Positions 1-64,000 of a stretch of 64,000 nucleotides of DNA are shown in pieces. The number at the start of each line of letters is the position of its first letter. Positions within the stretch are counted from its first letter, which is position 1. The notes below the pieces were generated by a model. The model saw only the letters and a list, made by a program, of their open reading frames with translations, was not told the DNA's origin and searched no databases. Source of the stretch: a virus; the IMG/VR virus record IMGVR_UViG_3300043786_000977, positions 1 through 64,000 of that record; one strand, 5' to 3'. The position numbers and the translations under genes are program-made.

Positions 1-1
1 C

Positions 2-1687
2 GAAAAGCGCGGCGGACCTAAGGCAGTAAGTACGTTCCTGAATACGTTAACCAGGAATCCCAAGTACGCCAACGCCGCCCTTACATTTTACCCATCAGTC
101 GAGTCCCTGTACGTGCATCAGTTCGCGCCGGAACTGATGTCGAAGCGTGCCGCGCAGATCCGTGTGACGACGCAGGTTACGGACTATGTCGACGGGGAAG
201 CTAAGAAGCGTTTAGTGCGCGATGGTTTTACGATCGTGGATACACGTCCCGAGGCCAGTAAGAGTGAAGCCTACGACATCGACTATGAGCGTCGTTTCAG
301 TAATCCGGATGCATCAGGTACCTATCAGGTATTGCTCAAGGACGGCCGGACAACCAAGGCCTGGATCTTTATGCCGTCGAACGCGGCCAAGAACGGCGCT
401 GCGGTAGTCGTGGAACAAGACAAGCTGATGTACCGTCTGGCTGAGCCGGGCGCTGTATACGTCCGTGACACGGCTACGGGCGATACGGCTGATGCGTATT
501 CCAAGGCTGTCTCGATCGACGATATGGAAATGAATACGGAATACGTCTTGATCGACGACAAGGGCCACTCGACTGGTCCGGTTGAAGTACGTGCGATTAT
601 TGCGGAAGACGGGAAACGCACTAAGTTACGTGTCAACTGGCATGGTACCTACGATATTGTGAGACGGCCGACCTACGGCCATGATTTCGAGACGTTGCAC
701 AGTCGCGGTTTATCGTGTGCACCTTGTTGTGGTTCCTGTGATGCAGACTACATCGAATTGGCTGACCACAAGGGTTCGATTTCTAAGTCGGGTACCGACA
801 CGCTTATCCTTCCGTCGAACTGGAAGGCTCTAAAGCTGTACGACAAGAACAAGGGTGAAAAGGTGGATTCGTACGAGTCAGAGCGTATACTGCGTGATGC
901 GTTCCAGTTAGGGACACTCGTAGATGTAACCGAGGCGATGACAAAGAACTCGTTCCACAAGTTGACAGTAGCCTCAGACGACCAGGGTCTAGAGTACTAT
1001 TTCCGTGTTAACGACAACTTTGCGACACGGCCGATGGGTTATAAGCAGGCGTACGTGAACCTGGTGACCCGCTTCGGGTTGAGTGTACCGGATGCAGAGA
1101 CTATGCTGACTGAGGCAGCCTCACAGTTCAAGTGTCGGCGTCTCGTCAAGGTCGCACAGATGCCAGGAGGTCAGATGGTAGGCGTGGATATGCCACAACC
1201 CAACGATCCGTCCGCGCAGATGGATCCGAATACGGGTATGCCGATGTACCAGATGCCTTACGAGCAACAGATGACAGGTAGCATGACAGGTATGCCGCCT
1301 ACACCCGACGGGAATCAATTTGGAATCAATATCGGTGGTGAAGCCGAAATGGATTCGGGTGCTCAGAATCTTGCAGCACAGGCGGGTCAACTCGGCCAGA
1401 AACATATCTTCGATCATGCCTCTATCGGCGGTTTGTCAAAGGTGTATGACACTGGTGCCGTGCTTGATTCTTATGTACCTGAGTTGATGCAATCACTTGA
1501 TCGCCTGGGTCGTATCCTCTTCCTGTATTACTGGAAGAACGAGGATTTCGCTGAGCGTTACGGGACTAACGATATCGCTGAAATGGAAGACCTGATTCGC
1601 AGTGTCTTTAAGAGTTTCGGTGAACTGGTACTCCAGTTGCGTAAGAAGGCTATCGACAAGGATGATGCCAATACAGTTGAGATGTGA
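2..1687 (+). CDS. Virion-associated protein of unknown function (5' end outside window)
   Basis: I do not recognise this protein. The frame is open from the first bases of the window, and the 37 codons before the GTG at 113 read as ordinary protein, so the true start lies upstream and this is a 5'-partial gene (561 residues visible). A cysteine cluster C-x2-CC-x2-C sits at about nt 716-739 and could bind metal. A Met/Gln/Pro-rich stretch (about nt 1160-1345) separates the main body from a helical C-terminus. Two hydrophobic-x-Lys-x-Ala motifs are present, as in the neighbouring head genes. It lies upstream of the protease-scaffold-capsid block, so a head or portal-proximal virion role is likely, but this rests on position only. 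Confidence 0.6.
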   Translation, partial: EKRGGPKAVSTFLNTLTRNPKYANAALTFYPSVESLYVHQFAPELMSKRAAQIRVTTQVTDYVDGEAKKRLVRDGFTIVDTRPEASKSEAYDIDYERRFSNPDASGTYQVLLKDGRTTKAWIFMPSNAAKNGAAVVVEQDKLMYRLAEPGAVYVRDTATGDTADAYSKAVSIDDMEMNTEYVLIDDKGHSTGPVEVRAIIAEDGKRTKLRVNWHGTYDIVRRPTYGHDFETLHSRGLSCAPCCGSCDADYIELADHKGSISKSGTDTLILPSNWKALKLYDKNKGEKVDSYESERILRDAFQLGTLVDVTEAMTKNSFHKLTVASDDQGLEYYFRVNDNFATRPMGYKQAYVNLVTRFGLSVPDAETMLTEAASQFKCRRLVKVAQMPGGQMVGVDMPQPNDPSAQMDPNTGMPMYQMPYEQQMTGSMTGMPPTPDGNQFGINIGGEAEMDSGAQNLAAQAGQLGQKHIFDHASIGGLSKVYDTGAVLDSYVPELMQSLDRLGRILFLYYWKNEDFAERYGTNDIAEMEDLIRSVFKSFGELVLQLRKKAIDKDDANTVEM

Positions 1688-1694
1688 GGGTAAT

Positions 1695-2360
1695 ATGACA
1701 ACATTTGAAGTATATATTTACGGCATGGTTAAGGCGTGCGAAGCACGTGGTGTAGACCCGGTCGAGGTCATAAAGACTGCTGCGCCTTTCAGTACGCCAG
1801 AATGGGAAGCGAAGCAACGGGATGCGGATGCACTTACCCGCGGTTGGAATAACCTAGGGCGCGGTATTTCGACTGCGTGGAATAGTGCGTCATGGCGTGG
1901 TGCCGGGCATGCCCGGGAATGGCAAGACAAAGTACAAAAGAGGGATACGATAGGGGCGGGAAATGACCAGATAGCAGTTGCTATGCGCGACAGAGAGTTC
2001 AGGGAGAACAGGGCTGCACAATTGCGCCAGCTTGCGGAATTGAAAAAGGAACCCAGCACGAATTCGTCATCTACCAGTGGATCTCGTATACCGGGTGGTG
2101 ACATATTCTATGATCCACAATACGGACGTGCTTCGGGTCGGTACGAGTATGCACCGACCCGTCCGTATATGACGCCCATGACTAATCTCGATGGCACTCC
2201 GCGGCCACCACCAGTACAGCGTCCGCCCGTGTCGCCCCTGCCGCCAGCGCAGCCCCCAGCACCAGCGGCACCTACGCCGCCAGCACCAGTGGCACCTACG
2301 CCGCCAGCACCAGCGGCACCTACGCCGCCAACACAGCTGCCTAAACCTGTGGTGCGCTAA
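1695..2360 (+). CDS. Head-region protein with Pro/Ala-rich C-terminal repeat, function unknown
   Basis: The 221-residue protein starts at ATG 1695, 4 nt after a GAGGG ribosome binding site and 7 nt after the previous stop. An in-frame start further upstream would overlap the previous gene deeply and is less likely. The N-terminus is a predicted helix pair ending in Val-Ile-Lys-Thr-Ala-Ala (about residues 24-30), resembling the N-terminus of the gene at 10534. The middle is charged and helical. The last 50 residues are almost only Pro, Ala and Thr, encoded by three 24-bp tandem repeats. Such tails are usually flexible linkers. Context suggests a minor or internal head protein; function unknown. 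Confidence 0.6.
   Translation: MTTFEVYIYGMVKACEARGVDPVEVIKTAAPFSTPEWEAKQRDADALTRGWNNLGRGISTAWNSASWRGAGHAREWQDKVQKRDTIGAGNDQIAVAMRDREFRENRAAQLRQLAELKKEPSTNSSSTSGSRIPGGDIFYDPQYGRASGRYEYAPTRPYMTPMTNLDGTPRPPPVQRPPVSPLPPAQPPAPAAPTPPAPVAPTPPAPAAPTPPTQLPKPVVR
2256..2327 (+). repeat. Three tandem 24-bp repeats coding Pro-Ala-Pro-Ala/Val-Ala-Pro-Thr-Pro
   Basis: Three consecutive 24-bp units (2256-2279, 2280-2303, 2304-2327) differ at a single base (gcg/gtg codon). They encode the Pro/Ala-rich tail of the gene at 1695, and their near identity suggests recent slippage or duplication. Confidence 0.9.
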
Positions 2361-2363
2361 TTT

Positions 2364-3341
2364 ATGCAAATTGGTAACACAATCATTACGACACCTGAGG
2401 ATCATCCTACACAGTTTGATCCTGCGTGGCGTAGTGCCGTGGCTGCGGCCTTAGCTGATAACCCAACAGCCGTTATCTCGGCCGATTATATGCAGTATAA
2501 GAGGGATGAGTGGATCAAGGAACATAAGGCGTACCTGATAGCGACGCGCACCCCGAATAGGGTGTTGTCCAAAGATCAGAAGGCGTTACGTCTGGCATCT
2601 CGGTTCTACCAAGGCAATCGGTCGAGTGATGTAAAGTTTAAACTCGAACCTCTTCTACTTACTGCGGTACCAGTCCCTATCATTTCACTGGATATCGGTG
2701 GTGGTCAGGTAGATCCCCAGGTGTTTGAGGCTTATGAGCGGTTATATTTCAACATACGATTGGACGACGGAAGTCTGCATCCTTCATTTCATATCAGGGA
2801 GTATTTTGCAATGCCACAAGGACAACCGAACCCGGAAACCCCAGATGAAGTTTTATGGCGTGTAATCGCAGCCCACATGGGTTATGATGTACTTGTTTCA
2901 ACATGGTTGTGGACAAAAGCGCACGGATTGAGTAAGTTATCTCCCAACGTATTGATGCAGTCGCTATGGACAGCGGCACAGGCGACACAATTTTTGGAGA
3001 TATTCGGAAAACGGGTTAGCCACTTCAACCTGGCAGCGTCTATGAAGTCATGGACCGATCAGGAACGAATGTTACGTGAAGCGGGTACTGTAGGTGTGGA
3101 GCAGAATGGTCAATCACAACTTTTGTTGAAATTCTTGAATCTATGCGCTCCGGAGATATTGCAGGTGGCACGCGATGTTGACGCGAATAAAGTTAGGACT
3201 ACCGAGATACAGAGCCGGCTTCTGTCTCAGCGTAACGTGACGAGTCAGTCAGTAGTTGACCACGGAGCAGATATCGGAATCGAGGGTCTCACGAAGTTGA
3301 TAGAAGGACAATTCAAATCAGGTAAGCAAATGGAGCAATAA
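2364..3341 (+). CDS. Conserved-looking head-region protein, function unknown
   Basis: The 325-residue soluble protein begins 3 nt after the previous stop; the ribosome binding site is weak, so translation is probably coupled to the upstream gene. I see no signal peptide, membrane segment or catalytic motif that I recognise. The protein is mixed alpha/beta with Trp-rich stretches in the middle (about residues 155-200). Unlike its neighbours it carries no clear hydrophobic-x-Lys-x-Ala motif. Being embedded in the head operon suggests a structural or assembly role, perhaps at the portal vertex, but nothing in the sequence proves it. Confidence 0.6.
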   Translation: MQIGNTIITTPEDHPTQFDPAWRSAVAAALADNPTAVISADYMQYKRDEWIKEHKAYLIATRTPNRVLSKDQKALRLASRFYQGNRSSDVKFKLEPLLLTAVPVPIISLDIGGGQVDPQVFEAYERLYFNIRLDDGSLHPSFHIREYFAMPQGQPNPETPDEVLWRVIAAHMGYDVLVSTWLWTKAHGLSKLSPNVLMQSLWTAAQATQFLEIFGKRVSHFNLAASMKSWTDQERMLREAGTVGVEQNGQSQLLLKFLNLCAPEILQVARDVDANKVRTTEIQSRLLSQRNVTSQSVVDHGADIGIEGLTKLIEGQFKSGKQMEQ

Positions 3342-3343
3342 CC

Positions 3344-4825
3344 ATGACGACAAACGGACCATTTAAGGATAGACTGATGACGGCGCTGCACTCGGCAGTG
3401 GGCTACTTCAATCAGGACAACGACCCCAATGCTGCAGTGGTGAAGGCAGCCCACGATGCAGATTTTAACGTGGATCAGACAACGCGTCTGGTCGAAATGT
3501 TTAATACGGCACGTACCTTGTATCACTACAAGAACGCGTCAGACAGAACAGCGACCTTCACCCTGGCTGCTGCAGACGAGGTACTACCTATGTTGTTCGC
3601 GGTACCAGTAACTGTTGCAGAGAAGGCCGCGGCAGCGGATTATAGCACATACGAGCAGCGGGAACAGAGTTATCACGAAGCCGATTATATGGCTAAGGCG
3701 GCTGCGAGCATAAACGCACCGGTTGATGCGTCACTGTCTATGCAGGCTGTGGCTGATCAGGCTATGCGTGCGTTGCGTAATCTGCGACAGACGGCCAAGA
3801 TCGCTGAGGATGAGGCACGTATCGCCGGGCATAATGCGGCGCGTACGTTCCAGAAACTCGCTTCATTATTCGCTTACGGTGCAGATCGCCGCGTACTTGA
3901 AGATCGTTATGCACGACTTGTCGTAGGACACAAGGACGGCGAGTGGCAACCTGTGATTGTTAAACTTGGTGAATTCGTGCCCGCCCATAATAAAGCACCT
4001 GAAGCAATGTTCACCAAGTATGCACGGGTGTATGTCATTGACGATCGCGATCTGCACCCACACTTGGAACTTATGAAAGAGGCCCGGGACTGGATGCAGG
4101 CCGAAGCAGAGATGTTGGCTGCGTCCAGCCAGTTTACCAAGGAAGCCGATGACTTCGAACGTGAGTATCTCGTCGAACTATCCAGTTTTTTTCCACTCCC
4201 GGCCGCGCCCGGTCTCGCTTCGTTCATACGGCCTGAACTGATTAAAGCAGCCTTCGTACCGAACCCAGGCGGTGGACAGCAAGGCGGTGGACAGCAAGGC
4301 GGTGGACAGCAAGGCGGTGGAAAGCCAGGCGGTGGTCAGAAAGATAAGCCGGATAAGCCAGAAAGTGATAAACCCAATCGTTGGTTCACGACTGAACCCT
4401 ACGGCCTTGATGCTGTTCCGTCAGCGTTGTCTGACGGCATGAAACTGTCCCCTGGATCAATCAATGTCGAAGTGGAACGTGCATTCACGGAACCGATAGC
4501 ACGTAATAACCAGGCACTGAGCGAACGGTTAAAGAATGTCCAGCGATCCATTATGCTTCAGGACCTAATGGTGAACGATCCAGTATTATCTGAGGAAGCT
4601 CCCGAGGCTGTGGCGCAAGCGTATAGCGCGATGTTGCAGTTGGCCCCGGAGATGGCAGGTAACAAAGAAGTTGCGCGTGCCGTGTTGCGCCAGATGGTAC
4701 ACTCAGTTGCGGTCAGCCCGTACGATGCTGATATCTGGACGAAGCTGGAAGGCAATATCCGTAACCTACGCGGTAAGGGTGCGCCTATACCGCAACAACA
4801 GTCCGCTGGTGGAGGTAAACGATGA
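3344..4825 (+). CDS. Head-region protein with Gly/Gln repeat linker, function unknown
   Basis: The 493-residue protein starts 2 nt after the previous gene. Its N-terminal 310 residues are Ala-rich and helical with at least six hydrophobic-x-Lys-x-Ala motifs (for example Leu-Ile-Lys-Ala-Ala near residue 303 and Phe-Thr-Lys-Glu-Ala). A low-complexity Gly-Gly-Gly-Gln-Gln linker (about residues 309-333) and a Lys/Asp/Pro-rich stretch follow, then a helical C-terminal domain of about 140 residues. One Lys-Ala motif lies just before the linker, which would suit a processing site. It overlaps the next gene by 4 nt (ATGA). Probably an internal or structural head protein; function unknown. Confidence 0.6.
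   Translation: MTTNGPFKDRLMTALHSAVGYFNQDNDPNAAVVKAAHDADFNVDQTTRLVEMFNTARTLYHYKNASDRTATFTLAAADEVLPMLFAVPVTVAEKAAAADYSTYEQREQSYHEADYMAKAAASINAPVDASLSMQAVADQAMRALRNLRQTAKIAEDEARIAGHNAARTFQKLASLFAYGADRRVLEDRYARLVVGHKDGEWQPVIVKLGEFVPAHNKAPEAMFTKYARVYVIDDRDLHPHLELMKEARDWMQAEAEMLAASSQFTKEADDFEREYLVELSSFFPLPAAPGLASFIRPELIKAAFVPNPGGGQQGGGQQGGGQQGGGKPGGGQKDKPDKPESDKPNRWFTTEPYGLDAVPSALSDGMKLSPGSINVEVERAFTEPIARNNQALSERLKNVQRSIMLQDLMVNDPVLSEEAPEAVAQAYSAMLQLAPEMAGNKEVARAVLRQMVHSVAVSPYDADIWTKLEGNIRNLRGKGAPIPQQQSAGGGKR
4268..4342 (+). repeat. 15-bp tandem repeat (Gly-Gly-Gly-Gln-Gln linker)
   Basis: Three perfect copies of a 15-bp unit (4268-4312) are followed by two imperfect copies (4313-4342). They encode the glycine/glutamine linker of the gene at 3344. 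Confidence 0.9.
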
Positions 4826-5178
4826 ACATACGTGTTTTTAAGAAACTGGACAACGGTGTTTACCAGATATCCGTGCATACGATGGATTGGAGTGAGGCTG
4901 ATAAAGCATTGATGGTAAAATACGGAGAACCCACGATAGACCTGGGCGGTTCATTCGTAGGTGAGACTCCGTATCTGGAATACATACTATCCACCAAACT
5001 CGTGCTTATCATGTCTGAATCCCCGTTTACGCAGCGTTTCGATTCCCGCGATGAAATCGATGCAGATGACCGGGCGACGTTGTGGAAGACCACCATAGTC
5101 GAACGTATCACATCTGAGTTGTTGAACTTACGGGCGAATGCTGATACATTTACAGGTGAAGAGGTAACGACCGTATGA
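4822..5178 (+). CDS. Small head-operon protein, function unknown
   Basis: The 118-residue soluble acidic protein is locked into the operon by ATGA overlaps at both ends. The N-terminal half looks beta-rich and the C-terminal half helical. No motif is recognised. Conserved position between two probable head genes suggests a small virion or assembly protein. Confidence 0.55.
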   Translation: MNIRVFKKLDNGVYQISVHTMDWSEADKALMVKYGEPTIDLGGSFVGETPYLEYILSTKLVLIMSESPFTQRFDSRDEIDADDRATLWKTTIVERITSELLNLRANADTFTGEEVTTV

Positions 5179-5834
5179 TTAAACAAGCAGACATGAATCA
5201 ACTTCTTGCCGGCCTTAAAGATAAGGCATCACGTGGCGGTGCAGATATCAGTAAGTGGTATGCACGCTTGGATCCTGCAATGAAAGCTACGATCCAGCGC
5301 GGGCTTATCGGCGCTGCAGGTGGCGCGGCACTCACAGGCGGTATCGCGGCGGCTACACCACGCGACCCTGAGGATAAGGGCGGGGTAGTGGGACCGGCCC
5401 TGCTTGGTGCGTTGCTGGGCGGCGCTGGTGGTGCCCTGCTCCCGTATGGCGCGAAGATGCTTTCCGGCGGCGCTGGTGCGGGGGACACAAACAAACGGCC
5501 TATGGGTGCACGTGCGTTTGAGACCGTTACTGCGCCACTGGCTTGGCACCCGCTTATGTTCGGAGGCGGTATATATGGTGCCGCTAAGGCACGGCCTATC
5601 ATTTCCGAAGCAATGAAAGCCACGAAAGCATACAGGGCACAAGGTGGTAGTGGGCTGCGTGGTGCAAAAGAAGTCTTGTTCAACGGGTCCCATCCATTCT
5701 GGGCTAAGAAGCAGGTGATGGATGCCGCAGGTAAGGGCTGGTTAAAAGGTTCGCCGCGTGGCCGCTTGGCCATGCTCCCGTTGCTGGCCGGCCTGGGTTA
5801 CGCGGGCGATAAGTATTTGAAGGGGGAATGGTAA
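5175..5834 (+). CDS. Glycine-zipper membrane-type head-region protein
   Basis: The 219-residue protein has an N-terminal Met-Ile-Lys-Gln-Ala segment, then two Ala/Gly-rich hydrophobic stretches (about residues 37-60 and 71-97) with small-xxx-small spacing typical of glycine zippers that insert or pack in membranes. A third apolar stretch lies at the C-terminus. Two related-looking proteins occur in the window, at 10534 and 47885. A virion-internal protein that helps DNA cross the cell membrane would fit, but a structural or scaffold role cannot be excluded. The stop overlaps the next start (TAATG). Confidence 0.55.
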   Translation: MIKQADMNQLLAGLKDKASRGGADISKWYARLDPAMKATIQRGLIGAAGGAALTGGIAAATPRDPEDKGGVVGPALLGALLGGAGGALLPYGAKMLSGGAGAGDTNKRPMGARAFETVTAPLAWHPLMFGGGIYGAAKARPIISEAMKATKAYRAQGGSGLRGAKEVLFNGSHPFWAKKQVMDAAGKGWLKGSPRGRLAMLPLLAGLGYAGDKYLKGEW

Positions 5835-7249
5835 TGAGTGGCATGCTTAAACTCATCTACTCGTCAGCATTCGACAGCGGTGTTGACGTAGCAATGCGGA
5901 TCATCGAAGATCCTGCAGCACTGACTAAATCTGCTGGTACCGTATTCGGTCTCGACTACGATAAGCTACGTCCGGACGATCAGCATGTCGGTATCCACGT
6001 GACTGCATTAGGTGCGTTTGAGCGTTACGGTGCGAATCGTAATGGCGACTCATTCCCGAAGTTAGCGTGTGTCAGGTACCACGACACGTTCGTTAAACAC
6101 GGTGCGCTGTTCCGACATCATCGAAACAAGGATCGTGAAAAGAACCTGGGTTCGATTAAAGCGTCGGCTTGGAATCCAGTAATGGATCGTATCGAGTTAT
6201 TCGTTCATGCTAATAAGGAGCGGGCTGCAGATGAACTGACCCGGTTGGAGAAGGAAGGCGAGATACCTTTTTCCATGGCATGCAAAGTCGCGTTCGATCG
6301 TTGCAACCGCTGTAACACAGTACGTAAGAATGGCAGCGATCCACGCCAGTGTGATCACGTCAAGTACGAGTTGGGCAAGATGGCCGACGACGGTACTGTT
6401 ACGTGTACACATAACGATGAACCGGATTTCTTCGACATCAGTTTCGTAGGGCGGCCGGCCGATCGTATTGCGTGGCATCTTAAAGTTGCGGCAGGCGAAC
6501 TGATTGACTCGATAAAATTGGCTGATGCAGAAGGACTGTGGATACCTGATTATATCGCAATCGAGTCTTCAGCAGGGCAGGTTAAGTTAGCGCATTTGAA
6601 GCGCCTGGTCGCAGCACAGCAGATGTACTACGGATGGTTTACAAAACAGGCAGCAATACAAACACCAAAGGACCGCTATTTCTACGAGTTGAGGAAAGCG
6701 GCAGGAGTATCGTTAAGCGATGAAGTATTGACGAAGTTGCGTGAATACGAGCCTGCGGTTACGTTTAATGCTCTCGCACGGGCGGGTGTAATTTTGGACG
6801 TACCGTCATTCTTCAAGTATGCAATGGGTGATACGTATAGCGAAATCGCGTCATTAATCGATACGATAGCAGCGACAGTCCCTGTAGTTCTTGATACGGC
6901 GGTGAAGCAAGGTGACTGTCAGAGATTGTGTAACGACTGCACGTTTGATGTAGCAGCAGATAGGTCTACACAGATACCGAATGGCTTACTTACTAAATTG
7001 GCTGGGGCATCTTTGGTTGGTCCTTGTCGGGATGAACGGATTATCTCCGTTACCCTGGATGGAAATATACCAAAGTTTGCTGTTGACAAAGAACAACGAA
7101 TGGGGTTTAATATACCTGAAATAGTGGTGTTGGCGGAAAAGTATGCCGCCTACAAGTTATCAGCCCTAACGGCTGTGCTTGGATTCCACAAAGATACTGA
7201 TGTAGATTCACTGATAGCTATAACGGCTACACAGAATCTAGTGAGATAG
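5834..7249 (+). CDS. Putative prohead maturation protease (HK97/S78-like) with long C-terminal extension
   Basis: ATG 5834 is preferred over ATG 5828 because the AGGGGG ribosome binding site (5821-5826) is 7 nt away from it, against 1 nt; this gives 471 residues. The N-terminal 215 residues follow the layout of the caudovirus prohead serine protease: a His pair (His95-His96) after a hydrophobic strand, Gly-Ser-Ile downstream, Phe-Ser-Met with candidate catalytic Ser147, and the family's late Asp-Ile-Ser-Phe-Val-x-x-Pro-Ala element (201-209). A Cys/His-rich insert (Cys157, Cys160, Cys173, His175, Cys191, His193) sits between the Ser and the late element and may bind zinc. The C-terminal half carries most of its many Lys-Ala motifs and is not recognised; it could be a scaffold-like or self-cleaved region. 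The position directly before scaffold and capsid genes supports the call. Confidence 0.68.
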   Translation: MSGMLKLIYSSAFDSGVDVAMRIIEDPAALTKSAGTVFGLDYDKLRPDDQHVGIHVTALGAFERYGANRNGDSFPKLACVRYHDTFVKHGALFRHHRNKDREKNLGSIKASAWNPVMDRIELFVHANKERAADELTRLEKEGEIPFSMACKVAFDRCNRCNTVRKNGSDPRQCDHVKYELGKMADDGTVTCTHNDEPDFFDISFVGRPADRIAWHLKVAAGELIDSIKLADAEGLWIPDYIAIESSAGQVKLAHLKRLVAAQQMYYGWFTKQAAIQTPKDRYFYELRKAAGVSLSDEVLTKLREYEPAVTFNALARAGVILDVPSFFKYAMGDTYSEIASLIDTIAATVPVVLDTAVKQGDCQRLCNDCTFDVAADRSTQIPNGLLTKLAGASLVGPCRDERIISVTLDGNIPKFAVDKEQRMGFNIPEIVVLAEKYAAYKLSALTAVLGFHKDTDVDSLIAITATQNLVR

Positions 7250-7266
7250 TAACAGGAGCGACGATT

Positions 7267-8502
7267 ATGGCAAATCCAACATTGAAACAGATCCTCGATG
7301 ATACACGTCGGCTGGTAGCGTCGAAGCAGGCTAGCGCGACGAAGGCAGGAGAGATTGCAGGACAGGCGCCGAGTTCAATGCCTGGTTCAGAACATGACAG
7401 TGCGGTACCGGCTGAACACAAGAAGCCAGATGCCGAGACCCGCGACGGTACCATGGTACCCGCGTCTGGTTTAACGACAGCAGGAGCTGGTGATGACAGT
7501 ACGATAACACGCGGTCACGCCCTGGAATCTGACGAGGCGGCAGAGACACCCGTGAAGAAGCCAGCGATTACGGCGGACGCTAACGCAAAGACAGCAGAAG
7601 GTTCGGCGACATTAGCCAACGAAATTCTGTCGCTCGTGCGTTCAGTGCAGAAGACTGCAGCAGCCCCCAAGGTTGTCGAAACCCCCAAGGTTGTCGAAAC
7701 CCCCAAGGTAGCCGCAGCCCCCAAGGTCGTAGCCAAGCAGGTTACAGCGCCTGAGGTCACTGCAACACCGAAGGTCGCGGCAGACGACTTGAACATGGAA
7801 CTGACGACTGACGTTATGGCCAAGATCGCTGCAATCATCCTATCGACGGAAGAGGGTGCACGCGTGACCGAGAAGATCTTGCAAGAACAGGCCGGCGCCG
7901 AGATGGCCCGTGAGACACTTGGTTTCTTGGCAAAGCAGTCGGAACTTGCTGAGAAGCAGGCTGCGTTTGAACAGGGTCAGGCGGACGCCCAGGCAGCGAT
8001 CGATCGGGCGTTGTATGCAGCAGGATTACGTGCGGGACAACAGAAGCAAGCTTTCCGTAAGTTGGGTCAGGCTGCGGCCGACGCCAGCATGGGTGAGCTC
8101 ATGGGTGGCGCAGGCGGCGATGCAGGTGGCGATCCGATGGCGGGCGATCCTGCGGCCGGTGCAGCCGAGGGCGATCCTATGGCCGGCGGAGAAGGTGGAG
8201 AAGGCGGCGAGATCACGATGGAAGACATTGTGGCAGCCCTCGAGTCCATGGTCCAGGATGGTTCGTTAAAGCCTGAAGATGCACAGCAATTGCTGACCGA
8301 ACTCACGAACGGTGCAGGCGGAGACCCGGCGGCCGGTGCAGACCCGATGGCCGGTGCTGCGGGTGCGGAAGGTGCAGACCCGATGGCCGGTGCTGCGGGT
8401 GCGGAAGGTGCAGACCCGATGGCAGGCGCGGAGGGCGCTCCGGCCAATAAGGCAGCGGCCATGCTCGATGTAATTCGCCAGCTGCAGAAATCAAAGGCTT
8501 AA
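7267..8502 (+). CDS. Putative scaffolding / internal head protein
   Basis: The 411-residue protein starts after an AGGAG site and lies between the protease and the capsid gene, where scaffolds are usually encoded. It is Ala/Glu/Lys-rich with a Pro-Lys-Val repeat region (about residues 135-170), a coiled-coil-like helix (about 178-280) and a Gly/Asp/Met/Ala repeat region (about 275-395) around a small acidic helical domain. There are no cysteines. Two clear hydrophobic-x-Lys-x-Ala motifs and several near matches occur. Composition and low complexity fit a protein that is degraded or processed during capsid maturation. No family is assigned. Confidence 0.55.
   Translation: MANPTLKQILDDTRRLVASKQASATKAGEIAGQAPSSMPGSEHDSAVPAEHKKPDAETRDGTMVPASGLTTAGAGDDSTITRGHALESDEAAETPVKKPAITADANAKTAEGSATLANEILSLVRSVQKTAAAPKVVETPKVVETPKVAAAPKVVAKQVTAPEVTATPKVAADDLNMELTTDVMAKIAAIILSTEEGARVTEKILQEQAGAEMARETLGFLAKQSELAEKQAAFEQGQADAQAAIDRALYAAGLRAGQQKQAFRKLGQAAADASMGELMGGAGGDAGGDPMAGDPAAGAAEGDPMAGGEGGEGGEITMEDIVAALESMVQDGSLKPEDAQQLLTELTNGAGGDPAAGADPMAGAAGAEGADPMAGAAGAEGADPMAGAEGAPANKAAAMLDVIRQLQKSKA
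7666..7734 (+). repeat. 18-bp tandem repeat (Pro-Lys-Val-Val-Glu-Thr)
   Basis: Two perfect 18-bp units (7666-7701) are followed by two diverged ones, within the scaffold-like gene. Confidence 0.85.
8335..8436 (+). repeat. 36-bp tandem repeat (Gly-Ala-Asp-Pro-Met-Ala...)
   Basis: Two identical 36-bp units (8335-8370, 8371-8406) and a partial third copy encode the Gly/Ala/Asp/Met repeats near the C-terminus of the scaffold-like protein. Confidence 0.9.
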
Positions 8503-8545
8503 GGCCTGCGGTTCCTGTGGTGGCCCATGTAGTAGGAGGACCGCT

Positions 8546-8902
8546 ATGGATACAGTAACACAAGAATTGTTGGTCAAGACGGCGGCGTACATCGAACGTA
8601 CGCAGCCCTTGCTTGATTCACAAAACGAACAGCGAACAGCATTCACGAAACGAGCAACACAGGCAGCCGGTGTGCTAGCACACCGCGGTATCATTGATAC
8701 GCGCCGTGTCAACGAATTCGTTGACAAGGTAGCAGCAGATCCGACAGCTGTCTGGGAGTTCGTCGAGAAACTGGCAGCAGTAGTGCCAGCGGACACGTGG
8801 GGCGAAGCGGTGCGTCAAAAGGTCGCATCGAGTGGTAAAGTGGATCCATTCGAACGGATATTTTTCGGCATCGGTGCCGAGAGATCCGGAATGGTAGATT
8901 AA
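8546..8902 (+). CDS. Small helical head-operon protein, function unknown
   Basis: The 118-residue protein follows a strong AGGAGG site. It is entirely helical and unusually dense in the Lys-Ala motif: Leu-Val-Lys-Thr-Ala, Phe-Thr-Lys-Arg-Ala, Val-Asp-Lys-Val-Ala and Val-Glu-Lys-Leu-Ala. It lies between scaffold-like and decoration-like genes. A small scaffold partner or packaged protein is plausible; function unknown. Confidence 0.6.
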   Translation: MDTVTQELLVKTAAYIERTQPLLDSQNEQRTAFTKRATQAAGVLAHRGIIDTRRVNEFVDKVAADPTAVWEFVEKLAAVVPADTWGEAVRQKVASSGKVDPFERIFFGIGAERSGMVD

Positions 8903-8915
8903 CAGGAGAAAGACT

Positions 8916-9458
8916 ATGGCATGGTTTAGTCCAATAAAGGGTGGGTATCCGGGATTGCAACAGATCGATAAGACTCTAGCAGTAGGGTCTGAAGAGACTG
9001 GCATTGTTCGCGGATCGTTGGTGTATGTGGATGGTAGCGGCACGGCGCCCGTGTTTAAGTTAGCGGGTGCAGCGCAGGCTACAGATCCTTCGGCCTATAT
9101 CTATTTCACGCTCGTCGGTCAGGATGATTTCCAGGCTGGCGCGGCGGGAACGATTGGGCAGGGTCCTGCAGGTGGGTCGGCGCGTATTACGGCATTGGCC
9201 GTCGGTCAGCCCATGGAGTTCCAGACAGATCAGTTCGATGCAGAGGGTGACTATGCAGTTGGCACGCTGTTGACAGTCGGCGCCGACGGCAAGTTGACAC
9301 CACAGACTACCGGACAGAACGTTGTAGCGCAGGTTACAGCCGTTCCGTTTGAACGCTGGGTGAATGATGCGGTAGCCGTGGCCGGCCGCCGTACTGGTGC
9401 GTTGCTTGAGGTTATCAACGCCAGTACAATGTGGATTCCGACATTGACCGTGTCGTAA
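8916..9458 (+). CDS. Putative capsid decoration (cement) protein
   Basis: The 180-residue Gly/Ala/Val-rich beta protein starts after AGGAG and sits directly before the major capsid gene, the usual place of head decoration proteins. Sequence features that fit are an N-terminal extension, a run of short strands with alternating Gly turns, and no cysteine, signal peptide or membrane segment. The assignment rests mainly on context and general beta-rich character. Confidence 0.5.
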   Translation: MAWFSPIKGGYPGLQQIDKTLAVGSEETGIVRGSLVYVDGSGTAPVFKLAGAAQATDPSAYIYFTLVGQDDFQAGAAGTIGQGPAGGSARITALAVGQPMEFQTDQFDAEGDYAVGTLLTVGADGKLTPQTTGQNVVAQVTAVPFERWVNDAVAVAGRRTGALLEVINASTMWIPTLTVS

Positions 9459-9499
9459 TAGAACGAAATAGGAAATAATCTTTAAGGGAGAATGGACAT

Positions 9500-10456
9500 A
9501 TGGATACGACACAAAACATCCCGACCCCGGTAATGAATGCAAAGATCTTGGAAGCCTTGGATCGTGACAACGTGAAGATGGCCCAGGACGCTTCTACGGA
9601 TTACACCCGTACAGGCATTCGTGAAGAGTCATTCGCGTTTAAGATTCAGCCGCCCGAGAAGGCTACTGATGACATGCTCGATCGCGCTCTCGATGAACGC
9701 TTGCAGATCATCTGGGAGTTGGAACCCGATAGCCCTGGGGCTAAGTGGGTACCGTTGCAGACAGTGCCAGACGGTGAATACATCACCGGTTCGCGGTACA
9801 TCATTCCGTTTGCACGCGTATTGACCCCGAAGTTCGTGAAGGACATCGACGAACTTCGCACCACTCGTCAGGACATTCGCAAGATTCTGACCGACAACTC
9901 CATCAAGGACGCGTTGGGCGAAATCGATAGCAAGTGGATCTCGACGGTTAACTCGATCGTGTTCGACGCGCCTGCAGCGGGCGAAGCGAACAACGAGACA
10001 GGCAAGGTTCAGTGGGTTGACTTTGCGGACGGCATCACACGCGATACCTTCGCCGAAGCCAAGAAGCTATTGCCCCGTGGTAATGCACAGGGTAAGTTCC
10101 GTCTACGCAACTACATCGCGCTGATGAACGATGTATCTGCACAGGACCTGTTGAAGCGTCCTGCAACGGATGTCGGTGACGAGATCGCCGGCGACACGTG
10201 GAAGAACGGTCTGACGACTGATACAATCATGGGCGTGAAGTGCGTCTTCACGATCAAGAGCGATTTGGTCCCGGACAACTACGTGTACTTCTTCGCGGCC
10301 CCAGAGTTCCTGGGCAAGTGTTTCTACCTGACAGACTGGACAATGTACATGAAGAAGGAAGCGTACTTCATCGAGATGTTCAGCTACTGGCTGGGTGGTT
10401 TCGCCTTCGGTAACATCGCCGGTATGGCGTTGGCGCGGTTCAATCAGAACAGCTAA
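9500..10456 (+). CDS. Major capsid protein (HK97 fold)
   Basis: The 318-residue protein has an AGGGAG site 9 nt upstream. It is preceded by protease, scaffold-like and decoration-like genes and followed by a strong terminator, as expected for the most abundant head protein. The sequence fits an HK97-type capsid protein: charged helical N-terminus (1-40), central domain with a spine-helix-like segment (about 175-215), and a C-terminal hydrophobic beta-rich segment rich in Tyr, Trp, Phe and Gly (about 265-312). Asn-Val-Lys-Met-Ala-Gln at residues 24-29 resembles the Lys-Ala motif of neighbouring proteins and may be a propeptide cleavage point. I am fairly sure of the role; the fold is inferred. 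Confidence 0.75.
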   Translation: MDTTQNIPTPVMNAKILEALDRDNVKMAQDASTDYTRTGIREESFAFKIQPPEKATDDMLDRALDERLQIIWELEPDSPGAKWVPLQTVPDGEYITGSRYIIPFARVLTPKFVKDIDELRTTRQDIRKILTDNSIKDALGEIDSKWISTVNSIVFDAPAAGEANNETGKVQWVDFADGITRDTFAEAKKLLPRGNAQGKFRLRNYIALMNDVSAQDLLKRPATDVGDEIAGDTWKNGLTTDTIMGVKCVFTIKSDLVPDNYVYFFAAPEFLGKCFYLTDWTMYMKKEAYFIEMFSYWLGGFAFGNIAGMALARFNQNS

Positions 10457-10476
10457 CCGAGGTCTGCACACGAAAC

Positions 10477-10514
10477 GGGTGGCCATGGCCAGTAGGGTCT
10501 GGCCACCCTTTTTT
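10477..10514 (+). terminator. Rho-independent terminator after the capsid gene
   Basis: A perfect 9-bp GC-rich stem (10477-10485 with 10500-10508) and 14-nt loop are followed by a run of six T (10509-10514). It lies 20 nt after the capsid stop codon. Confidence 0.9.
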
Positions 10515-10533
10515 ATTATCGACGGGAGTGAAT

Positions 10534-10965
10534 ATGAACATGGAACTCAGAGTTTCAGAACACTGGTTGAATGGATTTAACAAGGCCGCAGAGGCCATGG
10601 GTTTGACACCTGAGCAGGTACCCAGCCTATTTAGGCTGGCACAACGACTTGAAACCAGGGCCGCAGATCCTGAGACCTTCGATAAGGGTGCTGAGGCTGT
10701 GCTAAAGATGGAGAAGGTCGCGATCAATATCAAGTCACTGTTACTTTTGGGACTCGGTGGTGGCGCGGCACTGGGTGGGAGTTCGTTGATGGGTTCGTTC
10801 GGCAGATCGATGGAAGATAAGGAGTTCGCTAAACGTATGCGCCAGGCGCGTGAAATCTATTCACGTAACAAGACCCACCAGCTTTCACTAGCTTCGTTGC
10901 CGGGTATGGGAGGCGGACAGCAAGGTGGTTACGGCATGGGCGGTTACGGTCAGTATCCGTACTGA
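10534..10965 (+). CDS. Small membrane-type virion protein, function unknown
   Basis: The 143-residue protein starts at ATG 10534, 5 nt after GGGAG; the GTG at 10528 is part of that site and is rejected. The N-terminal 55 residues form a helix pair like the N-terminus of the gene at 1695. Met-Glu-Lys-Val-Ala and a Gly/Leu-rich hydrophobic stretch (about residues 66-87) follow, then a basic segment and a Gly/Tyr/Gln-rich tail. One membrane span with a glycine-rich face is likely. It lies just after the capsid terminator. Role unknown; a virion-internal protein is a reasonable guess. Confidence 0.55.
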   Translation: MNMELRVSEHWLNGFNKAAEAMGLTPEQVPSLFRLAQRLETRAADPETFDKGAEAVLKMEKVAINIKSLLLLGLGGGAALGGSSLMGSFGRSMEDKEFAKRMRQAREIYSRNKTHQLSLASLPGMGGGQQGGYGMGGYGQYPY

Positions 10966-10978
10966 GAGGTAGCATACT

Positions 10979-11413
10979 ATGGCAGCCGCTGTTGGTAATG
11001 ATAAATTCCTGACTGATCTCGATGTCCGTATCTGGTTACGCGACAACGATCCGAATGCCAATTTGCTTTTAGCAGATTACGAATTCTCACCCGAAGAAAT
11101 ACGCACAGCGATGACGCTGGCGGCTGACTACTGGAACGAACAACCACCCAACATCGGGTGTTATGACTATACGCATTTTCCATGGCGATCGAATCTGTTA
11201 AAGGGTACTTCAGCTAACCTGCTGTTCATCGCAGCACACCGTTTCCGGCGCAACGCACTCAAGTATAATGCTGGCGGTCTGTCTGTAGGCGATCAGGATA
11301 AGCATAAAGAGTACGATGAAGCAGGAGCGCGTTTATGGGAAGAATTCAAGGTCTGGGTGGCACAGATGAAACGTGCCATTAATATTGAACGTGGTTTTGC
11401 GGTGATATCGTGA
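10979..11413 (+). CDS. Putative head-tail connector / adaptor protein
   Basis: The 144-residue helical protein is the first gene after the head module. The pattern of an acidic N-terminus, a Phe-Ser-Pro-Glu-Glu-Ile helix start (about residue 39) and a Tyr-Trp-Asn-Glu-x-Pro-Pro turn (about 54-60) is what I associate with adaptor proteins below the portal. The three genes 10979-12869 overlap each other and precede the sheath, the normal place for connector, stopper and tail terminator genes. No catalytic motif is seen. Confidence 0.5.
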   Translation: MAAAVGNDKFLTDLDVRIWLRDNDPNANLLLADYEFSPEEIRTAMTLAADYWNEQPPNIGCYDYTHFPWRSNLLKGTSANLLFIAAHRFRRNALKYNAGGLSVGDQDKHKEYDEAGARLWEEFKVWVAQMKRAINIERGFAVIS

Positions 11414-12183
11414 CGGTACCTTTCACACATGTAATGATCACGCCCAGCTATGCTTCAGGCTTTGCGTATAACTGGGAATTGAGTGGCGGTTTTGTAGATC
11501 CGGTGCCGTGGGAGTTTGTTGTTCAGCAGGCGCCGGCACCTACAGGCCCGTGGACAAGCATATCGCCCAGCACGCGTATGTACCGGTGGGCAGAGCCAGT
11601 ATCACGGCAGATCAATAAGGATGCAGTCCTATATTTCCGTATACAGTTGGTCACACCCAAGGGTACTTACGTATCGAATACCGTGATGCCTTACGGAGAC
11701 TTGAAGAAGCGTGAGTATCTTATAGCCCAGGATATAATGAGGCAGGAGATACTGCACGCACGCACGTTGGCTGGTACCCCGGGACAGATTTGGTTGGTGA
11801 GTACGTTTGGGCCGAGATGCACAGTGTGCGTCGATCCTATAACAGGAGGGGTCCGTGATGCGAATTGCAAGCTATGTTTCGGCACAGGGCGTTTACCAGC
11901 ATATCATGGACCTTACGAGACGTGGTGGACATTTAGTAATCCAACGAAAACAACACAGATGTCCCCAGACGGGTCAGGTACTTTAGAACCGCGGACGTTC
12001 ACTGTGCGCATGATCGGTACACCCATTATGAAGAAGAATGATTTGGTAGTCGACAGCGGTACCGGTAAACGCTATTATGTAGACAACGTTCAAGTTGTTG
12101 CAGAAATCAGGCGTATACCGATCGTGCAGATGTTGACTGTACACGAAGCACCGCTGTCTGATGTAGCCTACAAGGTCGTGTAA
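11410..12183 (+). CDS. Putative neck protein with zinc-ribbon motif
   Basis: The 257-residue protein uses a GTG start overlapping the previous stop by 4 nt. The N-terminal 100 residues look like a beta-sandwich (fibronectin-type pattern). Near residues 138-160 lies C-x2-C...C-x2-C followed by Phe-Gly-Thr-Gly, a compact zinc-ribbon-like knuckle. The C-terminal part is beta-rich. It is flanked by other connector genes and followed by a probable tail terminator gene. Probably a structural neck or stopper component; the metal site is inferred from cysteine spacing. Confidence 0.5.
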   Translation: MTVPFTHVMITPSYASGFAYNWELSGGFVDPVPWEFVVQQAPAPTGPWTSISPSTRMYRWAEPVSRQINKDAVLYFRIQLVTPKGTYVSNTVMPYGDLKKREYLIAQDIMRQEILHARTLAGTPGQIWLVSTFGPRCTVCVDPITGGVRDANCKLCFGTGRLPAYHGPYETWWTFSNPTKTTQMSPDGSGTLEPRTFTVRMIGTPIMKKNDLVVDSGTGKRYYVDNVQVVAEIRRIPIVQMLTVHEAPLSDVAYKVV

Positions 12184-12869
12184 TGAGTAATCTTCCAAAT
12201 GACATTCCGGCAAAGGAGTTAATGGATGACCACGCGTATTCCGGTCATGAACTCCTGCGTCATACACGCAAAACACCGACAGTGTTATACGGTATTTTTG
12301 TCGAGCTCGCTCGTCAGTTTTATATGAAAACGGAGAATCATATACTCGGTACGCCGCTTAAATTGTGGTCCCCGGATCCGAAGGAAACTGAGATCTGGAT
12401 TGATACCGAGTATCAATGGGAAGACGAACACCCTGAAAAGCGTCCCGCAATATACGTACAATTATCACCTATCGTTTATGCATCGTTTACGGGGCGCAAG
12501 GATGGACTGACAGGCATGAATACGCGTGACGGTCAATATCACTTTAGCCGCGGAGGCACAGGCACCGTGTCCTTTGTGCATTTGGGCGGCACTGCGAGTG
12601 AAGCGTGTGCGTTGGCTGATTCTACGCTGGACTACTTCGACGCATTTGGTATGGTGATACGTGATGATTTTTGTTTTCTCTCGTTCGAGGTTAAACAAAG
12701 GATACCCAGACGGCTTAGGCCGCAGGAAGCGAAAGAACGTTACGACAGCGTCGTGGCGTGCGAATTTACTTTCCAAGACAAGTGGTCTTTGAAGGTGGAG
12801 TCGAGAAAGATGAAGGCACTATTATTTAGTGCTGGACAACGACTCCTGGATACGACTATAGTACAGTAA
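12183..12869 (+). CDS. Putative tail completion / tail terminator protein
   Basis: The 228-residue soluble protein has a TAATG overlap with the previous gene and lies directly before the sheath. Alternating beta strands and a helical segment are consistent with tail-terminator folds, but I do not recognise a diagnostic motif. The role is assigned from position as the third connector-region gene. Confidence 0.45.
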   Translation: MSNLPNDIPAKELMDDHAYSGHELLRHTRKTPTVLYGIFVELARQFYMKTENHILGTPLKLWSPDPKETEIWIDTEYQWEDEHPEKRPAIYVQLSPIVYASFTGRKDGLTGMNTRDGQYHFSRGGTGTVSFVHLGGTASEACALADSTLDYFDAFGMVIRDDFCFLSFEVKQRIPRRLRPQEAKERYDSVVACEFTFQDKWSLKVESRKMKALLFSAGQRLLDTTIVQ

Positions 12870-12909
12870 TGATTGGGCCAGAAACCCAGGATAAAAGAAG
12901 GAGCAGAAT

Positions 12910-15900
12910 ATGTCATATACCCTACCGCAAGTGCAGGTGTTTCAGATCTTCCGGCAGTTGCCACAGAACGTAGTCAAGAATTTGAATGCGTTCGTCTTCG
13001 GACCGCATTATCAGTTATTCCGCTACGCTGTAGCAGCTGAGAAAGAACTGATCAGCCTCGGCGCGTACGCTAAGGATGCAGATGTAACCTATCCATGGCC
13101 CAATCAACCTACAAACAGTGTTGTGGACCTTGGCTATGTGAAGCTGTATGCCGAGAACGTATGGGCCGAGTATTTGGCGATCACGGCGGGCAATGAAGCC
13201 CAGATCGTCAGTGAAGAGGAACGCAATAAGGTTCGCGTTGACGATCTTGTTTTGAAGGAAGCAAATGGGTATACCCGTTCCGCGGGCATCCTGCGTGACG
13301 TGGCTGTAGGCGATCGTGTACGTTATTCGTATACCGATCTATACGACGTCGTGCATACAGGTACCACGAAGATTGTGGGACTCGAAGCAGACATGATAGC
13401 CGCGGTCGTCGGCGATGCAGCTGCAAAGGCCTCTAACCAGGCGGACGTGACTGGCACAGCCGATCTCGATTCCGGCGCAACCGCACCTGTAACAACGCCG
13501 GCTGGTGTCATGACACTGAGTGCGGTCTACGCATTGGCAGGTATCGGATCCGATGATCAGTTCCCTGGGTTACTATCTGCGGGTGTGGTTGAAGATACAA
13601 TCACGATCACGATTACCACCGGTGGTGCCAAGGGTACAGCGCGTGCAACCGTGGCCTACGCCTCTGGTATGTACACACGCGAAAACGCGTTGATCGAAAC
13701 TGCGGGGAGCCAGGAAGGCCAGATCTACCTCGGTAACAACGTGTACCTGGAATTCGAAGCGGATTCCGGCGAAGACACCGACTTTGTGGAAGACACCGAG
13801 TTTACAGTCGAATTGGCAGCTGTCTTCACGAAGCCTGATGCCGCGACATTCGGCGTTCCGAGTGCAGATTATACAGGGACAAGCAAGACAACGTACGTGC
13901 TCGAAGTCGTCCGCGGTGGTTTGTTCGATCGCACTGTTACAGTGTCGAAGGGTCTGACCAATGTCGCCGATAAGGTGCTGAAGGTCGGTCCCGGCGATTC
14001 TACTACACCTGACTGGACCACATGGCTGGGTGGTGACTATGATGACGAGTATATCCTACGCTGCACAGGCGCAGGTAGCGTAACCGTTGCCAAGTTCACA
14101 CTGGTATCGCAACGCGGGGATAACGAGAGCACCGTGATGTTCAGTGCTGCTGACACGGATGTAACCGTCGGTAATCGGGGTCTTGTGGCTCAGTTGCCCG
14201 CAGGCACCTACAGCGTAGGCGACTACTGGGTTATCCGTGTCAACGCGTCTCGTCCGCAGATCAAGATCACTGACACGGCAGGAATCGACGCTACGCAGTT
14301 TAAGACTGTGGCTGATGCCACGTTGATGGACATCGGCGCTTACGGTGTGGAATTCACACCGGCAGCCAATTCTAACGCGGAAGGTGGCGTAGATGCCCAG
14401 GGCGGTTTGCGTCGTGGCGATGTATACTACATCACCTGCACACCGGCCGTGGTTGACGCTGTTAAGACGATGGTGTTCGCTGACTCGCTGGCATCTGGAA
14501 TCCCTGCGGGTGTGGATATTGCACTATGGTTGTACATGGTAAAGAACGGCGTCGAAGTTACCGGGAAGCGTACGCAGGTTGCACCTGATTACAACTGGCA
14601 AGGTGACGTCGACGACGGTATTACCGTCTATCAGGATCTCCAGGTCCAGGATGATTCGTGGGCAACAGAAGAGGGTGAGCATCTGTGGTTGGACGTATAC
14701 AGCGCTACGTTGTATGTCGAGTACCGTGCGTTGTTGAACAGCTACACAGACACAATCCATGTGATGACTGATGTCAGTGATGTGGCAACCACATTGGGTA
14801 CCGTGCATCCGGATAACCCGTTGGCGCAAGGCGTGTATAACGCGTTGCTGAACAGCGGTGACCGGGCCGTATACTACATGGGTGTCGTATCTGTGGATGC
14901 TGCGGGTTGGAGCAGAGCCTTGGATAAGGCGACGCTGTCGGAAGACGTCTATGTGTTCGTACCACTAACCCAGGATGCAGCCATGCTTGACCTGGTTAAG
15001 GCACACATCGATACGCTGTCGACGGAGACTGAGAAGCACTGGCGTATCGGCTTCTTCGGCGCGACAACACCTACAGAGGATCCAATTTACACCAAGGTAT
15101 CCAACCCGGCAGGGGAAGACTTCTTGGCTCAGATCGCGTTGGACTCTGAGACCGCCGAATACACGCTGTTGACATTCGTCGACGCAGACGGTGATCCTTC
15201 GACCTATACGGAAGCGTTGGACGACCTGAAGGCCGGCGACAAGGTTCGTATTAACTTCGCTACTGATGCATGGGGCGATGCCACATACGCAGAATTCGAA
15301 GTGGCTACGGTACTCACCAACACGTCGTTGCGGTTGGAAGCAGGACCGGCGAGCGCGATCGATATGCCTACGAAGGTAGAAGTTATTCACCCGTACACGT
15401 TGGCTGAAATGGCCGACGCAGTGGCGGCACAGTCGAACGGGTACTTCAGTCGTCGTATCTATAACGTCTTCCCGTCACAGTTGGGTTCGAACGGTGTGGT
15501 AATGACAGGTGAATTCGGTGCAGCCGCTGTTGCTGGTCTAGCCAGCTCGGTGCCTCCGCAGCAGCCTATCACTAACATCGAAGTCAATGGTTTCGATGAC
15601 CTACCGTTGGTTTACCAGACGTACAATCGCACACAGTTGAACAAGATGGCGGAATACGGTACCATGATCCTCATGCAGGACACTGCAGGTGGGCGGATAT
15701 ACGTACGTCACCAGGTCTCAACCCAGGCGAAGGACGGTAATCTGAATACGACTGAGTTGAGCATCACGAAGAACCTCGACTCGATCTCGTACTTCTTCGC
15801 AGCTATGTTCGCGCCTTATATTGGCCGGTACAATATCACGCCGGAACTGATTGAGGTTCTACGGACACAGTTGGTGGCCGGTCTGAATTACCTAGGCTCG

Positions 15901-16059
15901 TTGACGAGCGTCGGTAATCTGGGGCCGCAACTCAATCTCACGCAGACCGAAATTGTTGAGATGCGCCAGCACCCGTTGCTGGAGGATCATGTGGTAGCTA
16001 CGGTAAACCTTGGAATGCCGAAGCCGTTCAACGTGTTCCAGTTGAAGTTAGTGGTGTAA
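12910..16059 (+). CDS. Contractile tail sheath protein
   Basis: The 1049-residue protein starts after a GGAG site and is followed by the tube gene, the order typical of contractile tails. The C-terminal 230 residues have the sheath pattern: a Pro-Pro-Gln-Gln-Pro-Ile turn, an Asn-Arg-Thr-Gln-Leu-Asn-x-Met-Ala helix leading to a Gly-Thr-Met-Ile-Leu strand, then a His-Gln-Val-Ser-Thr strand and a long helical end. The N-terminal 60 residues are also sheath-like. The protein is much longer than common sheaths (roughly 400-700 residues); the extra length is a Thr/Asp/Val-rich, probably surface-exposed beta domain (about residues 150-560). The product would contract to drive the tube into the envelope. 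Confidence 0.8.
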   Translation: MSYTLPQVQVFQIFRQLPQNVVKNLNAFVFGPHYQLFRYAVAAEKELISLGAYAKDADVTYPWPNQPTNSVVDLGYVKLYAENVWAEYLAITAGNEAQIVSEEERNKVRVDDLVLKEANGYTRSAGILRDVAVGDRVRYSYTDLYDVVHTGTTKIVGLEADMIAAVVGDAAAKASNQADVTGTADLDSGATAPVTTPAGVMTLSAVYALAGIGSDDQFPGLLSAGVVEDTITITITTGGAKGTARATVAYASGMYTRENALIETAGSQEGQIYLGNNVYLEFEADSGEDTDFVEDTEFTVELAAVFTKPDAATFGVPSADYTGTSKTTYVLEVVRGGLFDRTVTVSKGLTNVADKVLKVGPGDSTTPDWTTWLGGDYDDEYILRCTGAGSVTVAKFTLVSQRGDNESTVMFSAADTDVTVGNRGLVAQLPAGTYSVGDYWVIRVNASRPQIKITDTAGIDATQFKTVADATLMDIGAYGVEFTPAANSNAEGGVDAQGGLRRGDVYYITCTPAVVDAVKTMVFADSLASGIPAGVDIALWLYMVKNGVEVTGKRTQVAPDYNWQGDVDDGITVYQDLQVQDDSWATEEGEHLWLDVYSATLYVEYRALLNSYTDTIHVMTDVSDVATTLGTVHPDNPLAQGVYNALLNSGDRAVYYMGVVSVDAAGWSRALDKATLSEDVYVFVPLTQDAAMLDLVKAHIDTLSTETEKHWRIGFFGATTPTEDPIYTKVSNPAGEDFLAQIALDSETAEYTLLTFVDADGDPSTYTEALDDLKAGDKVRINFATDAWGDATYAEFEVATVLTNTSLRLEAGPASAIDMPTKVEVIHPYTLAEMADAVAAQSNGYFSRRIYNVFPSQLGSNGVVMTGEFGAAAVAGLASSVPPQQPITNIEVNGFDDLPLVYQTYNRTQLNKMAEYGTMILMQDTAGGRIYVRHQVSTQAKDGNLNTTELSITKNLDSISYFFAAMFAPYIGRYNITPELIEVLRTQLVAGLNYLGSLTSVGNLGPQLNLTQTEIVEMRQHPLLEDHVVATVNLGMPKPFNVFQLKLVV

Positions 16060-16066
16060 CAAATAC

Positions 16067-16092
16067 GCGGGTGGTGTATAACCACCACCCGC
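16067..16092 (+). other. Perfect 10-bp hairpin between sheath and tube genes
   Basis: The arms 16067-16076 and 16083-16092 pair perfectly around a 6-nt loop. No T run follows, so this is not a classic terminator. It lies 7 nt after the sheath stop and just before the tube ribosome binding site, so it may protect or process the mRNA, or attenuate transcription. Confidence 0.7.
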
Positions 16093-16110
16093 TTCACAAA
16101 GGAGAATACT

Positions 16111-16626
16111 ATGGCAGGCACAGATATTTTTGGATACCTTCGGAGTCCTAAACCAGAAGGTGTGTTTTCGAGCGAAGACTCGATGTTAGTCATCGGTTCG
16201 GTGAACGCGACGTCTAAGGCGTACCTCGTCCAGCAATGGAATGTAGAATACCAACAGCAAGTACAGGAGCTATTCGAGATCGGGTCAAACCGACTCTTCT
16301 GGCAGAAGGGTCGTCCAGTCGGTCAGGGTACGATCCAGCGCGTACTGGGTGGTGCGAGCGCGGATTCAGGGACAGCAGATGGTCTATTCCCTGTGGACGC
16401 CTACGATCTGTGTAAGGGTGGCGCTACAATGACGATTAAGGCTGTAGGCGGTCACTGCCGTGATGCCGTGGCTGGCGGTATTAAGCTGAATAGTGGCGTA
16501 CGCATCGAGATGGACGGCGTAGTTATTACGTCGATCGGTTTCTCAATGTCGGTACAGGACGTGAAGCTCATGGAGAATTACAACTGGCGTTTTGGTCACT
16601 TGAAACTGGCCTCAGAGACGGCATAA
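16111..16626 (+). CDS. Tail tube protein
   Basis: The 171-residue protein starts 5 nt after an AAAGGAG site and lies directly after the sheath. Size, beta-rich composition, the early Gly-Ser-Val-Asn-Ala strand and the late Ile-Glu-Met-Asp-Gly-Val-Val strand fit a hexameric contractile-tail tube. Hairpins on both sides (16067, 16689) set it off as a separately controlled, probably abundant product. Confidence 0.7.
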   Translation: MAGTDIFGYLRSPKPEGVFSSEDSMLVIGSVNATSKAYLVQQWNVEYQQQVQELFEIGSNRLFWQKGRPVGQGTIQRVLGGASADSGTADGLFPVDAYDLCKGGATMTIKAVGGHCRDAVAGGIKLNSGVRIEMDGVVITSIGFSMSVQDVKLMENYNWRFGHLKLASETA

Positions 16627-16688
16627 GTATAGTCCAGCAATAATCTGATCGGCGCTGGGACGAAATACGAAATATTCTCCCACCACTT

Positions 16689-16745
16689 ACCCAGCCCGGA
16701 TGATACGCGGTGACACGCATCTATCGTCTGGGTTGGGTTTATTTT
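16689..16745 (+). terminator. Terminator-like hairpin after tube gene
   Basis: The arms 16689-16704 and 16723-16738 pair over 16 positions with several G-U pairs, around an 18-nt loop. The sequence that follows is rich in T. The 134-nt gap between tube and spike genes contains no other feature that I can see. Confidence 0.6.
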
Positions 16746-16760
16746 TAGGAGTAACGACGA

Positions 16761-19247
16761 ATGTTCAGGATATCGGCAGGTTTGGGTAAAGTATTCGGCC
16801 GCGGATCCGGTCGTTCCAAAGCAATCGCGCAGACAGGTAACACGGGCCAGGACGGCATGGTAGAAGCCTTCCACGGCAGCGAACCCACTTTTGTGATCGG
16901 CACTGTCAGTCGTTCAGGGCCTGAGTGGTACGATCTGACTGTTGTCTGTGGTACCCGGGGTGAGGTCGGCTGTATTCAACTCGCTCCGATCGTCAACAAC
17001 CTATACGGCGCGTCAGTGGGTACATTACCGCCTGAGGGCAGCCGTGTACTCGTCTACATGCCGAATCCACGTCAGCGTTACGGCATTGTGGTCGGCGTCA
17101 TTCCTAACGCTAGCTCGACGCCACAAACCGATGCGACGCGTACGAAGACTGATAAAGTCTTCATGAATTTCTGGGAACTTGAATCCAACGGCAGTGTAGG
17201 CAGTGAACTGGCCTACCATAAACCGATCAGTGATAAGACGTTCATCGCGAAGCGTAACTCGAACGCGTCGCGGGCACCCGATGTGTTACCAGGGATGTAC
17301 GTGATTCAGAACGAACAGCAAGTTGGATTCGCAGTAACGCCACTTGCCGTGACCATGAAGGCCACGAACAGGGCACAGATACGTGTAGGGCTGGTCGACG
17401 ATCAGGTGCGCATTGTATGCGGTCTGATGCAGTATTACAACTCGTTGGGCGTCCTGATGGCGTTCAACGACGGTGGGTATAACACGGAAGAGCGTGGGAT
17501 CACGAGTTATCAAGGCGAGCGTGCCGGCTGCACCGACATCGGGACTGACATCTTTGCCGACGACACGAATACGTCGGTGAAGGATGGGAGCCTGCATACG
17601 CGGTATAAGAACAGCAAAGCGCGGATCATTCCGAAGAAACGGCTCCAGTCGTTTATGGGTTTCCTCGGGGATATGTTCAATTTCTTTATCGCCAAACCGG
17701 ATCCTACATTCAATCCCGAGACGGAAGCGGATGACAATAAGGATCAAGGATTACTGCAGATACATACCGACGCATCCGGCCGTGCGCTCGTCCGGTCTGC
17801 AAACGGTATCTTGTTCCAGCGTTGGGATCGTATACCTATTCCCAAACGGAAACATCAACCATACGATCCGGAAGGGGACAAGGTCGAGGCAGAAGGGCCG
17901 CCGCCACCTAAGACGCCCTTTAACTGGAACACCACCCACAAGTATGCCCGTAACCTGGAACACCGTGACGGCAACGCCTGGCGGTACCTACAGGCTTATT
18001 GGCACCTACACAACCGAGCACAGTCAACGGGGAAGAAGGACTTCTATCTGCCCGAAGAACAAGATCTGAAGGTACCAGACGAACAATACGACGGCCCCGG
18101 CAAGGGTACGGAGAAGTATGCCGAGTACGATAAGCGGCAGGCGTGTATAGCGATCGAGGAGGACGGCAGCATCATACTGCGTGACGCCTGGGGTTCGGAG
18201 ATCCTCATGCGTGGCGGTAACATCATTATCAGCGCCCATGCCCAGGCGGAAGTGCGCTCAGGTAAGAACACTGTGATCCTGGGTGGGCACGACTTGGTGT
18301 TGAAGGGCCGGCAGAGCATAGACATGACAGCCACAGAGAAAGACGTGCGCATCAAGGCGGACGGTAACCTGCACATGTTGGCCGAGGCCCGGAATGGTGG
18401 CGGTGGTGTACTGATCGAAAGCAATTCAGACGGGGATGGCGGAACCTGGGATAAGAAGGGCGAGCAGTCTCGGGGTAAAGGTATTGTGTTGAAGGCGAAG
18501 AACTCCCGGGTCTTTGCACAGGGGCGTAAGGTACATCTATCAGGGGAACGTAGTGTCATGGTTGAGACCTTCGGTGAAGACAGTGGGAAAAATGAAGGTC
18601 GTATCGAACTCAGTTCCACACGCATCAACGCCAACTCCGAGAAACAGACGATTTTAACAAGCGGTGACGAGGCAATGTTCATGCTTACGAAGTCATCTGC
18701 GTACGTCTGCGGCCGTGCAGCTTACTTGATTGCGGGTAAGAGCGCCGGCATCATTAAGAATTCCAAGTTTGCGGTGCCGTTGATGTGGGCGCCGATAGGG
18801 AGTGACCCCTATACCAATATACAACCGTCGATAGAACAAATCCACGACTACCTACAAGCTATAACGTGGTTGGCGCCTTATCAACCGACTGATCGTAAGG
18901 ATGTACGTTTCACCTATCGCACTTCGGCCGAGTATGGTACTGTAAAACCTAGTGAGATATCAGGGGCGACGAAGTTTTATGTGTACGAGGGCTTCTGGTC
19001 TTATATGGCGCGTGCTGGTGACCCGCTAGCGCCTGTGAAACCGGAACCGTGGCCTGAGTATGAGATTGACGGGACGAAGCCTTGGCCGGGCGTAGAAGCC
19101 TGGTCTGGATCGTTCGTGACACTGGACAACGAGGTCAATGTAGAGGCAGCTACAGGGATAGCGAATAAGCGGAGTGGTCTCAAGGACCATGGTGGTACCT
19201 TGACTCCGCATGAGTTCTCCGAATACGCAGTAATACCACACAGTTAA
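16761..19247 (+). CDS. Baseplate spike protein with OB-fold and beta-helix (gp5/VgrG-like)
   Basis: The 828-residue protein starts after a TAGGAG site. The N-terminal region (about 35-120) has OB-fold character, with short strands and a Gly-Ser-Arg-Val-Leu-Val-Tyr element, as in the spike hub of contractile tails. The middle is a Pro/Lys-rich insertion. From about residue 480 to 680 the sequence is an Asp/Gly/Lys-rich succession of short strands with repeated Ile-x-Ile/Val spacing, as in the VgrG/gp5 beta-helix. No lysozyme domain is seen. The C-terminus is a separate Trp/Tyr-rich domain. It probably forms the membrane-piercing tip. Confidence 0.65.
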   Translation: MFRISAGLGKVFGRGSGRSKAIAQTGNTGQDGMVEAFHGSEPTFVIGTVSRSGPEWYDLTVVCGTRGEVGCIQLAPIVNNLYGASVGTLPPEGSRVLVYMPNPRQRYGIVVGVIPNASSTPQTDATRTKTDKVFMNFWELESNGSVGSELAYHKPISDKTFIAKRNSNASRAPDVLPGMYVIQNEQQVGFAVTPLAVTMKATNRAQIRVGLVDDQVRIVCGLMQYYNSLGVLMAFNDGGYNTEERGITSYQGERAGCTDIGTDIFADDTNTSVKDGSLHTRYKNSKARIIPKKRLQSFMGFLGDMFNFFIAKPDPTFNPETEADDNKDQGLLQIHTDASGRALVRSANGILFQRWDRIPIPKRKHQPYDPEGDKVEAEGPPPPKTPFNWNTTHKYARNLEHRDGNAWRYLQAYWHLHNRAQSTGKKDFYLPEEQDLKVPDEQYDGPGKGTEKYAEYDKRQACIAIEEDGSIILRDAWGSEILMRGGNIIISAHAQAEVRSGKNTVILGGHDLVLKGRQSIDMTATEKDVRIKADGNLHMLAEARNGGGGVLIESNSDGDGGTWDKKGEQSRGKGIVLKAKNSRVFAQGRKVHLSGERSVMVETFGEDSGKNEGRIELSSTRINANSEKQTILTSGDEAMFMLTKSSAYVCGRAAYLIAGKSAGIIKNSKFAVPLMWAPIGSDPYTNIQPSIEQIHDYLQAITWLAPYQPTDRKDVRFTYRTSAEYGTVKPSEISGATKFYVYEGFWSYMARAGDPLAPVKPEPWPEYEIDGTKPWPGVEAWSGSFVTLDNEVNVEAATGIANKRSGLKDHGGTLTPHEFSEYAVIPHS

Positions 19248-19258
19248 CGAGGTATAAA

Positions 19259-20038
19259 ATGGAATCACCAATCGAACACAAGTTGAAGGATAGACTACGT
19301 GAAGCGCAGGACAGCGGTAAGCTGTCATTACGCAGCAGTGATCTGGGTAGCGCGAAAGCGACTACATCAGACGCGGGCGCGCCATTGGGTCCGGTAACGA
19401 CCGCGGTACCGCCCCAGGCCAACAACGATCCGTTGATCAATAGAGCAATCCAGTCCGGTGGTCAGGCGTTGACCGAGGCAAACGCCGTCGTGGATGGCGT
19501 CATCAAGGATTCGAATCCTAGTGACATCGCGACCACGATGCTAGGCGACGATATGCAGGTAACAATAACCGACGAGGACCGTAACACCTTTCTCGATGCA
19601 CTCGTCTCCGGTGAACGCTATATCCGCAGGTTCAGTCTCTTTGACGGGCGCGTGAAGGGTAAACTGCGCTGCCGGTCTACGGAAGAGAGCGAGGCGATTG
19701 CGTCCTGGTTTAATCACGGTTTGCGTGAAGCCAAATGGAAGTCACCGCTGGAGTATGCGATCGCACTGCGTAACGGGTTACTCGCTTCACAGGTGCTTGA
19801 GTTGAATGGTGTACGTTACCCTACGTTGGCAACGCCACTTTATCGGACACCAGATCCTGCTGCGCCTGATAAGTATATCGACCCAGGTTGGTTGGCTACG
19901 GCTGCAGTGTGGTCACAGAAACCAGAGCCCGTAGTTGCCGCGATATACGAAGAGTTACGGCGCTTCGAACGTAAATACTGGACGATGGTCTCTAACGCAA
20001 CTGATCAAAATTTCTGGCATCCCGCAGAATCTACTTAA
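19259..20038 (+). CDS. Tail assembly chaperone, short form (lambda G-like by context)
   Basis: The 259-residue protein is encoded right before the tape measure gene, as the G product is in lambda and the equivalents in other tailed phages. It has a disordered Ala/Pro/Gly-rich N-terminus (about 20-70), then an acidic domain with a Ser/Thr-Glu-Glu-Ser helix and a Trp-rich C-terminus. The last codons contain a slippery heptamer at 20008-20014, so part of the ribosomes should shift to the -1 frame and make a 392-residue fusion. No sequence similarity to lambda G is claimed; the call rests on position and on the frameshift signal. Confidence 0.65.
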   Translation: MESPIEHKLKDRLREAQDSGKLSLRSSDLGSAKATTSDAGAPLGPVTTAVPPQANNDPLINRAIQSGGQALTEANAVVDGVIKDSNPSDIATTMLGDDMQVTITDEDRNTFLDALVSGERYIRRFSLFDGRVKGKLRCRSTEESEAIASWFNHGLREAKWKSPLEYAIALRNGLLASQVLELNGVRYPTLATPLYRTPDPAAPDKYIDPGWLATAAVWSQKPEPVVAAIYEELRRFERKYWTMVSNATDQNFWHPAEST

Positions 20039-20059
20039 CGGTAGCGACTCGTCTGCGGG
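20008..20059 (+). promoter_or_regulatory. Programmed -1 ribosomal frameshift signal
   Basis: The heptamer A-AAT-TTC (20008-20014) matches X-XXY-YYZ in the reading frame of the upstream gene. After a 6-nt spacer (20015-20020), a perfect 8-bp stem (20021-20028 with 20052-20059) encloses a 23-nt loop that contains the zero-frame stop codon (20036-20038). The -1 frame is open from 20005 through 20435. Confidence 0.85.
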
Positions 20060-20436
20060 GTGGGTACCCGATCGACAATAACGAATATCCGCATACGGTC
20101 TTAACGGAAGCGTTGCGGATGGATGTTCTGGAGTCTGAGCATCTGTTGCAGGCCCGGTTAGCCAATACCGTGGCCATGGCCGCATTGCATGCCAGCCCGG
20201 AGGCTGATGTAAGAAAGGGTGCAGAAATAGTCGGGAGGTTGTATACTACAGCGTTGGATTCAATTCCGTATATTCAGACAGGGAGCAGTGAAGGTCAGAC
20301 GCAGGGTACCAATGATCGGGAAGCTGCTATCAATAGATATAAGGAATTGCGCGATACGTTGGAGCAGGAGCGCCAGAAGATAGATCAGGACATGCGGAGT
20401 AAGTCGCAGAAGAAACCAGGTAAATTAGACGTGTGA
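20014..20436 (+). CDS. -1 frame extension of the tail assembly chaperone (lambda T-like part)
   Basis: This 140-codon frame has no convincing start of its own: the first candidates are TTG 20113 and ATG 20119 without a good ribosome binding site, while the frame is open back to 20005, upstream of the neighbouring gene's stop. It is best read as the C-terminal part of a fusion made by -1 frameshifting at 20008-20014 (252 + 140 residues). The part is highly helical and charged, with a coiled-coil-like Glu/Arg/Gln stretch near the end. By analogy with lambda GT it would link chaperone, tape measure and tube during tail assembly. Confidence 0.75.
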   Translation: MASRRIYLTVATRLRGGYPIDNNEYPHTVLTEALRMDVLESEHLLQARLANTVAMAALHASPEADVRKGAEIVGRLYTTALDSIPYIQTGSSEGQTQGTNDREAAINRYKELRDTLEQERQKIDQDMRSKSQKKPGKLDV

Positions 20437-20452
20437 TTGGTGGAAATAAGCA

Positions 20453-23400
20453 ATGAATGAGGGATCTAACAATCAACTAGTGGGGGCCTTAGCACAACTG
20501 CTGGGCGTTGCTGCACCCATATCGGTTATGCCGCGTCTTGGTAATACGATGCATACGGCCGTAACACAACCAGCGGGCCTGCCCGAACAAATACGCGCCA
20601 TGGCAGGTCCGCTGCTGGCCTCCCAGGTACTGGGGATGCGTAACCCGACTACACTCATGCGCGTTGCCCCGGGGCAGGGCGTCGGTGAAGCTTATTACGC
20701 ACATGAGTCGACTACAAAAGCGTGGCAGATGGTACAGAATGAAGCCATGTACAATATGTCCAGGGGATTCGGGAAAGAGTTCAGCCGTACTGCCGAACGC
20801 ATGGGTATTCCGCAGATGCTCGGTATCGATCCTCGAGCGTTCCATGATACTATCAACAAAGGAACATCAACATCAGCAGGTGCCATGCTTGCCTCACAGA
20901 TGATGTCCCTTCCCGGGGTTAATGCACTTATGGGCGGTAATCCGATGGCCGCTTACCAGCAGGTCTTTGCTAAACGGTCGGCGTTCGCCGATCAGTGGGG
21001 TTCTATGGCAAACCCAGCTGACAAAGGTCGCCAGGAGTATGCCCGTCAGATATCGACGGATATAACGAACTCGTTGGAAATGGCGATTCGTGGAACGCCC
21101 GGCGGTGGGTTTGGCTTAAGTCAGAACTTCGGGTTCACCCGTGGAATGCGCGACGAAGACATGGCAGCGGTCATGGTGCGTATGAGTGAGGGCGGTGCCT
21201 TTGGTGATACTGGTTTACGCATGCGGATAGCCCAGGAAGCAGATATGCAGGAAGCCATTGACAATGGGGTGAGTCCTGAGGACGCAGTAGCACGCCACGG
21301 TCCCCGTTACATGCAGGAACAGGAACGTATAACCCAACATGTCGGCACGGCTAATAAAGTATTTGAGACACTGGGTGATATTATGGGTTCGCGTGATATG
21401 GCGCAACTCATGCAGACGATGGACGACCTTACGGGTAGCCAGTGGGAGTCAATGGATCCCCAAACGCTCAGCAAACTGAATGCCAACTTGCGTGATATGC
21501 AGGCAACGGCCCAGGTACTAAACGTAAGCAACACAGAGATGCTCGGGGCGGTACAGTCCATGCAACGGACGATGCAAGGTGCCACAGGGGTCACCGCCAA
21601 CCAGATTGCCATGGGTATGACTGGTGGTGGGTATGGGGATGCAGCCGCAGCGATCAATATGACACAACACGCGTATGCGGTTGCACAGGCGAATGGCGTG
21701 CGCAGTGCGGCTGGGATTGACCGCGTTGCCACGCAGCAGGCCGGGTTAATGGCGATTGGGCTAGACTCAAGCGCGGGCAAATCGGCGCGACTTGTTGAGT
21801 ATCTGAATCAGCAAGGTATGATTGATCCCGAACTGTATAAGCAGGCTGTCGGTGCGCTATCTACAGGGACGCAAGGACAACGCAACGGTATGGTCAATGC
21901 AGTGTTGGAACGTGCTTTCGGTAGTGTTGCCGAAGGTAGAAAGATGATCGACGATCCATACTTTATGCAGATGATGCGTGAGAACACGAGTTCCGAGTCT
22001 GCACAGAGAGCTATGACAACGATTCGTGACGGACAAGCGACTGAATGGGGTCAGCGTGTGCTTACACAACAATGGCGTGGTCTGGGTCGTTATGTTACAG
22101 GTATGCAGAAACAGGCCGGAATGTCTCACGCAGTAGACCCGCAAATTGTTGCCAAAGAATCGTACGAGATAACGAAAGGTTTCCTAGCGCGGCAATCTAT
22201 GGAGGATGTGCCCGACTCAGCAAGACGGTTGGCACAAAAGGTGTATGATGACGCCATTGCCTCCGATAAGACACCACAACAGGCTTACGCAGCAATGCGT
22301 AGTTACATTAAAAGTGACCCCGGTCTGAGTCGGTATGCCCAAGATATTGCAAACGAAGTAAGCATGGCGACCACGGCGCTCGGCGTGACCAATATGAATA
22401 ATCAGTTAACACCTGGTAAGCAATTGGTGACTACGTTGAGCCAACTGAGTAACTGGGACTTCGAGAAACGGCTGACGGATAGTCAGAAACAAGAACTTGG
22501 AGCGATTCGTAAACTAGGCCGGACGGATCCGAACGCGGCAGCACCACAACTAGAGGCTTTCCTAGAACGATCAGAAATTAAGAGTAAGTTAGATACTGAT
22601 GAACAGGACCAGATCAAGGCGCAACGTGACAAGGTCAAACTTGATACCGATAAGACCGTGGCTTTTGCAGGTGCAAAACATGCAGCAATAACACGTATCA
22701 CAGCCGGGTTAGACACGGGTATGAATATCTCTGACATTCAGACTGCAAATACACGCTACGGTGCAGCGCTTGATACTTACATGCAGGATATAAAGGAGAA
22801 TAACAAGGCTCAGGGTGAAGCTAAGTTCAAAGCTACATTAGGCAGTGTCGCAGGTATGTTCGATCCCGCAGAGTTACAGACCGCAGTACAGATGGCAGCT
22901 AGCGGTAATTTAGCGCAACTAGAGGAAGCACGGAAGCGTCAGAGTGTGATCGAAGCGCATGATATGATCAGTGTTGCGGCCGCGGCTAAGGATCGTAATC
23001 TACAAATCGACTTAACGAGGGGCGTCGGTGACAAGGACCGTGCTCAGCTGGCTCCGGAGCGTCTACGCGCACAGACCTACAGTGTGGGACTGTGGAATCA
23101 AAGGATGGCTGATAACCCTGCTTTACAGAATTTACGGAAAACTTTTTCGCAGACAGCCGTAGACTTTGCACAAGGCAAGACGGGCCTTGCTGGTCTGTTT
23201 GGTGTTAGAGAAGGTGCCCCGTTGGTGCAGGATGAGGCGGTAAACAAGGAGCTCGCCGCATACCGTAAGCAGATGGGCCTGGATGAGTTCGAGCAAGGTA
23301 TAGAGGCGGCGCAGAAGAAGACTGGGGCGGCCATTGCCGCGTTTGATGCACTAAAAATGACGGATACTGCTAATGTTGCAATAACTGAGCGTATGCAGCG

Positions 23401-24136
23401 GGACTTCGACGCAGCAGCACAACAAGGTAAACTTAAGACACAGGCGGATTTCGATCAGTTCCTCGCACATGATGCATATAAAGGGGTCAGTGACGAGGCC
23501 AAGAACGCACTCGGCGGGGTGTGGCAAGGGTACAGCGACGAGGGCAAGTTACACGACGAGTACGCGAAACGTATGTCCGATGTCGTGGATACCAAGAATT
23601 TTAAGGCATTCGAGAAACGCCTTACGGCAACCCGCACACGGGAAGCGAGGCAGGCCGCCCGTGAAGTCCAAGATGTCATGACCAATGCCACGGATGCCGG
23701 ACTCGAAGGTTTGTTCGATATTAAGAAAGGTGAACTCAGTAGTAGCCAGCAGAGAGTGTTGGATAAAGCATTACCTGCTTTCGCACCCAAATCATCCGGT
23801 GTGTACAATAGCAAAGAACTCCTGGAGGCAGCCGTACAAGAGTTTACGGATCCGGTGACCGGTAAACCCATGACGCGTGAAGAGGTGGCGGATAAGTACC
23901 GTAAAGGTAAGATGTCCAAGGAGCAATTTGAGGCTTACGGACGTGTAAACGATGTACTAGAATCTGTAGATCGGAAGCGGCGTGACACACGTGAAGCCGC
24001 GGTTGACAAGATGGCCGGTCGTGAACCCGGGCAGGGTAGAGGTGGTCGCGGTGACAGTATTAAAGGTACCCTGCAACTCGTAGATAAGAAGGGTCAACCT
24101 CTCGGTAACGTGAATATGGATGCTGAATATGAATAG
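20453..24136 (+). CDS. Tape measure protein
   Basis: The 1227-residue, almost entirely helical, Ala/Gln/Met-rich protein follows the frameshifted chaperone gene. It has long coiled-coil-like stretches (about residues 680-800 and 930-1150), weakly hydrophobic Gly/Met-rich segments in the N-terminal third (about 55-190) and no cysteine that I noticed. This fits a tail tape measure, which sets tail length and is ejected with the DNA. I see no peptidase or lysozyme motif. A few Lys-Ala motifs (Met-Gln-Lys-Gln-Ala, Leu-Tyr-Lys-Gln-Ala) occur, at far lower density than in the head proteins. Confidence 0.72.
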   Translation: MNEGSNNQLVGALAQLLGVAAPISVMPRLGNTMHTAVTQPAGLPEQIRAMAGPLLASQVLGMRNPTTLMRVAPGQGVGEAYYAHESTTKAWQMVQNEAMYNMSRGFGKEFSRTAERMGIPQMLGIDPRAFHDTINKGTSTSAGAMLASQMMSLPGVNALMGGNPMAAYQQVFAKRSAFADQWGSMANPADKGRQEYARQISTDITNSLEMAIRGTPGGGFGLSQNFGFTRGMRDEDMAAVMVRMSEGGAFGDTGLRMRIAQEADMQEAIDNGVSPEDAVARHGPRYMQEQERITQHVGTANKVFETLGDIMGSRDMAQLMQTMDDLTGSQWESMDPQTLSKLNANLRDMQATAQVLNVSNTEMLGAVQSMQRTMQGATGVTANQIAMGMTGGGYGDAAAAINMTQHAYAVAQANGVRSAAGIDRVATQQAGLMAIGLDSSAGKSARLVEYLNQQGMIDPELYKQAVGALSTGTQGQRNGMVNAVLERAFGSVAEGRKMIDDPYFMQMMRENTSSESAQRAMTTIRDGQATEWGQRVLTQQWRGLGRYVTGMQKQAGMSHAVDPQIVAKESYEITKGFLARQSMEDVPDSARRLAQKVYDDAIASDKTPQQAYAAMRSYIKSDPGLSRYAQDIANEVSMATTALGVTNMNNQLTPGKQLVTTLSQLSNWDFEKRLTDSQKQELGAIRKLGRTDPNAAAPQLEAFLERSEIKSKLDTDEQDQIKAQRDKVKLDTDKTVAFAGAKHAAITRITAGLDTGMNISDIQTANTRYGAALDTYMQDIKENNKAQGEAKFKATLGSVAGMFDPAELQTAVQMAASGNLAQLEEARKRQSVIEAHDMISVAAAAKDRNLQIDLTRGVGDKDRAQLAPERLRAQTYSVGLWNQRMADNPALQNLRKTFSQTAVDFAQGKTGLAGLFGVREGAPLVQDEAVNKELAAYRKQMGLDEFEQGIEAAQKKTGAAIAAFDALKMTDTANVAITERMQRDFDAAAQQGKLKTQADFDQFLAHDAYKGVSDEAKNALGGVWQGYSDEGKLHDEYAKRMSDVVDTKNFKAFEKRLTATRTREARQAAREVQDVMTNATDAGLEGLFDIKKGELSSSQQRVLDKALPAFAPKSSGVYNSKELLEAAVQEFTDPVTGKPMTREEVADKYRKGKMSKEQFEAYGRVNDVLESVDRKRRDTREAAVDKMAGREPGQGRGGRGDSIKGTLQLVDKKGQPLGNVNMDAEYE

Positions 24137-24145
24137 GAGCCAGTT

Positions 24146-24688
24146 ATGTTAGTGTTTGGTACAGGAACCACATCCCGCGGCTGTCATCGTGAATGGATGC
24201 AGGGCTACGTCATTGGGCGTGGTGCGTTCCTTTCGTTACCTGACGGTCAGATATACCCAACGGTTGCTGGCAGCGGGAGCGGGAGTGGCAGCAGCGGCGT
24301 GGGTCCGTGGGCAGTTGACACGGGCTCAGAGTTCTTCATCACCGGCGTAACGTTCGCACAGAAGGAAAAGTACCATATCGTGCAGTGTTTCAACGATCGC
24401 AACTATACCTATGCATTTGGGCATGATCCGCTAGCCAGTTTGGTTGAAGTACAGTTTACTGTATTCCTGGTTAACGGTGATAATGATTTCGGTTCTGCGG
24501 TTCAAACACTTGTGGCAGCCTATAAGGCGAATCGACTGAGTGCAAGGCCAGAGTACGCTACTCTAACACTTGGCAAACTGTGCGTGCAAGGTTTCGTCGT
24601 AGGTATGCAAACGGGTACCATGGACCCACACTTCCAGACACAGTCATACACCGTATTTTTACTACTTGTCGAGGCCCAAGATGGTTAA
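24146..24688 (+). CDS. Baseplate/tube-initiator-like protein
   Basis: The 180-residue protein starts after an AGGAG site directly downstream of the tape measure. It is beta-rich, with a Gly/Ser repeat loop (about residues 47-55) and a strand-helix-strand end that recalls tube-like proteins. The position suggests a baseplate-proximal tube or hub component. No family is assigned. Confidence 0.4.
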   Translation: MLVFGTGTTSRGCHREWMQGYVIGRGAFLSLPDGQIYPTVAGSGSGSGSSGVGPWAVDTGSEFFITGVTFAQKEKYHIVQCFNDRNYTYAFGHDPLASLVEVQFTVFLVNGDNDFGSAVQTLVAAYKANRLSARPEYATLTLGKLCVQGFVVGMQTGTMDPHFQTQSYTVFLLLVEAQDG

Positions 24689-25187
24689 TCACATTCGCAC
24701 ACTACTTCTAAATCGCCGAGCTAATGCTGTCACGTCTACGATATTCATTCCGCCTACGTTTCGCCAGATCGTGATACCGAGTCAGTTTGTAGCGTTGGAA
24801 TCAATACTGTATCCAGGCGGTTTGACCGTGACAGAACGTGGCGCCGTGACAGATAACTATGTAACCCTTTTGCATATGGGTGAACTGGAGCCGTACACAT
24901 GTCGCTTCGATGCGCGGGTCACTTATCGTGATACGCCTGATGGGACTTTGATGACATTATGCCGTACAACGGTACCTGATCGTGTAACGATCACGTCGGC
25001 ATTGGCACGACTCAACAGATTACCTCTGGTGACGGGTGCAACACTATTCGCGTGGCCGGAGTATGAACAGGATATGTTGGATTTTGCATCGATATGGAAC
25101 CGCTCGACGGAGGGCGCCTTGCGTCTCGGGGCATTACTGTTGAGTTTCGCATACCAATTAGAACGAGTACGGCGAGGTAACACCTAA
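24681..25187 (+). CDS. Baseplate-region protein, function unknown
   Basis: The start at ATG 24681 is preferred over TTG 24666 because GAGG (24671-24674) is correctly spaced from it; this gives 168 residues and an 8-nt overlap with the previous gene. It has a basic N-terminus, a beta-rich middle and a helical Arg-rich C-terminus. It overlaps the next gene's start by 1 nt (TAATG). Probably a small baseplate component. Confidence 0.5.
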   Translation: MVNHIRTLLLNRRANAVTSTIFIPPTFRQIVIPSQFVALESILYPGGLTVTERGAVTDNYVTLLHMGELEPYTCRFDARVTYRDTPDGTLMTLCRTTVPDRVTITSALARLNRLPLVTGATLFAWPEYEQDMLDFASIWNRSTEGALRLGALLLSFAYQLERVRRGNT

Positions 25188-27004
25188 TGCCTATACCATC
25201 CACACCGGCTGCAGTACTACGCGACACATATGTGTGTCGTGATATTACACTATCCCTTACCAGAACTGGTGATGGTTGGATGCCACCAGTTGCGTCCGTG
25301 ACTATTGAGTTGACGGAGCAGGCGATCCCGCGTGCATTTCTTACCGTGGATCCGTCACACACTGAGCTGGTTAGCGGTGTCACACCGGCTGGCCTAGGTA
25401 CAATGTATAATTTAAAACAGGATCACGACCGTGCGCAGCAATTTGCATCGGATCCGACTGCGCGGGCTATTGTATCTATTAGTCTGACTAACACTGCCGG
25501 TGGCTTGGAACAAAAAGTAAAACTAGAGGATTGGTTAGTCGTAGCTGTTGGAATTACGGGACTGGCTGCAACAGGTCAGTTTGCGCTGGAAGTCGAACTG
25601 CAACATCCGGTTGGTTTGTTAGATCGTTCGACAGCGGCGTTGGGTAATCAACATGCGGAACCCAAATGGGAACACGCCAACTACGGTAACATTGTTACTG
25701 GATTATCAGAGGCATTAAGTGCCCACGCTAAAGAAGATCGCGTAGGCCCTGTTAACAAGGATACGGCGTGCATCGACGCCGATGGTTCGGTCACTGAAGC
25801 GTACGAAAGAGTCCAGACGAATTTAGAGGCCCAAGCAAAGCTAATACCAGAGTATCTGGAGTGGGTCGACAGTTGGCCTGCGAATGATCCTGGTTATTCA
25901 AAGTGGCCTTTTGAAGACACCTGTTATAAGAATGAATCAGATCTTAAGGACTGTGTGAAATATGCGCTGACTGCTTATTCCCAATCCCTAGAACGGATGA
26001 GCATATGGAACATATTCGCTGGTGCTGTACTCCCTGATTATCAGTTGACTATCATGCCGACATATTGGAAGAAACAACTGCAAGTAACGCCCTATACGCC
26101 CTGGGGTAAGCCGGCGATCGTCATATATGACGACGAGATATCTGATATCAGTTTCCCCGGTGTGGATGCAGCCCCTATAGGCGGTGTTCGTATGAGCTAT
26201 ACCGGGGATCAGGAGTCACCTGATTTAACGTTCTATCGGAAAGACCCAGAATGGGAAAACGCGCAGATATCGACAGAGGTTGTGTATATACCGCCTAGAG
26301 GACGTAAGTGTGAAGAAGCTCTTGGTCGAATACTCCCGGAACGGGCGCCGTCATGGTTCATCACTGCGATGTATTGTGCTGCGGGGAAAACAGGTGACGT
26401 CGAGGGCGCCCACGATACAACAGCACTACAGTCATCCGAGACGAGTGAGGAAGGTGAGAGTCCGAATTCGGGGGCATTACCTCCATTGACTGAGCAACAA
26501 GCAACGGCACTCTACGGAATCTGTAAACAGTATTTCTTGGCCAAGGCGAAGGCGCAAGTAGAGGCTAGTTTCGCTACTCCGTTACTTATCAAGGCCGAAG
26601 GTAGTGCATGGCTTGATAGTGTCAGCACCAGTGGTGGCGGTGGCTGGACTTTACCAGGTTGTGTTGTACGAGTAAAAACGCGTGCGAAGGCCACAAGTAA
26701 CGGGCAGACACCTGAAGTTGTTGTTTTCGATATGTACGTAATGAAGGTGACTCACACGTTGAGCGTGGGTGGACGAACAGCGCGTACAGAGTGGTCAGGG
26801 GGCTATTGTCGTCCGGAGAATGCATTCGATGGGCGCGCTGTTAACGGTACCTGGAATCCGATGTACGATCCGAACCCCACAGGCGCAGATGCTATCGTAG
26901 GTGACGGAGGTTGCGTGCTTGCTGGTGGCGGTGGCGGTGGTGGCGGTCAACAAGGGGGTACCCAACCCCCACAAGGCGGAGCTGTAATACCGATCCTTAT
27001 TTAA
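25187..27004 (+). CDS. Putative baseplate hub protein (gp27/gpD-like)
   Basis: The 605-residue protein has an N-terminal beta domain with an early Thr-Ile-Glu-Leu strand (about 35-45), a strand leading to a Gln-His-Pro-Val-Gly-Leu-Leu-Asp turn (about 142-150), and a central Trp/Tyr-rich domain. This is the general layout of hub proteins that bind the spike. The C-terminus ends in a Gly run and a Gly/Gln/Pro tail. The gene sits between tape measure and the gp25-like and J-like genes. Hub is the best guess; no diagnostic motif. Confidence 0.45.
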   Translation: MPIPSTPAAVLRDTYVCRDITLSLTRTGDGWMPPVASVTIELTEQAIPRAFLTVDPSHTELVSGVTPAGLGTMYNLKQDHDRAQQFASDPTARAIVSISLTNTAGGLEQKVKLEDWLVVAVGITGLAATGQFALEVELQHPVGLLDRSTAALGNQHAEPKWEHANYGNIVTGLSEALSAHAKEDRVGPVNKDTACIDADGSVTEAYERVQTNLEAQAKLIPEYLEWVDSWPANDPGYSKWPFEDTCYKNESDLKDCVKYALTAYSQSLERMSIWNIFAGAVLPDYQLTIMPTYWKKQLQVTPYTPWGKPAIVIYDDEISDISFPGVDAAPIGGVRMSYTGDQESPDLTFYRKDPEWENAQISTEVVYIPPRGRKCEEALGRILPERAPSWFITAMYCAAGKTGDVEGAHDTTALQSSETSEEGESPNSGALPPLTEQQATALYGICKQYFLAKAKAQVEASFATPLLIKAEGSAWLDSVSTSGGGGWTLPGCVVRVKTRAKATSNGQTPEVVVFDMYVMKVTHTLSVGGRTARTEWSGGYCRPENAFDGRAVNGTWNPMYDPNPTGADAIVGDGGCVLAGGGGGGGGQQGGTQPPQGGAVIPILI

Positions 27005-27022
27005 TTGACGATAGGAGCATTT

Positions 27023-27724
27023 ATGCTTGAATATGACACATGGCAACAATCTCAGACACCTCAAAACCTTGCGCCGCTCATGCAAGCCTTGGATCCCGTG
27101 ATCAACGCTGAGATCCAGCGTTTCACCGGCCCGAAACCACTGCTGCGTGGGCGAGCGCGGGCCTTAGCAGTCAAGGCAATACGCTCGTACGATCCGACAG
27201 CCGGTGCACAATTGAAATCCTGGGTCGTTACCCAACTGCAACCCCTGTCACGTTATACACAGCAACTCAAACCCGTGCACGCGCCTGAGGTAGCCATTCG
27301 TCAGGCAGCTGAGGTGAATAGACAGAGACAGGAACTCAGCGAGGAACTGGGTTACGATCCGAGCTCTGAAGAGTTGGCAGATCAAACAGGATTGTCAGTC
27401 AAACGGATCAATTACGTTCAGAAGATCGTGCGGCCGACGATCGCAGAGGGTAGTATGTCTGAGACGGCCGAAGAGGACAACACGTCCACAGCGCCGGGTG
27501 TGTCTCAGCTGCATAAACTCTCGGTTGTGGAAGAAGCTGTCTTTGATTCGTTAAGTCCACGTGACCAGATGATCTTCGAGTGGAAAACAGGTAAACACGG
27601 TAAAGTGCAGTTAAGCAATCAGGAGATCGCGAAACGCCTGGGCGTAACGCCGGCACTCATAAGCCAACGCAGTCAGCAGATCGCATTACAGATTCAAGCG
27701 TTACATGAGAGAGGGATACTATAA
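27023..27724 (+). CDS. Sigma-70-like factor encoded inside the baseplate operon
   Basis: ATG 27023 follows AGGAG (27013-27017) by 5 nt, giving 233 residues; the in-frame TTG at 27005 is rejected. The layout is that of a small sigma-70 family protein. Residues 41-80 have region-2 character: Ala-x2-Ala-Ile-Arg-x-Tyr-Asp-Pro-Thr-x-Gly-Ala, then Ser-Trp-Val. Residues 95-137 match region 3, with Glu-Leu-Gly-Tyr-Asp-Pro-Ser-x-Glu-Glu-Leu-Ala then Leu-Ser-Val-Lys-Arg-Ile. Residues 168-225 match region 4: Leu-Ser-Pro-Arg-Asp-Gln-x-Ile, then Ser-Asn-Gln-Glu-Ile-Ala-x-Arg-Leu-Gly-Val-Thr-x-x-x-Ile-Ser as the helix-turn-helix. It could redirect host RNA polymerase to late promoters. A structural protein with borrowed domains is the alternative. 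Confidence 0.7.
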   Translation: MLEYDTWQQSQTPQNLAPLMQALDPVINAEIQRFTGPKPLLRGRARALAVKAIRSYDPTAGAQLKSWVVTQLQPLSRYTQQLKPVHAPEVAIRQAAEVNRQRQELSEELGYDPSSEELADQTGLSVKRINYVQKIVRPTIAEGSMSETAEEDNTSTAPGVSQLHKLSVVEEAVFDSLSPRDQMIFEWKTGKHGKVQLSNQEIAKRLGVTPALISQRSQQIALQIQALHERGIL

Positions 27725-28107
27725 TGGCCTTCAACAAAGCAATAGGTTGGTTCAAGGCTTATCGACAGAATCGACGTAAGGCATTACGGAACCTGGCCGT
27801 GATGCAATGGTCTACAGCAAATGTCGCGACGTACACCGAGTTGATGCAGGATACCTTCGGTAGTGATACCGAGAATACCGACTGGGACACACGGAAGACC
27901 GGAAACCAATCACACGCCAGCGTACAGAAGGCACGGCTCAAGATTGCATTCCTGGCCGGATGCCGGCATGATCTGCGTAATCAGTTTGCGGTAGCCCGAC
28001 TCCATGAACCTAAGACAATTATCGACTTTGATCGCCACGCGTTTAGTGATACAATCGCTTGCGATTATCGGTTGGCAATGTTAGAACAGGGTGTCGACGA
28101 CACGTAG
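27724..28107 (+). CDS. Small basic baseplate-operon protein, function unknown
   Basis: The 127-residue helical protein starts 1 nt into the previous stop (TAATG). The N-terminus is strongly basic and aromatic; the middle is polar. It lies between the sigma-like gene and the gp25-like gene. No motif is recognised. A nucleic-acid or sigma partner or a small structural role are both possible. Confidence 0.5.
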   Translation: MAFNKAIGWFKAYRQNRRKALRNLAVMQWSTANVATYTELMQDTFGSDTENTDWDTRKTGNQSHASVQKARLKIAFLAGCRHDLRNQFAVARLHEPKTIIDFDRHAFSDTIACDYRLAMLEQGVDDT

Positions 28108-28117
28108 GAGTATTATC

Positions 28118-28612
28118 ATGGGTTTCGTACCAGCTACTGTTGATTATGCATCGCGTCAGGTAGACGTTGAATTGCTGCAGACGATACCGCAGCCCGTCGC
28201 TGAACAACAGGTGTACCTAGGTACTGTAGGGCGCACACCCAAAATTGTGACAGGGATCGAAAAGGTTGTTCAACGGTACGCGTCGCTCTTACTGACGACA
28301 CAAGGCGACGTACGGTTTGACGCCCAAGCTGGTGGTACGATGATTCGGGCGGTCACACAAGGTCTGGTTTCCGATGCAGGTTATCTTACACACCTGTTCA
28401 ATGTAGTTAGTCTGAATACGGTACGCCTGATGCGGCGTGATGACAATGATGAGCGTTTCGGAATACCACCGAATGATGAACGGATCGTAGATGCGTGGTT
28501 AACTAACGTGACTGTTGACTATGATACACTGACCGCGAATTTGACCGTGTTAATCTCAACAGTCGCGGGCGACGCATTCACGTATATCATCCCAGTAAGT
28601 ACAGCGAGGTAA
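28118..28612 (+). CDS. Baseplate wedge protein, gp25/W-like
   Basis: ATG 28118 follows TAGGAG by 7 nt, giving 164 residues; starts further upstream are rejected. The pattern matches the gp25-like fold: Leu-Leu-Leu-Thr-x-x-Gly-Asp-Val-Arg-Phe (about residues 59-69), Gly-Gly-Thr-Met-Ile loop, helix, then an Ile-Val-Asp-Ala-Trp-Leu strand and Thr-Val-x-Val-Asp-Tyr-Asp with a final strand pair. The gene is directly followed by the J-like gene, the usual pairing. Confidence 0.62.
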   Translation: MGFVPATVDYASRQVDVELLQTIPQPVAEQQVYLGTVGRTPKIVTGIEKVVQRYASLLLTTQGDVRFDAQAGGTMIRAVTQGLVSDAGYLTHLFNVVSLNTVRLMRRDDNDERFGIPPNDERIVDAWLTNVTVDYDTLTANLTVLISTVAGDAFTYIIPVSTAR

Positions 28613-28614
28613 GT

Positions 28615-30222
28615 ATGGCAGACCAATTGACTTTAGCAGACGTGACCCAAGAACAGTTCGATGTCGCAGAACGGATTGTTATCGATCTATTGCGGTCAGC
28701 CTATCCTACGTTGGATCAACGGCGCGGTACAGTAATCCGTGATACCCTCGTGCGGCCCGATGCATCGCTGACGGCACTGAGCCAGGAACGTGTTGAACGC
28801 CTACGTCGGTTGATTTCGTTGTCAACGATGGCTGAGGACGGTACTGCATCTGTTGAGGATGTAAATAAAATACTGGTTAACTTCAATATGCAAAGACAGA
28901 CGGGGACAGCAAGTACCGGTGTAATCAGAGTGAAGGTAAACGCTGCACGTACTTATACCATTCCTGTCGGTTTCACGTTCGCTGCCCTGACTGGCCTGCG
29001 TTATCGTACCCAGGTATTGACTGTAGTCAAACTGGATGCTACGGAGTCGTTGGGTGAAATACCGTTATTCACTGGTACAGATAACAGTTACTACTTCTTA
29101 TTGCCCGTGACAGCGGACGGTGTTGGTTCAGTGTTCAATATCCCGCAGGGTACCGCCATGGAGCCACGGACTCAGCTTTATGGGTTTGTGTCGGCGGTTG
29201 CATATACCAATTTCTCGGACGGGCACGACGCCGAATCAATAGCGTCAGCGATCTCACGTATTCCGGCAGCGATTTCGCACCGCGGTCTAACCAACAGGAC
29301 TGCGATTGAAGCACAATTACTCGATCGCTTCAACGGTACTGCTATCGTGCTGGAGGCCGTAAGCGTCCTCGGGTATGGCGACGCGGGGCAGTTGCGGGAT
29401 AAGCATAATGTATTTGGTGTTGCTGTAGGTGGTCGTGTCGACGTCTATCCACGCACGTTCGGTCTACCTGTGGTCCGTGTGCTGGAGAAAACCGGAACGC
29501 GTAGTGCGCAAGGTATTTATACGTTCGACATCGACGTGGCGGAAGCACCCGGGTACTACGCTATACGTACGATAACTGATAAAGACAGTGTGGCATTGAG
29601 TTCGTATGCGTACACGGAGAGCAGAGGTGCAAGTGGGTTGGATCAGACCTGGCATGATATTGATGCCGCTGATCCCGTGATTGAGACTGCGTATACTGTT
29701 TTTCAGACGTCAACGATTACACTAACAGAAGTACCAGATAACGCAGCAACACACGTATTTAAGGTGGAACTATACTGTGCCCCGGGCTTGACGGAGCTTC
29801 AGGCCTACATGGACGATCCTGCCGTGCGTAATATCACCGCAGACCTATTGGTGCGTAGTCCGCTAATCTGCTTGGTTACGTGTACCGCGGCACTGTACTA
29901 CGACCTACACACGCCGCTGGATTTAGCTGACCTTCAGCGTAAGATTGCAGCATATATCAATAGTCGCAGCTTCGTTTCACGGCTCACGCGTTCAGAGATC
30001 GTGTCAGTACTACTGGCGAATGGAGTAAAGCGCGTGGACCTGGATAGCGCGGGACTGCGGCTTGAAGGTCGTATTCGTGACGCCTCTGGTGTGTGGCATA
30101 CATTGACTGGGGATAGTCTGGATCTCACCAGTATCCAGGATGCCGATGTATTGCTCGTACCTGAGACGTGTGTCTTCGCAGCTGAGATACAGAACATACA
30201 CTTGGTAGGGGTGGCTGAATAA
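28615..30222 (+). CDS. Baseplate J-like (gp6-like) wedge protein
   Basis: The 535-residue protein follows the gp25-like gene by 2 nt. It has an N-terminal helical region with Arg-Gly-Thr-Val-Ile-Arg-Asp (about 37-44), a beta domain with Gly-x-Ile-Arg-Val-x-Val and Ile-Pro-x-Gly-x-x-Phe (about 105-126), an Asp-Gly-His-Asp-Ala-Glu-Ser loop (about 202-208) and a helical C-terminal part with a Leu-Ala-Asp-Leu-Gln-Arg-Lys-Ile helix. This succession is typical of J-like wedge proteins that form the inner baseplate ring. Confidence 0.68.
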   Translation: MADQLTLADVTQEQFDVAERIVIDLLRSAYPTLDQRRGTVIRDTLVRPDASLTALSQERVERLRRLISLSTMAEDGTASVEDVNKILVNFNMQRQTGTASTGVIRVKVNAARTYTIPVGFTFAALTGLRYRTQVLTVVKLDATESLGEIPLFTGTDNSYYFLLPVTADGVGSVFNIPQGTAMEPRTQLYGFVSAVAYTNFSDGHDAESIASAISRIPAAISHRGLTNRTAIEAQLLDRFNGTAIVLEAVSVLGYGDAGQLRDKHNVFGVAVGGRVDVYPRTFGLPVVRVLEKTGTRSAQGIYTFDIDVAEAPGYYAIRTITDKDSVALSSYAYTESRGASGLDQTWHDIDAADPVIETAYTVFQTSTITLTEVPDNAATHVFKVELYCAPGLTELQAYMDDPAVRNITADLLVRSPLICLVTCTAALYYDLHTPLDLADLQRKIAAYINSRSFVSRLTRSEIVSVLLANGVKRVDLDSAGLRLEGRIRDASGVWHTLTGDSLDLTSIQDADVLLVPETCVFAAEIQNIHLVGVAE

Positions 30223-31913
30223 TGCAACCAACTATTCCGGTCCGTAATTTCGTGTCGGATGGCGACACACTGTTTCAATGGATGGGTTCATTGTGGACTA
30301 CGCTCTACAGTGATCCAACATTCCTGCGTCGGCTCCAGCATGGGCGTGCGCTCGGTGCTGCACAGACGTATCTGGATTTAATGGAGGTCGCAGGCCTGTT
30401 GGACCGAAAAGCAGCACCTGTATTTCACCGTGAACGCTGGTATCCGTTAGTGATCCGAAAGTCACAGCAGGGGCAGGGCGATGCTGCGGCACTGACACTG
30501 AACATGGAACCCACACCTGTTTTAGGCCCACAAACTGATCCTGCGTTTCCGCCACGTACCGTATTCCAACTTGGCAGTAATGCAGCTTTTTCGCAGCTCG
30601 TGACATACCCATTAACCGTAACGCCGGCCCGTGTCGTGACGTGTTTAGTTGATAACCTGGTCGCACCGAACGTGCTGTTGATTAAGGACAGAGATTTCGT
30701 GATTCAAAACGGTACGGTCGTACTCTATAAGAAGAACGATCCTTTCGGTGAGGATTCTTCATTCCCGCTAACGGTCGTAACAACAGATACAACCACGGAT
30801 CAAGAGACCGTTTTATGGGCCTGTGACGTATTATTCGATCGTGATTACGTATACGATCACATCGGTTATGTGTTCGGTGTACGGATGAGTTCATCTGATT
30901 ATTTCAAGACACTACTCAACAGCATTTGGGATCTCACAACGTCTGGTGCGTCGCCCCGGTTATTCGCGGCAGCCATGGGCGCGCTCTGTAATGTACCTAC
31001 GGTCTTGACGGCTACGGAGACAGTCGAGACGCTTACGACGGATACCAACGGTGATCAGCTGGTTATCACAGATAAACAGGTTTACCGTATACCGGCCGAC
31101 GCGATACTGCGTACAGGGGTCGTGCCCGGCGCCGTCCTCGAGTACGGGGATTATCTCGATCAGGCTATAAAGATCTATCCAGCTATTTGTGATCCACGTC
31201 CGACGAAGTTGGCAGGTATCATCGAGTACGCGACTGATATACGGCACGATGTTCCGGTTGTCACATTACCCCCGGCCTTCTTTAAGACACCCCTGGCATA
31301 TGGCCTCAGCTTCTCCTGGGAGGCGGTACCGATCTATTGTTCAGGCTCGGATGCCAACGGTAATCCAAAGTTGTGGTTCCCGATCGAAGGTCTTGCAGCG
31401 GATGTCACTGCGTTCTGGGCAGACGTATGGACACGTTGTGAAACACAGGGCGTTTCACTTGAAGCTTGTTTTGATGGGTACTTAGATGATAGAGTACCTT
31501 ATCAGGAAATGGAAGGTACCTGGGGGCATATAGAGCCACTGGCTTTTATGTTGAAGAATCTGATTGGCGCGAATACAGTTATTGTGACACTGGATGTGAC
31601 GCAGTTGCGCACAGGAGCAAGGAAGCAACTAGTCCCGTTATTTGTGGATCTATTACAGGGTACATTACCGGCGTATGTACACCTGTGCTTTGTCGAACGA
31701 CGAACAACACCGGTGGAGCCGTATGAGGCGGGCGATAACGTGCGTGATGGTGTGACCTACACAGGTGCAACCTCAAGTGCGATCAGTGCCAAATACGTGA
31801 GCTTAAGTAGGGCGAGTTTAGGGCAGGTAGGCGGTCCGCATCCCGCACGTTTGACATACAAGGATCGGCCGCCAAGGATACGATGGATTCCAATTTGTAA
31901 GGATCAACTATGA
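30222..31913 (+). CDS. Baseplate protein, function unknown
   Basis: The 563-residue soluble protein overlaps the J-like gene by 1 nt and the next gene by 4 nt (ATGA), so it is translated with the baseplate block. The N-terminus is helical with many Trp and Tyr; the rest is beta-rich with several Gly/Pro turns. It takes the place where tail protein I or gp7-like wedge proteins are often found, but I do not see a diagnostic motif. Confidence 0.5.
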   Translation: MQPTIPVRNFVSDGDTLFQWMGSLWTTLYSDPTFLRRLQHGRALGAAQTYLDLMEVAGLLDRKAAPVFHRERWYPLVIRKSQQGQGDAAALTLNMEPTPVLGPQTDPAFPPRTVFQLGSNAAFSQLVTYPLTVTPARVVTCLVDNLVAPNVLLIKDRDFVIQNGTVVLYKKNDPFGEDSSFPLTVVTTDTTTDQETVLWACDVLFDRDYVYDHIGYVFGVRMSSSDYFKTLLNSIWDLTTSGASPRLFAAAMGALCNVPTVLTATETVETLTTDTNGDQLVITDKQVYRIPADAILRTGVVPGAVLEYGDYLDQAIKIYPAICDPRPTKLAGIIEYATDIRHDVPVVTLPPAFFKTPLAYGLSFSWEAVPIYCSGSDANGNPKLWFPIEGLAADVTAFWADVWTRCETQGVSLEACFDGYLDDRVPYQEMEGTWGHIEPLAFMLKNLIGANTVIVTLDVTQLRTGARKQLVPLFVDLLQGTLPAYVHLCFVERRTTPVEPYEAGDNVRDGVTYTGATSSAISAKYVSLSRASLGQVGGPHPARLTYKDRPPRIRWIPICKDQL

Positions 31914-32518
31914 AAAAGATCAAGGACGCACAGAAAGGTATGCGCGGGTTCGTTCGCGGATACTGGTTCAATCCGGTAACGAACGAAATTAGGCATCGTT
32001 TCGAGCATCGAAACCAGTTGTCCTATGCGTGTTCTGACGCGCTGGCACAACTGATGGGTGGGAACGGGGCTTATGCACCTAGGTACATGGGGTTTATCTA
32101 CGGTGAACTAGAGACACCAACAATCGTGGCGCCAACGTCACGCAGTCAGACATGGACTGGTTTGAGTGAGGAATTGGCGGATCCCGGCGTAGTCGGGAAC
32201 ATCCAGATATCACCGATCACGTTGACACCTACCATAACGGTCGACGGGACCGCAGGGTATAGCGGGAACAGTGTGACATATAGCGCGCACACGCGCAGCG
32301 GCGGTTCTGGGAGTTATGGGTTCCCGTTAGTAAGTCCCTATGCCGACGCACTTGCAACGGGTGACTACCTCTACCACGCGATGCTAATCACACGGCTGAC
32401 TACTAGCGGGCTCGTGTATATCCCCATCGCTCGAGTCACACTGGCTGAGGATGATGCCTTCTTGGCAAAGCCAGACGGTTTCGAACTGGCCCTGGATTGG
32501 CAAATATCGTTCTTCTAA
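31910..32518 (+). CDS. Small baseplate/fibre-attachment protein, function unknown
   Basis: The 202-residue protein has a basic N-terminus with Arg-Gly-Tyr-Trp-Phe-Asn (about 16-21), a helix, then a Gly/Ser/Thr-rich beta body. The style is that of small structural proteins near tail fibres. It overlaps the upstream gene by ATGA; the next gene starts 12 nt downstream. Confidence 0.45.
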   Translation: MKKIKDAQKGMRGFVRGYWFNPVTNEIRHRFEHRNQLSYACSDALAQLMGGNGAYAPRYMGFIYGELETPTIVAPTSRSQTWTGLSEELADPGVVGNIQISPITLTPTITVDGTAGYSGNSVTYSAHTRSGGSGSYGFPLVSPYADALATGDYLYHAMLITRLTTSGLVYIPIARVTLAEDDAFLAKPDGFELALDWQISFF

Positions 32519-32530
32519 GTGGAGGTCAAC

Positions 32531-35500
32531 ATGTCACTATGGGTTGCAGTTCATGGGTTACGAGACGGCGTCGATGTTTCGGCAGATACGTTCAATACGC
32601 CGATCTTCGAACTTGCCGAGCGTACGAACTATCTCTATAACCGCTTACAGGACCTGGCTGGACTATCGACTTTCGAGTCAGTACGTCTGTACAACGTCCC
32701 GCTAACCACAACGGGAGCACTAGCTCCCGAGATCAAGGACGTGGTATGTCTCGACAACGAGACCGGGTTGTACGTTAAAGCACAGGCGTCGATGAGTTTG
32801 CTGGACGAGTTCGTCGCCGCCGATTCAGCCTTTGCAATTGGTATCTTGATCAGTAAGACGGGAACAACAGGTACAGTGTTGATTCAAGGGCGCTTGCCGT
32901 TAACCACCAGTGGTGTTGCCTGGACATTGACAGATCTACTGGAGACCGACGAGGTCTTCCGGAATGGGCAGTATTATCTGTCGTCAATCGAACCTGGTAA
33001 ACTGACCTCTACACCGTCCGGACCTCTGATCTATCTCGGTTCCTTCATGCGTAGCGCGACGGACGCCACTAAGGGCGATTATGCCGTACTGAATCCACAG
33101 CATCGCGATACCGGTGAAAGCCACGTGCACCGTAGTTTCAAGTTGTACTCTCAGCCGGCTGGACGTCAATATGTCACGGGTACCACACCTGAGGATAAAC
33201 ATTATGTTATCGGGTTCCGTACCGCGGCCGTAGAAGCTGGGGCCGTGGATCCAGAAGACCGTATACCGCGCCTCGTTTGTGGTGGACGCTGGACGGGTAC
33301 TGCACCCGTCAATTATACGTTCTGGCTGTCCAACGACGGCCTATTGAGTACACCTTCGGAACTCTCGACCGCACCGACCGGTTTCAATGACGCGTATTTG
33401 CACTGGCAGTCGAGCGATCTGACAGAGGGTACCGGCGGACGCGGTGCGACGCGCATATGGTCATTTGAGTCCCCTGTCTCGATTGGTTCTTACGGTACCA
33501 CTGTAAGCCTGGAAAATCCGACGGGCGTCGTACCGCTTGAGGGCGATCAGTGGGATATACTATACGCCGTCGTCACGGACACTCCAGACAAACGTACATG
33601 GACCGTAGAGGTACCGACAGAAACTGTTGGTTGGCGCCCACGTCTGTGGCGTCAATACTTTGCTGATCATCCGGCTGTAGACGGCAAGTTCTCTATGATC
33701 CTTATGGGCGGACCCCACGTGCAGGCCGATAAACGCCTGGCAGATACGATCACAGTCGTGTGTGCAGAAATACACGCGTTTGACATGCTTTATCCTGCTG
33801 TGTGGGATACTACTGTCATTGGTGCGTACACGTTCGAGTACGTTGACGCAGGCGACACTGTAACAGACGGCAATATCGCAGTGCTACGCGCCGGCGACAT
33901 ATACGATCCGACGGGTACGTACGACAACCTGTTAACGGCTATTCGTGCCCTGGATGACAGCACGATAACGCCAGTTATCGACGTGACCGAAGCTACGTTC
34001 CTTGTAGGCACGCCGACATCGACCACCGTGACCCATCGTGGCGTTGTTGCATCAGCATTAACGGCGGGTGAAGGTACGGTGACTGTAGGCGCCGGTGACG
34101 CAGCCTTCCTGGTCTACGACCAGTACAATCACAACCTTGTTGCGAATTACGGTACCCTCTACTGGAACAATGCAGAGTTGTGGCAGTTCGCGGCATTGAC
34201 CAACGGACTGCAGATATTACTCGTGCCTTATGACAGTGACGGTACGGCAAGTACCAGTGCCACTGTTGAGGTCGGTGACTACTGGGCGTGCGACTTGGCT
34301 GATACGGCGCCCGGCGCCAACTTCGTCTATACAGTCGAGATGCATCAATCGTTGGTTGCCTACTACCCACCAATTCCGGCGAAGGTGGCGGCACTGGTAC
34401 TCAACGGTGTCGAGCTGGACAGTGCTGAATTCTTCGGGGACGCTGCAGTCTATAACCTGGCACCTGATTCGATTCACTGGTATTCTGATGCGTATAACAC
34501 GGTACCGTGGGCTACCGATTGGACCAGTATATCTGAACCGGGATCTGAACAACTGCAGCCACGCATGCTCCTGCATTTCGTGCGCGGTACCATCGGCAAT
34601 AGTGGTTACGTGACATCGTTACGCGCCGCACCTGATGCACCGATTCGTGTGCTACAGTGTGGTACTAACGAACCAGGCACAGTCGGCGATCTGATGTTGG
34701 ACCTTGACCTGGAACTGAGTACTCAGGACGCTAATGTCGTTGGTTACCAGGTGGTGAAGGCTACTGACGGCAGTAAACTGCGTCGTGGTCCCGTGGTCGA
34801 GCGTATCCGTGTCGGTGCTGGTTTGACGATGACCCAGTCGGGTAATGCGCCCGCCGGGCAGGGTATTGTGACACTCGGACTGTCGGCAGACGGCAGCGGT
34901 TTCGCCGGTGACTTTGAGGAAGTCGCGCTGGAGAATGCCAAGCAGGAATTGATTGGCATGTTCCCATATATACGGTTGCTCGGTTGGGAAACAGGCGGTA
35001 ACAATACACCTACTGGTTTCACTGCGAAGTTCCGTGTCCCGCATACACTTGATGAAACGGCCACGTACCGTGTTATCATATTTGCAACAATGTTCGGGGA
35101 AGAGGATGTGACGCTCGTAGCAGACATGCAGCTACCGCGTGCAGGATTACAGTTCACGTATTCAGTATTACCTGATGTGTTCGCACTTGCAGGGTCTGAT
35201 GTGAGTGATCCCCGTGGTACAGCATACGGCAACCTACAGGAAAATCTGATCGAACCTGATAACCCGCGAATGGCGGCAGTGGCTATGGGCGACCTAACCA
35301 TGGACCCCGTTTACAAATCATACGATCCTATGCTTCTGCATAACAACCCGTTACTGGCTTCTGTTCCGCGCCGCATGCTCAACGTCTTCGGAAACCCATT
35401 CCCGTCACCCGACGATCTGGAGTTGGATCCGGTTACAACAAGTATGCTCGGCGTGCGCGCAGGTAGTTTAGTTGCTATTCGTATCAGTCGTGCTGATCTC

Positions 35501-35578
35501 CTGGATCCGACTGACGAGTATACGGGCGCGCTCGGGTTCATCAGTTTGAGGTGGTCGTTAATCCGGGTCGAGGAATGA
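32531..35578 (+). CDS. Large tail/baseplate structural protein, function unknown
   Basis: ATG 32531 follows GGAGG (32520-32524) by 6 nt, giving 1015 residues; the GTG at 32519 overlaps that site and is rejected. A short N-terminal helical part with Phe-Glu-Leu-Ala-Glu-Arg-Thr (about 27-33) leads into a long Thr/Val/Gly-rich beta body and a C-terminal Pro/Asp-rich domain. It lies between baseplate wedge genes and the tandem paralogue cluster, so a peripheral baseplate or fibre-socket protein is likely. No enzymatic motif is seen. Confidence 0.5.
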   Translation: MSLWVAVHGLRDGVDVSADTFNTPIFELAERTNYLYNRLQDLAGLSTFESVRLYNVPLTTTGALAPEIKDVVCLDNETGLYVKAQASMSLLDEFVAADSAFAIGILISKTGTTGTVLIQGRLPLTTSGVAWTLTDLLETDEVFRNGQYYLSSIEPGKLTSTPSGPLIYLGSFMRSATDATKGDYAVLNPQHRDTGESHVHRSFKLYSQPAGRQYVTGTTPEDKHYVIGFRTAAVEAGAVDPEDRIPRLVCGGRWTGTAPVNYTFWLSNDGLLSTPSELSTAPTGFNDAYLHWQSSDLTEGTGGRGATRIWSFESPVSIGSYGTTVSLENPTGVVPLEGDQWDILYAVVTDTPDKRTWTVEVPTETVGWRPRLWRQYFADHPAVDGKFSMILMGGPHVQADKRLADTITVVCAEIHAFDMLYPAVWDTTVIGAYTFEYVDAGDTVTDGNIAVLRAGDIYDPTGTYDNLLTAIRALDDSTITPVIDVTEATFLVGTPTSTTVTHRGVVASALTAGEGTVTVGAGDAAFLVYDQYNHNLVANYGTLYWNNAELWQFAALTNGLQILLVPYDSDGTASTSATVEVGDYWACDLADTAPGANFVYTVEMHQSLVAYYPPIPAKVAALVLNGVELDSAEFFGDAAVYNLAPDSIHWYSDAYNTVPWATDWTSISEPGSEQLQPRMLLHFVRGTIGNSGYVTSLRAAPDAPIRVLQCGTNEPGTVGDLMLDLDLELSTQDANVVGYQVVKATDGSKLRRGPVVERIRVGAGLTMTQSGNAPAGQGIVTLGLSADGSGFAGDFEEVALENAKQELIGMFPYIRLLGWETGGNNTPTGFTAKFRVPHTLDETATYRVIIFATMFGEEDVTLVADMQLPRAGLQFTYSVLPDVFALAGSDVSDPRGTAYGNLQENLIEPDNPRMAAVAMGDLTMDPVYKSYDPMLLHNNPLLASVPRRMLNVFGNPFPSPDDLELDPVTTSMLGVRAGSLVAIRISRADLLDPTDEYTGALGFISLRWSLIRVEE

Positions 35579-35593
35579 TACCAAAGGGGTTAA

Positions 35594-36508
35594 ATGCCAG
35601 CTATTTTACAACAAGAATGGTTGAATCAGAACGCAGGTCGTGCATATCCTTTTCAGGAGAACGCGACCCGCTACCCGCATGATGTTAACGGGCGCCAGTT
35701 GACATCGCTGGCATTGCCTAACTATGTCATCGTCGATATGATCTTTACGATGCCAGGACCGAGTGACCTACGGATGTACCTGGCACAGTTTGCACGGGCC
35801 GGTAATCTTTTGACCTGTGTCTTCCGTGAGACGGGTACAAACGCCATCGTAACCACGGTAACGTTTGATGCTAATACGCATGTACCAGGTACGGGGTATA
35901 GTCTGGCAGGTACCGCGGATTGGTTTGATGCCCGTGGCTGGTTGACGATCGGTGATCTACGGAAGTTAGCTGCTGACATACCCGAGGGGCTGTATAACTA
36001 CGAACCTGAGCAGACCCTGTTGGAAACGCGGGTTGTACGGCCGGCATTACGGGGTATCCGTAGTCTACGCGTAGTTAATCAGGATAACACGTCTGACTAT
36101 TTGTACGGCCACGTTAAGCTACTGGCAGGGGATAACGTGCGGCTCCAGTACGATCGAGAGCTAAACGGCGTATGGATTAATGCAGAGCCCAATGCGGGGT
36201 ACCGGGAAACATGTGACTGTGAATCACCAGCACAAACGAACCTGGTAAATACGGTCAACGGTATACCCGCCGAACACTTAACCATTGTCGGCGACGGAGA
36301 ATGTGTTGAAGTACGTACTGAAGGTGATAAGATCATCATTTCGGACAAATGCTCGGAACCGTGTTGCGGGTGTCCTGAACTGGAGTTCCTCACTGAGTCC
36401 GTGAAGGTGTTAGATGCAAGCCTGTCGCGGTTGGAATACTATTCGGAACAATTGGCCGAACGCATCTCAACGTTTGTAACTAACTTCGTGTTAACGGTGT
36501 CACGCTAA
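35594..36508 (+). CDS. Tandem paralogue 1 of 5: Tyr-Pro-Phe N-terminal motif protein
   Basis: The 304-residue protein opens with Glu8-Trp-Leu-Asn11-x-Asn13, then Tyr18-Pro19-Phe20-x-Glu22, the motif shared with the next four genes. A beta-rich body follows, then Val-Asn-Gly-Ile-Pro-Ala (about 212-217), a Gly-Asp-Gly-Glu strand pair, a Cys-rich knuckle (Cys-x3-Cys-Cys-x-Cys, about 249-256) and a C-terminal coiled-coil-like helix of about 40 residues. The plan, N-terminal anchor, beta domain and terminal helix, suggests a trimeric or docking virion protein near the fibres. Function unknown. Confidence 0.55.
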   Translation: MPAILQQEWLNQNAGRAYPFQENATRYPHDVNGRQLTSLALPNYVIVDMIFTMPGPSDLRMYLAQFARAGNLLTCVFRETGTNAIVTTVTFDANTHVPGTGYSLAGTADWFDARGWLTIGDLRKLAADIPEGLYNYEPEQTLLETRVVRPALRGIRSLRVVNQDNTSDYLYGHVKLLAGDNVRLQYDRELNGVWINAEPNAGYRETCDCESPAQTNLVNTVNGIPAEHLTIVGDGECVEVRTEGDKIIISDKCSEPCCGCPELEFLTESVKVLDASLSRLEYYSEQLAERISTFVTNFVLTVSR

Positions 36509-37821
36509 TGGCAATCCAGGTTGAATATCTTAATTCAAACACAGCGATCGCCTTCCCATTCTGTGAGAACGCGACCGGTTTGAAGCGGTCTGTCGATGAT
36601 CTGTTCGCGATGCCTTTGGATGTTTTCGTTGACGCAGCCTTTGAAGTACCACATGACTTTGCAGCGACCAAGCGCCTCTATCTGATGGGCTGCTATTACG
36701 TGGACGCTGATACGCTCCTGGCATCGATTGGAGATGGCACATCGGCTGTCGTCGATGTGACGATTGTCGCTGCCGGCGTTTTTACTGCTGCGACAGCCGT
36801 GGATAATGGTGTAACGGCACGGTTGGTTGTCGACTCTGTTGCCTTGCGTACGTACTTGGCAGCCATGGAATCACCAATCGCTTACGGGACATCCCTGCCC
36901 TTCGAGCCTGGTACGCAGGCTGTTATTAATCCGCAGGTACTGTCGTTCGCGCTGTATAACAACGGCCCGCTACAACCACCAGAAGAAGGTACGTTGTCTG
37001 GTGATGTGCGCATCTTGAGTGGGTATAATGTCGGGGTCAATATCGACGTTATTGAAGACGATACAGTACCGATCGATATCAATGCACTCCCGGGTCTAGG
37101 TCTAGGTACCTTACCCTGCACAGAAGCTGATCCTCCGTTTACAAACGTACCGCCGGGCATGGTACCCAATAAAGGCAATATTCGGTTTGTGCCTGGAGAA
37201 GAGGGTTGTTACGTCGTGGTCGTTAACCCGACGAGCAATCTGATTCAGATTCAAGGACGGTGTCAGGCGTGCTGTACGTGTGAAGACATGACTGATATGC
37301 TCGGCGTTCTTAATGTGATCGGAACACGTATCCTGGCCGTGCAAACGTTACTGAACAGTGGGCGCGCTACTTATGAAGATGGGGTCACACGGTTCAACAA
37401 GTTTATCTCTACAGACTATACCACAGTGACAATGAAGGCAAATGGGATGCGTGGTTCAGATTGGGATACCGGGGATACCAATCGCGGTTCGCCTAATTGG
37501 GCGCGTGTTGTAATGAGTGTCAACAACCGCCGACCGAACCCTGCCGAGATTACATCGTGGAAGATGACGTTCTATAACCCAGCTGATGTTACTTATGAAG
37601 ACGTCTCGTGGTCGTACGCGGGTACAGGCGGCAAGACAGCGATGGGCGGTGCACTCCCCATACTCGCCGTTGATCGGAGTCTGGCAGTCACGTTACTGGT
37701 AAGTGTGACATTTCAACAGTGGCGGCAGAATCCACGGTGGTCTGCCCTGATTGAGGTCGAGGCGACCGACACGGTGACAGGTGTCAAAGACGTCATGACA
37801 CAGACGTTGGAGTTTTCATGA
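36508..37821 (+). CDS. Tandem paralogue 2 of 5: Tyr/Phe-Pro-Phe N-terminal motif protein
   Basis: The 437-residue protein overlaps the previous stop (TAATG). The N-terminal motif is Glu6-Tyr-Leu-Asn9-x-Asn11, then Phe16-Pro17-Phe18-x-Glu20. The body is Val/Asp/Thr-rich. A Cys-x2-Cys-Cys-x-Cys knuckle (about residues 252-257) precedes a helix, as in paralogue 1. An extra C-terminal beta domain of about 140 residues distinguishes it from the other four and could be a receptor-binding or oligomerisation domain. Confidence 0.55.
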   Translation: MAIQVEYLNSNTAIAFPFCENATGLKRSVDDLFAMPLDVFVDAAFEVPHDFAATKRLYLMGCYYVDADTLLASIGDGTSAVVDVTIVAAGVFTAATAVDNGVTARLVVDSVALRTYLAAMESPIAYGTSLPFEPGTQAVINPQVLSFALYNNGPLQPPEEGTLSGDVRILSGYNVGVNIDVIEDDTVPIDINALPGLGLGTLPCTEADPPFTNVPPGMVPNKGNIRFVPGEEGCYVVVVNPTSNLIQIQGRCQACCTCEDMTDMLGVLNVIGTRILAVQTLLNSGRATYEDGVTRFNKFISTDYTTVTMKANGMRGSDWDTGDTNRGSPNWARVVMSVNNRRPNPAEITSWKMTFYNPADVTYEDVSWSYAGTGGKTAMGGALPILAVDRSLAVTLLVSVTFQQWRQNPRWSALIEVEATDTVTGVKDVMTQTLEFS

Positions 37822-38513
37822 GCGCAAGTTATATCGAGTGGTGTAACGAGAATGAGGGACGTGGTTATCCAATCGCGGAAGCGGCCTCCCGTGTGGACGA
37901 TAACGGTACCCAGTTGCCGAGTGATATCTTGGCTGACCTGGGGTTGCTGTTACCATCAAACTACACGGGGTTGCGGCTTAGTTCATTGTATATCTCGTCC
38001 ACGCTCATATCGTTATCGATCAGTGCTGACGTCGGTGGTTTACTGACAGCAACATTCGCTAAGGCGTCCGTAGTACCCTATACTGCGTATGCGTTGACGC
38101 CGTACCCTGGCGTGGACGATGTTAGTGGTTGGGTGGTGTTCGGTAATTACAAACACCACGGTTCGGTGCCATTGTATGTGCGTTTCACTACCGCGGTACA
38201 GAGTGGTTTAGAGTTACGTACGGTCCGTGTTATACCGCCGCCCGGCGTGAAGCGTTTCCAGCGTGTTAATAATGATCCTAGCATCTACGCTACCGGGATT
38301 GTAGACTTCTTGCCCGGATCACAGTTTGTTGTCGAGGTAGATCCCGACAATCCGCAGAACATCATTGTACGCTTGCACGGGGACGTAAAGTCGCGGTATA
38401 TTGAACCTTGTACACGGCCGGCGGCAGCCGGGACATGTGCGGTACCGCCCTTGAGACGTATAAACGGGGTACCCCCAGATGCAGACGGGGTCATTACATT
38501 GAGGTTCGAATAA
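37818..38513 (+). CDS. Tandem paralogue 3 of 5: Tyr-Pro-Ile N-terminal motif protein
   Basis: The 231-residue protein overlaps the previous gene by ATGA. It opens with Glu7-Trp-Cys-Asn10-x-Asn12, then Tyr17-Pro18-Ile19-x-Glu21. It ends with Arg-Ile-Asn-Gly-Val-Pro-Pro-Asp-Ala-Asp-Gly-Val-Ile-Thr-Leu, a closing element also seen in related form in paralogues 1 and 5, and lacks the terminal helix. It is the shortest of the five. Confidence 0.55.
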   Translation: MSASYIEWCNENEGRGYPIAEAASRVDDNGTQLPSDILADLGLLLPSNYTGLRLSSLYISSTLISLSISADVGGLLTATFAKASVVPYTAYALTPYPGVDDVSGWVVFGNYKHHGSVPLYVRFTTAVQSGLELRTVRVIPPPGVKRFQRVNNDPSIYATGIVDFLPGSQFVVEVDPDNPQNIIVRLHGDVKSRYIEPCTRPAAAGTCAVPPLRRINGVPPDADGVITLRFE

Positions 38514-39553
38514 TGCCAGTGGTACTATTAACCGAGTATGAGAACCAGAATCAGCGTCGCCATTACCCATTCGTCGATAACGCAACGATGAAGGATGATG
38601 ACGGGATGGCGCTACCCGCTGACTTCTTGGTTGATGCACACCTCTATCCACTGGATCCTATCGGGGGCGTCTACATTGCCAAGATTGAAGGCGGGACGAC
38701 GATTCAGTTTGCAGATACAGCGACGCGTAAGGTCTTTGGTGAGGCTGTCTACACCCCAGGCGCGCCTACTGCAGAGGTTGTGGAGACAGGGCTGTACGGA
38801 CGACAGGTAGGCTTGCTCGTCTTCGGTCCGGGGGTTGCTGATATCATTCGGGGACGTGGACAACGTACCTTTCGACCCGAAGCAACAACACTGACACCGA
38901 CGGCATATACTCCGATCAAACAGGTCGGCGTTCGTGGCGTACGGTTAGCTGACGGTACTCTGATAACAGGTGATATCAGTTTCGAGGGTCGGGACGGTGT
39001 GTTGATAACCAGTCGTATCGACGACGGCAAACATATGCTGCGTTTCGATGTGTTAGGGGTACCGCCGAATATGGAAGATTGCGGTGAAGATCCATTGATC
39101 TGTACCGTTGTCGTTGAACGGGTCCCCGGTAGTTGTTTCGTAACGAGCAAGTATGACGACTACACACTGGCCCTGACAGCAAATGGGTTGACCCTGGATG
39201 ATATCTGTGCAGCAGGCAAGGCACGCCGGCGCCCTAGTGACACGGATCCGTGCGCCGAGCCTGGACCCCCGCCGGTACCTACGCCACCAGGCGACGCAGC
39301 AACACAGCGGTTTGAGATTTGTGATATGCGGGTGGGTACGTTCATGATCGTAACGCCGTCAACGATCGGGAACCGTAATCCGATCTTTGTGAGTCCGTTG
39401 GAGGTTGCGACGATGCCTAATCGCCTGACACTACCCCCGATTACGACCGTAGACGACGCGACGGCCGCGGCTGAACGGTTCCGTTCACCAGAAGTAATGT
39501 CAGGCGGTCTGATTATTGGATTCCAAGGTATTGGAAAGGGCCAATTACCATGA
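38513..39553 (+). CDS. Tandem paralogue 4 of 5: Tyr-Pro-Phe N-terminal motif protein
   Basis: ATG 38513 overlaps the previous stop (TAATG); an in-frame start at 38408 would overlap the upstream gene by about 100 nt and is rejected. The 346-residue protein opens with Glu8-Tyr-x-Asn11-x-Asn13, then Tyr18-Pro19-Phe20-x-Asp22. It has a beta-rich body, scattered cysteines, a Pro-rich linker (about 255-268) and a C-terminal domain rich in Thr/Pro. Same genomic block and probably same assembly as its four relatives. Confidence 0.55.
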   Translation: MPVVLLTEYENQNQRRHYPFVDNATMKDDDGMALPADFLVDAHLYPLDPIGGVYIAKIEGGTTIQFADTATRKVFGEAVYTPGAPTAEVVETGLYGRQVGLLVFGPGVADIIRGRGQRTFRPEATTLTPTAYTPIKQVGVRGVRLADGTLITGDISFEGRDGVLITSRIDDGKHMLRFDVLGVPPNMEDCGEDPLICTVVVERVPGSCFVTSKYDDYTLALTANGLTLDDICAAGKARRRPSDTDPCAEPGPPPVPTPPGDAATQRFEICDMRVGTFMIVTPSTIGNRNPIFVSPLEVATMPNRLTLPPITTVDDATAAAERFRSPEVMSGGLIIGFQGIGKGQLP

Positions 39554-40302
39554 TGACACGTACGCCAGAGTGGTTAAACGCAAACCGATACCGCCGGTAC
39601 CCATTCCGTGACGACACGAACTTGACCTGTACCGGGAGCCGGGCGTTGTCGAACGATGTGCTCCTAGATTGTCGCCTGGTCAGTTGTACGCGTGCACAGG
39701 CTGCGTTGTCGTTATTGGATGTTGAAGTTACGACCGGTCAGGCCTCTTTACTGTTTGCTTTCGGTTATGACAATTGCCTGTTCTGTGTGACTGTACCCGC
39801 CGCAGCTAGTTACCCGTATACGGTAACAGGTAGTTCGCTCGGACTGCAGTATACCCTTATCTTCGGCGAGGGCTGTAAGACGTTACTGGCATGGCCTGTG
39901 GGTATGTACAACCTGATAGAGTCGCCAGTCTTGCAGCCGGCCCTTACCGTGGTCCAGGACCGCCATCGTGTCGATACCGTGCGTGCCACGGGTGAAGGAC
40001 AAACAACGTTGTCCGGGCTTGTGTACATCGAACCGGGATATAACTGCGAACCAGTGGTCATGCCCAACAAGATCCGGTTATCGGCTGGTTTAGGTTACGG
40101 TGCAGGTCGTTATTGTAATTCACTCAGCGATGCTGTAAGATCTTGTGCTGAAGCCATCCTTTGGGTAAACGGACAGAACGCAGATGAAGCCGGTAACTTG
40201 CCCCTTGTCGGTGGCCCTGGTGTTGAGGTTGAAAGCCAACCTGATCAGAATCGAGTCGTGATACGTGGTAATACGTTACTAGAACAGACGAAGTGTGGAT
40301 AA
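39550..40302 (+). CDS. Tandem paralogue 5 of 5: Tyr-Pro-Phe N-terminal motif protein
   Basis: The 250-residue protein overlaps the previous gene by 4 nt. It opens with Glu7-Trp-Leu-Asn10-x-Asn12, then Tyr17-Pro18-Phe19-x-Asp21. It is Cys-rich and ends with Trp-Val-Asn-Gly-Gln-Asn-Ala-Asp-x-Ala-Gly-Asn-Leu-Pro-Leu, resembling the closing element of paralogues 1 and 3. The repeat protein begins 1 nt after its stop. Confidence 0.55.
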   Translation: MMTRTPEWLNANRYRRYPFRDDTNLTCTGSRALSNDVLLDCRLVSCTRAQAALSLLDVEVTTGQASLLFAFGYDNCLFCVTVPAAASYPYTVTGSSLGLQYTLIFGEGCKTLLAWPVGMYNLIESPVLQPALTVVQDRHRVDTVRATGEGQTTLSGLVYIEPGYNCEPVVMPNKIRLSAGLGYGAGRYCNSLSDAVRSCAEAILWVNGQNADEAGNLPLVGGPGVEVESQPDQNRVVIRGNTLLEQTKCG

Positions 40303-40303
40303 T

Positions 40304-42898
40304 ATGCGTGATCCTTTTCAAATGTCAGGTGATTGCCCGGTACTGGTCGTCGATCTCGGTATCCTGGAGAATCTGCCGATTTGCAGTATTCCTGGGTTCA
40401 CGAGTCCAACACACGCGATTCGGTTACCCGAACTAAACCCACCAGATATTGCAGCGCCGGATATCTGTTTCTGTATTAGTGTGGACGTACAAACCTCGAA
40501 GAACTATTTGGTTAATTCCTTCAGTGGACGCTGGTCACGTAAGACTGATGACTGTTGCGACGCGCAGTACAACCTGTCACTCAATCTAGATGTACCCTGT
40601 ATGCCGTTGAGCGTAGCAGCATCCCAAGCTGTCAAGATCACAACTGACACAGTGCCATATTTGAACGTCACACTCGGCAAGACTGCCACTGCCCCGGAGT
40701 GCGCCCTGAGTTTGTTCGTTTCGCTCGACATCCCTTGCATGCCCTTGAGTGTCAGGGTTTCCCATACAGTTGCGTTGAAAGATACCGCCGTACCACATCT
40801 TAAGGTTGACTTTGGCAAGACGGGTACTGCTTCTGTATGTGCTTTAAGCCTGTTCGTCTCTCTTGACATTCCGTGTATGCCCCTGAGTGTCAGGGTTTCC
40901 CATACAGTTGCGTTGAAAGACACCACCGTACCACATCTGCGGGTAGACTTCGGTAAGACCGCAACTGCCTCTGAGTGTGCTTTAAGCTTGTTTGTCTCGT
41001 TGGATATACCTTGCATGCCCTTGAGCGTCAGGGTATCGAAGACTGTCGCACTGACAGACGACATAGAACCACACCTCCGGGTGGACTTCGGGAAAACAGG
41101 CACTGCGTCGGAATGTGCGTTGAGTTTGTTTGTCTCGTTGGATATACCTTGCATGCCCTTGAGCGTTAGGGTCTCGAAGACCGTTGCGTTAACAGATGAC
41201 GCGGCGCCACATCTTAAGGTTGACTTCGGCAAGACTGGAACAGCTTCTGAATGTGCTCTGAGTTTGTTTGTCTCGCTCGACATTCCGTGTATGCCTTTAA
41301 GCGTCAAGGTCTCACATAATGTGGCGTTGACAGACGACGTAGAACCACATCTGCGGGTAGACTTCGGCAAGACTGGTACTGCCTCGGAGTGCGCGCTGAG
41401 TTTGTTTATTTCCCTAGACATCCCTTGTATGCCTTTAAGCGTCAGGGTATCGCACACCGTCGCATTGAAAGATACCGACGAGCCGCACCTACGTGTAGAC
41501 TTCGGTAAGACCGCAACTGCCTCAGAGTGTGCGCTGAGTTTGTTTATCTCCCTAGACATCCCCTGCATGCCTCTGAGCGTCAAGGTCTCACATAATGTGG
41601 CGTTGACAGACGACGTAGAACCGCATCTTCGGATTGACTTCGGGAAAACCGGAACAGCCTCTGAATGTGCGCTTAGTCTGTTCGTCTCGCTCGACATTCC
41701 GTGTATGCCCCTGAGCGTCCGGGTCTCGAAGACCGTCGTACTGACGGATGCCGTCGAACCGCACCTCCGGGTAGACTTCGGGAAGACCGGAACAGCTTCC
41801 GAATGTGCTCTCAGCCTGTTCGTCTCTCTCGACATTCCGTGTATGCCTTTAAGTGTCAGGGTCTCCCACACTATAGGGTTAACAGACGACGCAGAACCGC
41901 ACCTCCGGGTAGACTTCGGGAAGACCGGAACAGCTTCCGAATGTGCTCTCAGCCTGTTCGTCTCTCTCGACATTCCGTGTATGCCGCTGAGTGTCAGGGT
42001 ATCGAAGACTGTCACGTTGACCAATGACACCGAACCGCATCTGCAGGTAGACTTCGGGAAAACAGGTACTGCCTCGGAGTGCACGTTGAGCCTGTTCATT
42101 TCCCTAGACATACCCTGTATGCCCTTGAGTGTTACCGTATCACACACTGTTGCGTTGACCAATGACACTGAACCGCACCTACGGGTGGACTTCGGTAAAA
42201 CAGGTACTGCCTCGGAGTGTAAGTTGAGTCTGTTCGTCTCGCTCGACATCCCTTGCATGCCGTTGAGTATTACAGCAGATCAGGCCGTACAGATTACGAA
42301 CAGTGTAGCACCGTATTTGAACGTCGCACTCGGTAAGACTGGAACTGCTTCTGACTGCACGTTGAGTTTGTTCGTCTCGCTTGATATACCCTGTATGCCG
42401 TTCAGCATCGGTCCCGCGTGGGATCAGACAGATGTCCCGTTCGGTAGCAACGGCCTATTCAACATTAACCTCCAATTGGTTAAGACCAATAAGCAACTGC
42501 GCATATCTGGTACCCTGGGTATTACCGAGGACGACTGTTGCACGCCAACCCCATGGGCGCCCTCAATCATCGGCAGTACCCTTACTATTGCCAACCCTAT
42601 CTACCTCCGTTCGCCGAAATATTTTGTCCCTGCAGATCTTACCTATAGTTTGGTGGTGAGTGATGGTGCTGGCGATTACTACTGTGGCGTCAAGATCAAT
42701 GTCATTAACGGCACTATCGATCCCACGCTTCTCATATCCAAGACGCTTTCTGACGTCGTCTACACTAGTCTCGCTGCGGCTCACGCTGACGCCGACTACA
42801 TGCGACTGCTCGTCTGTGTCGTTACTTACGATGCAGTAAACTTTACAATTAAACTACGCTGCATCAACAGCGTACCGGAGTTGGGTAACTACGCTTAA
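40304..42898 (+). CDS. Repeat protein with 14 copies of a 46-residue cysteine-containing unit
   Basis: ATG 40304 lies 1 nt after the previous stop, with GTGGA just upstream; 864 residues. After a 90-residue Pro/Cys-containing N-terminus, the core Leu-Asp-Ile/Val-Pro-Cys-Met-Pro occurs 14 times at exact 46-residue spacing (nt 40586 + 138n, n = 0-13). Each internal unit has two cysteines (Pro-Cys-Met, and Ser-Glu-Cys) and ends with Val-Asp-Phe-Gly-Lys-Thr. The regular strand-like pattern suggests a beta-solenoid or bead-on-string fibre, perhaps with disulfides or metal links between units. The C-terminal 150 residues form a separate beta domain, a possible tip. It follows the five paralogues and is probably part of the same appendage. 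Confidence 0.6.
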   Translation: MRDPFQMSGDCPVLVVDLGILENLPICSIPGFTSPTHAIRLPELNPPDIAAPDICFCISVDVQTSKNYLVNSFSGRWSRKTDDCCDAQYNLSLNLDVPCMPLSVAASQAVKITTDTVPYLNVTLGKTATAPECALSLFVSLDIPCMPLSVRVSHTVALKDTAVPHLKVDFGKTGTASVCALSLFVSLDIPCMPLSVRVSHTVALKDTTVPHLRVDFGKTATASECALSLFVSLDIPCMPLSVRVSKTVALTDDIEPHLRVDFGKTGTASECALSLFVSLDIPCMPLSVRVSKTVALTDDAAPHLKVDFGKTGTASECALSLFVSLDIPCMPLSVKVSHNVALTDDVEPHLRVDFGKTGTASECALSLFISLDIPCMPLSVRVSHTVALKDTDEPHLRVDFGKTATASECALSLFISLDIPCMPLSVKVSHNVALTDDVEPHLRIDFGKTGTASECALSLFVSLDIPCMPLSVRVSKTVVLTDAVEPHLRVDFGKTGTASECALSLFVSLDIPCMPLSVRVSHTIGLTDDAEPHLRVDFGKTGTASECALSLFVSLDIPCMPLSVRVSKTVTLTNDTEPHLQVDFGKTGTASECTLSLFISLDIPCMPLSVTVSHTVALTNDTEPHLRVDFGKTGTASECKLSLFVSLDIPCMPLSITADQAVQITNSVAPYLNVALGKTGTASDCTLSLFVSLDIPCMPFSIGPAWDQTDVPFGSNGLFNINLQLVKTNKQLRISGTLGITEDDCCTPTPWAPSIIGSTLTIANPIYLRSPKYFVPADLTYSLVVSDGAGDYYCGVKINVINGTIDPTLLISKTLSDVVYTSLAAAHADADYMRLLVCVVTYDAVNFTIKLRCINSVPELGNYA
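40574..42410 (+). repeat. 138-bp tandem repeat array, 14 core copies
   Basis: The unit is 138 bp and in frame. Anchors lie at 40586, 40724, 40862, 41000, 41138, 41276, 41414, 41552, 41690, 41828, 41966, 42104, 42242 and 42380. Some neighbouring units are nearly identical over long stretches (for example around 40725-40925 and 41800-41990), which points to recent duplication or recombination within the array. The end units are more diverged. Confidence 0.95.
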
Positions 42899-42910
42899 CA
42901 AGGGGATATT

Positions 42911-44818
42911 ATGACTGTTCGACAATATGCCGCAAGTGTGGTGATCAGTGCGGGTATCGCAATAACTGGCGTTATGTGGTATCAGAACCGTATGCCTTAT
43001 ATAGCTGGTGAGGATATTGCGGCACTAACTGCTGATGCCTATACTGTGCGTAGTGTTGTGATAAGCCCTGCTATTCGACAAGGTTATATGAGAGATGCAT
43101 GGACATACGGGAATGAAGATTATTGGTATCCCGGTGCTCCCGGTACTTGGGACTGGGTTTACAAACAGGTAGGCGAGACAACTATTACTGTGTTCAGAGC
43201 GTCATCTGATATTCAGAATTTATGTGCATTGGTGCAAGATTGTTTCATAGACGCAGATGCACCGGGCGCCCTTTTGGGAGGGACTTATCAGCGTTATTAT
43301 CTAGACCCCCGTTGCCTAAGCGGGGCGGCTGACGAATTGACAATGAAAATAACCCCACAATGGTCTAACACCCCAACATATACGTTATACATACCCGCCG
43401 GGAATTATAAGACAAACATAGTATTTTCAGGGACTATAACCAACATTGATGCTGATGGCGTAACACTATTAGATAGGATGACTACAGGGACTAATAAGTT
43501 TGGTGCACCGTCCGTTTATCTTTTTAGCGCCGCAGTAAATACGCCAATAAGCAGACTAGGCAGTATTTACAGGACGCCTCCACCCGTTTGGCCAGATATG
43601 ACGAGGTTTGATGGAAGGCAGAACTACACCGCATTTACAAACCGCCTGAATGGTTGCGCATCGTGGTGGACGTATGCAGGTATCTCACCTATATCCTATA
43701 TGCTGGAGCCACTCGAAGTATTGCGAGTTACTGATTGTAATCCTGTAAATCTGTCCTACGCATATATTGACTGGCGCAGTTACGAACTAGGGAAGAGTCC
43801 AGATAAAACGTTTACAGACCCCGGGGTTGGTGTCAGTGTGCGTCCAACTGCGTTTATAACGACAAACGGACTCAATGTTATCAGAAAAGTTCTGACGAAT
43901 ATGGTTAGAACTGTTGAATTCTCGCCAGTGTGTGTTGGCACAAATATAACATTCACGCATACAGCAACATACGGTGTAGAGTCTACCAATGGGTTTAGTA
44001 ATTCAGACCCAATCAACTACATTCCATTGGTGACTAATACACTTACTGCAAGCACAAATGCGTTGACTACCACGCTAACTGGGTATCAATTTTATTCTGC
44101 GGAGGAACGGTTATACAATCGACTTTACAAATATCCGTGGGCACCGACAAATTATGTGAGTTCTGCAGATTCGTCTGTGATCTGGACGCATTATAGTTTC
44201 TCACCTACTAATATCCCAATCTCGATGTATACGAACGGATTTGTTAAACGTGTTAGATTTTATGTTACCTGTGACTCGACTACTCCGATGCTCTGGTATC
44301 CACGGCTTAGTGTGTATTCCGACGCTGAAGTTACTTTAACTGGATTAACAGCGTATACCCGTGCAAGGCTGAACGAATACGAGTCCTATACTAATGACTA
44401 TCCGATAGTTGTAAATAATATGTTGGCTGATATAATGCCTGTTGGTGTCCCTAGTGACAATTACCGTTCTTGGGTATGGGTTACAGCTTTGAGTAATAGG
44501 GGGAAAAGTTTTGACAACTTCGCAACCAACCAGATATGGAACCTAATTGGTGATACGACTAACACACTGACAACCCCTGTATTTACGTTTACTAATGGGA
44601 AGTCCCAACTAGGTGATGTATCATTCAGAACGCCTACACAAATGGTAGAGGCGACAGGCCCAGAGATTGATCTTAAGTATCTAAAGGCTTATTGGCTATA
44701 CCACAAAATGCAAATAATGAAGACTATGATGGTAGTTGACTGGAATATCCCATTAATGAGCAATGGGGGCACGAATGTGTATACCCCTGCGTGGGCTACA
44801 ACCAACTCGGTGCCCTGA
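42911..44818 (+). CDS. Large N-terminally anchored protein with AT-richer composition, function unknown
   Basis: The 635-residue protein starts 4 nt after AGGGGA. Residues 5-24 are a hydrophobic helix, either a signal peptide or a membrane anchor, followed by a Tyr/Trp/Thr/Asn-rich body with many Thr-Asn pairs. Base composition and codon choice are visibly AT-richer than in the flanking genes (more ATA, AAT, TTA), which suggests separate origin. The style resembles the signal-peptide proteins at 58774 and 62892. It could be a receptor-binding or cell-surface protein; no domain is recognised. Confidence 0.5.
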   Translation: MTVRQYAASVVISAGIAITGVMWYQNRMPYIAGEDIAALTADAYTVRSVVISPAIRQGYMRDAWTYGNEDYWYPGAPGTWDWVYKQVGETTITVFRASSDIQNLCALVQDCFIDADAPGALLGGTYQRYYLDPRCLSGAADELTMKITPQWSNTPTYTLYIPAGNYKTNIVFSGTITNIDADGVTLLDRMTTGTNKFGAPSVYLFSAAVNTPISRLGSIYRTPPPVWPDMTRFDGRQNYTAFTNRLNGCASWWTYAGISPISYMLEPLEVLRVTDCNPVNLSYAYIDWRSYELGKSPDKTFTDPGVGVSVRPTAFITTNGLNVIRKVLTNMVRTVEFSPVCVGTNITFTHTATYGVESTNGFSNSDPINYIPLVTNTLTASTNALTTTLTGYQFYSAEERLYNRLYKYPWAPTNYVSSADSSVIWTHYSFSPTNIPISMYTNGFVKRVRFYVTCDSTTPMLWYPRLSVYSDAEVTLTGLTAYTRARLNEYESYTNDYPIVVNNMLADIMPVGVPSDNYRSWVWVTALSNRGKSFDNFATNQIWNLIGDTTNTLTTPVFTFTNGKSQLGDVSFRTPTQMVEATGPEIDLKYLKAYWLYHKMQIMKTMMVVDWNIPLMSNGGTNVYTPAWATTNSVP

Positions 44819-44824
44819 ATGCGG

Positions 44825-44852
44825 TTGCAAGATCCAGAGAATCATGTATAAT
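44825..44852 (+). promoter_or_regulatory. Sigma-70-type promoter
   Basis: A perfect TATAAT (44847-44852) lies 16 nt after TTGCAA (44825-44830), in the 57-nt gap before the gene at 44876. It is the best -10 match I noticed in the window and would start a new transcript after the adhesion block. Confidence 0.6.
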
Positions 44853-44875
44853 TAGAGTCGTAACTAGGAGACTTG

Positions 44876-45274
44876 ATGAGTGCAACACTGACAGTTGAGT
44901 ATCATAAATCATCAGAACAAAAGTCGTTGTTCGGCTTTGCTCTGCGTGTTGTCGTTACCAATGCAGTCGATATGCCTGCAGAGGTCTTCATCTTCCAACG
45001 TGGTGCCACGCCGGCACCCGCTATTGGTGAAACCGTGCGCGACGGGTTCGTTGCCATCGCCGATCCTGTTGATCTGGAGGAGTTACCTGTGGGCGCCCCG
45101 GACCTGGCGAATGAGATTCCCTACTATCGGCTAGCGGAAGTCACACTGGCATTCCGCAGTATGCTCGATCTGGAAGACACGCGACAGTTGATCGCTAACG
45201 ATCTACAGATGCTTGTGCATTCGCTACAGGCAATGGATACATTTGAACTGACTGATACTGTAACGTACGAATGA
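44876..45274 (+). CDS. Small accessory protein, function unknown
   Basis: ATG 44876 lies 5 nt after TAGGAG and is preferred over TTG 44873; 132 residues. A beta-rich first half with Val-Val-Val-Thr-Asn is followed by an acidic helical end. It is the first gene after the promoter at 44825. No family is recognised. Position suggests a small structural or assembly protein. Confidence 0.5.
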   Translation: MSATLTVEYHKSSEQKSLFGFALRVVVTNAVDMPAEVFIFQRGATPAPAIGETVRDGFVAIADPVDLEELPVGAPDLANEIPYYRLAEVTLAFRSMLDLEDTRQLIANDLQMLVHSLQAMDTFELTDTVTYE

Positions 45275-45281
45275 GGTACCC

Positions 45282-45617
45282 ATGTCGACTGAAGTTACTG
45301 CCGTGAGACCTACGATATTGAGTCAGAGCCACGTGAGTCGTGCGATAAGCGATTCACGCTTCTACGAACTGCTGCCTGAGTTTCGCAGTCTACAGGTCAA
45401 ACTCCAGACTATGAAGGTCAATCTGTCAGCATCAGGTGGTTGCGGTGGTTGCCGTCAAAGACGGGCAGTCTCCAATCTATTCAACGATTTCCTAACAATC
45501 GCGTTTGCATTGAGCGATGACGGGAAGGCGCGGCTCAAGACGTACCTTGGAGCGCAGCAGCTAATGGTCAATCGTACGGATCCCGTAACACGACAAGTAC
45601 AACTACGTACTCTGTAG
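45282..45617 (+). CDS. Small protein with Cys-Gly-Gly-Cys motif, function unknown
   Basis: The 111-residue helical protein has a Gly-Gly-Cys-Gly-Gly-Cys-Arg knuckle at about residues 52-58 between two helical halves. A CxxC of this kind may bind metal or be redox active, but a single pair is not diagnostic. It is followed 8 nt later by the subtilase gene. Confidence 0.5.
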   Translation: MSTEVTAVRPTILSQSHVSRAISDSRFYELLPEFRSLQVKLQTMKVNLSASGGCGGCRQRRAVSNLFNDFLTIAFALSDDGKARLKTYLGAQQLMVNRTDPVTRQVQLRTL

Positions 45618-45625
45618 GAGGTTTC

Positions 45626-46618
45626 ATGAATACAAGTGATCGCATACCACTGATCCCGCCCACGCGGGTTAAGATTGCCGTCTCGATTCTGTCCGAGACA
45701 CAAGACTATAATCACCGTCTAATGAACATTCCGGCGATGTGGCGTAGTACACGCGGCGCTGGCGTCAAGGTCGCTATTCTGGATACAGGTCTGCCTAAGC
45801 ATGTCGATCTGTTACCCTCCGGTGGTAAGAGTTTTATTGAAGGGTATCTGCTCGATACAAACGGGCATAGTACACACTGCGGTGGTATTATCGCAGCAAC
45901 CGCCAATAACAATATGGGTGTGATGGGCATTGCACCGGACGTTGAAGACTGGTACGGGGCAGTCCTGGATGGTGATGGTCAAGGTAGTATTGATTCCATT
46001 ATCAACGGCATTCGGTGGGCTGTAGACGTTGTTGGCGCCGACATCATCAGTATGAGTCTAGGTATACCGGCCAATGCACGCTACGAACGAGCACTGGAAG
46101 CAGTGTGCCAGTATGCTGTGAACCAGGGCGTCGCAATATTTGCCGCGGCTGGCAACGAGTACGGTGCTGTGGGTCAGCCCGCGCAATACGATTGCGTATA
46201 CGCGGTTGCCGCAATCGATAAGAACTTCACACCAGCAGATTTCTCGAATCGGGGACAGTCAGTCGACTTTGCGGCCGGCGGTGTAGACGTCTTTTCGACC
46301 TACCTTAACGATACGTACGCCAAGTTGAGTGGTACGTCTATGGCTACTCCTGCACTCGTGGGTGTCGCAGCACTCATTCTCAGCGACGCCAGGCAGGGCG
46401 CACAGCCCCGTAAACTGACACCGGCTGAGTTGGGCGCCAAACTACGGAAGATAGCATTTGACGTCGGGCCTGCTGGCGTAGACGATGCGACAGGTATCGG
46501 AATTCCTGTCTTCCAGTCGTCAGGTACCGAACCCGTCGTACCACCTGTGGTAGTCCCGGGCTATCCGACTCACCGGCCCTGGTGGCAATACCTGTGGCCT
46601 GGTTATTGGTGTCTCTGA
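45626..46618 (+). CDS. Subtilisin-like serine protease (S8 family)
   Basis: The 330-residue protein starts 6 nt after AGGAGG. All catalytic elements are visible: Asp53 in Ile-Leu-Asp-Thr-Gly, His81 in Gly-His-Ser-Thr-His-Cys-Gly-Gly, the oxyanion Asn177 in Ala-Ala-Gly-Asn-Glu, and Ser238 in Ser-Gly-Thr-Ser-Met-Ala-Thr-Pro. There is no signal peptide and only a short N-terminal region, so it is probably made active inside the cell or packaged. The C-terminus is Pro/Trp-rich. The His motif has Ser and Cys where most subtilases have Gly and Val. It may process virion or host proteins; the target is unknown. This is distinct from the prohead protease at 5834. Confidence 0.88.
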   Translation: MNTSDRIPLIPPTRVKIAVSILSETQDYNHRLMNIPAMWRSTRGAGVKVAILDTGLPKHVDLLPSGGKSFIEGYLLDTNGHSTHCGGIIAATANNNMGVMGIAPDVEDWYGAVLDGDGQGSIDSIINGIRWAVDVVGADIISMSLGIPANARYERALEAVCQYAVNQGVAIFAAAGNEYGAVGQPAQYDCVYAVAAIDKNFTPADFSNRGQSVDFAAGGVDVFSTYLNDTYAKLSGTSMATPALVGVAALILSDARQGAQPRKLTPAELGAKLRKIAFDVGPAGVDDATGIGIPVFQSSGTEPVVPPVVVPGYPTHRPWWQYLWPGYWCL

Positions 46619-46731
46619 GAAGGTACTTGACACAAGTGCGACATTATGTCACAGTACATAACCAGATGAAAGCCGCGAAGGATCTTCCGGCCGAGTCTGG
46701 TCTTGCCCGAGGCCTGATACTCCTTCTTGCG

Positions 46732-46758
46732 AGGGGTGGTAGTAACCCTGCCACCCCT
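46732..46758 (+). terminator. Terminator-like hairpin after the subtilase gene
   Basis: An 8-bp GC-rich stem (46732-46739 with 46751-46758) has an 11-nt loop and is followed by a short T-containing tail. It lies in the 221-nt gap 46619-46839, which otherwise holds no gene that I can support. Confidence 0.55.
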
Positions 46759-46839
46759 TCTTAATTCCCTGGGTGTTTGTGTTATAACATAATAGTTGAT
46801 CAGGGTATTTAGTATCTAAACGTAACAGGGAGGAATCAA

Positions 46840-47205
46840 ATGGGTATCGGCAGTGTGTTCCGCGGGTTGTCGAAATTCTTCAACGCACAGCATCGGCGCG
46901 CAGTGACTGGGCCGGAGGCACGGTATCTGCCCGCATCCGAGCCTCAACCGGCGCTGCCCGCGCATCTGGTGTCGCAGGTCGCACCAGAAGATGGTGCGCC
47001 GCCGCTCGCCGCGCAACAGGAGGCTGCGACGCCTGTCAAGAAGCGGCACTCGGGCCGGCGGAGCGCGAAGGGCGTACAGACCCTCCGCGGCTGGTTCAGC
47101 CCGTTCGACGTGTTCATTGCACACAAGATGGGCATGCGTAAGGACGCCATCCGTGCTCTCTGGGGAGAGCAGGCTGCCGGGTGGGCAACGAGTGGTGGAC
47201 GATAA
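46840..47205 (+). CDS. Small GC-rich basic protein, function unknown
   Basis: The 121-residue protein follows an AGGGAGG site. It has an amphipathic N-terminus, an Ala/Pro/Glu-rich middle, a basic stretch (Lys-Lys-Arg-His...Arg-Arg, about 67-76) and a C-terminal helix with Trp. The gene is clearly GC-richer than everything around it, with many GCG, CGC and CCG codons. It lies between two hairpins and may be a separately acquired cargo gene. No function can be assigned. Confidence 0.45.
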   Translation: MGIGSVFRGLSKFFNAQHRRAVTGPEARYLPASEPQPALPAHLVSQVAPEDGAPPLAAQQEAATPVKKRHSGRRSAKGVQTLRGWFSPFDVFIAHKMGMRKDAIRALWGEQAAGWATSGGR

Positions 47206-47308
47206 CGACGTGTATCTGGCTCACGCGTTAACCGATAAGCTGTGGACACGATCTGCAACGACTTACCGGGGGCTGGGGGCTGCTCCGCTGCATGAGTACC
47301 CGAAATAA
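47195..47308 (+). CDS. Possible 37-residue small ORF
   Basis: A GTG at 47195 overlaps the end of the upstream gene and opens a 37-codon frame with ordinary-looking composition. There is only a weak ribosome binding site. The rest of the 242-nt gap 47206-47447 holds a hairpin and a promoter candidate. Support is weak. Confidence 0.2.
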   Translation: MDDNDVYLAHALTDKLWTRSATTYRGLGAAPLHEYPK

Positions 47309-47362
47309 AATCGGGGCTGTGCACTCGACAGCAAGCGCTGACCTCTTCGGGGGTTAGTGCGG

Positions 47363-47386
47363 GAGAATCCCCGCGTGGGAATTCTC
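47363..47386 (+). terminator. Terminator-like hairpin
   Basis: A 9-bp stem with one bulged A (47363-47371 with 47377-47386) is followed by TTTA. It sits between the GC-rich gene and the next transcription unit. Confidence 0.5.
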
Positions 47387-47394
47387 TTTAGCTA

Positions 47395-47424
47395 TTGCAG
47401 TCGTATGGCACGATAAGCTATACT
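47395..47424 (+). promoter_or_regulatory. Possible sigma-70-type promoter
   Basis: TTGCAG (47395-47400) and TATACT (47419-47424) are separated by 18 nt, 23 nt before the start at 47448 and right after a terminator-like hairpin. The -35 match is poor. Confidence 0.4.
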
Positions 47425-47447
47425 AGGTTTGAAAGTGGAGGTGTGTT

Positions 47448-47888
47448 ATGTTTTTACCCATAAGACCGATAGGCGTGAACACGCCGAATCCGGAGGATCG
47501 CATGCCGATATGGCAGGTGATCAATGGTGATGATTGGTCGCTTAACACACGGGTCTATATTCCACCTGCACTAACCACACCCGCAACGCCAGACAACAGT
47601 CGTGTGATCTTTGTCTTGGCCCAGGATCGTTTTAGCAAGACACCTATCTGGACCGCCCGTTGGTTGGACGGTATTCTTGAAGCAGACAAAATCAATCATC
47701 CCGGTTTGATCAGCGTACGTATCCCAGATGATATTACGAGTACACTGCGGCGTGGTGCGTACGCCTTTTCGCTGACTGTGGCAGACAGTTTCGGACGGCA
47801 CACGGTGACAGTGTTGACTGGCGCCATTCAAGTGGAATACGAGCCCACGTCACCTTTGCATAACATCCCGTATAGGAGAGATTCATGA
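47448..47888 (+). CDS. Small beta-rich protein, possible structural protein
   Basis: The 146-residue protein follows GGAGG. It has an Asp-Asp-Trp N-terminal element and alternating strands with a final Ile-Gln-Val-Glu-Tyr strand, an immunoglobulin-like pattern. This resembles small baseplate or fibre-associated phage proteins, but I cannot assign a family. It overlaps the next gene by ATGA. Confidence 0.45.
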   Translation: MFLPIRPIGVNTPNPEDRMPIWQVINGDDWSLNTRVYIPPALTTPATPDNSRVIFVLAQDRFSKTPIWTARWLDGILEADKINHPGLISVRIPDDITSTLRRGAYAFSLTVADSFGRHTVTVLTGAIQVEYEPTSPLHNIPYRRDS

Positions 47889-48883
47889 GTGATAAGGTAG
47901 CCCAGGAAATTGAACAAAAAAGGAAGGCGCCACCACGCCATAAACCGCGGGATGTAGCCTATCCTGATTATAACAAGTCACTCGTCACTCAACGGCATCG
48001 ATCACCGTTACGCGCTGGTGGGGAGCGTGCTGCTCAGACCGGTTTAACAGGGGCGGTACTCGGTGCACTCATCGCTCGCATTATGAGCAACAAGCCTCAG
48101 AATGTGGTTGGCGGTGCATTGGCTGGTGGTGCGTTGGGTGCAGTCCCGGGATTCGTTTCAGGTGCACGGGAAGCGAACAGTGAGAACAGTCGACTCCTCT
48201 TCCTACGTCGGCGCATGGGGATCAACGAACCAGGTGAACTGGATGCCCTGTTACAACATCCCGAGCTCATGCCATCGTTGAGTCAGAAGAAGGCCGCTGC
48301 ACCCAGCGCTATTTTGCAGGCTTTACAGAAGTTGCATCCGGTCAATAAAGGGTTGTTAACAGCAGGTGCTGCTGGTTTAGGCTGGGTCGGCGGTACGGAG
48401 GGTACATCGCGACTGGTGGGTTATCACGATGACCCGAGTGCACGGCATGTAGGCGGTTATGTCAATGCCGCGCAGGCGGCAGGGATCGTCGCGGCTATCT
48501 TGAGTAAGAAACCGCAGGCCCTTCATTTTCTAAAGAAACCAGGAACCTTAGCAGGTATGGCAAGTATGGAAGTAATTCCTGCAGGACTACGTTCCATGAA
48601 CCGTATGTCAGATGCTTCAGCAGCACAAGCAACGGGTCAGGTTTCACCGTCGATCTCTCGTGTCTTGAATACGTCTACTGCCCGGGGCGCAGGAATCGGC
48701 GCCGGTGCTGCAGGGTTGGCTGCCATTGTCTCTGGACTCTCAAGGTCCAAGCGTGACAAAGAGATCCAAGAGGGCCACGGCCGCGCTGGAATGGTCACCA
48801 GTGACTTCCTTAAATACTTGTTGCCTGCCATGATCGGTGGCGGTGTCGTCGGTTCTTTAACTGGGAAAAAGCCTTCTGCATAA
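47885..48883 (+). CDS. Multi-span glycine-zipper protein, candidate virion-internal protein
   Basis: The 332-residue protein has a basic N-terminus (1-50), then Gly/Ala-rich hydrophobic stretches at about 52-68, 77-95, 157-170, 190-205, 270-290 and 312-328. Their small-residue spacing suggests packed membrane helices. Ser-Gln-Lys-Lys-Ala-Ala-Ala-Pro at about 132-139 resembles the Lys-Ala motif of the head proteins. A related style is seen in the genes at 5175 and 10534. It might form a channel or be ejected with the DNA. Its stop overlaps the methyltransferase-like start. Confidence 0.45.
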   Translation: MSDKVAQEIEQKRKAPPRHKPRDVAYPDYNKSLVTQRHRSPLRAGGERAAQTGLTGAVLGALIARIMSNKPQNVVGGALAGGALGAVPGFVSGAREANSENSRLLFLRRRMGINEPGELDALLQHPELMPSLSQKKAAAPSAILQALQKLHPVNKGLLTAGAAGLGWVGGTEGTSRLVGYHDDPSARHVGGYVNAAQAAGIVAAILSKKPQALHFLKKPGTLAGMASMEVIPAGLRSMNRMSDASAAQATGQVSPSISRVLNTSTARGAGIGAGAAGLAAIVSGLSRSKRDKEIQEGHGRAGMVTSDFLKYLLPAMIGGGVVGSLTGKKPSA

Positions 48884-49419
48884 TGAAAGAACTCATCATA
48901 CCGCAGCCAGCAAACGGTCGTTTCGGGTTTCCTGAATGGGGTTCACACATCCCCGTTATCACGAAAGTCCTGGACCGTCTCCAACCCAAGACCATTCTGG
49001 AATTGGGTAGTGGTGATCATTCTACAATCGTGTTTCATAGTTACGTGACCGGTGTCCCCGGCCGTTCATTGGTGACTCTGGATAATGATCTGACGTGGAT
49101 TGAGGGATTAGCGTGGCAACGGAACGCACAGCATGAAATACGTTATGTACCTGACTGGGATCCAAAGCATCACGATGGTTACTATGATCTGATCTTCATT
49201 GACCAGGCCCCCGAAGAAACACGTTGGCAGATATCGTTAGAGTGGGCGGCAACGCACTGTACCGTGGCAATGGTACATGACGAAAACTACGTAGATCGTT
49301 ACGGTCACCTTTATCCACTTTTCGCTTCCCGTGTCAACTATGGTGCCTACAAGTTCCATACCGGTGTCTTTGGGCGCGAAATCGATGTGACCGAATGGTG
49401 GCCTGACGGGGGCATCTGA
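48883..49419 (+). CDS. Putative class I SAM-dependent methyltransferase
   Basis: The 178-residue protein has the Rossmann signature of SAM methyltransferases: Ile-Leu-Glu-Leu-Gly-Ser-Gly-Asp-His-Ser (38-47) as motif I, Leu-Val-Thr-Leu-Asp-Asn-Asp (63-69) with the acidic residue at the end of strand 2, and Tyr-Asp-Leu-Ile-Phe-Ile-Asp (101-107) at strand 4. It is short for the fold, so the substrate cap is reduced. It is coupled to the UDP-galactopyranose mutase gene by a TGATG overlap, which suggests a sugar or glycan substrate. Target is inferred only. Confidence 0.62.
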   Translation: MKELIIPQPANGRFGFPEWGSHIPVITKVLDRLQPKTILELGSGDHSTIVFHSYVTGVPGRSLVTLDNDLTWIEGLAWQRNAQHEIRYVPDWDPKHHDGYYDLIFIDQAPEETRWQISLEWAATHCTVAMVHDENYVDRYGHLYPLFASRVNYGAYKFHTGVFGREIDVTEWWPDGGI

Positions 49420-50522
49420 TGAATCCGACACCGGATTATCTTGTCGTCGGCGCCGGTCCCTCCGGTTGTGTTATTGCGGAACGGCTGGCCGGCCGCGGCT
49501 GTTCTGTATGTCTGGTTGATAAACGAGACCATATCGGGGGTAACTGTCACGATGCGTATGACGATGCAGGCATCTTGGTGCACAGGTACGGGCCACACTA
49601 CTTCCGTACAAACGATGATGCGTTGCTGCAGTACCTATCTCAATTCACCGGTTGGTTACCTGCACAGTATATCGTGCAGAGCAAAGTAGGTGAGATATAC
49701 TATCCGCTGCCGATCAACCTGACGACATTGGAGATGTTCTTCAACCGAACGTTTGACGAGACGTCTGCCCGTGAATTCATTAAGTCCCGTTGTGAACCCA
49801 TAGCACAACCGACGAATGCGGAAGAGTACGTGCTGGCCAACATGGGCCGGGAACTCTATGAGACATTCTACCGGCCGTACACATTGAAACAATGGGGTTG
49901 TTCACCGCGGGAAATTGATGTCGCCGTATGTGGGCGGGTACCTATACGGTTCAACCGTGATTGCCGTTACGTGACACACAGGCATCAGTGTATGCCGGCC
50001 GACGGATACACGGCTCTGTTTACCCGTATGGTGACAGCGCGTGGTATCGTGGTACATTTGAACACGGATTACACGGCCATCAAAGAGTACTGCAAACCGA
50101 AGATTGCAACCGTGTATACCGGGCCTGTAGACACATATTTCGGTCACTGTTACGGTGCGTTACCGTGGCGTTCATTACGTTTCGAACCGCGGTATTATGC
50201 CACGGTTTTTAAGCAACCCTGTGTCCAGGTCAACTATCCGGATGAACAACCCTTTACACGTTCCGTCGAGATCAAACATGTCACGGGACAGGTACATCCC
50301 GCGACGACTGTGATATACGAGTACCCGGTAGCGACGGGTGAGCCTTACTATCCGGTACCCTCACAGGCATCGCGTGAACAGTATGCCCGGTATCAGGAAC
50401 TAGCAGAGCGTGAGACTGCACTACACCGTGTTCATTTTATCGGTCGCCTGGCCCAGTATACCTATATTGACATGGACCAGGCGATACTGGCTGCACTTAA
50501 AGCAGCGGACACGCTCATTTAA
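49419..50522 (+). CDS. glf: UDP-galactopyranose mutase
   Basis: The 367-residue protein has the usual length of bacterial Glf. The FAD-binding N-terminus reads Val-Val-Gly-Ala-Gly-Pro-Ser-Gly (9-16), then Val-Asp-Lys-Arg-Asp-His-Ile-Gly-Gly-Asn (33-42) and His-Arg-Tyr-Gly-Pro-His-Tyr-Phe (55-62), all hallmarks of the family. Further family marks are Thr-Leu-Lys-Gln-Trp-Gly in the middle and Gly-Arg-Leu-Ala-Gln-Tyr-x-Tyr-Ile-Asp-Met-Asp-Gln near the end. The enzyme interconverts UDP-galactopyranose and UDP-galactofuranose, feeding galactofuranosyl transfer. The convergent glycosyltransferase gene overlaps its 3' end by 8 nt. Confidence 0.9.
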   Translation: MNPTPDYLVVGAGPSGCVIAERLAGRGCSVCLVDKRDHIGGNCHDAYDDAGILVHRYGPHYFRTNDDALLQYLSQFTGWLPAQYIVQSKVGEIYYPLPINLTTLEMFFNRTFDETSAREFIKSRCEPIAQPTNAEEYVLANMGRELYETFYRPYTLKQWGCSPREIDVAVCGRVPIRFNRDCRYVTHRHQCMPADGYTALFTRMVTARGIVVHLNTDYTAIKEYCKPKIATVYTGPVDTYFGHCYGALPWRSLRFEPRYYATVFKQPCVQVNYPDEQPFTRSVEIKHVTGQVHPATTVIYEYPVATGEPYYPVPSQASREQYARYQELAERETALHRVHFIGRLAQYTYIDMDQAILAALKAADTLI

Positions 50523-52029
50523 GCCAGCTGTTCGCCAGCGAGTTACCGAGGTCCAGTACCACTTTGCCTGTGGCCTGGGCCAGCCGCACAGCAAGGCCTT
50601 TACCTGGCGCCCCTCCACTGAGAAGCACAAGGCCCGCGTGGTGCTGCTCTACGACGTCTGTGATGCGCTTGTGATCACGCCAGCCAGTCATTACCACGCC
50701 TGTAATGTCAGGGTGCTTATAACGCTTTTGCAGACTCGTGGCTAACCGTTCAGCGTCACCGTGTAGAATGAGCACACCACCCTGGTTGAGCACAGGACCC
50801 ACACGTCCTGTCGCCTGCCACAGTTCAGGGTAAAACTGATCAATGAAACGATCACGTTCAGGGAAGTACGGGTGTACCAGGAAATCGGCCCAGAAGATAC
50901 CCGAGATTGTGCAGGCCAGGAAGTCCGCATGGTTGCCGGCCCAGAGCAGATCACTACCCAACGCCTTCAAATCACAATCAACCAATCCGATACGTTTCAA
51001 GTAGGCCGGGTCTTTAAGGAAATGCTTAGGTGCTTCCTCACCGCGACTGTAGGCAATAATCGCCCGTTCACCGTCCGACATACGTACCACCGATGTCGGT
51101 ACTTTGTGTTTAAGGCGGTGTACGATCATGGCGGCTAATGCGTCGGATGAAAGTATCTTGTTGCAGAAGGCTTCGGTTTCGGCTGACAAGACGATTTTAC
51201 TGAAGTCCGGTCCTTGAACCTGTGGTATTTGTGCCCGTGGTTTTTGTACCTGCTGCTTTATTACGGTTGCTTTTGCCACAACGGGTACTGCGGGTAGACT
51301 CGGGATCGTCCACTTAGGCCACGCCTTCAACTTCTTATCTGACTCTCTGATATAATTCGCACGTCGGTGTAACGGATCCTTTATCCATTCTTTGGGATTT
51401 GGCAGTATCCATTTGTTAGCGCCACGCAAACGGATTAACGGGGTATGTGTGCGTTGCGCCCATACCGCGATATCTTCGTCGTCGCCTGAATGGATTGGCC
51501 CAGTACAAACGTCACGGGTTAAACCGAGCGCCTGTGGGTACGAGGCCATTACACCCGCACCGAGAATGTGTACACCGATATCGCGACTGATAGCATGATC
51601 GTAACCGTACAGGACGCGATTATCTTTCGCCAAGTTACGTGCGGGCATCGGTGCACCATTGCGTATACGATAAACACCACCATGTAGACCTACGATCGCT
51701 TTACGCTGGTAACGGTCAACGGCCTCGACAAGGTATTTAGCGTAGTCTGGTGGGTAGAGTATATCATCATCAACGGATAGATAATAACCGGCTTCGGCGC
51801 CTAACCAATGGAACTTACCGTGACTACCGACATCGGGCGCCGTGCACTCGGGGCCGGCCAGGATCACATCAAGTTTGGCGTCGTTTGGTAGCTCAGGCGG
51901 TCGTTCCGAATACCCGTTCAGATATAAACGCAGTACGTCGCATTGGGGTAGTAGGTCAGCAACTGCACGCAACATACCTGCTTTACGAGGCGGAAACGAC
52001 GCCATGGCAACAATGATTGGATCACTCAT
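50515..52029 (-). CDS. Two-domain glycosyltransferase (GT-A-like plus GT-D/DUF1792-like)
   Basis: The 504-residue protein starts at ATG 52029 with GGAG 7 nt upstream. The N-terminal domain (about 1-230) has a nucleotide-sugar GT-A pattern: Ala-Ser-Phe-Pro-Pro-Arg at the start, Ser-Val-Asp-Asp-Asp (85-89) as the DxD metal site, and Ser-Gly-Asp-Asp-Glu-Asp (181-186) as an acidic acceptor-site element. A Pro/Gln/Lys linker (about 245-275) follows. The C-terminal domain (about 300-504) has Met-Ser-Asp-Gly-Glu-Arg (317-322), a Leu-Leu-Ser-Gly-Gly-Ala-Pro-Gly-Lys-Gly-Leu-Ala element and Val-Leu-Asp-Leu-Gly-Asn (491-496), as in the DUF1792/GT-D fold. Galactofuranose from the neighbouring mutase is a plausible donor for one of the two. 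Confidence 0.68.
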   Translation of the reverse strand: MSDPIIVAMASFPPRKAGMLRAVADLLPQCDVLRLYLNGYSERPPELPNDAKLDVILAGPECTAPDVGSHGKFHWLGAEAGYYLSVDDDILYPPDYAKYLVEAVDRYQRKAIVGLHGGVYRIRNGAPMPARNLAKDNRVLYGYDHAISRDIGVHILGAGVMASYPQALGLTRDVCTGPIHSGDDEDIAVWAQRTHTPLIRLRGANKWILPNPKEWIKDPLHRRANYIRESDKKLKAWPKWTIPSLPAVPVVAKATVIKQQVQKPRAQIPQVQGPDFSKIVLSAETEAFCNKILSSDALAAMIVHRLKHKVPTSVVRMSDGERAIIAYSRGEEAPKHFLKDPAYLKRIGLVDCDLKALGSDLLWAGNHADFLACTISGIFWADFLVHPYFPERDRFIDQFYPELWQATGRVGPVLNQGGVLILHGDAERLATSLQKRYKHPDITGVVMTGWRDHKRITDVVEQHHAGLVLLSGGAPGKGLAVRLAQATGKVVLDLGNSLANSWLK

Positions 52030-52059
52030 TCACTCACTCCATTCGTAGTATAAAGATTT

Positions 52060-54846
52060 CTACGCTATATTGCGTAACGGTATTATCCTGTCAGCTGCCA
52101 CAACCCGCGGAAGCCAGAGCAGTTTCCGTTCGATCTGTGTATTCCATGTTTCCTTACGGATGATCCAGCAACGGTTCTTATCGACTTCGAGTTCTTCAGG
52201 ACCGTCAACGAGCAAGTTACGCTCCTTCAGTTCCTGCGTCAAGCCTTTGACGTCAAATGATAACTGCGCCGTCAGTTCCTTGTTCATACGATTTACGACT
52301 GCATGACTGATGATGACGTAATCATCCAATACGAAGATGTGTTGGTTACGAGCCGTGAAGCTGGTGGCAGTCGGCATCGCATTGTAGACGGTACAGATGA
52401 TAGGTGACTTGAATGACGCAAAGATGATTCGGTGCAGACTATCGAAGAACGAGTTAACGCCTGCGCCCATGTTATAGTAACTGTGTTTCATGATCTGCTG
52501 CATCATAGGCTGTGTGTCTAGTCCGAGCATAGTACAGATTGCACTGTAGGTACTCCAGGCCGGGTGCTGGCCGGTAGCATATACGTCAGTCGTTTTTGCG
52601 TGCACGATATACTCAAGTACGAAGGACGCAAACGACTCACGCAACTCAGCCAACGCTGCGGGATCGATGACACTCGTGGGTTCTGGTTTATCCGACACTG
52701 GTAATATGTAGGTCGTCCTCAGATCGCCGCCGTACATACCCGCCGTACTGCCGTCGGTTAGGGCGACCAGACTTATGGGACTGTTGAGGATCACTTGTTG
52801 CATACGGTCGCCACGCAGCGGAGGCAGGCAACCAATGAGGGGTAACGTACCTAGTTGTTCGTAAGCCTCAAGACTCTTGATTGGATTGGCAGGATCGATA
52901 ACGGGGATGAAATCATTGTCCGAGAAGAAGGCGCTGAGTTGACGGAATAACGGTTGCCATATACCAGCTTCCGACTCTACATAGAAAAGGTGACGTGGGC
53001 GTTGGTTATGTCCATGCTTCGCGTGGTGTAGTTCCTGTGTCATTTGGTGTACGACGTGCAGCAAACCACTGGTGAATGCTGCCACGTACATATTGTCACA
53101 ACTCTGCAACAGGTAGCGGTAGGGCTCCACCGCGCTTATTACGCTTTGCCCGGGGATTCCAGAGTATACTTGTGTTGCTGCAGCCGGCAACGTATGGATC
53201 TGTTTTTGTGGTGCAATGACAAGTTGATCCGTTCTGATGACAAAATTCGGTAAGTGTAGATCGTGGGCCTGGTCACAGCCCAGTCGTTGAACCTCACGAT
53301 GGAGTTCGCACTTTTCACCCAATTTACATAGGATGTCACGCCAGTCGTAACCCGGGTGCTCGTAGAACGCAATATACGGGGCTTGATTGCGTTCGCCGAA
53401 TGCACGGATGACGTGACGTTGTAATTCCTTTGCCTTGCCCCATATCGGTTCTGGTATACGTACGACTAACGGTAATGTGGCAGTATCTGTAGGTGTCACC
53501 GTGACGATGAGTTCTTCCTCACCTGTGTATGTACGGATTTTATGGTTAACAGTGATGCCGACGTTGCACAAGACTGATTCGTTACCTCGACGATCGAGTG
53601 CTTTGAGTGCCGTAGTCGTGCGATAGAGTCCGCATCCGTTTCCGAGGATCAGGCGATTTGTGGATTCGGCAACAGCTGTTTGTAGAATCTCTAGCCCTTC
53701 TTTCGAGATCTTCAGACGTTGTGCTGCGCTTATTAGTTCTAGACGTACATTGTCAGGTAACGTAACGGAGTAGAATGCCTTGTATACCTCTTCGGTACCG
53801 TTATGACTTAAAAGGCGATCCATTGTTCGGAGTGTCCACGTGTCTAATGCGAGTGTGCCATCCGCACTACTCAGACGATGCCTAAGCTGTTCCGCTGTAA
53901 TCTGTGTAGCGTCGTGGGCCTCCCACACCTTGATCCGTGGTTGTAGGGCGGCGCCACTTACGTAATGCTGGACGGCTAGTGTTTGCAGTGCGTTGAACAG
54001 CGTGAGAGGCTGTGCCTGCGTAGCTAGTAGAAAAAGAATGTCCAATGAGGCGAAACGTTCAGGCAGCGGGAACCCGGCTAGCGCGATGATGGGTGGTCGC
54101 TTACTGGATTCGGCCGTGTAGGTCCCATATAGTAAACTGGCTGCATGTGGATCGAATGTCGCGATCACGGAACGTGGCATATCATCGAACCGCTCCATGT
54201 AGACACCGATATCGTCCCGCGTAATCGTTATCGTTGTAGTCGTCAGTGGTGATGCTGCATCTTCCACGCGAATATGGGTGACCTCGCCGTTGTACGTGAA
54301 TGGGTAGATGATATGATTCGTGCGTTGGTACTTGGTCTTGTTAAATTCCTGGAACGGTCGTGGAATCTCGTCACCCCGAACGAGCAAGCCGATCTCGGGC
54401 GGTAGGACTCGTAGGTTATTCTGCGACAGGCCGGCACGCAGTTGTAACTTATTGGGTGTTTGGCGACAGGCTTGTTGGCATTGGCTTACGTACGCCTGGA
54501 TACGACTTTGTGTGGTGCGCCCTTCCGTATAGGCGGCAGCCTCGCTATCCAATAAGGGTTCTGTCAACAGGTGAGCGTAGGTGCCGCCTGGACGGAATTG
54601 GGCTACGGCTTCTGTAATCGTGAGGCGTTTTACCGCACTGAGTAGACTGACTGCGTCACCATAGAAGCGACAGGCAGGGTCCGCACACTCGAAGAACGTA
54701 TTACCCGTATACGGATTGGCATGAACACGCAAGGTGTCGGCCGCACTAGCGTGCAGGGGACAGCTATACTTGGCGTTGACATTATCCCCCGGATGGGGTA
54801 ATGTACATCCTAAAGCAGATAAGAAGTTGTGGTTATGCAGTTGCAT
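52060..54846 (-). CDS. Primase-like protein with N-terminal CHC2-type zinc domain
   Basis: The 928-residue protein starts at ATG 54846. Residues 26-85 match the zinc domain of DnaG-type primases: Cys29-x2-His32, a Thr-Leu-Arg-Val strand, Phe-Phe-Glu-Cys54-Ala-Asp-Pro-x-Cys59, then Gly-Asp-Ala-Val-Ser-Leu and a helix. The long remainder is mixed alpha/beta; I cannot see a confident TOPRIM core or Walker A motif, so helicase activity is not claimed. It probably takes part in replication initiation or a plasmid/phage primase function. The gene is the upstream member of a two-gene - strand unit inside a + strand structural region. Confidence 0.5.
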   Translation of the reverse strand: MQLHNHNFLSALGCTLPHPGDNVNAKYSCPLHASAADTLRVHANPYTGNTFFECADPACRFYGDAVSLLSAVKRLTITEAVAQFRPGGTYAHLLTEPLLDSEAAAYTEGRTTQSRIQAYVSQCQQACRQTPNKLQLRAGLSQNNLRVLPPEIGLLVRGDEIPRPFQEFNKTKYQRTNHIIYPFTYNGEVTHIRVEDAASPLTTTTITITRDDIGVYMERFDDMPRSVIATFDPHAASLLYGTYTAESSKRPPIIALAGFPLPERFASLDILFLLATQAQPLTLFNALQTLAVQHYVSGAALQPRIKVWEAHDATQITAEQLRHRLSSADGTLALDTWTLRTMDRLLSHNGTEEVYKAFYSVTLPDNVRLELISAAQRLKISKEGLEILQTAVAESTNRLILGNGCGLYRTTTALKALDRRGNESVLCNVGITVNHKIRTYTGEEELIVTVTPTDTATLPLVVRIPEPIWGKAKELQRHVIRAFGERNQAPYIAFYEHPGYDWRDILCKLGEKCELHREVQRLGCDQAHDLHLPNFVIRTDQLVIAPQKQIHTLPAAATQVYSGIPGQSVISAVEPYRYLLQSCDNMYVAAFTSGLLHVVHQMTQELHHAKHGHNQRPRHLFYVESEAGIWQPLFRQLSAFFSDNDFIPVIDPANPIKSLEAYEQLGTLPLIGCLPPLRGDRMQQVILNSPISLVALTDGSTAGMYGGDLRTTYILPVSDKPEPTSVIDPAALAELRESFASFVLEYIVHAKTTDVYATGQHPAWSTYSAICTMLGLDTQPMMQQIMKHSYYNMGAGVNSFFDSLHRIIFASFKSPIICTVYNAMPTATSFTARNQHIFVLDDYVIISHAVVNRMNKELTAQLSFDVKGLTQELKERNLLVDGPEELEVDKNRCWIIRKETWNTQIERKLLWLPRVVAADRIIPLRNIA

Positions 54847-54869
54847 TTCAGTTCGATATGCTCCATACT
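54841..54869 (+). promoter_or_regulatory. Weak promoter candidate in divergent intergenic region
   Basis: TTGCAT (54841-54846) and CATACT (54864-54869) are separated by 17 nt, 35 nt before the + strand start at 54905. Both boxes are imperfect. The 58-nt gap separates divergent genes, so promoters in both directions are expected here. Confidence 0.25.
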
Positions 54870-54904
54870 ACACATGTTGGAGTCTGAAAGTAAAGGAGAT
54901 TTCT

Positions 54905-55957
54905 ATGGATATAATTCATGACCTTAGTCACCGCACCTGGTACCACATCGGCACGCAGCACGCGGCGTTGATTCCGTCCTATGTCTTGGATGCCACACTG
55001 CCTGAGAAAACGGCGGCAGACGCGCTTCCAGACCGAGCGTACGCTGACGATGTCAGACGCTTGTTCCCGATCGTAACACCGGTTGATACTTGGTTGTCTG
55101 CAGCTTATTTTGCTAAACATGCTGAAGAAGTATACACATCTGCGCTGCGAAGTCACGTAGAATCGCGTATCAAGGAAGCTGCGGCTGTTTTCGGTATTGC
55201 TGATGATGTGGCAACAATCATGACCGCTATACGGCAAGTACCCGAGGTGAAACAGGCTTCGGATAGTGGCTACGGTTGGGTGAATGGTACAGAGCGTAAG
55301 TACCCCATGTTCGACGCCAAGGGGGTCCATAAGGCTGCTGAGTACTTCATGGAGAATCGGTATCAATACCCGCCGGCGATGCGTAAGACAATTGCAGCAG
55401 CCATCATGCGTAAGGCCGGTGAATACAAGGTCGATGTACCCACGTCTATTCGTAAGGAAGCAGGACACGGGATGCCGCGGCGTGACACGTTGATGGCGGA
55501 ACTGCTGGCTCGTGCCCAGATGACTAAGGACGCCGAGATCAGCGCGGCCATTGCCAATCTCAATGAAATAATCCCCAACGTGGACATGGCTGAATTGGGT
55601 GGGGTGCTGGATAAGTTCGCGGAAATCGTCGATGCTTTAGATAACGCAGAGAACCTGCGTTGCGGTTACGGTAAACGACTCCTGGCACCGGCCGAATTCA
55701 TTTATGACCTAGATCCCAAGGAGGCTCAAGCCCTAGCTGAAGATTCTGTGGAATTGAATCATTGGGTCTTTAGCATCACCAAGCTTGCAGCACTATCCCC
55801 GGACATATACAGTGGTGTACTCGGGGACGATTTTGCAATACGGATTAAAGCCGCGGACGGCAAGATCGATAAGACAAAACTGGCCGACGAGCTATTTTCT
55901 CTGCCGCGTCCGGATCGTGCAGCGTTGGAATCGCATTTAAAAACCGTGTTTTCGTGA
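54905..55957 (+). CDS. Candidate virion-internal protein with internal duplication and many Lys-Ala motifs
   Basis: ATG 54905 lies 7 nt after AAAGGAG, giving 350 residues; longer starts would overlap the divergent gene. Two segments look like diverged copies of one helical unit. Residues 50-98 run Arg-x-Leu-Phe-Pro...Ala-Ala-Tyr-Phe...Ile-Lys-Glu-Ala-Ala; residues 131-176 run Arg-Lys-Tyr-Pro...Ala-Ala-Glu-Tyr-Phe...Ile-Met-Arg-Lys-Ala. At least six hydrophobic-x-Lys-x-Ala motifs occur in this one protein, a density otherwise seen only in the head module. This suggests a packaged or protease-processed protein although it lies 45 kb from the capsid gene. Function unknown. Confidence 0.55.
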   Translation: MDIIHDLSHRTWYHIGTQHAALIPSYVLDATLPEKTAADALPDRAYADDVRRLFPIVTPVDTWLSAAYFAKHAEEVYTSALRSHVESRIKEAAAVFGIADDVATIMTAIRQVPEVKQASDSGYGWVNGTERKYPMFDAKGVHKAAEYFMENRYQYPPAMRKTIAAAIMRKAGEYKVDVPTSIRKEAGHGMPRRDTLMAELLARAQMTKDAEISAAIANLNEIIPNVDMAELGGVLDKFAEIVDALDNAENLRCGYGKRLLAPAEFIYDLDPKEAQALAEDSVELNHWVFSITKLAALSPDIYSGVLGDDFAIRIKAADGKIDKTKLADELFSLPRPDRAALESHLKTVFS

Positions 55958-56016
55958 GGCGTCAACGATAGCGATACATTCAGCCGAATATTGTCGAACA
56001 CAGTGGGAGGATCGTG

Positions 56017-56670
56017 GTGAATCTAAGTTATCCCCGCCAACAAGCACTACAGTCCCCTGAGACACTAGCCACAGTCATTCACACGATCTTGCGTGAACAG
56101 TACGGTGAAGAGGTGTATGACTGGGACCCGGTAACAGTCTACCTGGAGACACAGGCAGATTTCCGTGCAGATATGTGTTCGGAGGCGATCGATCGCTGGT
56201 GTGCCATTCAGGTGGTTATGACCAGCGACGCGTTCTTCAAGCGTTTAGATGCCTTCCTGGGTATCTGTAACACAATAGCGGATGGTCAGCCCTTCTTCGG
56301 TACATTCGACCCTGTAACAGTGGAGGAGGCTGCCTGGACGATCGCAGAGGTCGCGTTCAATCGGGAACTGCTCCCATTCTCATATGCTATCAAGCAGTAT
56401 CTGCGGACGATACTGAAACAAGAGGGTTACACAGAATCGACATACCCTGCAATCTTTGCAGAGGTCTTTGATAAACAACCTGACGGCGACACCGTGCGCG
56501 CCGGTCTGGCTGCTGTAAACAATAATACAAACCTCGATACGTACCTGGACGACCAGATAGCCGACATGGTCTCCCAGTTCAACCGTATACCCGATTTGAA
56601 GGGTATGGATGACATCATCCTTCGACGGGGCTTAGAAGAAGCACTACAGTCGGCAGGAGAGAAGAAATGA
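56017..56670 (+). CDS. Helical protein of unknown function
   Basis: The GTG at 56017 lies 6 nt after GGGAGG; the GTG at 56014 is only 3 nt away from it and less likely; 217 residues. It is helical, acidic and soluble, with Trp-rich segments and no recognised motif. It overlaps the holin-like gene by ATGA, so the two are co-translated. It could be a virion protein or a partner of the membrane protein. Confidence 0.5.
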   Translation: MNLSYPRQQALQSPETLATVIHTILREQYGEEVYDWDPVTVYLETQADFRADMCSEAIDRWCAIQVVMTSDAFFKRLDAFLGICNTIADGQPFFGTFDPVTVEEAAWTIAEVAFNRELLPFSYAIKQYLRTILKQEGYTESTYPAIFAEVFDKQPDGDTVRAGLAAVNNNTNLDTYLDDQIADMVSQFNRIPDLKGMDDIILRRGLEEALQSAGEKK

Positions 56671-56972
56671 GATCAGCATTACTAACAGTGGAGTTCTGGG
56701 TGACGATGGTAACGAACGTCGTCGGTTTAGTTGTCCTGTTCGGTGGACTATCCGCGGATAAAGCAGATTCGCTGAAGTCGACCCTGACAGTGATCATAGG
56801 TGCCGTACTACCGCTGGTCGCGTCGACAGTATACGCCAAGTCGCGTAGTGATCTGAAACGCACAATTGCAGATGCAACACTTTATCGTCTAACGCCTACG
56901 GATGCAGACGGTAAGGTACGCACTGCTTCAGTGGACGACGCGACAGCTGTTTTAAAACGTCTGGGCATCTAA
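56667..56972 (+). CDS. Two-span membrane protein, holin-like
   Basis: The 101-residue protein has two hydrophobic spans (about residues 9-28 and 38-56) separated by a short polar turn with Asp/Lys, followed by a basic segment and a soluble tail. This size and topology are those of class II holins, and also of several small phage membrane proteins. No endolysin gene is seen nearby, so a lysis role is only a possibility. The stop overlaps the next start (TAATG). Confidence 0.4.
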   Translation: MRSALLTVEFWVTMVTNVVGLVVLFGGLSADKADSLKSTLTVIIGAVLPLVASTVYAKSRSDLKRTIADATLYRLTPTDADGKVRTASVDDATAVLKRLGI

Positions 56973-58708
56973 TGACCAACGTACGTCCAGAAAAACCGAC
57001 AGGCCCCGGTAATCGGGGTCTGTCGACTACCGTTACCCGTGAGCTCGGAACCAAGACCGGTGCTTATGCAGGGCTTGTCAAGATCGCACAAGGAGTGTTA
57101 GGCGCTGTCCGAAGCGGGGTGCTTTCGCCTTTGTCTAAAGCCAGAAGTATTACGAGTGTAGGTAACGCGGTCACCCAAGGTCTGCCCAGTTCTACTTCAA
57201 ATAGTCTGCCAGGACGCGCCATCGAGACTGCGGATACGGTACTAGGCACTACTGCAAGTGGTGTCGGTTTGACCGGTTACGGTGCTGAGTTGACGGGTGC
57301 TGCACTTCGGGGAATACCTCTTGCCGCTAACACGGTGGCGACTACAAAAGGCATAGCGGGAGCCGCGGGTCGTGTTGCCGTACCCTTGGCGCTCGCAGGG
57401 CATGCGATTGATACAGCCCGCTTAATTAACGATCCACGGGGAGTGACTGATGCGGCTGCCGCCAATATTCAGGATTACGGTGACAGCTTCGGCAGTGCGA
57501 TGAAAGCAGTTGGGCATAATACGCTGCAAGCAGTAGGCTCATCTATTCCAACAATCGCAGCTACAGTTCGTGGTGTAGGCGAATTAGGTTCACAACTCGT
57601 GGAAAACAGACGCCTCGCTGCTCGAGATCGACAGCTTGCACCGCGGTATCGTATACTTCAATTACAACAACAGCAACGGCAACGGTTAAAACAACTGCAG
57701 CCACCACAACAGGCCGGGACGTTCGTACAGAAGACTAGTATGTTCTCAGGCCTCGTCAAGATCGCCCAGCAGAACTTTGCTCCAGGTATCGTCGACAAGG
57801 CAGTCTACGGCGATGTGTTGGGTACCCTGAAACCCGGCGACATCACTGACTTCGTATTGCAACACCACAGTACAGTACGTAACCCCAAGTATCCACATTA
57901 CGACATGCGTCTAGGTACCAAGGATACGAATCTTTTCAGTTGGGCCATACCCAAGGCAGAATTGCCGCGTCCAGGCACATCCAAGATGCCGATCCCGCAG
58001 ACTCAATTGCATACGTACCAGTACGGTAGCTTCGAAGGTAAGATCCCACACGGATATGGCGCCGGCGTAGTAAGAATGGCCGACAAGGGTAAGGCAGTCA
58101 TCACCCGTGTCACGCCAAACACGCTCCATTTTACCCTGGGGCATACCAAGGTACCTACACGTTACGTGCTTGTCCATATCGGTGGACGGGACGGTAAGAT
58201 GTGGCAGTTAATCGCGAAACCCGAACCAGGTAAGGTACCGGGCGCGGACGAGGAACCCATCTACGCACGGATAAACGCCGTCGACCAGGACGATGCGATC
58301 CAACAGGCAACCCAGGTCCAGGCGAAAATTGACAAGGCTGCGTCGCTTATTCCGTTGCGCTTCATCAACAAGAAGGGCGGGGTGAAAGCATCAGCGGCTG
58401 TTGAGATTGCAGATACCGCTGAACTGCGTCGCATTGGTTTATCCAAACGTGCATCGCTACCTGCCAATCACGGTATGTTCTTCGATAAGGTCGGTGCCTT
58501 CTGGATGAAGGATGTTCACTTTCCTTTAGACTTGGTATTTGTCGATCGACATGGTACGGTACTCGAGAAGCACGCGATGCCAGTAGACAAGGGCGGACGT
58601 AAGTTATATAGACCATCTAGCGCTGACGTTGCGCATGCGATTGAACTCCCGCACGGTTGGTGTGACCGTTATGGGATAACGACGGGTGACATTGTAAAGG
58701 CGGGTTAA
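56972..58708 (+). CDS. Fusion of LigD-type 3'-phosphoesterase domain and DUF192 domain, probable virion cargo
   Basis: The 578-residue protein has three parts. Residues 1-250 are Ala/Gly/Thr-rich with weakly apolar stretches and a Gln-rich end, unrecognised. Residues about 293-415 match the phosphoesterase domain of bacterial NHEJ ligase LigD: Phe-Val-Leu-Gln-His-His (294-299), His309-Tyr-Asp311-Met-Arg313-Leu, Ser-Trp-Ala-Ile-Pro-Lys328, His347-x3-Tyr351, then Phe-Glu-Gly-Lys-Ile-Pro and Gly-Tyr-Gly-Ala-Gly. The known catalytic and metal residues of the family all have counterparts, so it may trim 3' ends. Residues about 475-576 match DUF192: Gly-Met-Phe-Phe, Phe-Trp-Met-Lys-Asp-Val, Pro-Leu-Asp-Leu-Val-Phe-Val-Asp. 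Leu-Val-Lys-Ile-Ala-Gln occurs twice (35-40 and 261-266), just before domain borders. Confidence 0.78.
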   Translation: MTNVRPEKPTGPGNRGLSTTVTRELGTKTGAYAGLVKIAQGVLGAVRSGVLSPLSKARSITSVGNAVTQGLPSSTSNSLPGRAIETADTVLGTTASGVGLTGYGAELTGAALRGIPLAANTVATTKGIAGAAGRVAVPLALAGHAIDTARLINDPRGVTDAAAANIQDYGDSFGSAMKAVGHNTLQAVGSSIPTIAATVRGVGELGSQLVENRRLAARDRQLAPRYRILQLQQQQRQRLKQLQPPQQAGTFVQKTSMFSGLVKIAQQNFAPGIVDKAVYGDVLGTLKPGDITDFVLQHHSTVRNPKYPHYDMRLGTKDTNLFSWAIPKAELPRPGTSKMPIPQTQLHTYQYGSFEGKIPHGYGAGVVRMADKGKAVITRVTPNTLHFTLGHTKVPTRYVLVHIGGRDGKMWQLIAKPEPGKVPGADEEPIYARINAVDQDDAIQQATQVQAKIDKAASLIPLRFINKKGGVKASAAVEIADTAELRRIGLSKRASLPANHGMFFDKVGAFWMKDVHFPLDLVFVDRHGTVLEKHAMPVDKGGRKLYRPSSADVAHAIELPHGWCDRYGITTGDIVKAG

Positions 58709-58773
58709 TAACGTTGCTATTAACGTTATAACTGATTGTGTATACACACCGCCATTTTAAGGTGGAGGATACG

Positions 58774-61700
58774 ATGCGATTTTTAGGTATAGTACTTGTA
58801 GCATTACTTGGTTTGATCCCGGTATCTCACGGGCAGAACGCTACGCTTGCTCAACTCGGTGCCCGTGGTGTAACCGAGGTTGGCGGGTCCAGCATATACG
58901 CCCATTATATGCTACGTCTCGGACCTGACGGGCGTATCACAATGGCCGTGTTACCTGCTGGTCTCGGCGTACCTGTTCCTGGGTCACAGATCGCTTATCT
59001 CGATCCTGTCACCGGTGTCGATGATCCGTTGCGTGTAGGCGGACCGACAACGCCTTACAAGACGTTAAATTACGCTACGACCACGTACCCGAGTAACGCC
59101 GTGTCCGGAGTCATTTACGTTTTGGCACCAGGTACATATGCATCTACCCTGATTGATACGACAACTACTACGGGTAGACGCACGCTTACGTTGTTAGGTT
59201 ATGAGACCCGACGTACGTATATACCAGAGGTGAAGTACTACGGAAGCAGCGGCGGTGACGTGACCGTCACGTTACACGGTGTGCATGTTGGTAAACTCTG
59301 GCAAGCCAACAACAAAGCGATGACGGTATACCTGACCGGGAATGCCCGGATTGATTCGTTGGAAATGAACGGTGCCAAGCCCTGTACTGTGTATCGTGAA
59401 TCCGGGACTGTCATTGGATCATTCACAGGGTCATTGATGTACACGAACCAATGGCTCGACACAGCGACGCAGATGGGGTATACGCCGACCAATACGGCGC
59501 ACTGGTATGGTAGTGAGCCTCTGACGATTGCAGACGCGTTACACGCGCTGGCCGGCCGGTGCCCTGTTCCGTACGGGACGGTACCTGGCGATATGTTGAC
59601 CTGGGATGGATCCAACTGGGTACGTGTTGCGAACGGTACTACAAACGATTTCCTCATCGGAGGCACCATGCCGTCATTCCAACCGCGTTATATCTGGCCT
59701 GGCACTTCGGCTGGCGCTGTACCTTATTGGGATATCGGGACAACCAACTGGTTATCAGTCACGGGTACCACGAATAGCCAACATGTCCTGTTCGGTGGTG
59801 TGACACCGGCTTTCGGTAGGTTACAGGCGACACATATGGATTACATCAACGGTACGACAACCACGGTACATGCTGTACTTGGTGATTATGCAGTACGCCT
59901 TAATAACCTGGAACTTGTCAGTAACCTGGTCGTATGGGCCGCGAACAGCTGGAGCAATAGTGCTGCCCGCGGCATTACAAATAATCAGGTTGCATTATGG
60001 GATTGGGCCGCGAACAGCTGGAGCAATAGTCCCGCATTCGGAATCACGAGCAACAACATCACGTTATGGACAACCGCGGCAACAAATTGGGTCGGTAGTG
60101 CTGCTTTTGGTATCACGTTAGAGGATACGGGTCGCTGGAACACGTACATGACCAACAGTATACCGATACGTTACTTACGCCGTGAGGGCGCTCTGTTAGG
60201 TCAAACCATAGTCTTCGACGGTACCAACTGGGTTTCTGCCGTCGCGGATTGGTGGATCACGAACGGTCCGGAACGTATGGTAACAGTCGAGGGGTATACC
60301 AACACAGTTGACAAAGCCTTCTTGACTGATGGAACACGACCGATGACAGCTCGAATTCCAATCTTCGTGGATGATGGCGTTGCTGCCATCTCAATCGGGG
60401 CGTGGCAAGGTACAAGTTACGTTTACAACGTATTCGGTGAACTCTATTTGCGAGATAACACAAGGCCCGGTTATAGAATTACCACAGCTAAAGAGTTGGA
60501 CGATTATGCGCGAACCAATTACGTGACAGACATCGTGGTCGCTTCCACCAACCCAATCCCTAACTGGATTATATCTTCCACCAACCCAATCCCTAACTGG
60601 ATTATATCTTCCACCAACCCAATCCCTAGCTGGATCATGTCCGCTACCAACCCCATCCCCTCGTGGATAGCCTCTGCGACCAGCCCCATTCCTAGTTGGA
60701 TCACAGCCTCCACCTCAGGTCTCGTGAGAGCGACCATTACAAATGGTCTTGCTTCCACCAATTACGTGATTGCGTCAACTAACCCTATTCCCTTATGGAT
60801 AACTTCTGCTACAAACCCGATCCCTAGCTGGATAACTTCTGCAACAAACCCCATTCCTAGCTGGATCATATCCGCCACAAACCCTATCCCTAGCTGGATA
60901 ACTGCTTCGACATCAGGTCTTGTTAGAGCAACAATCACGAACGGGCTGGCTTCAACCAATTACGTGATTGCTGCAACCAACCCTATCCCTGGCTGGATAA
61001 CTTCTGCAACCAACCCTATCCCTGGCTGGATAACTTCTGCGACCAACCCTATCCCTAGCTGGATAACCTCTGCAACTTCGGGTCTCGTAAGAGCAACAAT
61101 CACGAACGGGCTGGCTTCCACCAATTACGTGATCGCTGCAACCAATGGACTTGTAACGAAGACTATTACTAACGGCCTTGCTTCGATCTCGTATGTGAAC
61201 GGTGTTACAAGTGGCATACCTGCAATGATAACTGCTGCTACTAACAGTCTTGTAACAAAGGCTATCACGAATGGTTTGGCCTCTATCGACTACGTGACTG
61301 GAGCAATCTCCGGTATCCCTATTTATGCAACAGGGAACAATATCTATGTGGACAATCAGAGAACAGATCCATTCACACCAGACGGCACAATCATGCGTCC
61401 GTATGCAACAGTGTCCGCAGCTATGGCCGTAATCGGCAGTTCACAACCGGCAGACTGGGAGAATGTCACGCTCCGTTTCTACGCCGTGAAGGTGATGCCT
61501 GGAACATACGTCGAAGATGTGACGGTCCCGTGGAAGCCTTTCGTTTCAATAGACCTGTCATCTGCGGTCATTGTGGGTAACATTACTCGTTCAATTCCCG
61601 ACGGCGACTTTTCTACCAGGGTCTCGACTCTGGTTATCAAGGGTGATTCGTTACGTCCCGCATATCTGGACGGACAGCATACGGTGATTGGTATTGCTGG

Positions 61701-62895
61701 TAAGGTCATATTTGAAGCGGCTTCGTCGAGTCTTGGAATGTCTCCTTTCCACGAACTACATGTAATTGATGCCGGTATATCGGGAGGAGTTGAGTACAAG
61801 GGAACCAGCAATACAAACTCTGGTCAATCTGGACACATCTTCTTGCGTGATTCACAAGTGGGTACGATCCAATCCATAGAAGGTTGGGCTGGCGTTACTC
61901 TGTTCTCATACGGCTGGGGTGGTGGTCATACAGGCGGTGGATACGCAGGTAGTGGCATAGGTTCACTGATCGGTAGCGTTCTGCCTTATAATCTTCAATC
62001 GACGATGATCAGCGGCGGCATGAACCTCACAGACGCTTATCCCGGAACCAGTCCAGAGATGTTGTGGCACAACGTCAGATTTGAAACTAATTTCATATAT
62101 GTCGTTACCAATGTTACTTATGGAGTTAAACTCGATACAGCCTCTTACAATTCTTGGCTAGAAGCATCGTTGCCGTCTGAGCGTGGAGTTTGGACCACCG
62201 ACGGTAAGATGGTGCTGACTGATTACGGTTCAGGGTCGTTTGGTAATGCCACGAATATGTTCCGTGGTGTCGGCACAACGGGAGCAGTGACCAGCGTATC
62301 TGCGGACACCAACAAGTACCTGAGGGGTGATGGTAACTGGATAGCAGTTCCGATGGGTCCTGCTGGAACTAACGGAGTTAATGGAACTAACGGCTCTAAC
62401 GGTGTGGCCTTCGTGACTATTTCCAATGTGGTAACACTCGCCTCCGGCTCTTCTGCTTATGTGAGCAACGTGGTGGTCGGAACCACGAACCGCCTGACGT
62501 TCGGCATCCCTGCCGGTAGGGATGGTGTAATTACTAACAGCGGGTACATGGCCATCACCAACTGGCCGACCGCTGCTGGCATCACCAACATCATCACCTT
62601 GGTTCCCGGGTACACCATCTATAACTTAACCGTTACAAATCAACCAACGGTGATTAATTTTGCTTTTTCTAATTCACCAATAGCGAGTCAGGCAGTCAAC
62701 TTCGAGTTGGTCTTGAAGCAGACAACCACCAACACGTATATCTATTTACCAGGAACGAATCGGGTGTATTACTTCTCGACCCCCACCACCAACGCAACGG
62801 TAGCAAACCAAAGGCATTACTCAAGCTGGCGTGTGTGGATGGAAGGCTCAACCACAAATATCTTCTGCAACCAATGGCTGACGAGGAACCCATGA
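58774..62895 (+). CDS. Very large fibre-like protein with signal peptide and tandem repeats
   Basis: ATG 58774 lies 5 nt after GGTGGAGG, giving 1373 residues. Residues 1-20 form a signal peptide (Arg, then a Leu/Val/Ile core, Ser-His-Gly before Gln21). The next 500 residues have phage-fibre style phrases such as Gly-Asp-Met-Leu-Thr-Trp-Asp-Gly-Ser-Asn-Trp-Val. Residues about 590-790 are 11-residue repeats around Thr-Asn-Pro-Ile-Pro-Ser-Trp-Ile, alternating with a Leu-Val-Arg-Ala-Thr-Ile-Thr-Asn-Gly unit. A right-handed-helix-like domain follows (Arg-Pro-Tyr-Ala-Thr-Val-Ser-Ala-Ala, about 880), then short Gly-x-Asn triplets (about 1195) and a beta C-terminus. Likely an adhesin or receptor-binding fibre; the signal peptide is unusual for a virion protein. 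Confidence 0.55.
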   Translation: MRFLGIVLVALLGLIPVSHGQNATLAQLGARGVTEVGGSSIYAHYMLRLGPDGRITMAVLPAGLGVPVPGSQIAYLDPVTGVDDPLRVGGPTTPYKTLNYATTTYPSNAVSGVIYVLAPGTYASTLIDTTTTTGRRTLTLLGYETRRTYIPEVKYYGSSGGDVTVTLHGVHVGKLWQANNKAMTVYLTGNARIDSLEMNGAKPCTVYRESGTVIGSFTGSLMYTNQWLDTATQMGYTPTNTAHWYGSEPLTIADALHALAGRCPVPYGTVPGDMLTWDGSNWVRVANGTTNDFLIGGTMPSFQPRYIWPGTSAGAVPYWDIGTTNWLSVTGTTNSQHVLFGGVTPAFGRLQATHMDYINGTTTTVHAVLGDYAVRLNNLELVSNLVVWAANSWSNSAARGITNNQVALWDWAANSWSNSPAFGITSNNITLWTTAATNWVGSAAFGITLEDTGRWNTYMTNSIPIRYLRREGALLGQTIVFDGTNWVSAVADWWITNGPERMVTVEGYTNTVDKAFLTDGTRPMTARIPIFVDDGVAAISIGAWQGTSYVYNVFGELYLRDNTRPGYRITTAKELDDYARTNYVTDIVVASTNPIPNWIISSTNPIPNWIISSTNPIPSWIMSATNPIPSWIASATSPIPSWITASTSGLVRATITNGLASTNYVIASTNPIPLWITSATNPIPSWITSATNPIPSWIISATNPIPSWITASTSGLVRATITNGLASTNYVIAATNPIPGWITSATNPIPGWITSATNPIPSWITSATSGLVRATITNGLASTNYVIAATNGLVTKTITNGLASISYVNGVTSGIPAMITAATNSLVTKAITNGLASIDYVTGAISGIPIYATGNNIYVDNQRTDPFTPDGTIMRPYATVSAAMAVIGSSQPADWENVTLRFYAVKVMPGTYVEDVTVPWKPFVSIDLSSAVIVGNITRSIPDGDFSTRVSTLVIKGDSLRPAYLDGQHTVIGIAGKVIFEAASSSLGMSPFHELHVIDAGISGGVEYKGTSNTNSGQSGHIFLRDSQVGTIQSIEGWAGVTLFSYGWGGGHTGGGYAGSGIGSLIGSVLPYNLQSTMISGGMNLTDAYPGTSPEMLWHNVRFETNFIYVVTNVTYGVKLDTASYNSWLEASLPSERGVWTTDGKMVLTDYGSGSFGNATNMFRGVGTTGAVTSVSADTNKYLRGDGNWIAVPMGPAGTNGVNGTNGSNGVAFVTISNVVTLASGSSAYVSNVVVGTTNRLTFGIPAGRDGVITNSGYMAITNWPTAAGITNIITLVPGYTIYNLTVTNQPTVINFAFSNSPIASQAVNFELVLKQTTTNTYIYLPGTNRVYYFSTPTTNATVANQRHYSSWRVWMEGSTTNIFCNQWLTRNP
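59935..60030 (+). repeat. 27-bp direct repeat within fibre-like gene
   Basis: A 27-bp sequence occurs at 59935-59961 and again at 60004-60030, coding Trp-Ala-Ala-Asn-Ser-Trp-Ser-Asn-Ser in both. Confidence 0.85.
60543..61140 (+). repeat. 33-bp tandem repeats in three blocks (Thr-Asn-Pro-Ile-Pro-Ser-Trp-Ile)
   Basis: Units of 33 bp are tandemly repeated; 60543-60575 and 60576-60608 are identical, and so are 60973-61005 and 61006-61038. The units are grouped in three blocks separated by a conserved segment coding Ser-Gly-Leu-Val-Arg-Ala-Thr-Ile-Thr-Asn-Gly-Leu-Ala-Ser-Thr-Asn. Confidence 0.9.
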
Positions 62896-64000
62896 TAAAG
62901 AAATTCATAGCTCTGGCTTGTTTAACTGCATCTTCGGTGATGGCTGGTTTGCCGTTTAGTCTCGATCCGTTTGGACGGTTGGGCACTTCGGCTTATGTCG
63001 GTGCTACTGGTGGAAGTATCTCGTATAGTTATACAAATGGCACTTACTACAAGATTCACACTTTCACAAGCTCTGGAACTCTGACAGTTACTTCGGGCGG
63101 AACTGTTGATGCTTTGGTCGTGGCCGGCGGTGGAGGTAGTGGGGAAAACGGTGGAGGTGGAGGTGGTGCTGGAGGTTTGGTCTATACTACTACAAATGTC
63201 GTGATGCAGAACTACACCGTAACTGTTGGAGCAGGAGGATTGGTAAACCAGAATGGTAATCAATCTGCATTTGCTTCAATTGCTGCTATTGGCGGTGGTA
63301 GGGGTGGTGGTTTGAATGGTTATGGTGTTAGTGGCGGATCAGGCGGTGGTGGCGGTTCAGCTTACCAGAACACAAATAATTTTATTGGAGGATCAGGATC
63401 GCAAGGAAGCAGTGGCGGAAATGGCAGAATGGGACAATCATCTGCGTCTCAAATCGCAGGTGGAGGCGGAGGAGGTTTCAACAGCGCTGGACTAACACCA
63501 ACAACTGCTCAAGGTGGAAGAGGAGGAGATGGGACAAACTATGTTATAAGTGGTGCCAATGTTTATTATGCGGGTGGTGGTGGTGGTGGTTCTGGCACTG
63601 CAGTTGGAACTGCGGGAGTGGGCGGAGGAGGAACTGGCGGAGGAGGACTGACTAAACCAACTGCAGGCGTGAATGGTACAGGTGGTGGAGCCGGAGGTGG
63701 TGGTAATCCATGGGTAGCTGGAACCAACGGCGGCTCCGGCATAGTCATCGTAAGGTATCCACTTTCAACTCCATCGTATGTGTTCCCATCCGAAATCTCA
63801 GGACTAACTCTATGGCTAGACTCGGCGGATGCAACGACATTAACCACTTCTGGAATTAATGTGACTGAGTGGCGTGACAAATCGGCTACGGCGGCTATCT
63901 TCTCACCCGTAGCGCCTTATTACCCGACCAAGGACGCAAACTTGATCAACAACATAAGTCCGATACTTTTTTACACGGACAATGCGCACCAGATAAAATT
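62892..64000 (+). CDS. Glycine-rich fibre-like protein with signal peptide (3' end outside window)
   Basis: The start overlaps the previous stop (ATGA) and the frame stays open to the window end; 369 codons are visible and the stop is missing. Residues 1-18 are a signal peptide (Ile-Lys-Lys-Phe, Leu/Ala core, Val-Met-Ala). A segment Thr-Phe-Thr-Ser-Ser-Gly-Thr-Leu-Thr-Val, then Ala-Leu-Val-Val-Ala-Gly-Gly-Gly-Gly, introduces about 200 residues of glycine-rich repeats, as in glycine-rich tail-fibre and surface domains. After it, Leu-Thr-Leu-Trp-Leu-Asp-Ser-Ala-Asp and Val-Thr-Glu-Trp-Arg-Asp-Lys-Ser begin what looks like a LamG/concanavalin-type carbohydrate-binding domain. Likely a receptor-binding or surface protein. 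Confidence 0.6.
   Translation, partial: MIKKFIALACLTASSVMAGLPFSLDPFGRLGTSAYVGATGGSISYSYTNGTYYKIHTFTSSGTLTVTSGGTVDALVVAGGGGSGENGGGGGGAGGLVYTTTNVVMQNYTVTVGAGGLVNQNGNQSAFASIAAIGGGRGGGLNGYGVSGGSGGGGGSAYQNTNNFIGGSGSQGSSGGNGRMGQSSASQIAGGGGGGFNSAGLTPTTAQGGRGGDGTNYVISGANVYYAGGGGGGSGTAVGTAGVGGGGTGGGGLTKPTAGVNGTGGGAGGGGNPWVAGTNGGSGIVIVRYPLSTPSYVFPSEISGLTLWLDSADATTLTTSGINVTEWRDKSATAAIFSPVAPYYPTKDANLINNISPILFYTDNAHQIK

Follow-up and report, generated by a model that had tools for sequence, protein, structure and literature searches.

The window, that is, the whole stretch of DNA analysed here, is the first 64 kb of a virus record of 208,908 bases and carries a tail module containing two overlapping open reading frames (ORFs). 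The features are given below; L001 is a close relative, an IMG/VR contig of 210,732 bases.

12910..16059, plus strand: tail sheath, 1049 aa (PHROG 279 tail sheath, E=5.8e-13)
16111..16626, plus strand: putative tail tube, an ORF of 171 aa, named for its position after the sheath; 56% identical to L001 2760-3398
19259..20038, plus strand: zero-frame ORF, 259 aa, putative gpG-like tail assembly chaperone; homologue in L001
20008..20436, plus strand: -1 frame, putative gpT-like extension, 142 aa from the heptamer; homologue in L001 in the same arrangement
20008..20014, plus strand: slippery heptamer A AAT TTC, in phase with ORF 19259-20038
20015..20020, plus strand: 6-nt spacer TGGCAT
20021..20028, plus strand: 5' arm of the 8-bp stem, CCCGCAGA; relative to L001, 7 pairs are unchanged and 1 is compensatory
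20031..20044, plus strand: inner 4-bp stem CTAC/GTAG with apical loop TTAACG; the stem is kept in L001, the loop varies
20036..20038, plus strand: zero-frame stop TAA, within the inner apical loop of the stem-loop
20052..20059, plus strand: 3' arm of the 8-bp stem, TCTGCGGG, the perfect complement of the 5' arm
20453..24136, plus strand: putative tape measure, an ORF of 1227 aa, named for its position and length; residues 55-628 are 27% identical to an L001 ORF of 1023 aa

The order of the module is sheath, putative tube, an ORF of 828 aa (16761-19247), the pair of overlapping frames (hereafter the G/T pair) and then the longest ORF of the tail module. The G/T pair is thus located between the tube region and the tape measure gene, tube and tape measure being named by position only. 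Neither the 171-aa nor the 828-aa ORF has a database match; the latter is 36% identical to an L001 ORF of 829 aa and, by impression only, resembles a baseplate spike or hub. The zero-frame and -1 proteins gave no match in Pfam, PHROG or PDB, and no sequence or fold match backs the tape measure label. The zero-frame protein was modelled with AlphaFold, but the quality of the models (pLDDT 42 and 50) was too low for fold comparison, and a Foldseek search with one of them returned no significant matches. From gene order alone we infer the chaperone role and the identity of the tape measure.

Several other ORFs of the window could be assigned. A sigma factor-like protein (RNA polymerase) is encoded inside the tail/baseplate module (27005-27724; PHROG 351, E 1.9e-12), and in Salmonella phage Arash, too, a sigma factor gene follows the tail genes. 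Further downstream lie a subtilase-family peptidase (45626-46618; PF00082, E 9.6e-43), a minus-strand ORF with a GT-D fold-like domain (50515-52029; PF22882, E 7.4e-15), which adjoins a minus-strand ORF of 928 aa without matches, and a single ORF combining LigD 3'-phosphoesterase-like and DUF192 domains (56972-58708).

The ATG of the 259-aa ORF is preceded by a Shine-Dalgarno (SD)-like GAGGT. Its only X XXY YYZ site is A AAT TTC, which is read as CAA AAT TTC in the zero frame and as AAA TTT C in the -1 frame. The -1 frame has a stop just 5' of the heptamer (20002-20004) and is open from 20005 to 20436, and its first ATG, GTG or TTG is TTG 20113, about 33 codons beyond the junction. A slip at the heptamer would fuse the 259-aa ORF with the -1 frame into a predicted product of 392 aa. 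The sequence-only reading had described an in-frame heptamer, a 6-nt spacer, a perfect 8-bp stem enclosing the stop, a downstream frame open across the junction without a good start, and products of 259 and 392 residues; each of these was reproduced, the products as frame lengths. It had also likened the locus to lambda G/GT. Comparison with relatives strongly supports the frameshift in that analogy, and the place before the longest tail gene was found as well, whereas 'chaperone' and 'tape measure' stand as labels given by position only.

The outer 8-bp stem closes a loop of 23 nt that holds the zero-frame TAA, and it begins 6 nt from the heptamer, inside the usual heptamer-to-structure distance of 5-9 nt (PMC7618472). 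Taken alone, the stem can be extended to 11 bp (20018-20028 with 20052-20062), leaving an effective spacer of 3 nt; since this extension is absent from L001, the conserved form is the 8-bp core with the 6-nt spacer. The 61 nt from 20015 to 20075 fold at -22.3 kcal/mol (z -1.6), among the lowest 5% of 61-nt windows in 16000-24000 (70/1600). Such a stable hairpin would also be expected of a transcription terminator or another RNA element that does not stimulate frameshifting. This explanation is extremely unlikely, given that the hairpin lies in coding sequence, keeps the usual distance from the heptamer and is conserved along with it; a terminator was also rejected because no terminator-like site was found in 18500-20700, a region in which no promoter-like site was found either.

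A heptamer with such a stem is by itself only moderately improbable as a chance occurrence. Over both strands of the window, 2 of 198 X XXY YYZ sites have a perfect 8-bp stem 5-9 nt downstream, and about 0.3 such sites are expected per strand in simulated sequence. The case consequently rests on the position of the signal in the frame overlap and on its conservation in relatives, which together put it far beyond chance.

Direct relatives of the G/T pair were found neither in phage records nor in genome contigs, and among viral contigs in L001 only. A degenerate DNA pattern built around the signal matched 55 viral stretches, and the right frame layout was present in the L001 contig alone. L001 has the same tail-gene order as the window. 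Its zero-frame and -1 proteins are 44% and 40% identical to those described here, and its further homologues are the sheath (51%), the putative tube, the 828-aa ORF and the putative tape measure, with the identities given above. The sheath frame of the L001 contig (G006, 117955-121890) is open for 1316 aa versus 1049 aa here; the additional sequence lies between the segments that match residues 1-114 and 104-1049.

In L001 the signal reads AAATTTCTGGAATCCCGCAGGATCTACCTCCAAGTAGCGACTCTCCTGCGGG, keeping the heptamer, a 6-nt spacer (TGGAAT), both stems and the -1 frame. All 12 of the 12 stem pairs are intact, one of them by a double change (the last pair of the outer stem, A-U here and G-C in L001, which is the sole stem difference), and substitutions fall mostly in loops. 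As this stem-loop is common to one close relative only, the covariation amounts to one pair and is statistically uninformative alone. The zero-frame stop of L001 is a TAG two codons later, at the end of the inner stem. Where residues are conserved between the two contigs, the codons in the signal are identical in 7/8 cases in the zero frame and 12/14 in the -1 frame, versus 25/88 and 10/35 in the rest of the two genes, so the nucleotides of the signal are conserved beyond what the proteins need.

A more distant group consists of Salmonella phage Arash (OQ632216, L060), the Vibrio phages D69 (OZ195729), D181 and D148 (L068-L070) and the IMG/VR contigs L062-L066, L067 being a repeat of L066. A second DNA pattern retrieved the known Arash relatives and, in addition, L077, which was rejected as a chance match without a G-like ORF. 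Over its C-terminal 450 residues, the sheath is about 28-30% identical to those of Arash and Vibrio phages D69, D181 and D148. The gene order in Arash is terminase, gp2, gp3 and a structural protein of 1097 aa. Its gp2 ends in GCA AAT TTC TAA, that is, the same heptamer immediately followed by the stop, and the -1 frame is open into gp3. In every record of the distant group examined, A AAT TTC with an immediate TAA occurs in the two genes that directly precede the putative tape measure; the three Vibrio phages are mutually identical at the signal. One check proposed in the sequence-only reading was whether relatives conserve the heptamer; it is identical in L001, in Arash, in the Vibrio phages D69, D148 and D181 and in the five IMG/VR contigs.

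All four named-phage records annotate two separate genes encoding hypothetical proteins and no frameshift. The unannotated A AAT TTC TAA sites belong to Arash L060 2160-2540 and, in the Vibrio phages (L068-L070), to about 2032-2395. Most tail-module neighbours of gp2 and gp3 in Arash are annotated 'structural protein', which is consistent with absence of these two proteins from the virion, as far as annotation goes.

These annotations, in which the downstream gene starts past the heptamer, would fit two separate adjacent genes, the downstream frame being started internally (e.g. at TTG 20113 or ATG 20119), possibly through translational coupling, with an incidental heptamer. We consider this very unlikely. 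The first candidate start here lies about 33 codons into the conserved frame and lacks a clear SD sequence, the codons around the signal are frozen, and protein-level conservation of the -1 frame begins at the heptamer in both groups. In the distant group, the -1 peptide opens with KFL followed by [PS]WA and is conserved through the stretch before the annotated gp3 start; the alanine codon of WA is found with each of A, T, G and C as its third base. For the 24 nt before the annotated start, synonymous changes in the Arash group amount to 24/78 in the -1 frame versus 14/66 and 0/66, a comparison that favours the -1 frame only modestly.

Adjacent frames would result as well from a sequencing or assembly indel that split a single gene in two. 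Contigs assembled independently, and the genomes of named phages as well, nevertheless show the same arrangement and heptamer, and the stops differ (a TAA in the hairpin loop here, a TAG two codons later in L001, a TAA after the heptamer in the Arash group). The independent genomes refute an assembly error for practical purposes, and its probability is vanishingly small.

Between the two groups the zero-frame proteins align only faintly (hhalign E 0.0014, probability 17%), sharing an LNG motif and NF at the slip site, and KFL is the only likeness detectable between the -1 extensions. The groups are connected by gene position, heptamer and sheath, and homology of the pair across them appears likely, short of proof. 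The Arash group is without the stem described here; in Arash the predicted downstream fold is stable but finds little backing in covariation. The structure that RNAalifold proposes for the group pairs the heptamer itself and contains 2 compensated pairs, and it was not used as evidence.

Taken as a prediction from sequence, a -1 programmed frameshift of the lambda G/GT type is very probably what the locus encodes. The signal is almost certainly real and conserved, and a tail-assembly protein of this phage probably exists in two forms. Most ribosomes would read the 259-codon ORF to its TAA and produce a G-like protein. A minority, held up at the stem-loop while tRNA-Asn occupies AAT and tRNA-Phe occupies TTC, would move back by one base, re-pair with AAA TTT and continue in the -1 frame to yield the 392-aa G-T fusion. 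Re-pairing would be good in the A site, with a G-U at the wobble position, and would leave a wobble mismatch in the P site; such a P-site mismatch likewise occurs at other X XXY YYZ sites. If the roles correspond to those in lambda, the tape measure protein would be coated by G, while T would bring in tail tube subunits as the tail is assembled. A pause at termination may contribute in the Arash group, whose stop immediately follows the heptamer. Slippage itself and its efficiency we infer, and likewise that the pair acts as chaperones and which genes encode tube and tape measure.

More tentatively, A AAT TTC might be a trait inherited throughout a broad clade of large phages with contractile tails. 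In this clade the chaperones would have diverged almost past recognition, and the stimulator would have switched from a stem-loop around the stop to a stop immediately behind the heptamer, giving two ways to pause the ribosome at one slip site; we regard this as possible, at somewhat less than even chances.

Frameshifting in tail genes is a well-known device, and the example described here is new. In the non-subscription literature searched, no paper was found that names 'Salmonella phage Arash' or connects A AAT TTC with frameshifting. The present examples add well-supported, unannotated tail-gene frameshifts in poorly characterised contractile-tailed phages of about 172-211 kb. They indicate gene models to be corrected, Arash gp2/gp3, D69 0002/0003 and their relatives being predicted to form joined products, and they offer a functional foothold (putative chaperone, tape measure and tube) in a tail module with almost no database matches.

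The reference system is lambda gpG/gpGT with its -1 frameshift (Levin et al. 1993; Xu et al. 2004, 2013, 2014, as cited in PMC5009743), in which the ratio of G to GT is about 30:1, the tape measure is bound by G and the tube subunit by T; the arrangement is common in long-tailed phages (PMC5009743). As in lambda, overlapping frames stand directly before the tape measure gene (putative here), the -1 slip (predicted here) lies near the end of the first frame and a minor fusion product is expected. The lambda heptamer is G GGA AAG, whereas that of the present phage is A AAT TTC, accompanied by a stable stem-loop around the stop; unlike lambda, this is also a phage of about 209 kb with a contractile (sheathed) tail and no detectable sequence similarity to known chaperones. 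P2 and related contractile-tailed phages have frameshift tail genes as well (PMC5009743). With these the locus shares a -1 frameshift, predicted here, in the tail chaperone region of a myophage. P2 and its relatives use other heptamers, and their sequences are unrelated. Arash gp2/gp3 and D69 0002/0003 resemble the present pair in the heptamer, the -1 direction, the place before the putative tape measure, a related sheath and the KFL start, and differ in having the stop directly after the heptamer, another downstream RNA and shorter proteins. Having the heptamer in common and the downstream context different, the two groups lend themselves to a comparison of what determines the frameshift ratio.

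Follow-up and report, generated by a model that had tools for sequence, protein, structure and literature searches.

The tailspikes TSP1-TSP4 of CBA120, a member of the Ackermannviridae, are encoded by adjacent genes and furnish the baseplate of a myovirus with several proteins for host recognition (PMC8825819, PMC11414711). T4 gp10, gp11 and gp12 are likewise neighbouring tail proteins, for which a common primordial fold was inferred from superimposable structures (PMC3004832), and in Bacillus phage 0305phi8-36, a 218-kb myovirus, paralogous domain families a-c are found in several virion proteins, where they were proposed to provide a common anchorage for other domains (PMC2147016). By sheath and baseplate J protein, the nearest cultured phages to the locus described here are Salmonella phage Arash and Vibrio phages D69, D148 and D181, which have a homologous sheath C-terminus, a homologous J and the same local gene order around J; gp10-gp16 of Arash were identified as virion proteins by mass spectrometry.

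The window analysed here is the first 64 kb (64,000 nucleotides) of the 208,908-base record (about 209 kb) of an uncultured phage. Five consecutive genes in it, numbered below as slots 1 to 5, probably encode paralogous subunits of the host-attachment apparatus on the tail baseplate of a contractile-tailed phage. All five open reading frames lie on the same strand and their ends overlap or abut (Table 1); the ATG of slot 4 sits within the stop of slot 3 ('taATG'), and the 381-aa slot 4 start at 38408 given by mechanical ORF calling was rejected as an over-extension into the slot 3 gene. An N-terminal motif had been noticed in these genes on inspection of the DNA, and this was confirmed by a pattern search, as E[WY]xNxNx4[YF]P[FI]x[ED] is found in these five only among the 237 ORFs of the window and did not occur in 200 shuffles of all 237. 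It is also the best conserved part of the paralogues (2.17 bits per column versus 1.15 elsewhere), with an invariant proline (102 of 102 aligned cores) preceded by Tyr or Phe in 99 of the 102. The Asn-Gly element attributed to genes 1, 3 and 5 was found again, but proved to be family-wide rather than limited to these three, and the cysteine ahead of it is near-invariant (81/84). The cysteine knuckle (CCxC) and C-terminal helix described for genes 1 and 2 are indeed specific to them: among 70 complete loci, both features occur in slot 1 of all 70 and in slot 2 of 69, and in slots 3-5 of none. The helix following CCxC has an exact hydrophobic period of 3.5 residues (heptad), which identifies it as a coiled coil.

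Table 1. Tail genes of the window and the five-paralogue cluster (positions are those of the window).
Feature	Position	Strand	Remarks
Tail sheath	12910-16059		PHROG 279
Baseplate wedge subunit (J family)	28615..30222	+	PHROG 6, E 2.4e-21; anchors the set in the baseplate module
563-aa conserved neighbour	30222..31913	+	directly after J; P2 gpI-like by position only
202-aa conserved neighbour	31910..32518	+	order kept in relatives
1019-aa conserved neighbour, candidate attachment partner	32519..35578	+	directly upstream of slot 1 in relatives
Slot 1 paralogue, 304 aa	35594..36508	+	motif EWLNQNAGRAYPFQEN, beta-sandwich core, Asn-Gly element, CCGC knuckle, C-terminal coiled-coil helix
Slot 2 paralogue, 437 aa	36508..37821	+	motif EYLNSNTAIAFPFCEN, core, CCTC knuckle and helix, C-terminal extension of ~140 aa
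Slot 3 paralogue, 231 aa	37818..38513	+	motif EWCNENEGRGYPIAEA, nothing beyond core and Asn-Gly element
Slot 4 paralogue, 346 aa	38513..39553	+	motif EYENQNQRRHYPFVDN, core, C-terminal extension rich in Cys/Pro
Slot 5 paralogue, 250 aa	39550..40302	+	motif EWLNANRYRRYPFRDD, core and Asn-Gly element
867-aa protein	40295..42898	+	directly downstream of slot 5; about a dozen ~48-aa tandem repeats ('..CALSLFVSLDIPCMPLSVRVSHTVALKD..')

Similarity between the five proteins extends well beyond the motif. BLASTP aligned gene 1 with gene 3 over residues 8-227 (8e-12), genes 2, 4 and 5 giving weaker alignments. The motif and 22 further residues were cut away from the members of about 70 loci, and HHalign of the slot profiles still related all ten slot pairs with probabilities of 84.5-99.8% (E 7e-6 to 6e-28, 143-255 columns), as compared with 0.6% at most for 25 controls in which slots were paired with five gene families of the neighbourhood. 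By profile comparison, the five cores of about 220 aa each are homologous along their full length, i.e., paralogues, and similarity confined to the motif was ruled out by this experiment. The sequence-only reading, according to which the rest of each protein diverges strongly, was thus correct as regards percent identity (about 25%) and incorrect in so far as homology persists outside the motif, throughout the core. Its proposal of a common anchor carrying variable exposed domains was upheld in part: the proteins are paralogues, encoded in the tail-tip region, and some bear variable C-terminal passengers (one of them a lectin fold in relatives), but the N-terminal anchor is not the sole shared part, since the whole core remains homologous with the motif removed.

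The structure model of the window slot 1 protein (mean pLDDT 74) has low-confidence residues 1-15, after which Tyr-Pro-Phe runs into a confidently predicted beta-sandwich. The motif had been taken for a docking tail, which this model does not support; because Tyr-Pro-Phe leads into the confident sandwich, the motif is as likely to play a structural part in the fold as to serve in docking, and it may complete the fold or become ordered upon partner binding. A model of slot 3 from the related locus L018 (mean pLDDT 77) shares with window slot 1 the order of secondary-structure elements in the core. Foldseek returned no significant match for the slot 1 model against the PDB and viral models, and a C2-domain kinship was rejected, as a Z of about 5 over about 80 residues was read as a common sandwich arrangement. 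The function of the core cannot therefore be read from homology. Searches of 50,697 phage records, PHROGs, Pfam and the PDB revealed no member of the family: PHROGs and Pfam gave nothing meaningful for the window slot proteins, PDB sequence profiles matched the slot proteins by coiled-coil noise only, and tblastn against the 50,697 records gave no match for P0001, P0003 or L018 slots 1 and 5, slot 3 being matched solely via a short fibre module.

By its gene content, the region is a contractile-tail module, and placement of the five proteins at the tail tip is suggested by gene order. The order 173-aa protein, J, 563-aa, 202-aa and 1019-aa proteins, slots 1-5 is common to the 13 divergent genomes compared, apart from loci that are cut. 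The 1019-aa protein matches a 644-aa protein of L001 and is not homologous to the slots (HHalign control). The 867-aa protein was left outside the conserved set because it is found in near relatives only, its non-repeat ends matching L049, L050 and L057. An RNA polymerase sigma factor gene also lies within the tail module (27005-27724, PHROG 351), in a position that matches the virion-associated sigma factor gp10 of Arash. A subtilisin-like protease (45626-46618, PHROG 3677, E 6e-63) is encoded a few genes downstream of the set; homologues occur near the set in several relatives, and upstream of slot 1 in L051, L053, L092 and L093.

Relatives were collected from IMG/VR by searches with slot 1, which yielded 43 and then 110 related contigs together with two contigs from metagenome-assembled genomes; apart from the window, the retained loci represent about 87 contigs, counted as contig names in the locus list. 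A slot 1 ortholog was found in all related contigs, and those records that look complete are uncultured phages of 160-230 kb. Of 126 loci examined by profile search, 118 have exactly five members, on one strand and in one order. In seven of the remaining eight, the cluster is truncated where the contig or the retrieved stretch ends, and L053, the last of them, also has five once two sets of profile matches are combined. Uncut clusters always comprise five members in fixed order, downstream of a baseplate-J homologue. In 22 records searched whole, no sixth copy was found and matches were confined to the cluster; the full record of the window similarly holds five members and no more. Independent entry through slot 5, slot 3 and the back-translated motif led to the same number. 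The motif is indeed conserved in homologues across the phage sequences of IMG/VR and is near-diagnostic, as 77 of the first 80 motif-matched stretches carry the family. In the most divergent clades, three or four copies were counted at first, but this was a detection artefact, re-reading of the records giving five each time, and records listed with six matches owed this to split matches within one ORF. These counts describe uncultured contigs found by their similarity to the set, a sample in which loss of a member beyond recognition would be missed. Members were also seen in contigs binned to Phycisphaerales (L047) and Synechococcaceae (L048) genomes, which are weak hints of hosts and possibly binning errors.

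Age and rate of divergence were evaluated from the cores. In an unrooted tree computed by maximum likelihood for 115 cores (23 genomes), every slot falls on one side of a branch, with support of 96, 80, 97, 99 and 94, the slot 2 branch being the weakest of the five. Slot labels change four times on this tree, which is the minimum, versus a mean of 69.9 after shuffling. Each slot forms its own clade and the four duplications should therefore be older than the lineage; on the evidence of the tree, copy number and order have been frozen since four ancient duplications, each of which happened once. Between genomes, baseplate J has a median identity of 30% and the five cores have 33, 25, 30, 30 and 25%, so that, in terms of sequence identity, the cores diverge about as fast as J and not unusually fast, which argues against ongoing duplication for diversity. 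The earlier suggestion that repeated duplication reflects selection for diversity was not borne out, the duplications being ancient, the copy number fixed at five and the core rate similar to that of J; recent duplications of this kind are ruled out by the tree and the identity comparison together.

Variability resides, at the sequence level, in the passengers appended to the cores and not in the cores themselves. Length is near constant in slot 1 (quartiles 313-318 aa) and slot 4 (259-277 aa) and varies widely in slots 2 and 3. The C-terminal domain of the L018 slot 3 model (residues 360-577) superimposes on CBM66 (4b1m) with a Z of 19.5 and an rmsd of 2.1 over 157 residues, and a profile of this CBM66/ConA-like domain matches only slot 3, where it is present in 49 of the 70 complete loci. 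Judged by this model, the slot 3 passenger has a beta-sandwich lectin fold and is a putative carbohydrate binder. Slot 3 of the window (231 aa) has neither lectin domain nor other passenger, and sugar binding by the window set is consequently suggested by its relatives. Slot 3 also comprises a 40-residue fibre-type module common to tail fibre and minor tail proteins of cultured phages, and in L008 (12455-16141) the slot 3 protein carries an FGE-sulfatase (C-type-lectin-like) domain at residues 519-662 (E 1.4e-15). In a divergent clade, slot 2 proteins of 3,485 aa (L344, 1002-11459) and 3,882 aa (L345, 990-12638) begin with the family motif. The slot 2 protein of L001 (10947-16736, 1929 aa) has long serine runs and repeated domains of about 100 aa preceding the family core.

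Taken together, the set is best read as a multi-protein adhesion assembly of the tail. A five-part host-attachment assembly is probable, rather than recent copies made for variety, because complete related clusters keep the same five members in the same order. From a mechanistic point of view, the ancestral gene may have encoded a beta-sandwich capped by an N-terminal segment of the form aromatic-x-N-x-N-x4-Y-P, together with a second, small beta-domain and a beta element of the Asn-Gly type; it would have been duplicated four times before the known lineage diversified, each copy keeping its fixed slot since then. The five proteins would be co-translated from their overlapping genes by translational coupling and would assemble into one structure at the baseplate periphery, in which slots 1, 4 and 5, near constant in length, may serve mainly as scaffold, and slots 2 and 3 may supply the exposed parts that contact the host and bind surface glycans. 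Slots 1 and 2 have a heptad coiled-coil stalk. In its most specific form, which we put forward tentatively as one possibility, this would be an obligate heteromeric hub of five paralogous subunits, locked in position by ancient duplication and subfunctionalisation and kept throughout the lineage, with one lectin slot, one giant-fibre slot and growth of the complex by paralogue replacement. The absence of the five-paralogue family from both complete cultured records searched, Arash and D181, counts against the host-attachment reading as a whole, since these cousins have the same J region and do without the set.

Other arrangements would account for part of these observations. Each protein could be an independent receptor-binding fibre or spike, fixed to the baseplate by its own core and widening the host range with no common heteromer, in line with the lectin and FGE-sulfatase folds and giant proteins appended to cores, and with the several receptor-binding proteins with conserved N-termini known in Ackermannviridae (PMC11414711). 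Host-range modules would nevertheless be expected to be gained and lost, whereas number and order are invariant here; slots 1 and 4 rarely carry a passenger and the type of passenger is slot-specific, which makes this arrangement unlikely. The proteins might instead be plain scaffold of the baseplate periphery, with adhesion incidental where slot 3 has gained a lectin domain. Window slots 1, 3 and 5, which hardly exceed the core, and cores as conserved as baseplate J would fit this; however, a lectin domain in 49 of 70 loci is not rare, and the short fibre module and the Asn-Gly element also occur in phage fibre proteins. Despite the precedent of T4 gp10, gp11 and gp12, which are baseplate proteins derived from one fold (PMC3004832), we consider a purely scaffolding set quite improbable. 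A role as head or neck decoration fibres could be proposed from the weak match of the slot 3 module to a PHROG 'head decoration protein' (E 0.004), but the same module occurs in minor tail and tail fibre proteins and the set is invariably preceded by baseplate J and its neighbours and, in the window, is separated from the sheath gene by about 20 kb, so that such a location is very hard to credit.

The host-attachment reading gives a name to a core structural module of a large lineage of uncultured phages, in which nearly all the genes examined are otherwise unannotated. Tail tips are usually three- or six-fold symmetric; why, then, are there exactly five related and different subunits, with none lost or added? 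If they form one heteromer, the set would clearly illustrate how a single protein can become, by duplication, a fixed machine of several parts, and slots 2 and 3 would be indicated as host-range determinants.

Compared with described systems, the paralogous domains of 0305phi8-36 are scattered over modules and absent from its relative BtI1, whereas the present set is contiguous in all relatives found. The likeness to the branched tailspikes of Ackermannviridae lies in conserved N-terminal parts and variable, sugar-recognising C-terminal domains (PMC8825819, PMC11414711). Those phages have four trimeric enzymatic spikes, with XD domains in TSP2 and TSP4 only and T4-gp10-like domains for assembly; by contrast, there are five members here, one core, for which no solved sequence was matched, is found in all five, the passengers are lectins and not depolymerases, and number and order are fixed over a far more divergent lineage. 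For XD (T4-gp10-like) domains, there was no sequence-profile match to a PDB chain and no significant fold match, a distant fold match being possible, and a trimeric beta-helix catalytic domain was matched neither in the window proteins (Pfam, PHROGs) nor in ten long relatives (Pfam). Kinship among T4 gp10, gp11 and gp12 involves three proteins and is visible in structure only, while here five are recognisable by sequence profile; sequence profiles and Foldseek found no match between the five-slot core and the T4 proteins. Membership in the Ackermannviridae or T4 type is not claimed, since no homology to gp10-type domains was found. By analogy, the set would work like the branched tailspikes of Ackermannviridae and evolve like T4 gp10-gp11-gp12.

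Follow-up and report, generated by a model that had tools for sequence, protein, structure and literature searches.

The open reading frame at positions 56972–58708 of the window (the whole 64,000-nucleotide stretch analysed, from viral record IMGVR_UViG_3300043786_000977) encodes a 578-aa protein, which we interpret, with a probability of about 0.6, as a ligase-less descendant of a phage-specific protein that combined a LigD-like 3'-phosphoesterase (PE) with a following ATP-dependent DNA ligase (PE-LIG). A deletion would have fused it to a DUF192 neighbor, and its PE domain would be active on DNA 3' ends in a late, possibly packaged product. The features of the protein and its surroundings are as follows:

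56014..56670, + strand: 218-aa gene of unknown function, the locus marker in all 6 genomes in which the locus was read
56667..56972, + strand: holin-like gene (phrog_526 match, E-value 6e-5) with a counterpart in the related contig G001
56972..58708, + strand: 578-aa reading frame comprising an Ala/Gly-rich N-terminal part, a LigD-type PE, a putative ligase motif I remnant and DUF192
56972..57769, + strand: N-terminal residues 1–266 (43% Ala+Gly+Ser+Thr, net charge +15)
57074..57091, + strand: first LVKIAQ element, residues 35–40, a motif of the KxA[QSEDA] type
57752..57769, + strand: second LVKIAQ element, residues 261–266; the related G002 protein starts where this element ends
57848..58216, + strand: PE (LigD_N) domain, residues ~293–415, with Q297, H299, H309, D311, R313, S323, H347 and Y351
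58316..58348, + strand: putative ligase motif I remnant VQAKIDKAASL, residues 449–459
58397..58699, + strand: DUF192 domain, residues 476–576
58738..62895, + strand: 1385-aa downstream gene with a weak tail-protein match and a counterpart at the same place in G001

Both domains had been proposed in the earlier note, and they are borne out by Pfam, by sequence matches in PDB and by the predicted fold. LigD_N (PF13298) matches residues 303–401 (54.9 bits, cut-off 31.1, E-value 1.1e-14) and DUF192 (PF02643) residues 476–576 (75.4 bits, curated cut-off 27, E-value 3.9e-21), while phmmer searches of PDB retrieved the LigD PEs 3p4h, 3p43 and 3n9b together with the DUF192 proteins 3pjy and 3m7a. DUF192 is a common domain for which, to our knowledge, no function is known. 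A structure prediction, for which the earlier note had asked, agrees with the profile matches: the AlphaFold2 model of residues 260–578 (pLDDT 82.9) was assigned by Foldseek to both families in PDB (3p43, TMt 0.85; 3p4h, 0.84; 3pjy, 0.77 with E-value 5e-10). Domain matches, aligned catalytic residues and model taken together, the original observation of PE and DUF192 is therefore correct, and the E-values, the fold and the conserved catalytic residues rule out chance profile matches. The N-terminal 266 residues have no homolog in the record that contains the window or in G001, their only match, by chance, being an Ala/Gly-rich stretch of another viral contig, L051.

In LigD from Pseudomonas aeruginosa, Mn is bound by His42, His48 and Asp50 and the phosphate by Arg52, His84 and Tyr88, with Gln40 and Ser61 shaping the PE site (PMC8656161). 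The counterparts of these eight residues, as aligned, are those given above for the PE domain. The Mn-binding His/His/Asp and phosphate-binding Arg/His/Tyr sets of the superfamily are all present, and the active site is complete as judged from the alignment. Six of the eight (H309, D311, R313, S323, H347 and Y351) are identical in all 21 PEs compared, bar one Y-to-W replacement. The catalytic residues originally claimed are thus all there and align with the P. aeruginosa set, H299 being the likely metal ligand from the pair 298/299, but K328, listed among them, is not conserved and is replaced by G in G001.

The record that contains the window (G000) has a length of 208,908 bp (~209 kb) and derives from a large uncultured bacterial virus. 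Its end and start overlap exactly over 127 bp, inside a portal-like gene, which makes a complete genome probable. Among the encoded products are a tail sheath and a baseplate wedge protein as well as RNA polymerase subunits, PolA (family-A DNA polymerase) and Thy1. The PE-DUF192 reading frame lies within the structural (late) gene cluster, and its ATG overlaps the stop codon of the preceding gene. The statement that no ligase, polymerase or Ku is encoded nearby holds for the neighborhood and, as to Ku, for the genome, since Ku (PF02735) was found neither in G000 nor in the G001 fragment; however, the genome does possess the family-A DNA polymerase and an ATP-dependent ligase, the latter encoded by a separate gene at 101052–102176, 43 kb from the PE-DUF192 frame. 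A search for the host gave a single match among genome contigs, a possibly misbinned contig of 5.7 kb that is assigned to a Cryomorphaceae MAG. Elsewhere in G000 (124,001–208,908, L006–L010) we observed one protein each with Peptidase_C14 (caspase-like), Anti-Pycsar Apyc1, RlaP, Band_7 and DUF2828.

Searches with the conserved protease gene and the major-capsid-like gene identified six related viral contigs (G001–G006). Across most of its 126,754 bp, G001 is syntenic with the window phage, and it carries the corresponding locus at the same place, between the holin-like gene and the large downstream gene. Where G000 encodes the Ala/Gly-rich part, PE and DUF192, the G001 protein comprises PE, a zinc-ribbon-like segment, InPase, a HAD-like segment (this and the zinc ribbon recognized by eye) and DUF192. 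An HNH endonuclease gene splits the G001 InPase between profile positions 52 and 57; this gene (L013:2943–3287) shows overlapping stop and start codons, the downstream half is preceded by a GGAGG-like ribosome site, and an Rfam search around the insertion revealed no intron. The arrangement is a split gene of the homing-endonuclease kind. In G002, PE and a DNA_ligase_A_M domain (7.9e-11) are encoded by one gene, directly followed by a separate DUF192 gene with an ATGA overlap. G003 contains DUF192 alone, G004 InPase, a middle domain and DUF192, and G005 the middle domain and DUF192; in G006, a 57-kb fragment, neither domain was seen. DUF192 is thus present in five of the six related contigs (six of seven records with the window counted), and the part in front of it varies. 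Its presence in most versions with differing partners suggests that DUF192 is the steady part and that the locus is a site of domain swapping, at which the enzyme module is exchanged.

Such constancy could mean that DUF192, as the most constant part of the locus, carries the selected function and that PE is a passive leftover, as would befit a protein whose ligase has already decayed and a locus that in G003 consists of DUF192 alone. We regard this as improbable, because all the PE catalytic residues are kept among G000, G001 and G002 in spite of an overall identity of ~50%.

PE-based and ligase-based scans of viral contigs revealed additional phage PE-LIG proteins. In L051 (224 kb, IMGVR_UViG_3300046559_001153), positions 2136–6446 form a single frame of 1436 aa, in which an RNA polymerase beta' subunit is followed by an Ala/Gly-rich stretch, PE and an ATP-dependent ligase; the beta' part is 38% identical to the window phage's own beta' (E-value 5e-133), and the gene adjoins a portal-like gene. 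PE-LIG was also found in L066, L067, L069 and L070, with a weak additional HAD_PNKP match in L069, whereas L068 shows the ligase part only, the gene being cut off by the contig end. In a tree of 21 PEs, the domains from the window, G001, G002, L051, L066, L067, L069 and L070 form one phage-only clade that is distinct from the PEs of bacteria, archaea and other viruses (support 100/100). This separation rules out contamination by bacterial LigD. A ligase follows PE in six of the eight members (G002, L051, L066, L067, L069 and L070), one of which is also the RNA polymerase beta' fusion. The identity of the G002 ligase rests on profiles and motifs, because the AlphaFold2 model of the G002 PE-ligase reached a pLDDT of only 48. 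The L070 protein (L070:7179–10988, IMGVR_UViG_3300045051_000909) has 1269 aa and combines PE and ligase with DUF5661, a metallopeptidase-like HEIGHA motif noted by eye and Ala/Gly-rich segments. In a further contig (L024:7515–9065, IMGVR_UViG_3300009149_000020) a LigD-PE precedes a primase/polymerase-like segment (DxD and SGGGYH, by eye), and two genes for multisubunit RNA polymerase follow immediately downstream.

The impression that the fusion is rare held up in deposited sequences: a tblastn search with the PE domain gave no LigD-PE match at E <= 1 among 50,697 GenBank phage records, and in the same records the only matches to PE-LIG queries were with the ligase part of ordinary ligases, so that at the sensitivity of these searches no PE-LIG is present. 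Plasmids yielded only bacterial LigD-type sequences to the PE domain; viral and genome contigs, searched with the whole protein, the PE domain and window-specific patterns, yielded only the known relative or nothing.

The company of the PE domain bears on its substrate. Phage proteins of this kind could serve in counter-defence or nucleotide processing, with damaged RNA ends or a nucleotide signal, instead of DNA ends, as the target of PE hydrolysis, and the orthologs offer some grounds for this: G001 combines the split InPase and the HAD-like segment with DUF192, G004 has InPase with DUF192, and InPase is among the domains of injected polyvalent proteins (PMC5512222). Nevertheless, in its closest relatives PE is joined to a DNA ligase, in one of them also to a HAD_PNKP-like end-healing domain, and the PE residues match those of enzymes acting on DNA 3' ends. 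We therefore consider the nucleotide role unlikely and, since relatives have ligase fusions and a PNKP-like domain, favor a role in nucleic-acid repair.

The link between the window protein and PE-LIG is also visible in its linker. Motif I of the phage PE-LIG ligases reads VQ[A/E]KIDGA, mostly within GSSVQAKIDGAxxL. The window linker, TQVQAKIDKAASLI, has motif I intact up to the aspartate and then the start of DUF192, so that VQAKIDKAASL stands against VQAKIDGAxxL of the PE-ligases. This remnant, with a length of only ~11 residues, aligns to motif I of the G002 ligase with a score of 53 (best of 1000 shuffles 34) and to that of L051 with a score of 49 (best of 1000 shuffles 39). No other trace of the ligase domain is present in the window protein, whereas G002 and other relatives have it. 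The PE-LIG relatives and the remnant suggest, as the most likely origin of the fusion, a deletion that removed the ligase and joined the rest of a PE-LIG gene to the neighboring DUF192 gene. Alternatively, a ligase could have been inserted in G002, although more distant relatives likewise carry PE-LIG. The earlier picture of a ligase-less PE joined to DUF192 thus needs revision, as the relatives have a PE-ligase gene that adjoins or replaces it and the linker keeps ligase motif I. An assembly chimera is ruled out by this remnant and by the orthologous locus in related contigs.

According to the reading that we prefer, the deletion would have begun in ligase motif I and ended where the adjacent DUF192 gene starts. 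PE would be an Mn2+-dependent 3'-end-healing enzyme that removes a 3'-phosphate or 3'-ribonucleotide from DNA, and sealing would be left to a ligase acting in trans, either the phage's own at 101 kb or that of the host. The protein would be a late product, possibly packaged and cut into domains at KxA motifs, and would act on ends or nicks of the injected or packaged genome. We infer the PE activity from sequence comparisons; for packaging in the virion the indications are indirect, namely the place of the gene among the late genes and the late-protein KxA motif at domain borders.

The proposed likeness of the LVKIAQ elements to a head-protein motif agrees with motif counts in two phages. KxA[QSEDA], a motif class picked post hoc, occurs at twice the expected frequency in late proteins only (60 vs. 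30.6 in shuffles for G000 and 66 vs. 30.8 for G001; 8 vs. 8.3 in early proteins); R, E or other spacings in place of KxA give little or no enrichment. In all relatives K-x-A-Q is found close to the N-terminus of the major-capsid-like protein. The sites in the window protein lie close to the N-terminus (residues 37–40), where PE begins (263–266) and at the boundary between PE and DUF192 (455–458). It is possible that KxA[QSEDA] is a maturation-protease site of this phage group, an idea we treat as a hypothesis because the motif class was chosen after the data had been seen. In phage SPN3US, proteolytic maturation occurs at A-X-E sites, and the internal head proteins include the virion RNA polymerase (PMC10052503). 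The KxA sites at domain borders would suit a comparable process. No prohead protease was identified, and a subtilase present in the window (45626–46618, Peptidase_S8, E-value 1e-42) is a candidate for the processing protease. This subtilase is 68% identical between the window phage and G001 and is among their most conserved proteins.

A variant of the same explanation, overlapping with it in confidence, is that the protein stays out of the virion and, as a late enzyme of the cytoplasm, mends 3' ends while the DNA is replicating or concatemeric and still to be packaged. A phage with its own ligase, PolA and other DNA-metabolism genes could employ such an enzyme, and we regard this variant as a serious, if less probable, contender; the position of the gene in the structural cluster, the late-protein motif at the domain borders and the fusion of PE-LIG to an RNA polymerase subunit beside a portal-like gene in one relative argue for packaging instead.

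The window PE shares its fold and the complete set of metal- and phosphate-binding residues with the LigD PE superfamily, including P. aeruginosa LigD PE and the stand-alone archaeal enzymes 3p43 and 3p4h, but it belongs to its own phage clade, has extra residues inserted between the first metal histidine and the second, and is not accompanied by a polymerase, Ku or ligase in the same chain. The six PE-LIG proteins resemble LigD of bacterial NHEJ in having PE followed by an ATP-dependent ligase; in contrast to NHEJ, no POL domain was seen, G000 and G001 lack Ku, and the window protein no longer has the ligase. Polyvalent phage proteins (Iyer et al. 2017, PMC5512222) are similar as multi-enzyme, domain-swapping proteins, and the orthologs from G001 and G004 carry InPase, which is absent from the window copy; LigD-PE and DUF192 go unnamed in that paper. 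In mycobacteriophages Omega and Corndog, according to the citation of Pitcher 2006 in PMC7719229, a phage Ku works with host LigD; as far as that citation goes, the likeness lies in the exploitation of LigD-type end processing by a phage, and the difference in that here the LigD-like parts are encoded by the phage and there is no Ku. A survey of ~3,000 actinobacteriophages found no NHEJ components (PMC7719229), and a survey of 224 jumbo phages makes no mention of LigD or DUF192 (PMC7824862). DUF192 itself agrees in sequence and predicted fold with COG1430 (3pjy, 3m7a), but the solved members are small bacterial proteins, whereas in these phages it usually sits C-terminal to enzyme modules that change.

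The individual domains, and multidomain phage proteins with swapping enzymes, were known before; as far as the searched collections and papers go, the phage-specific PE/PE-LIG clade, its fusion to an RNA polymerase subunit, the connection with DUF192 and the ligase loss that can be seen in the window are new. The known tie of phages to LigD-type repair is a phage Ku borrowing host LigD, and here we find a phage-only clade of PE and PE-ligases. That its members occur in large phages, among late genes and in one case within an RNA polymerase subunit, suggests that DNA-end repair is part of genome delivery or packaging. It is a tentative and rather doubtful extension of this view that large phages encoding a multisubunit RNA polymerase of their own deliver with the virion a PE-LIG machine for end healing and sealing that is independent of Ku, of which the window phage would retain the healing half joined to DUF192, with a ligase in trans; if so, this machine, in one phage part of the RNA polymerase beta' chain, would mend the genome at nicks and ends as it enters the cell. 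The window copy preserves a record of ligase loss and places DUF192 in a specific, testable phage context.
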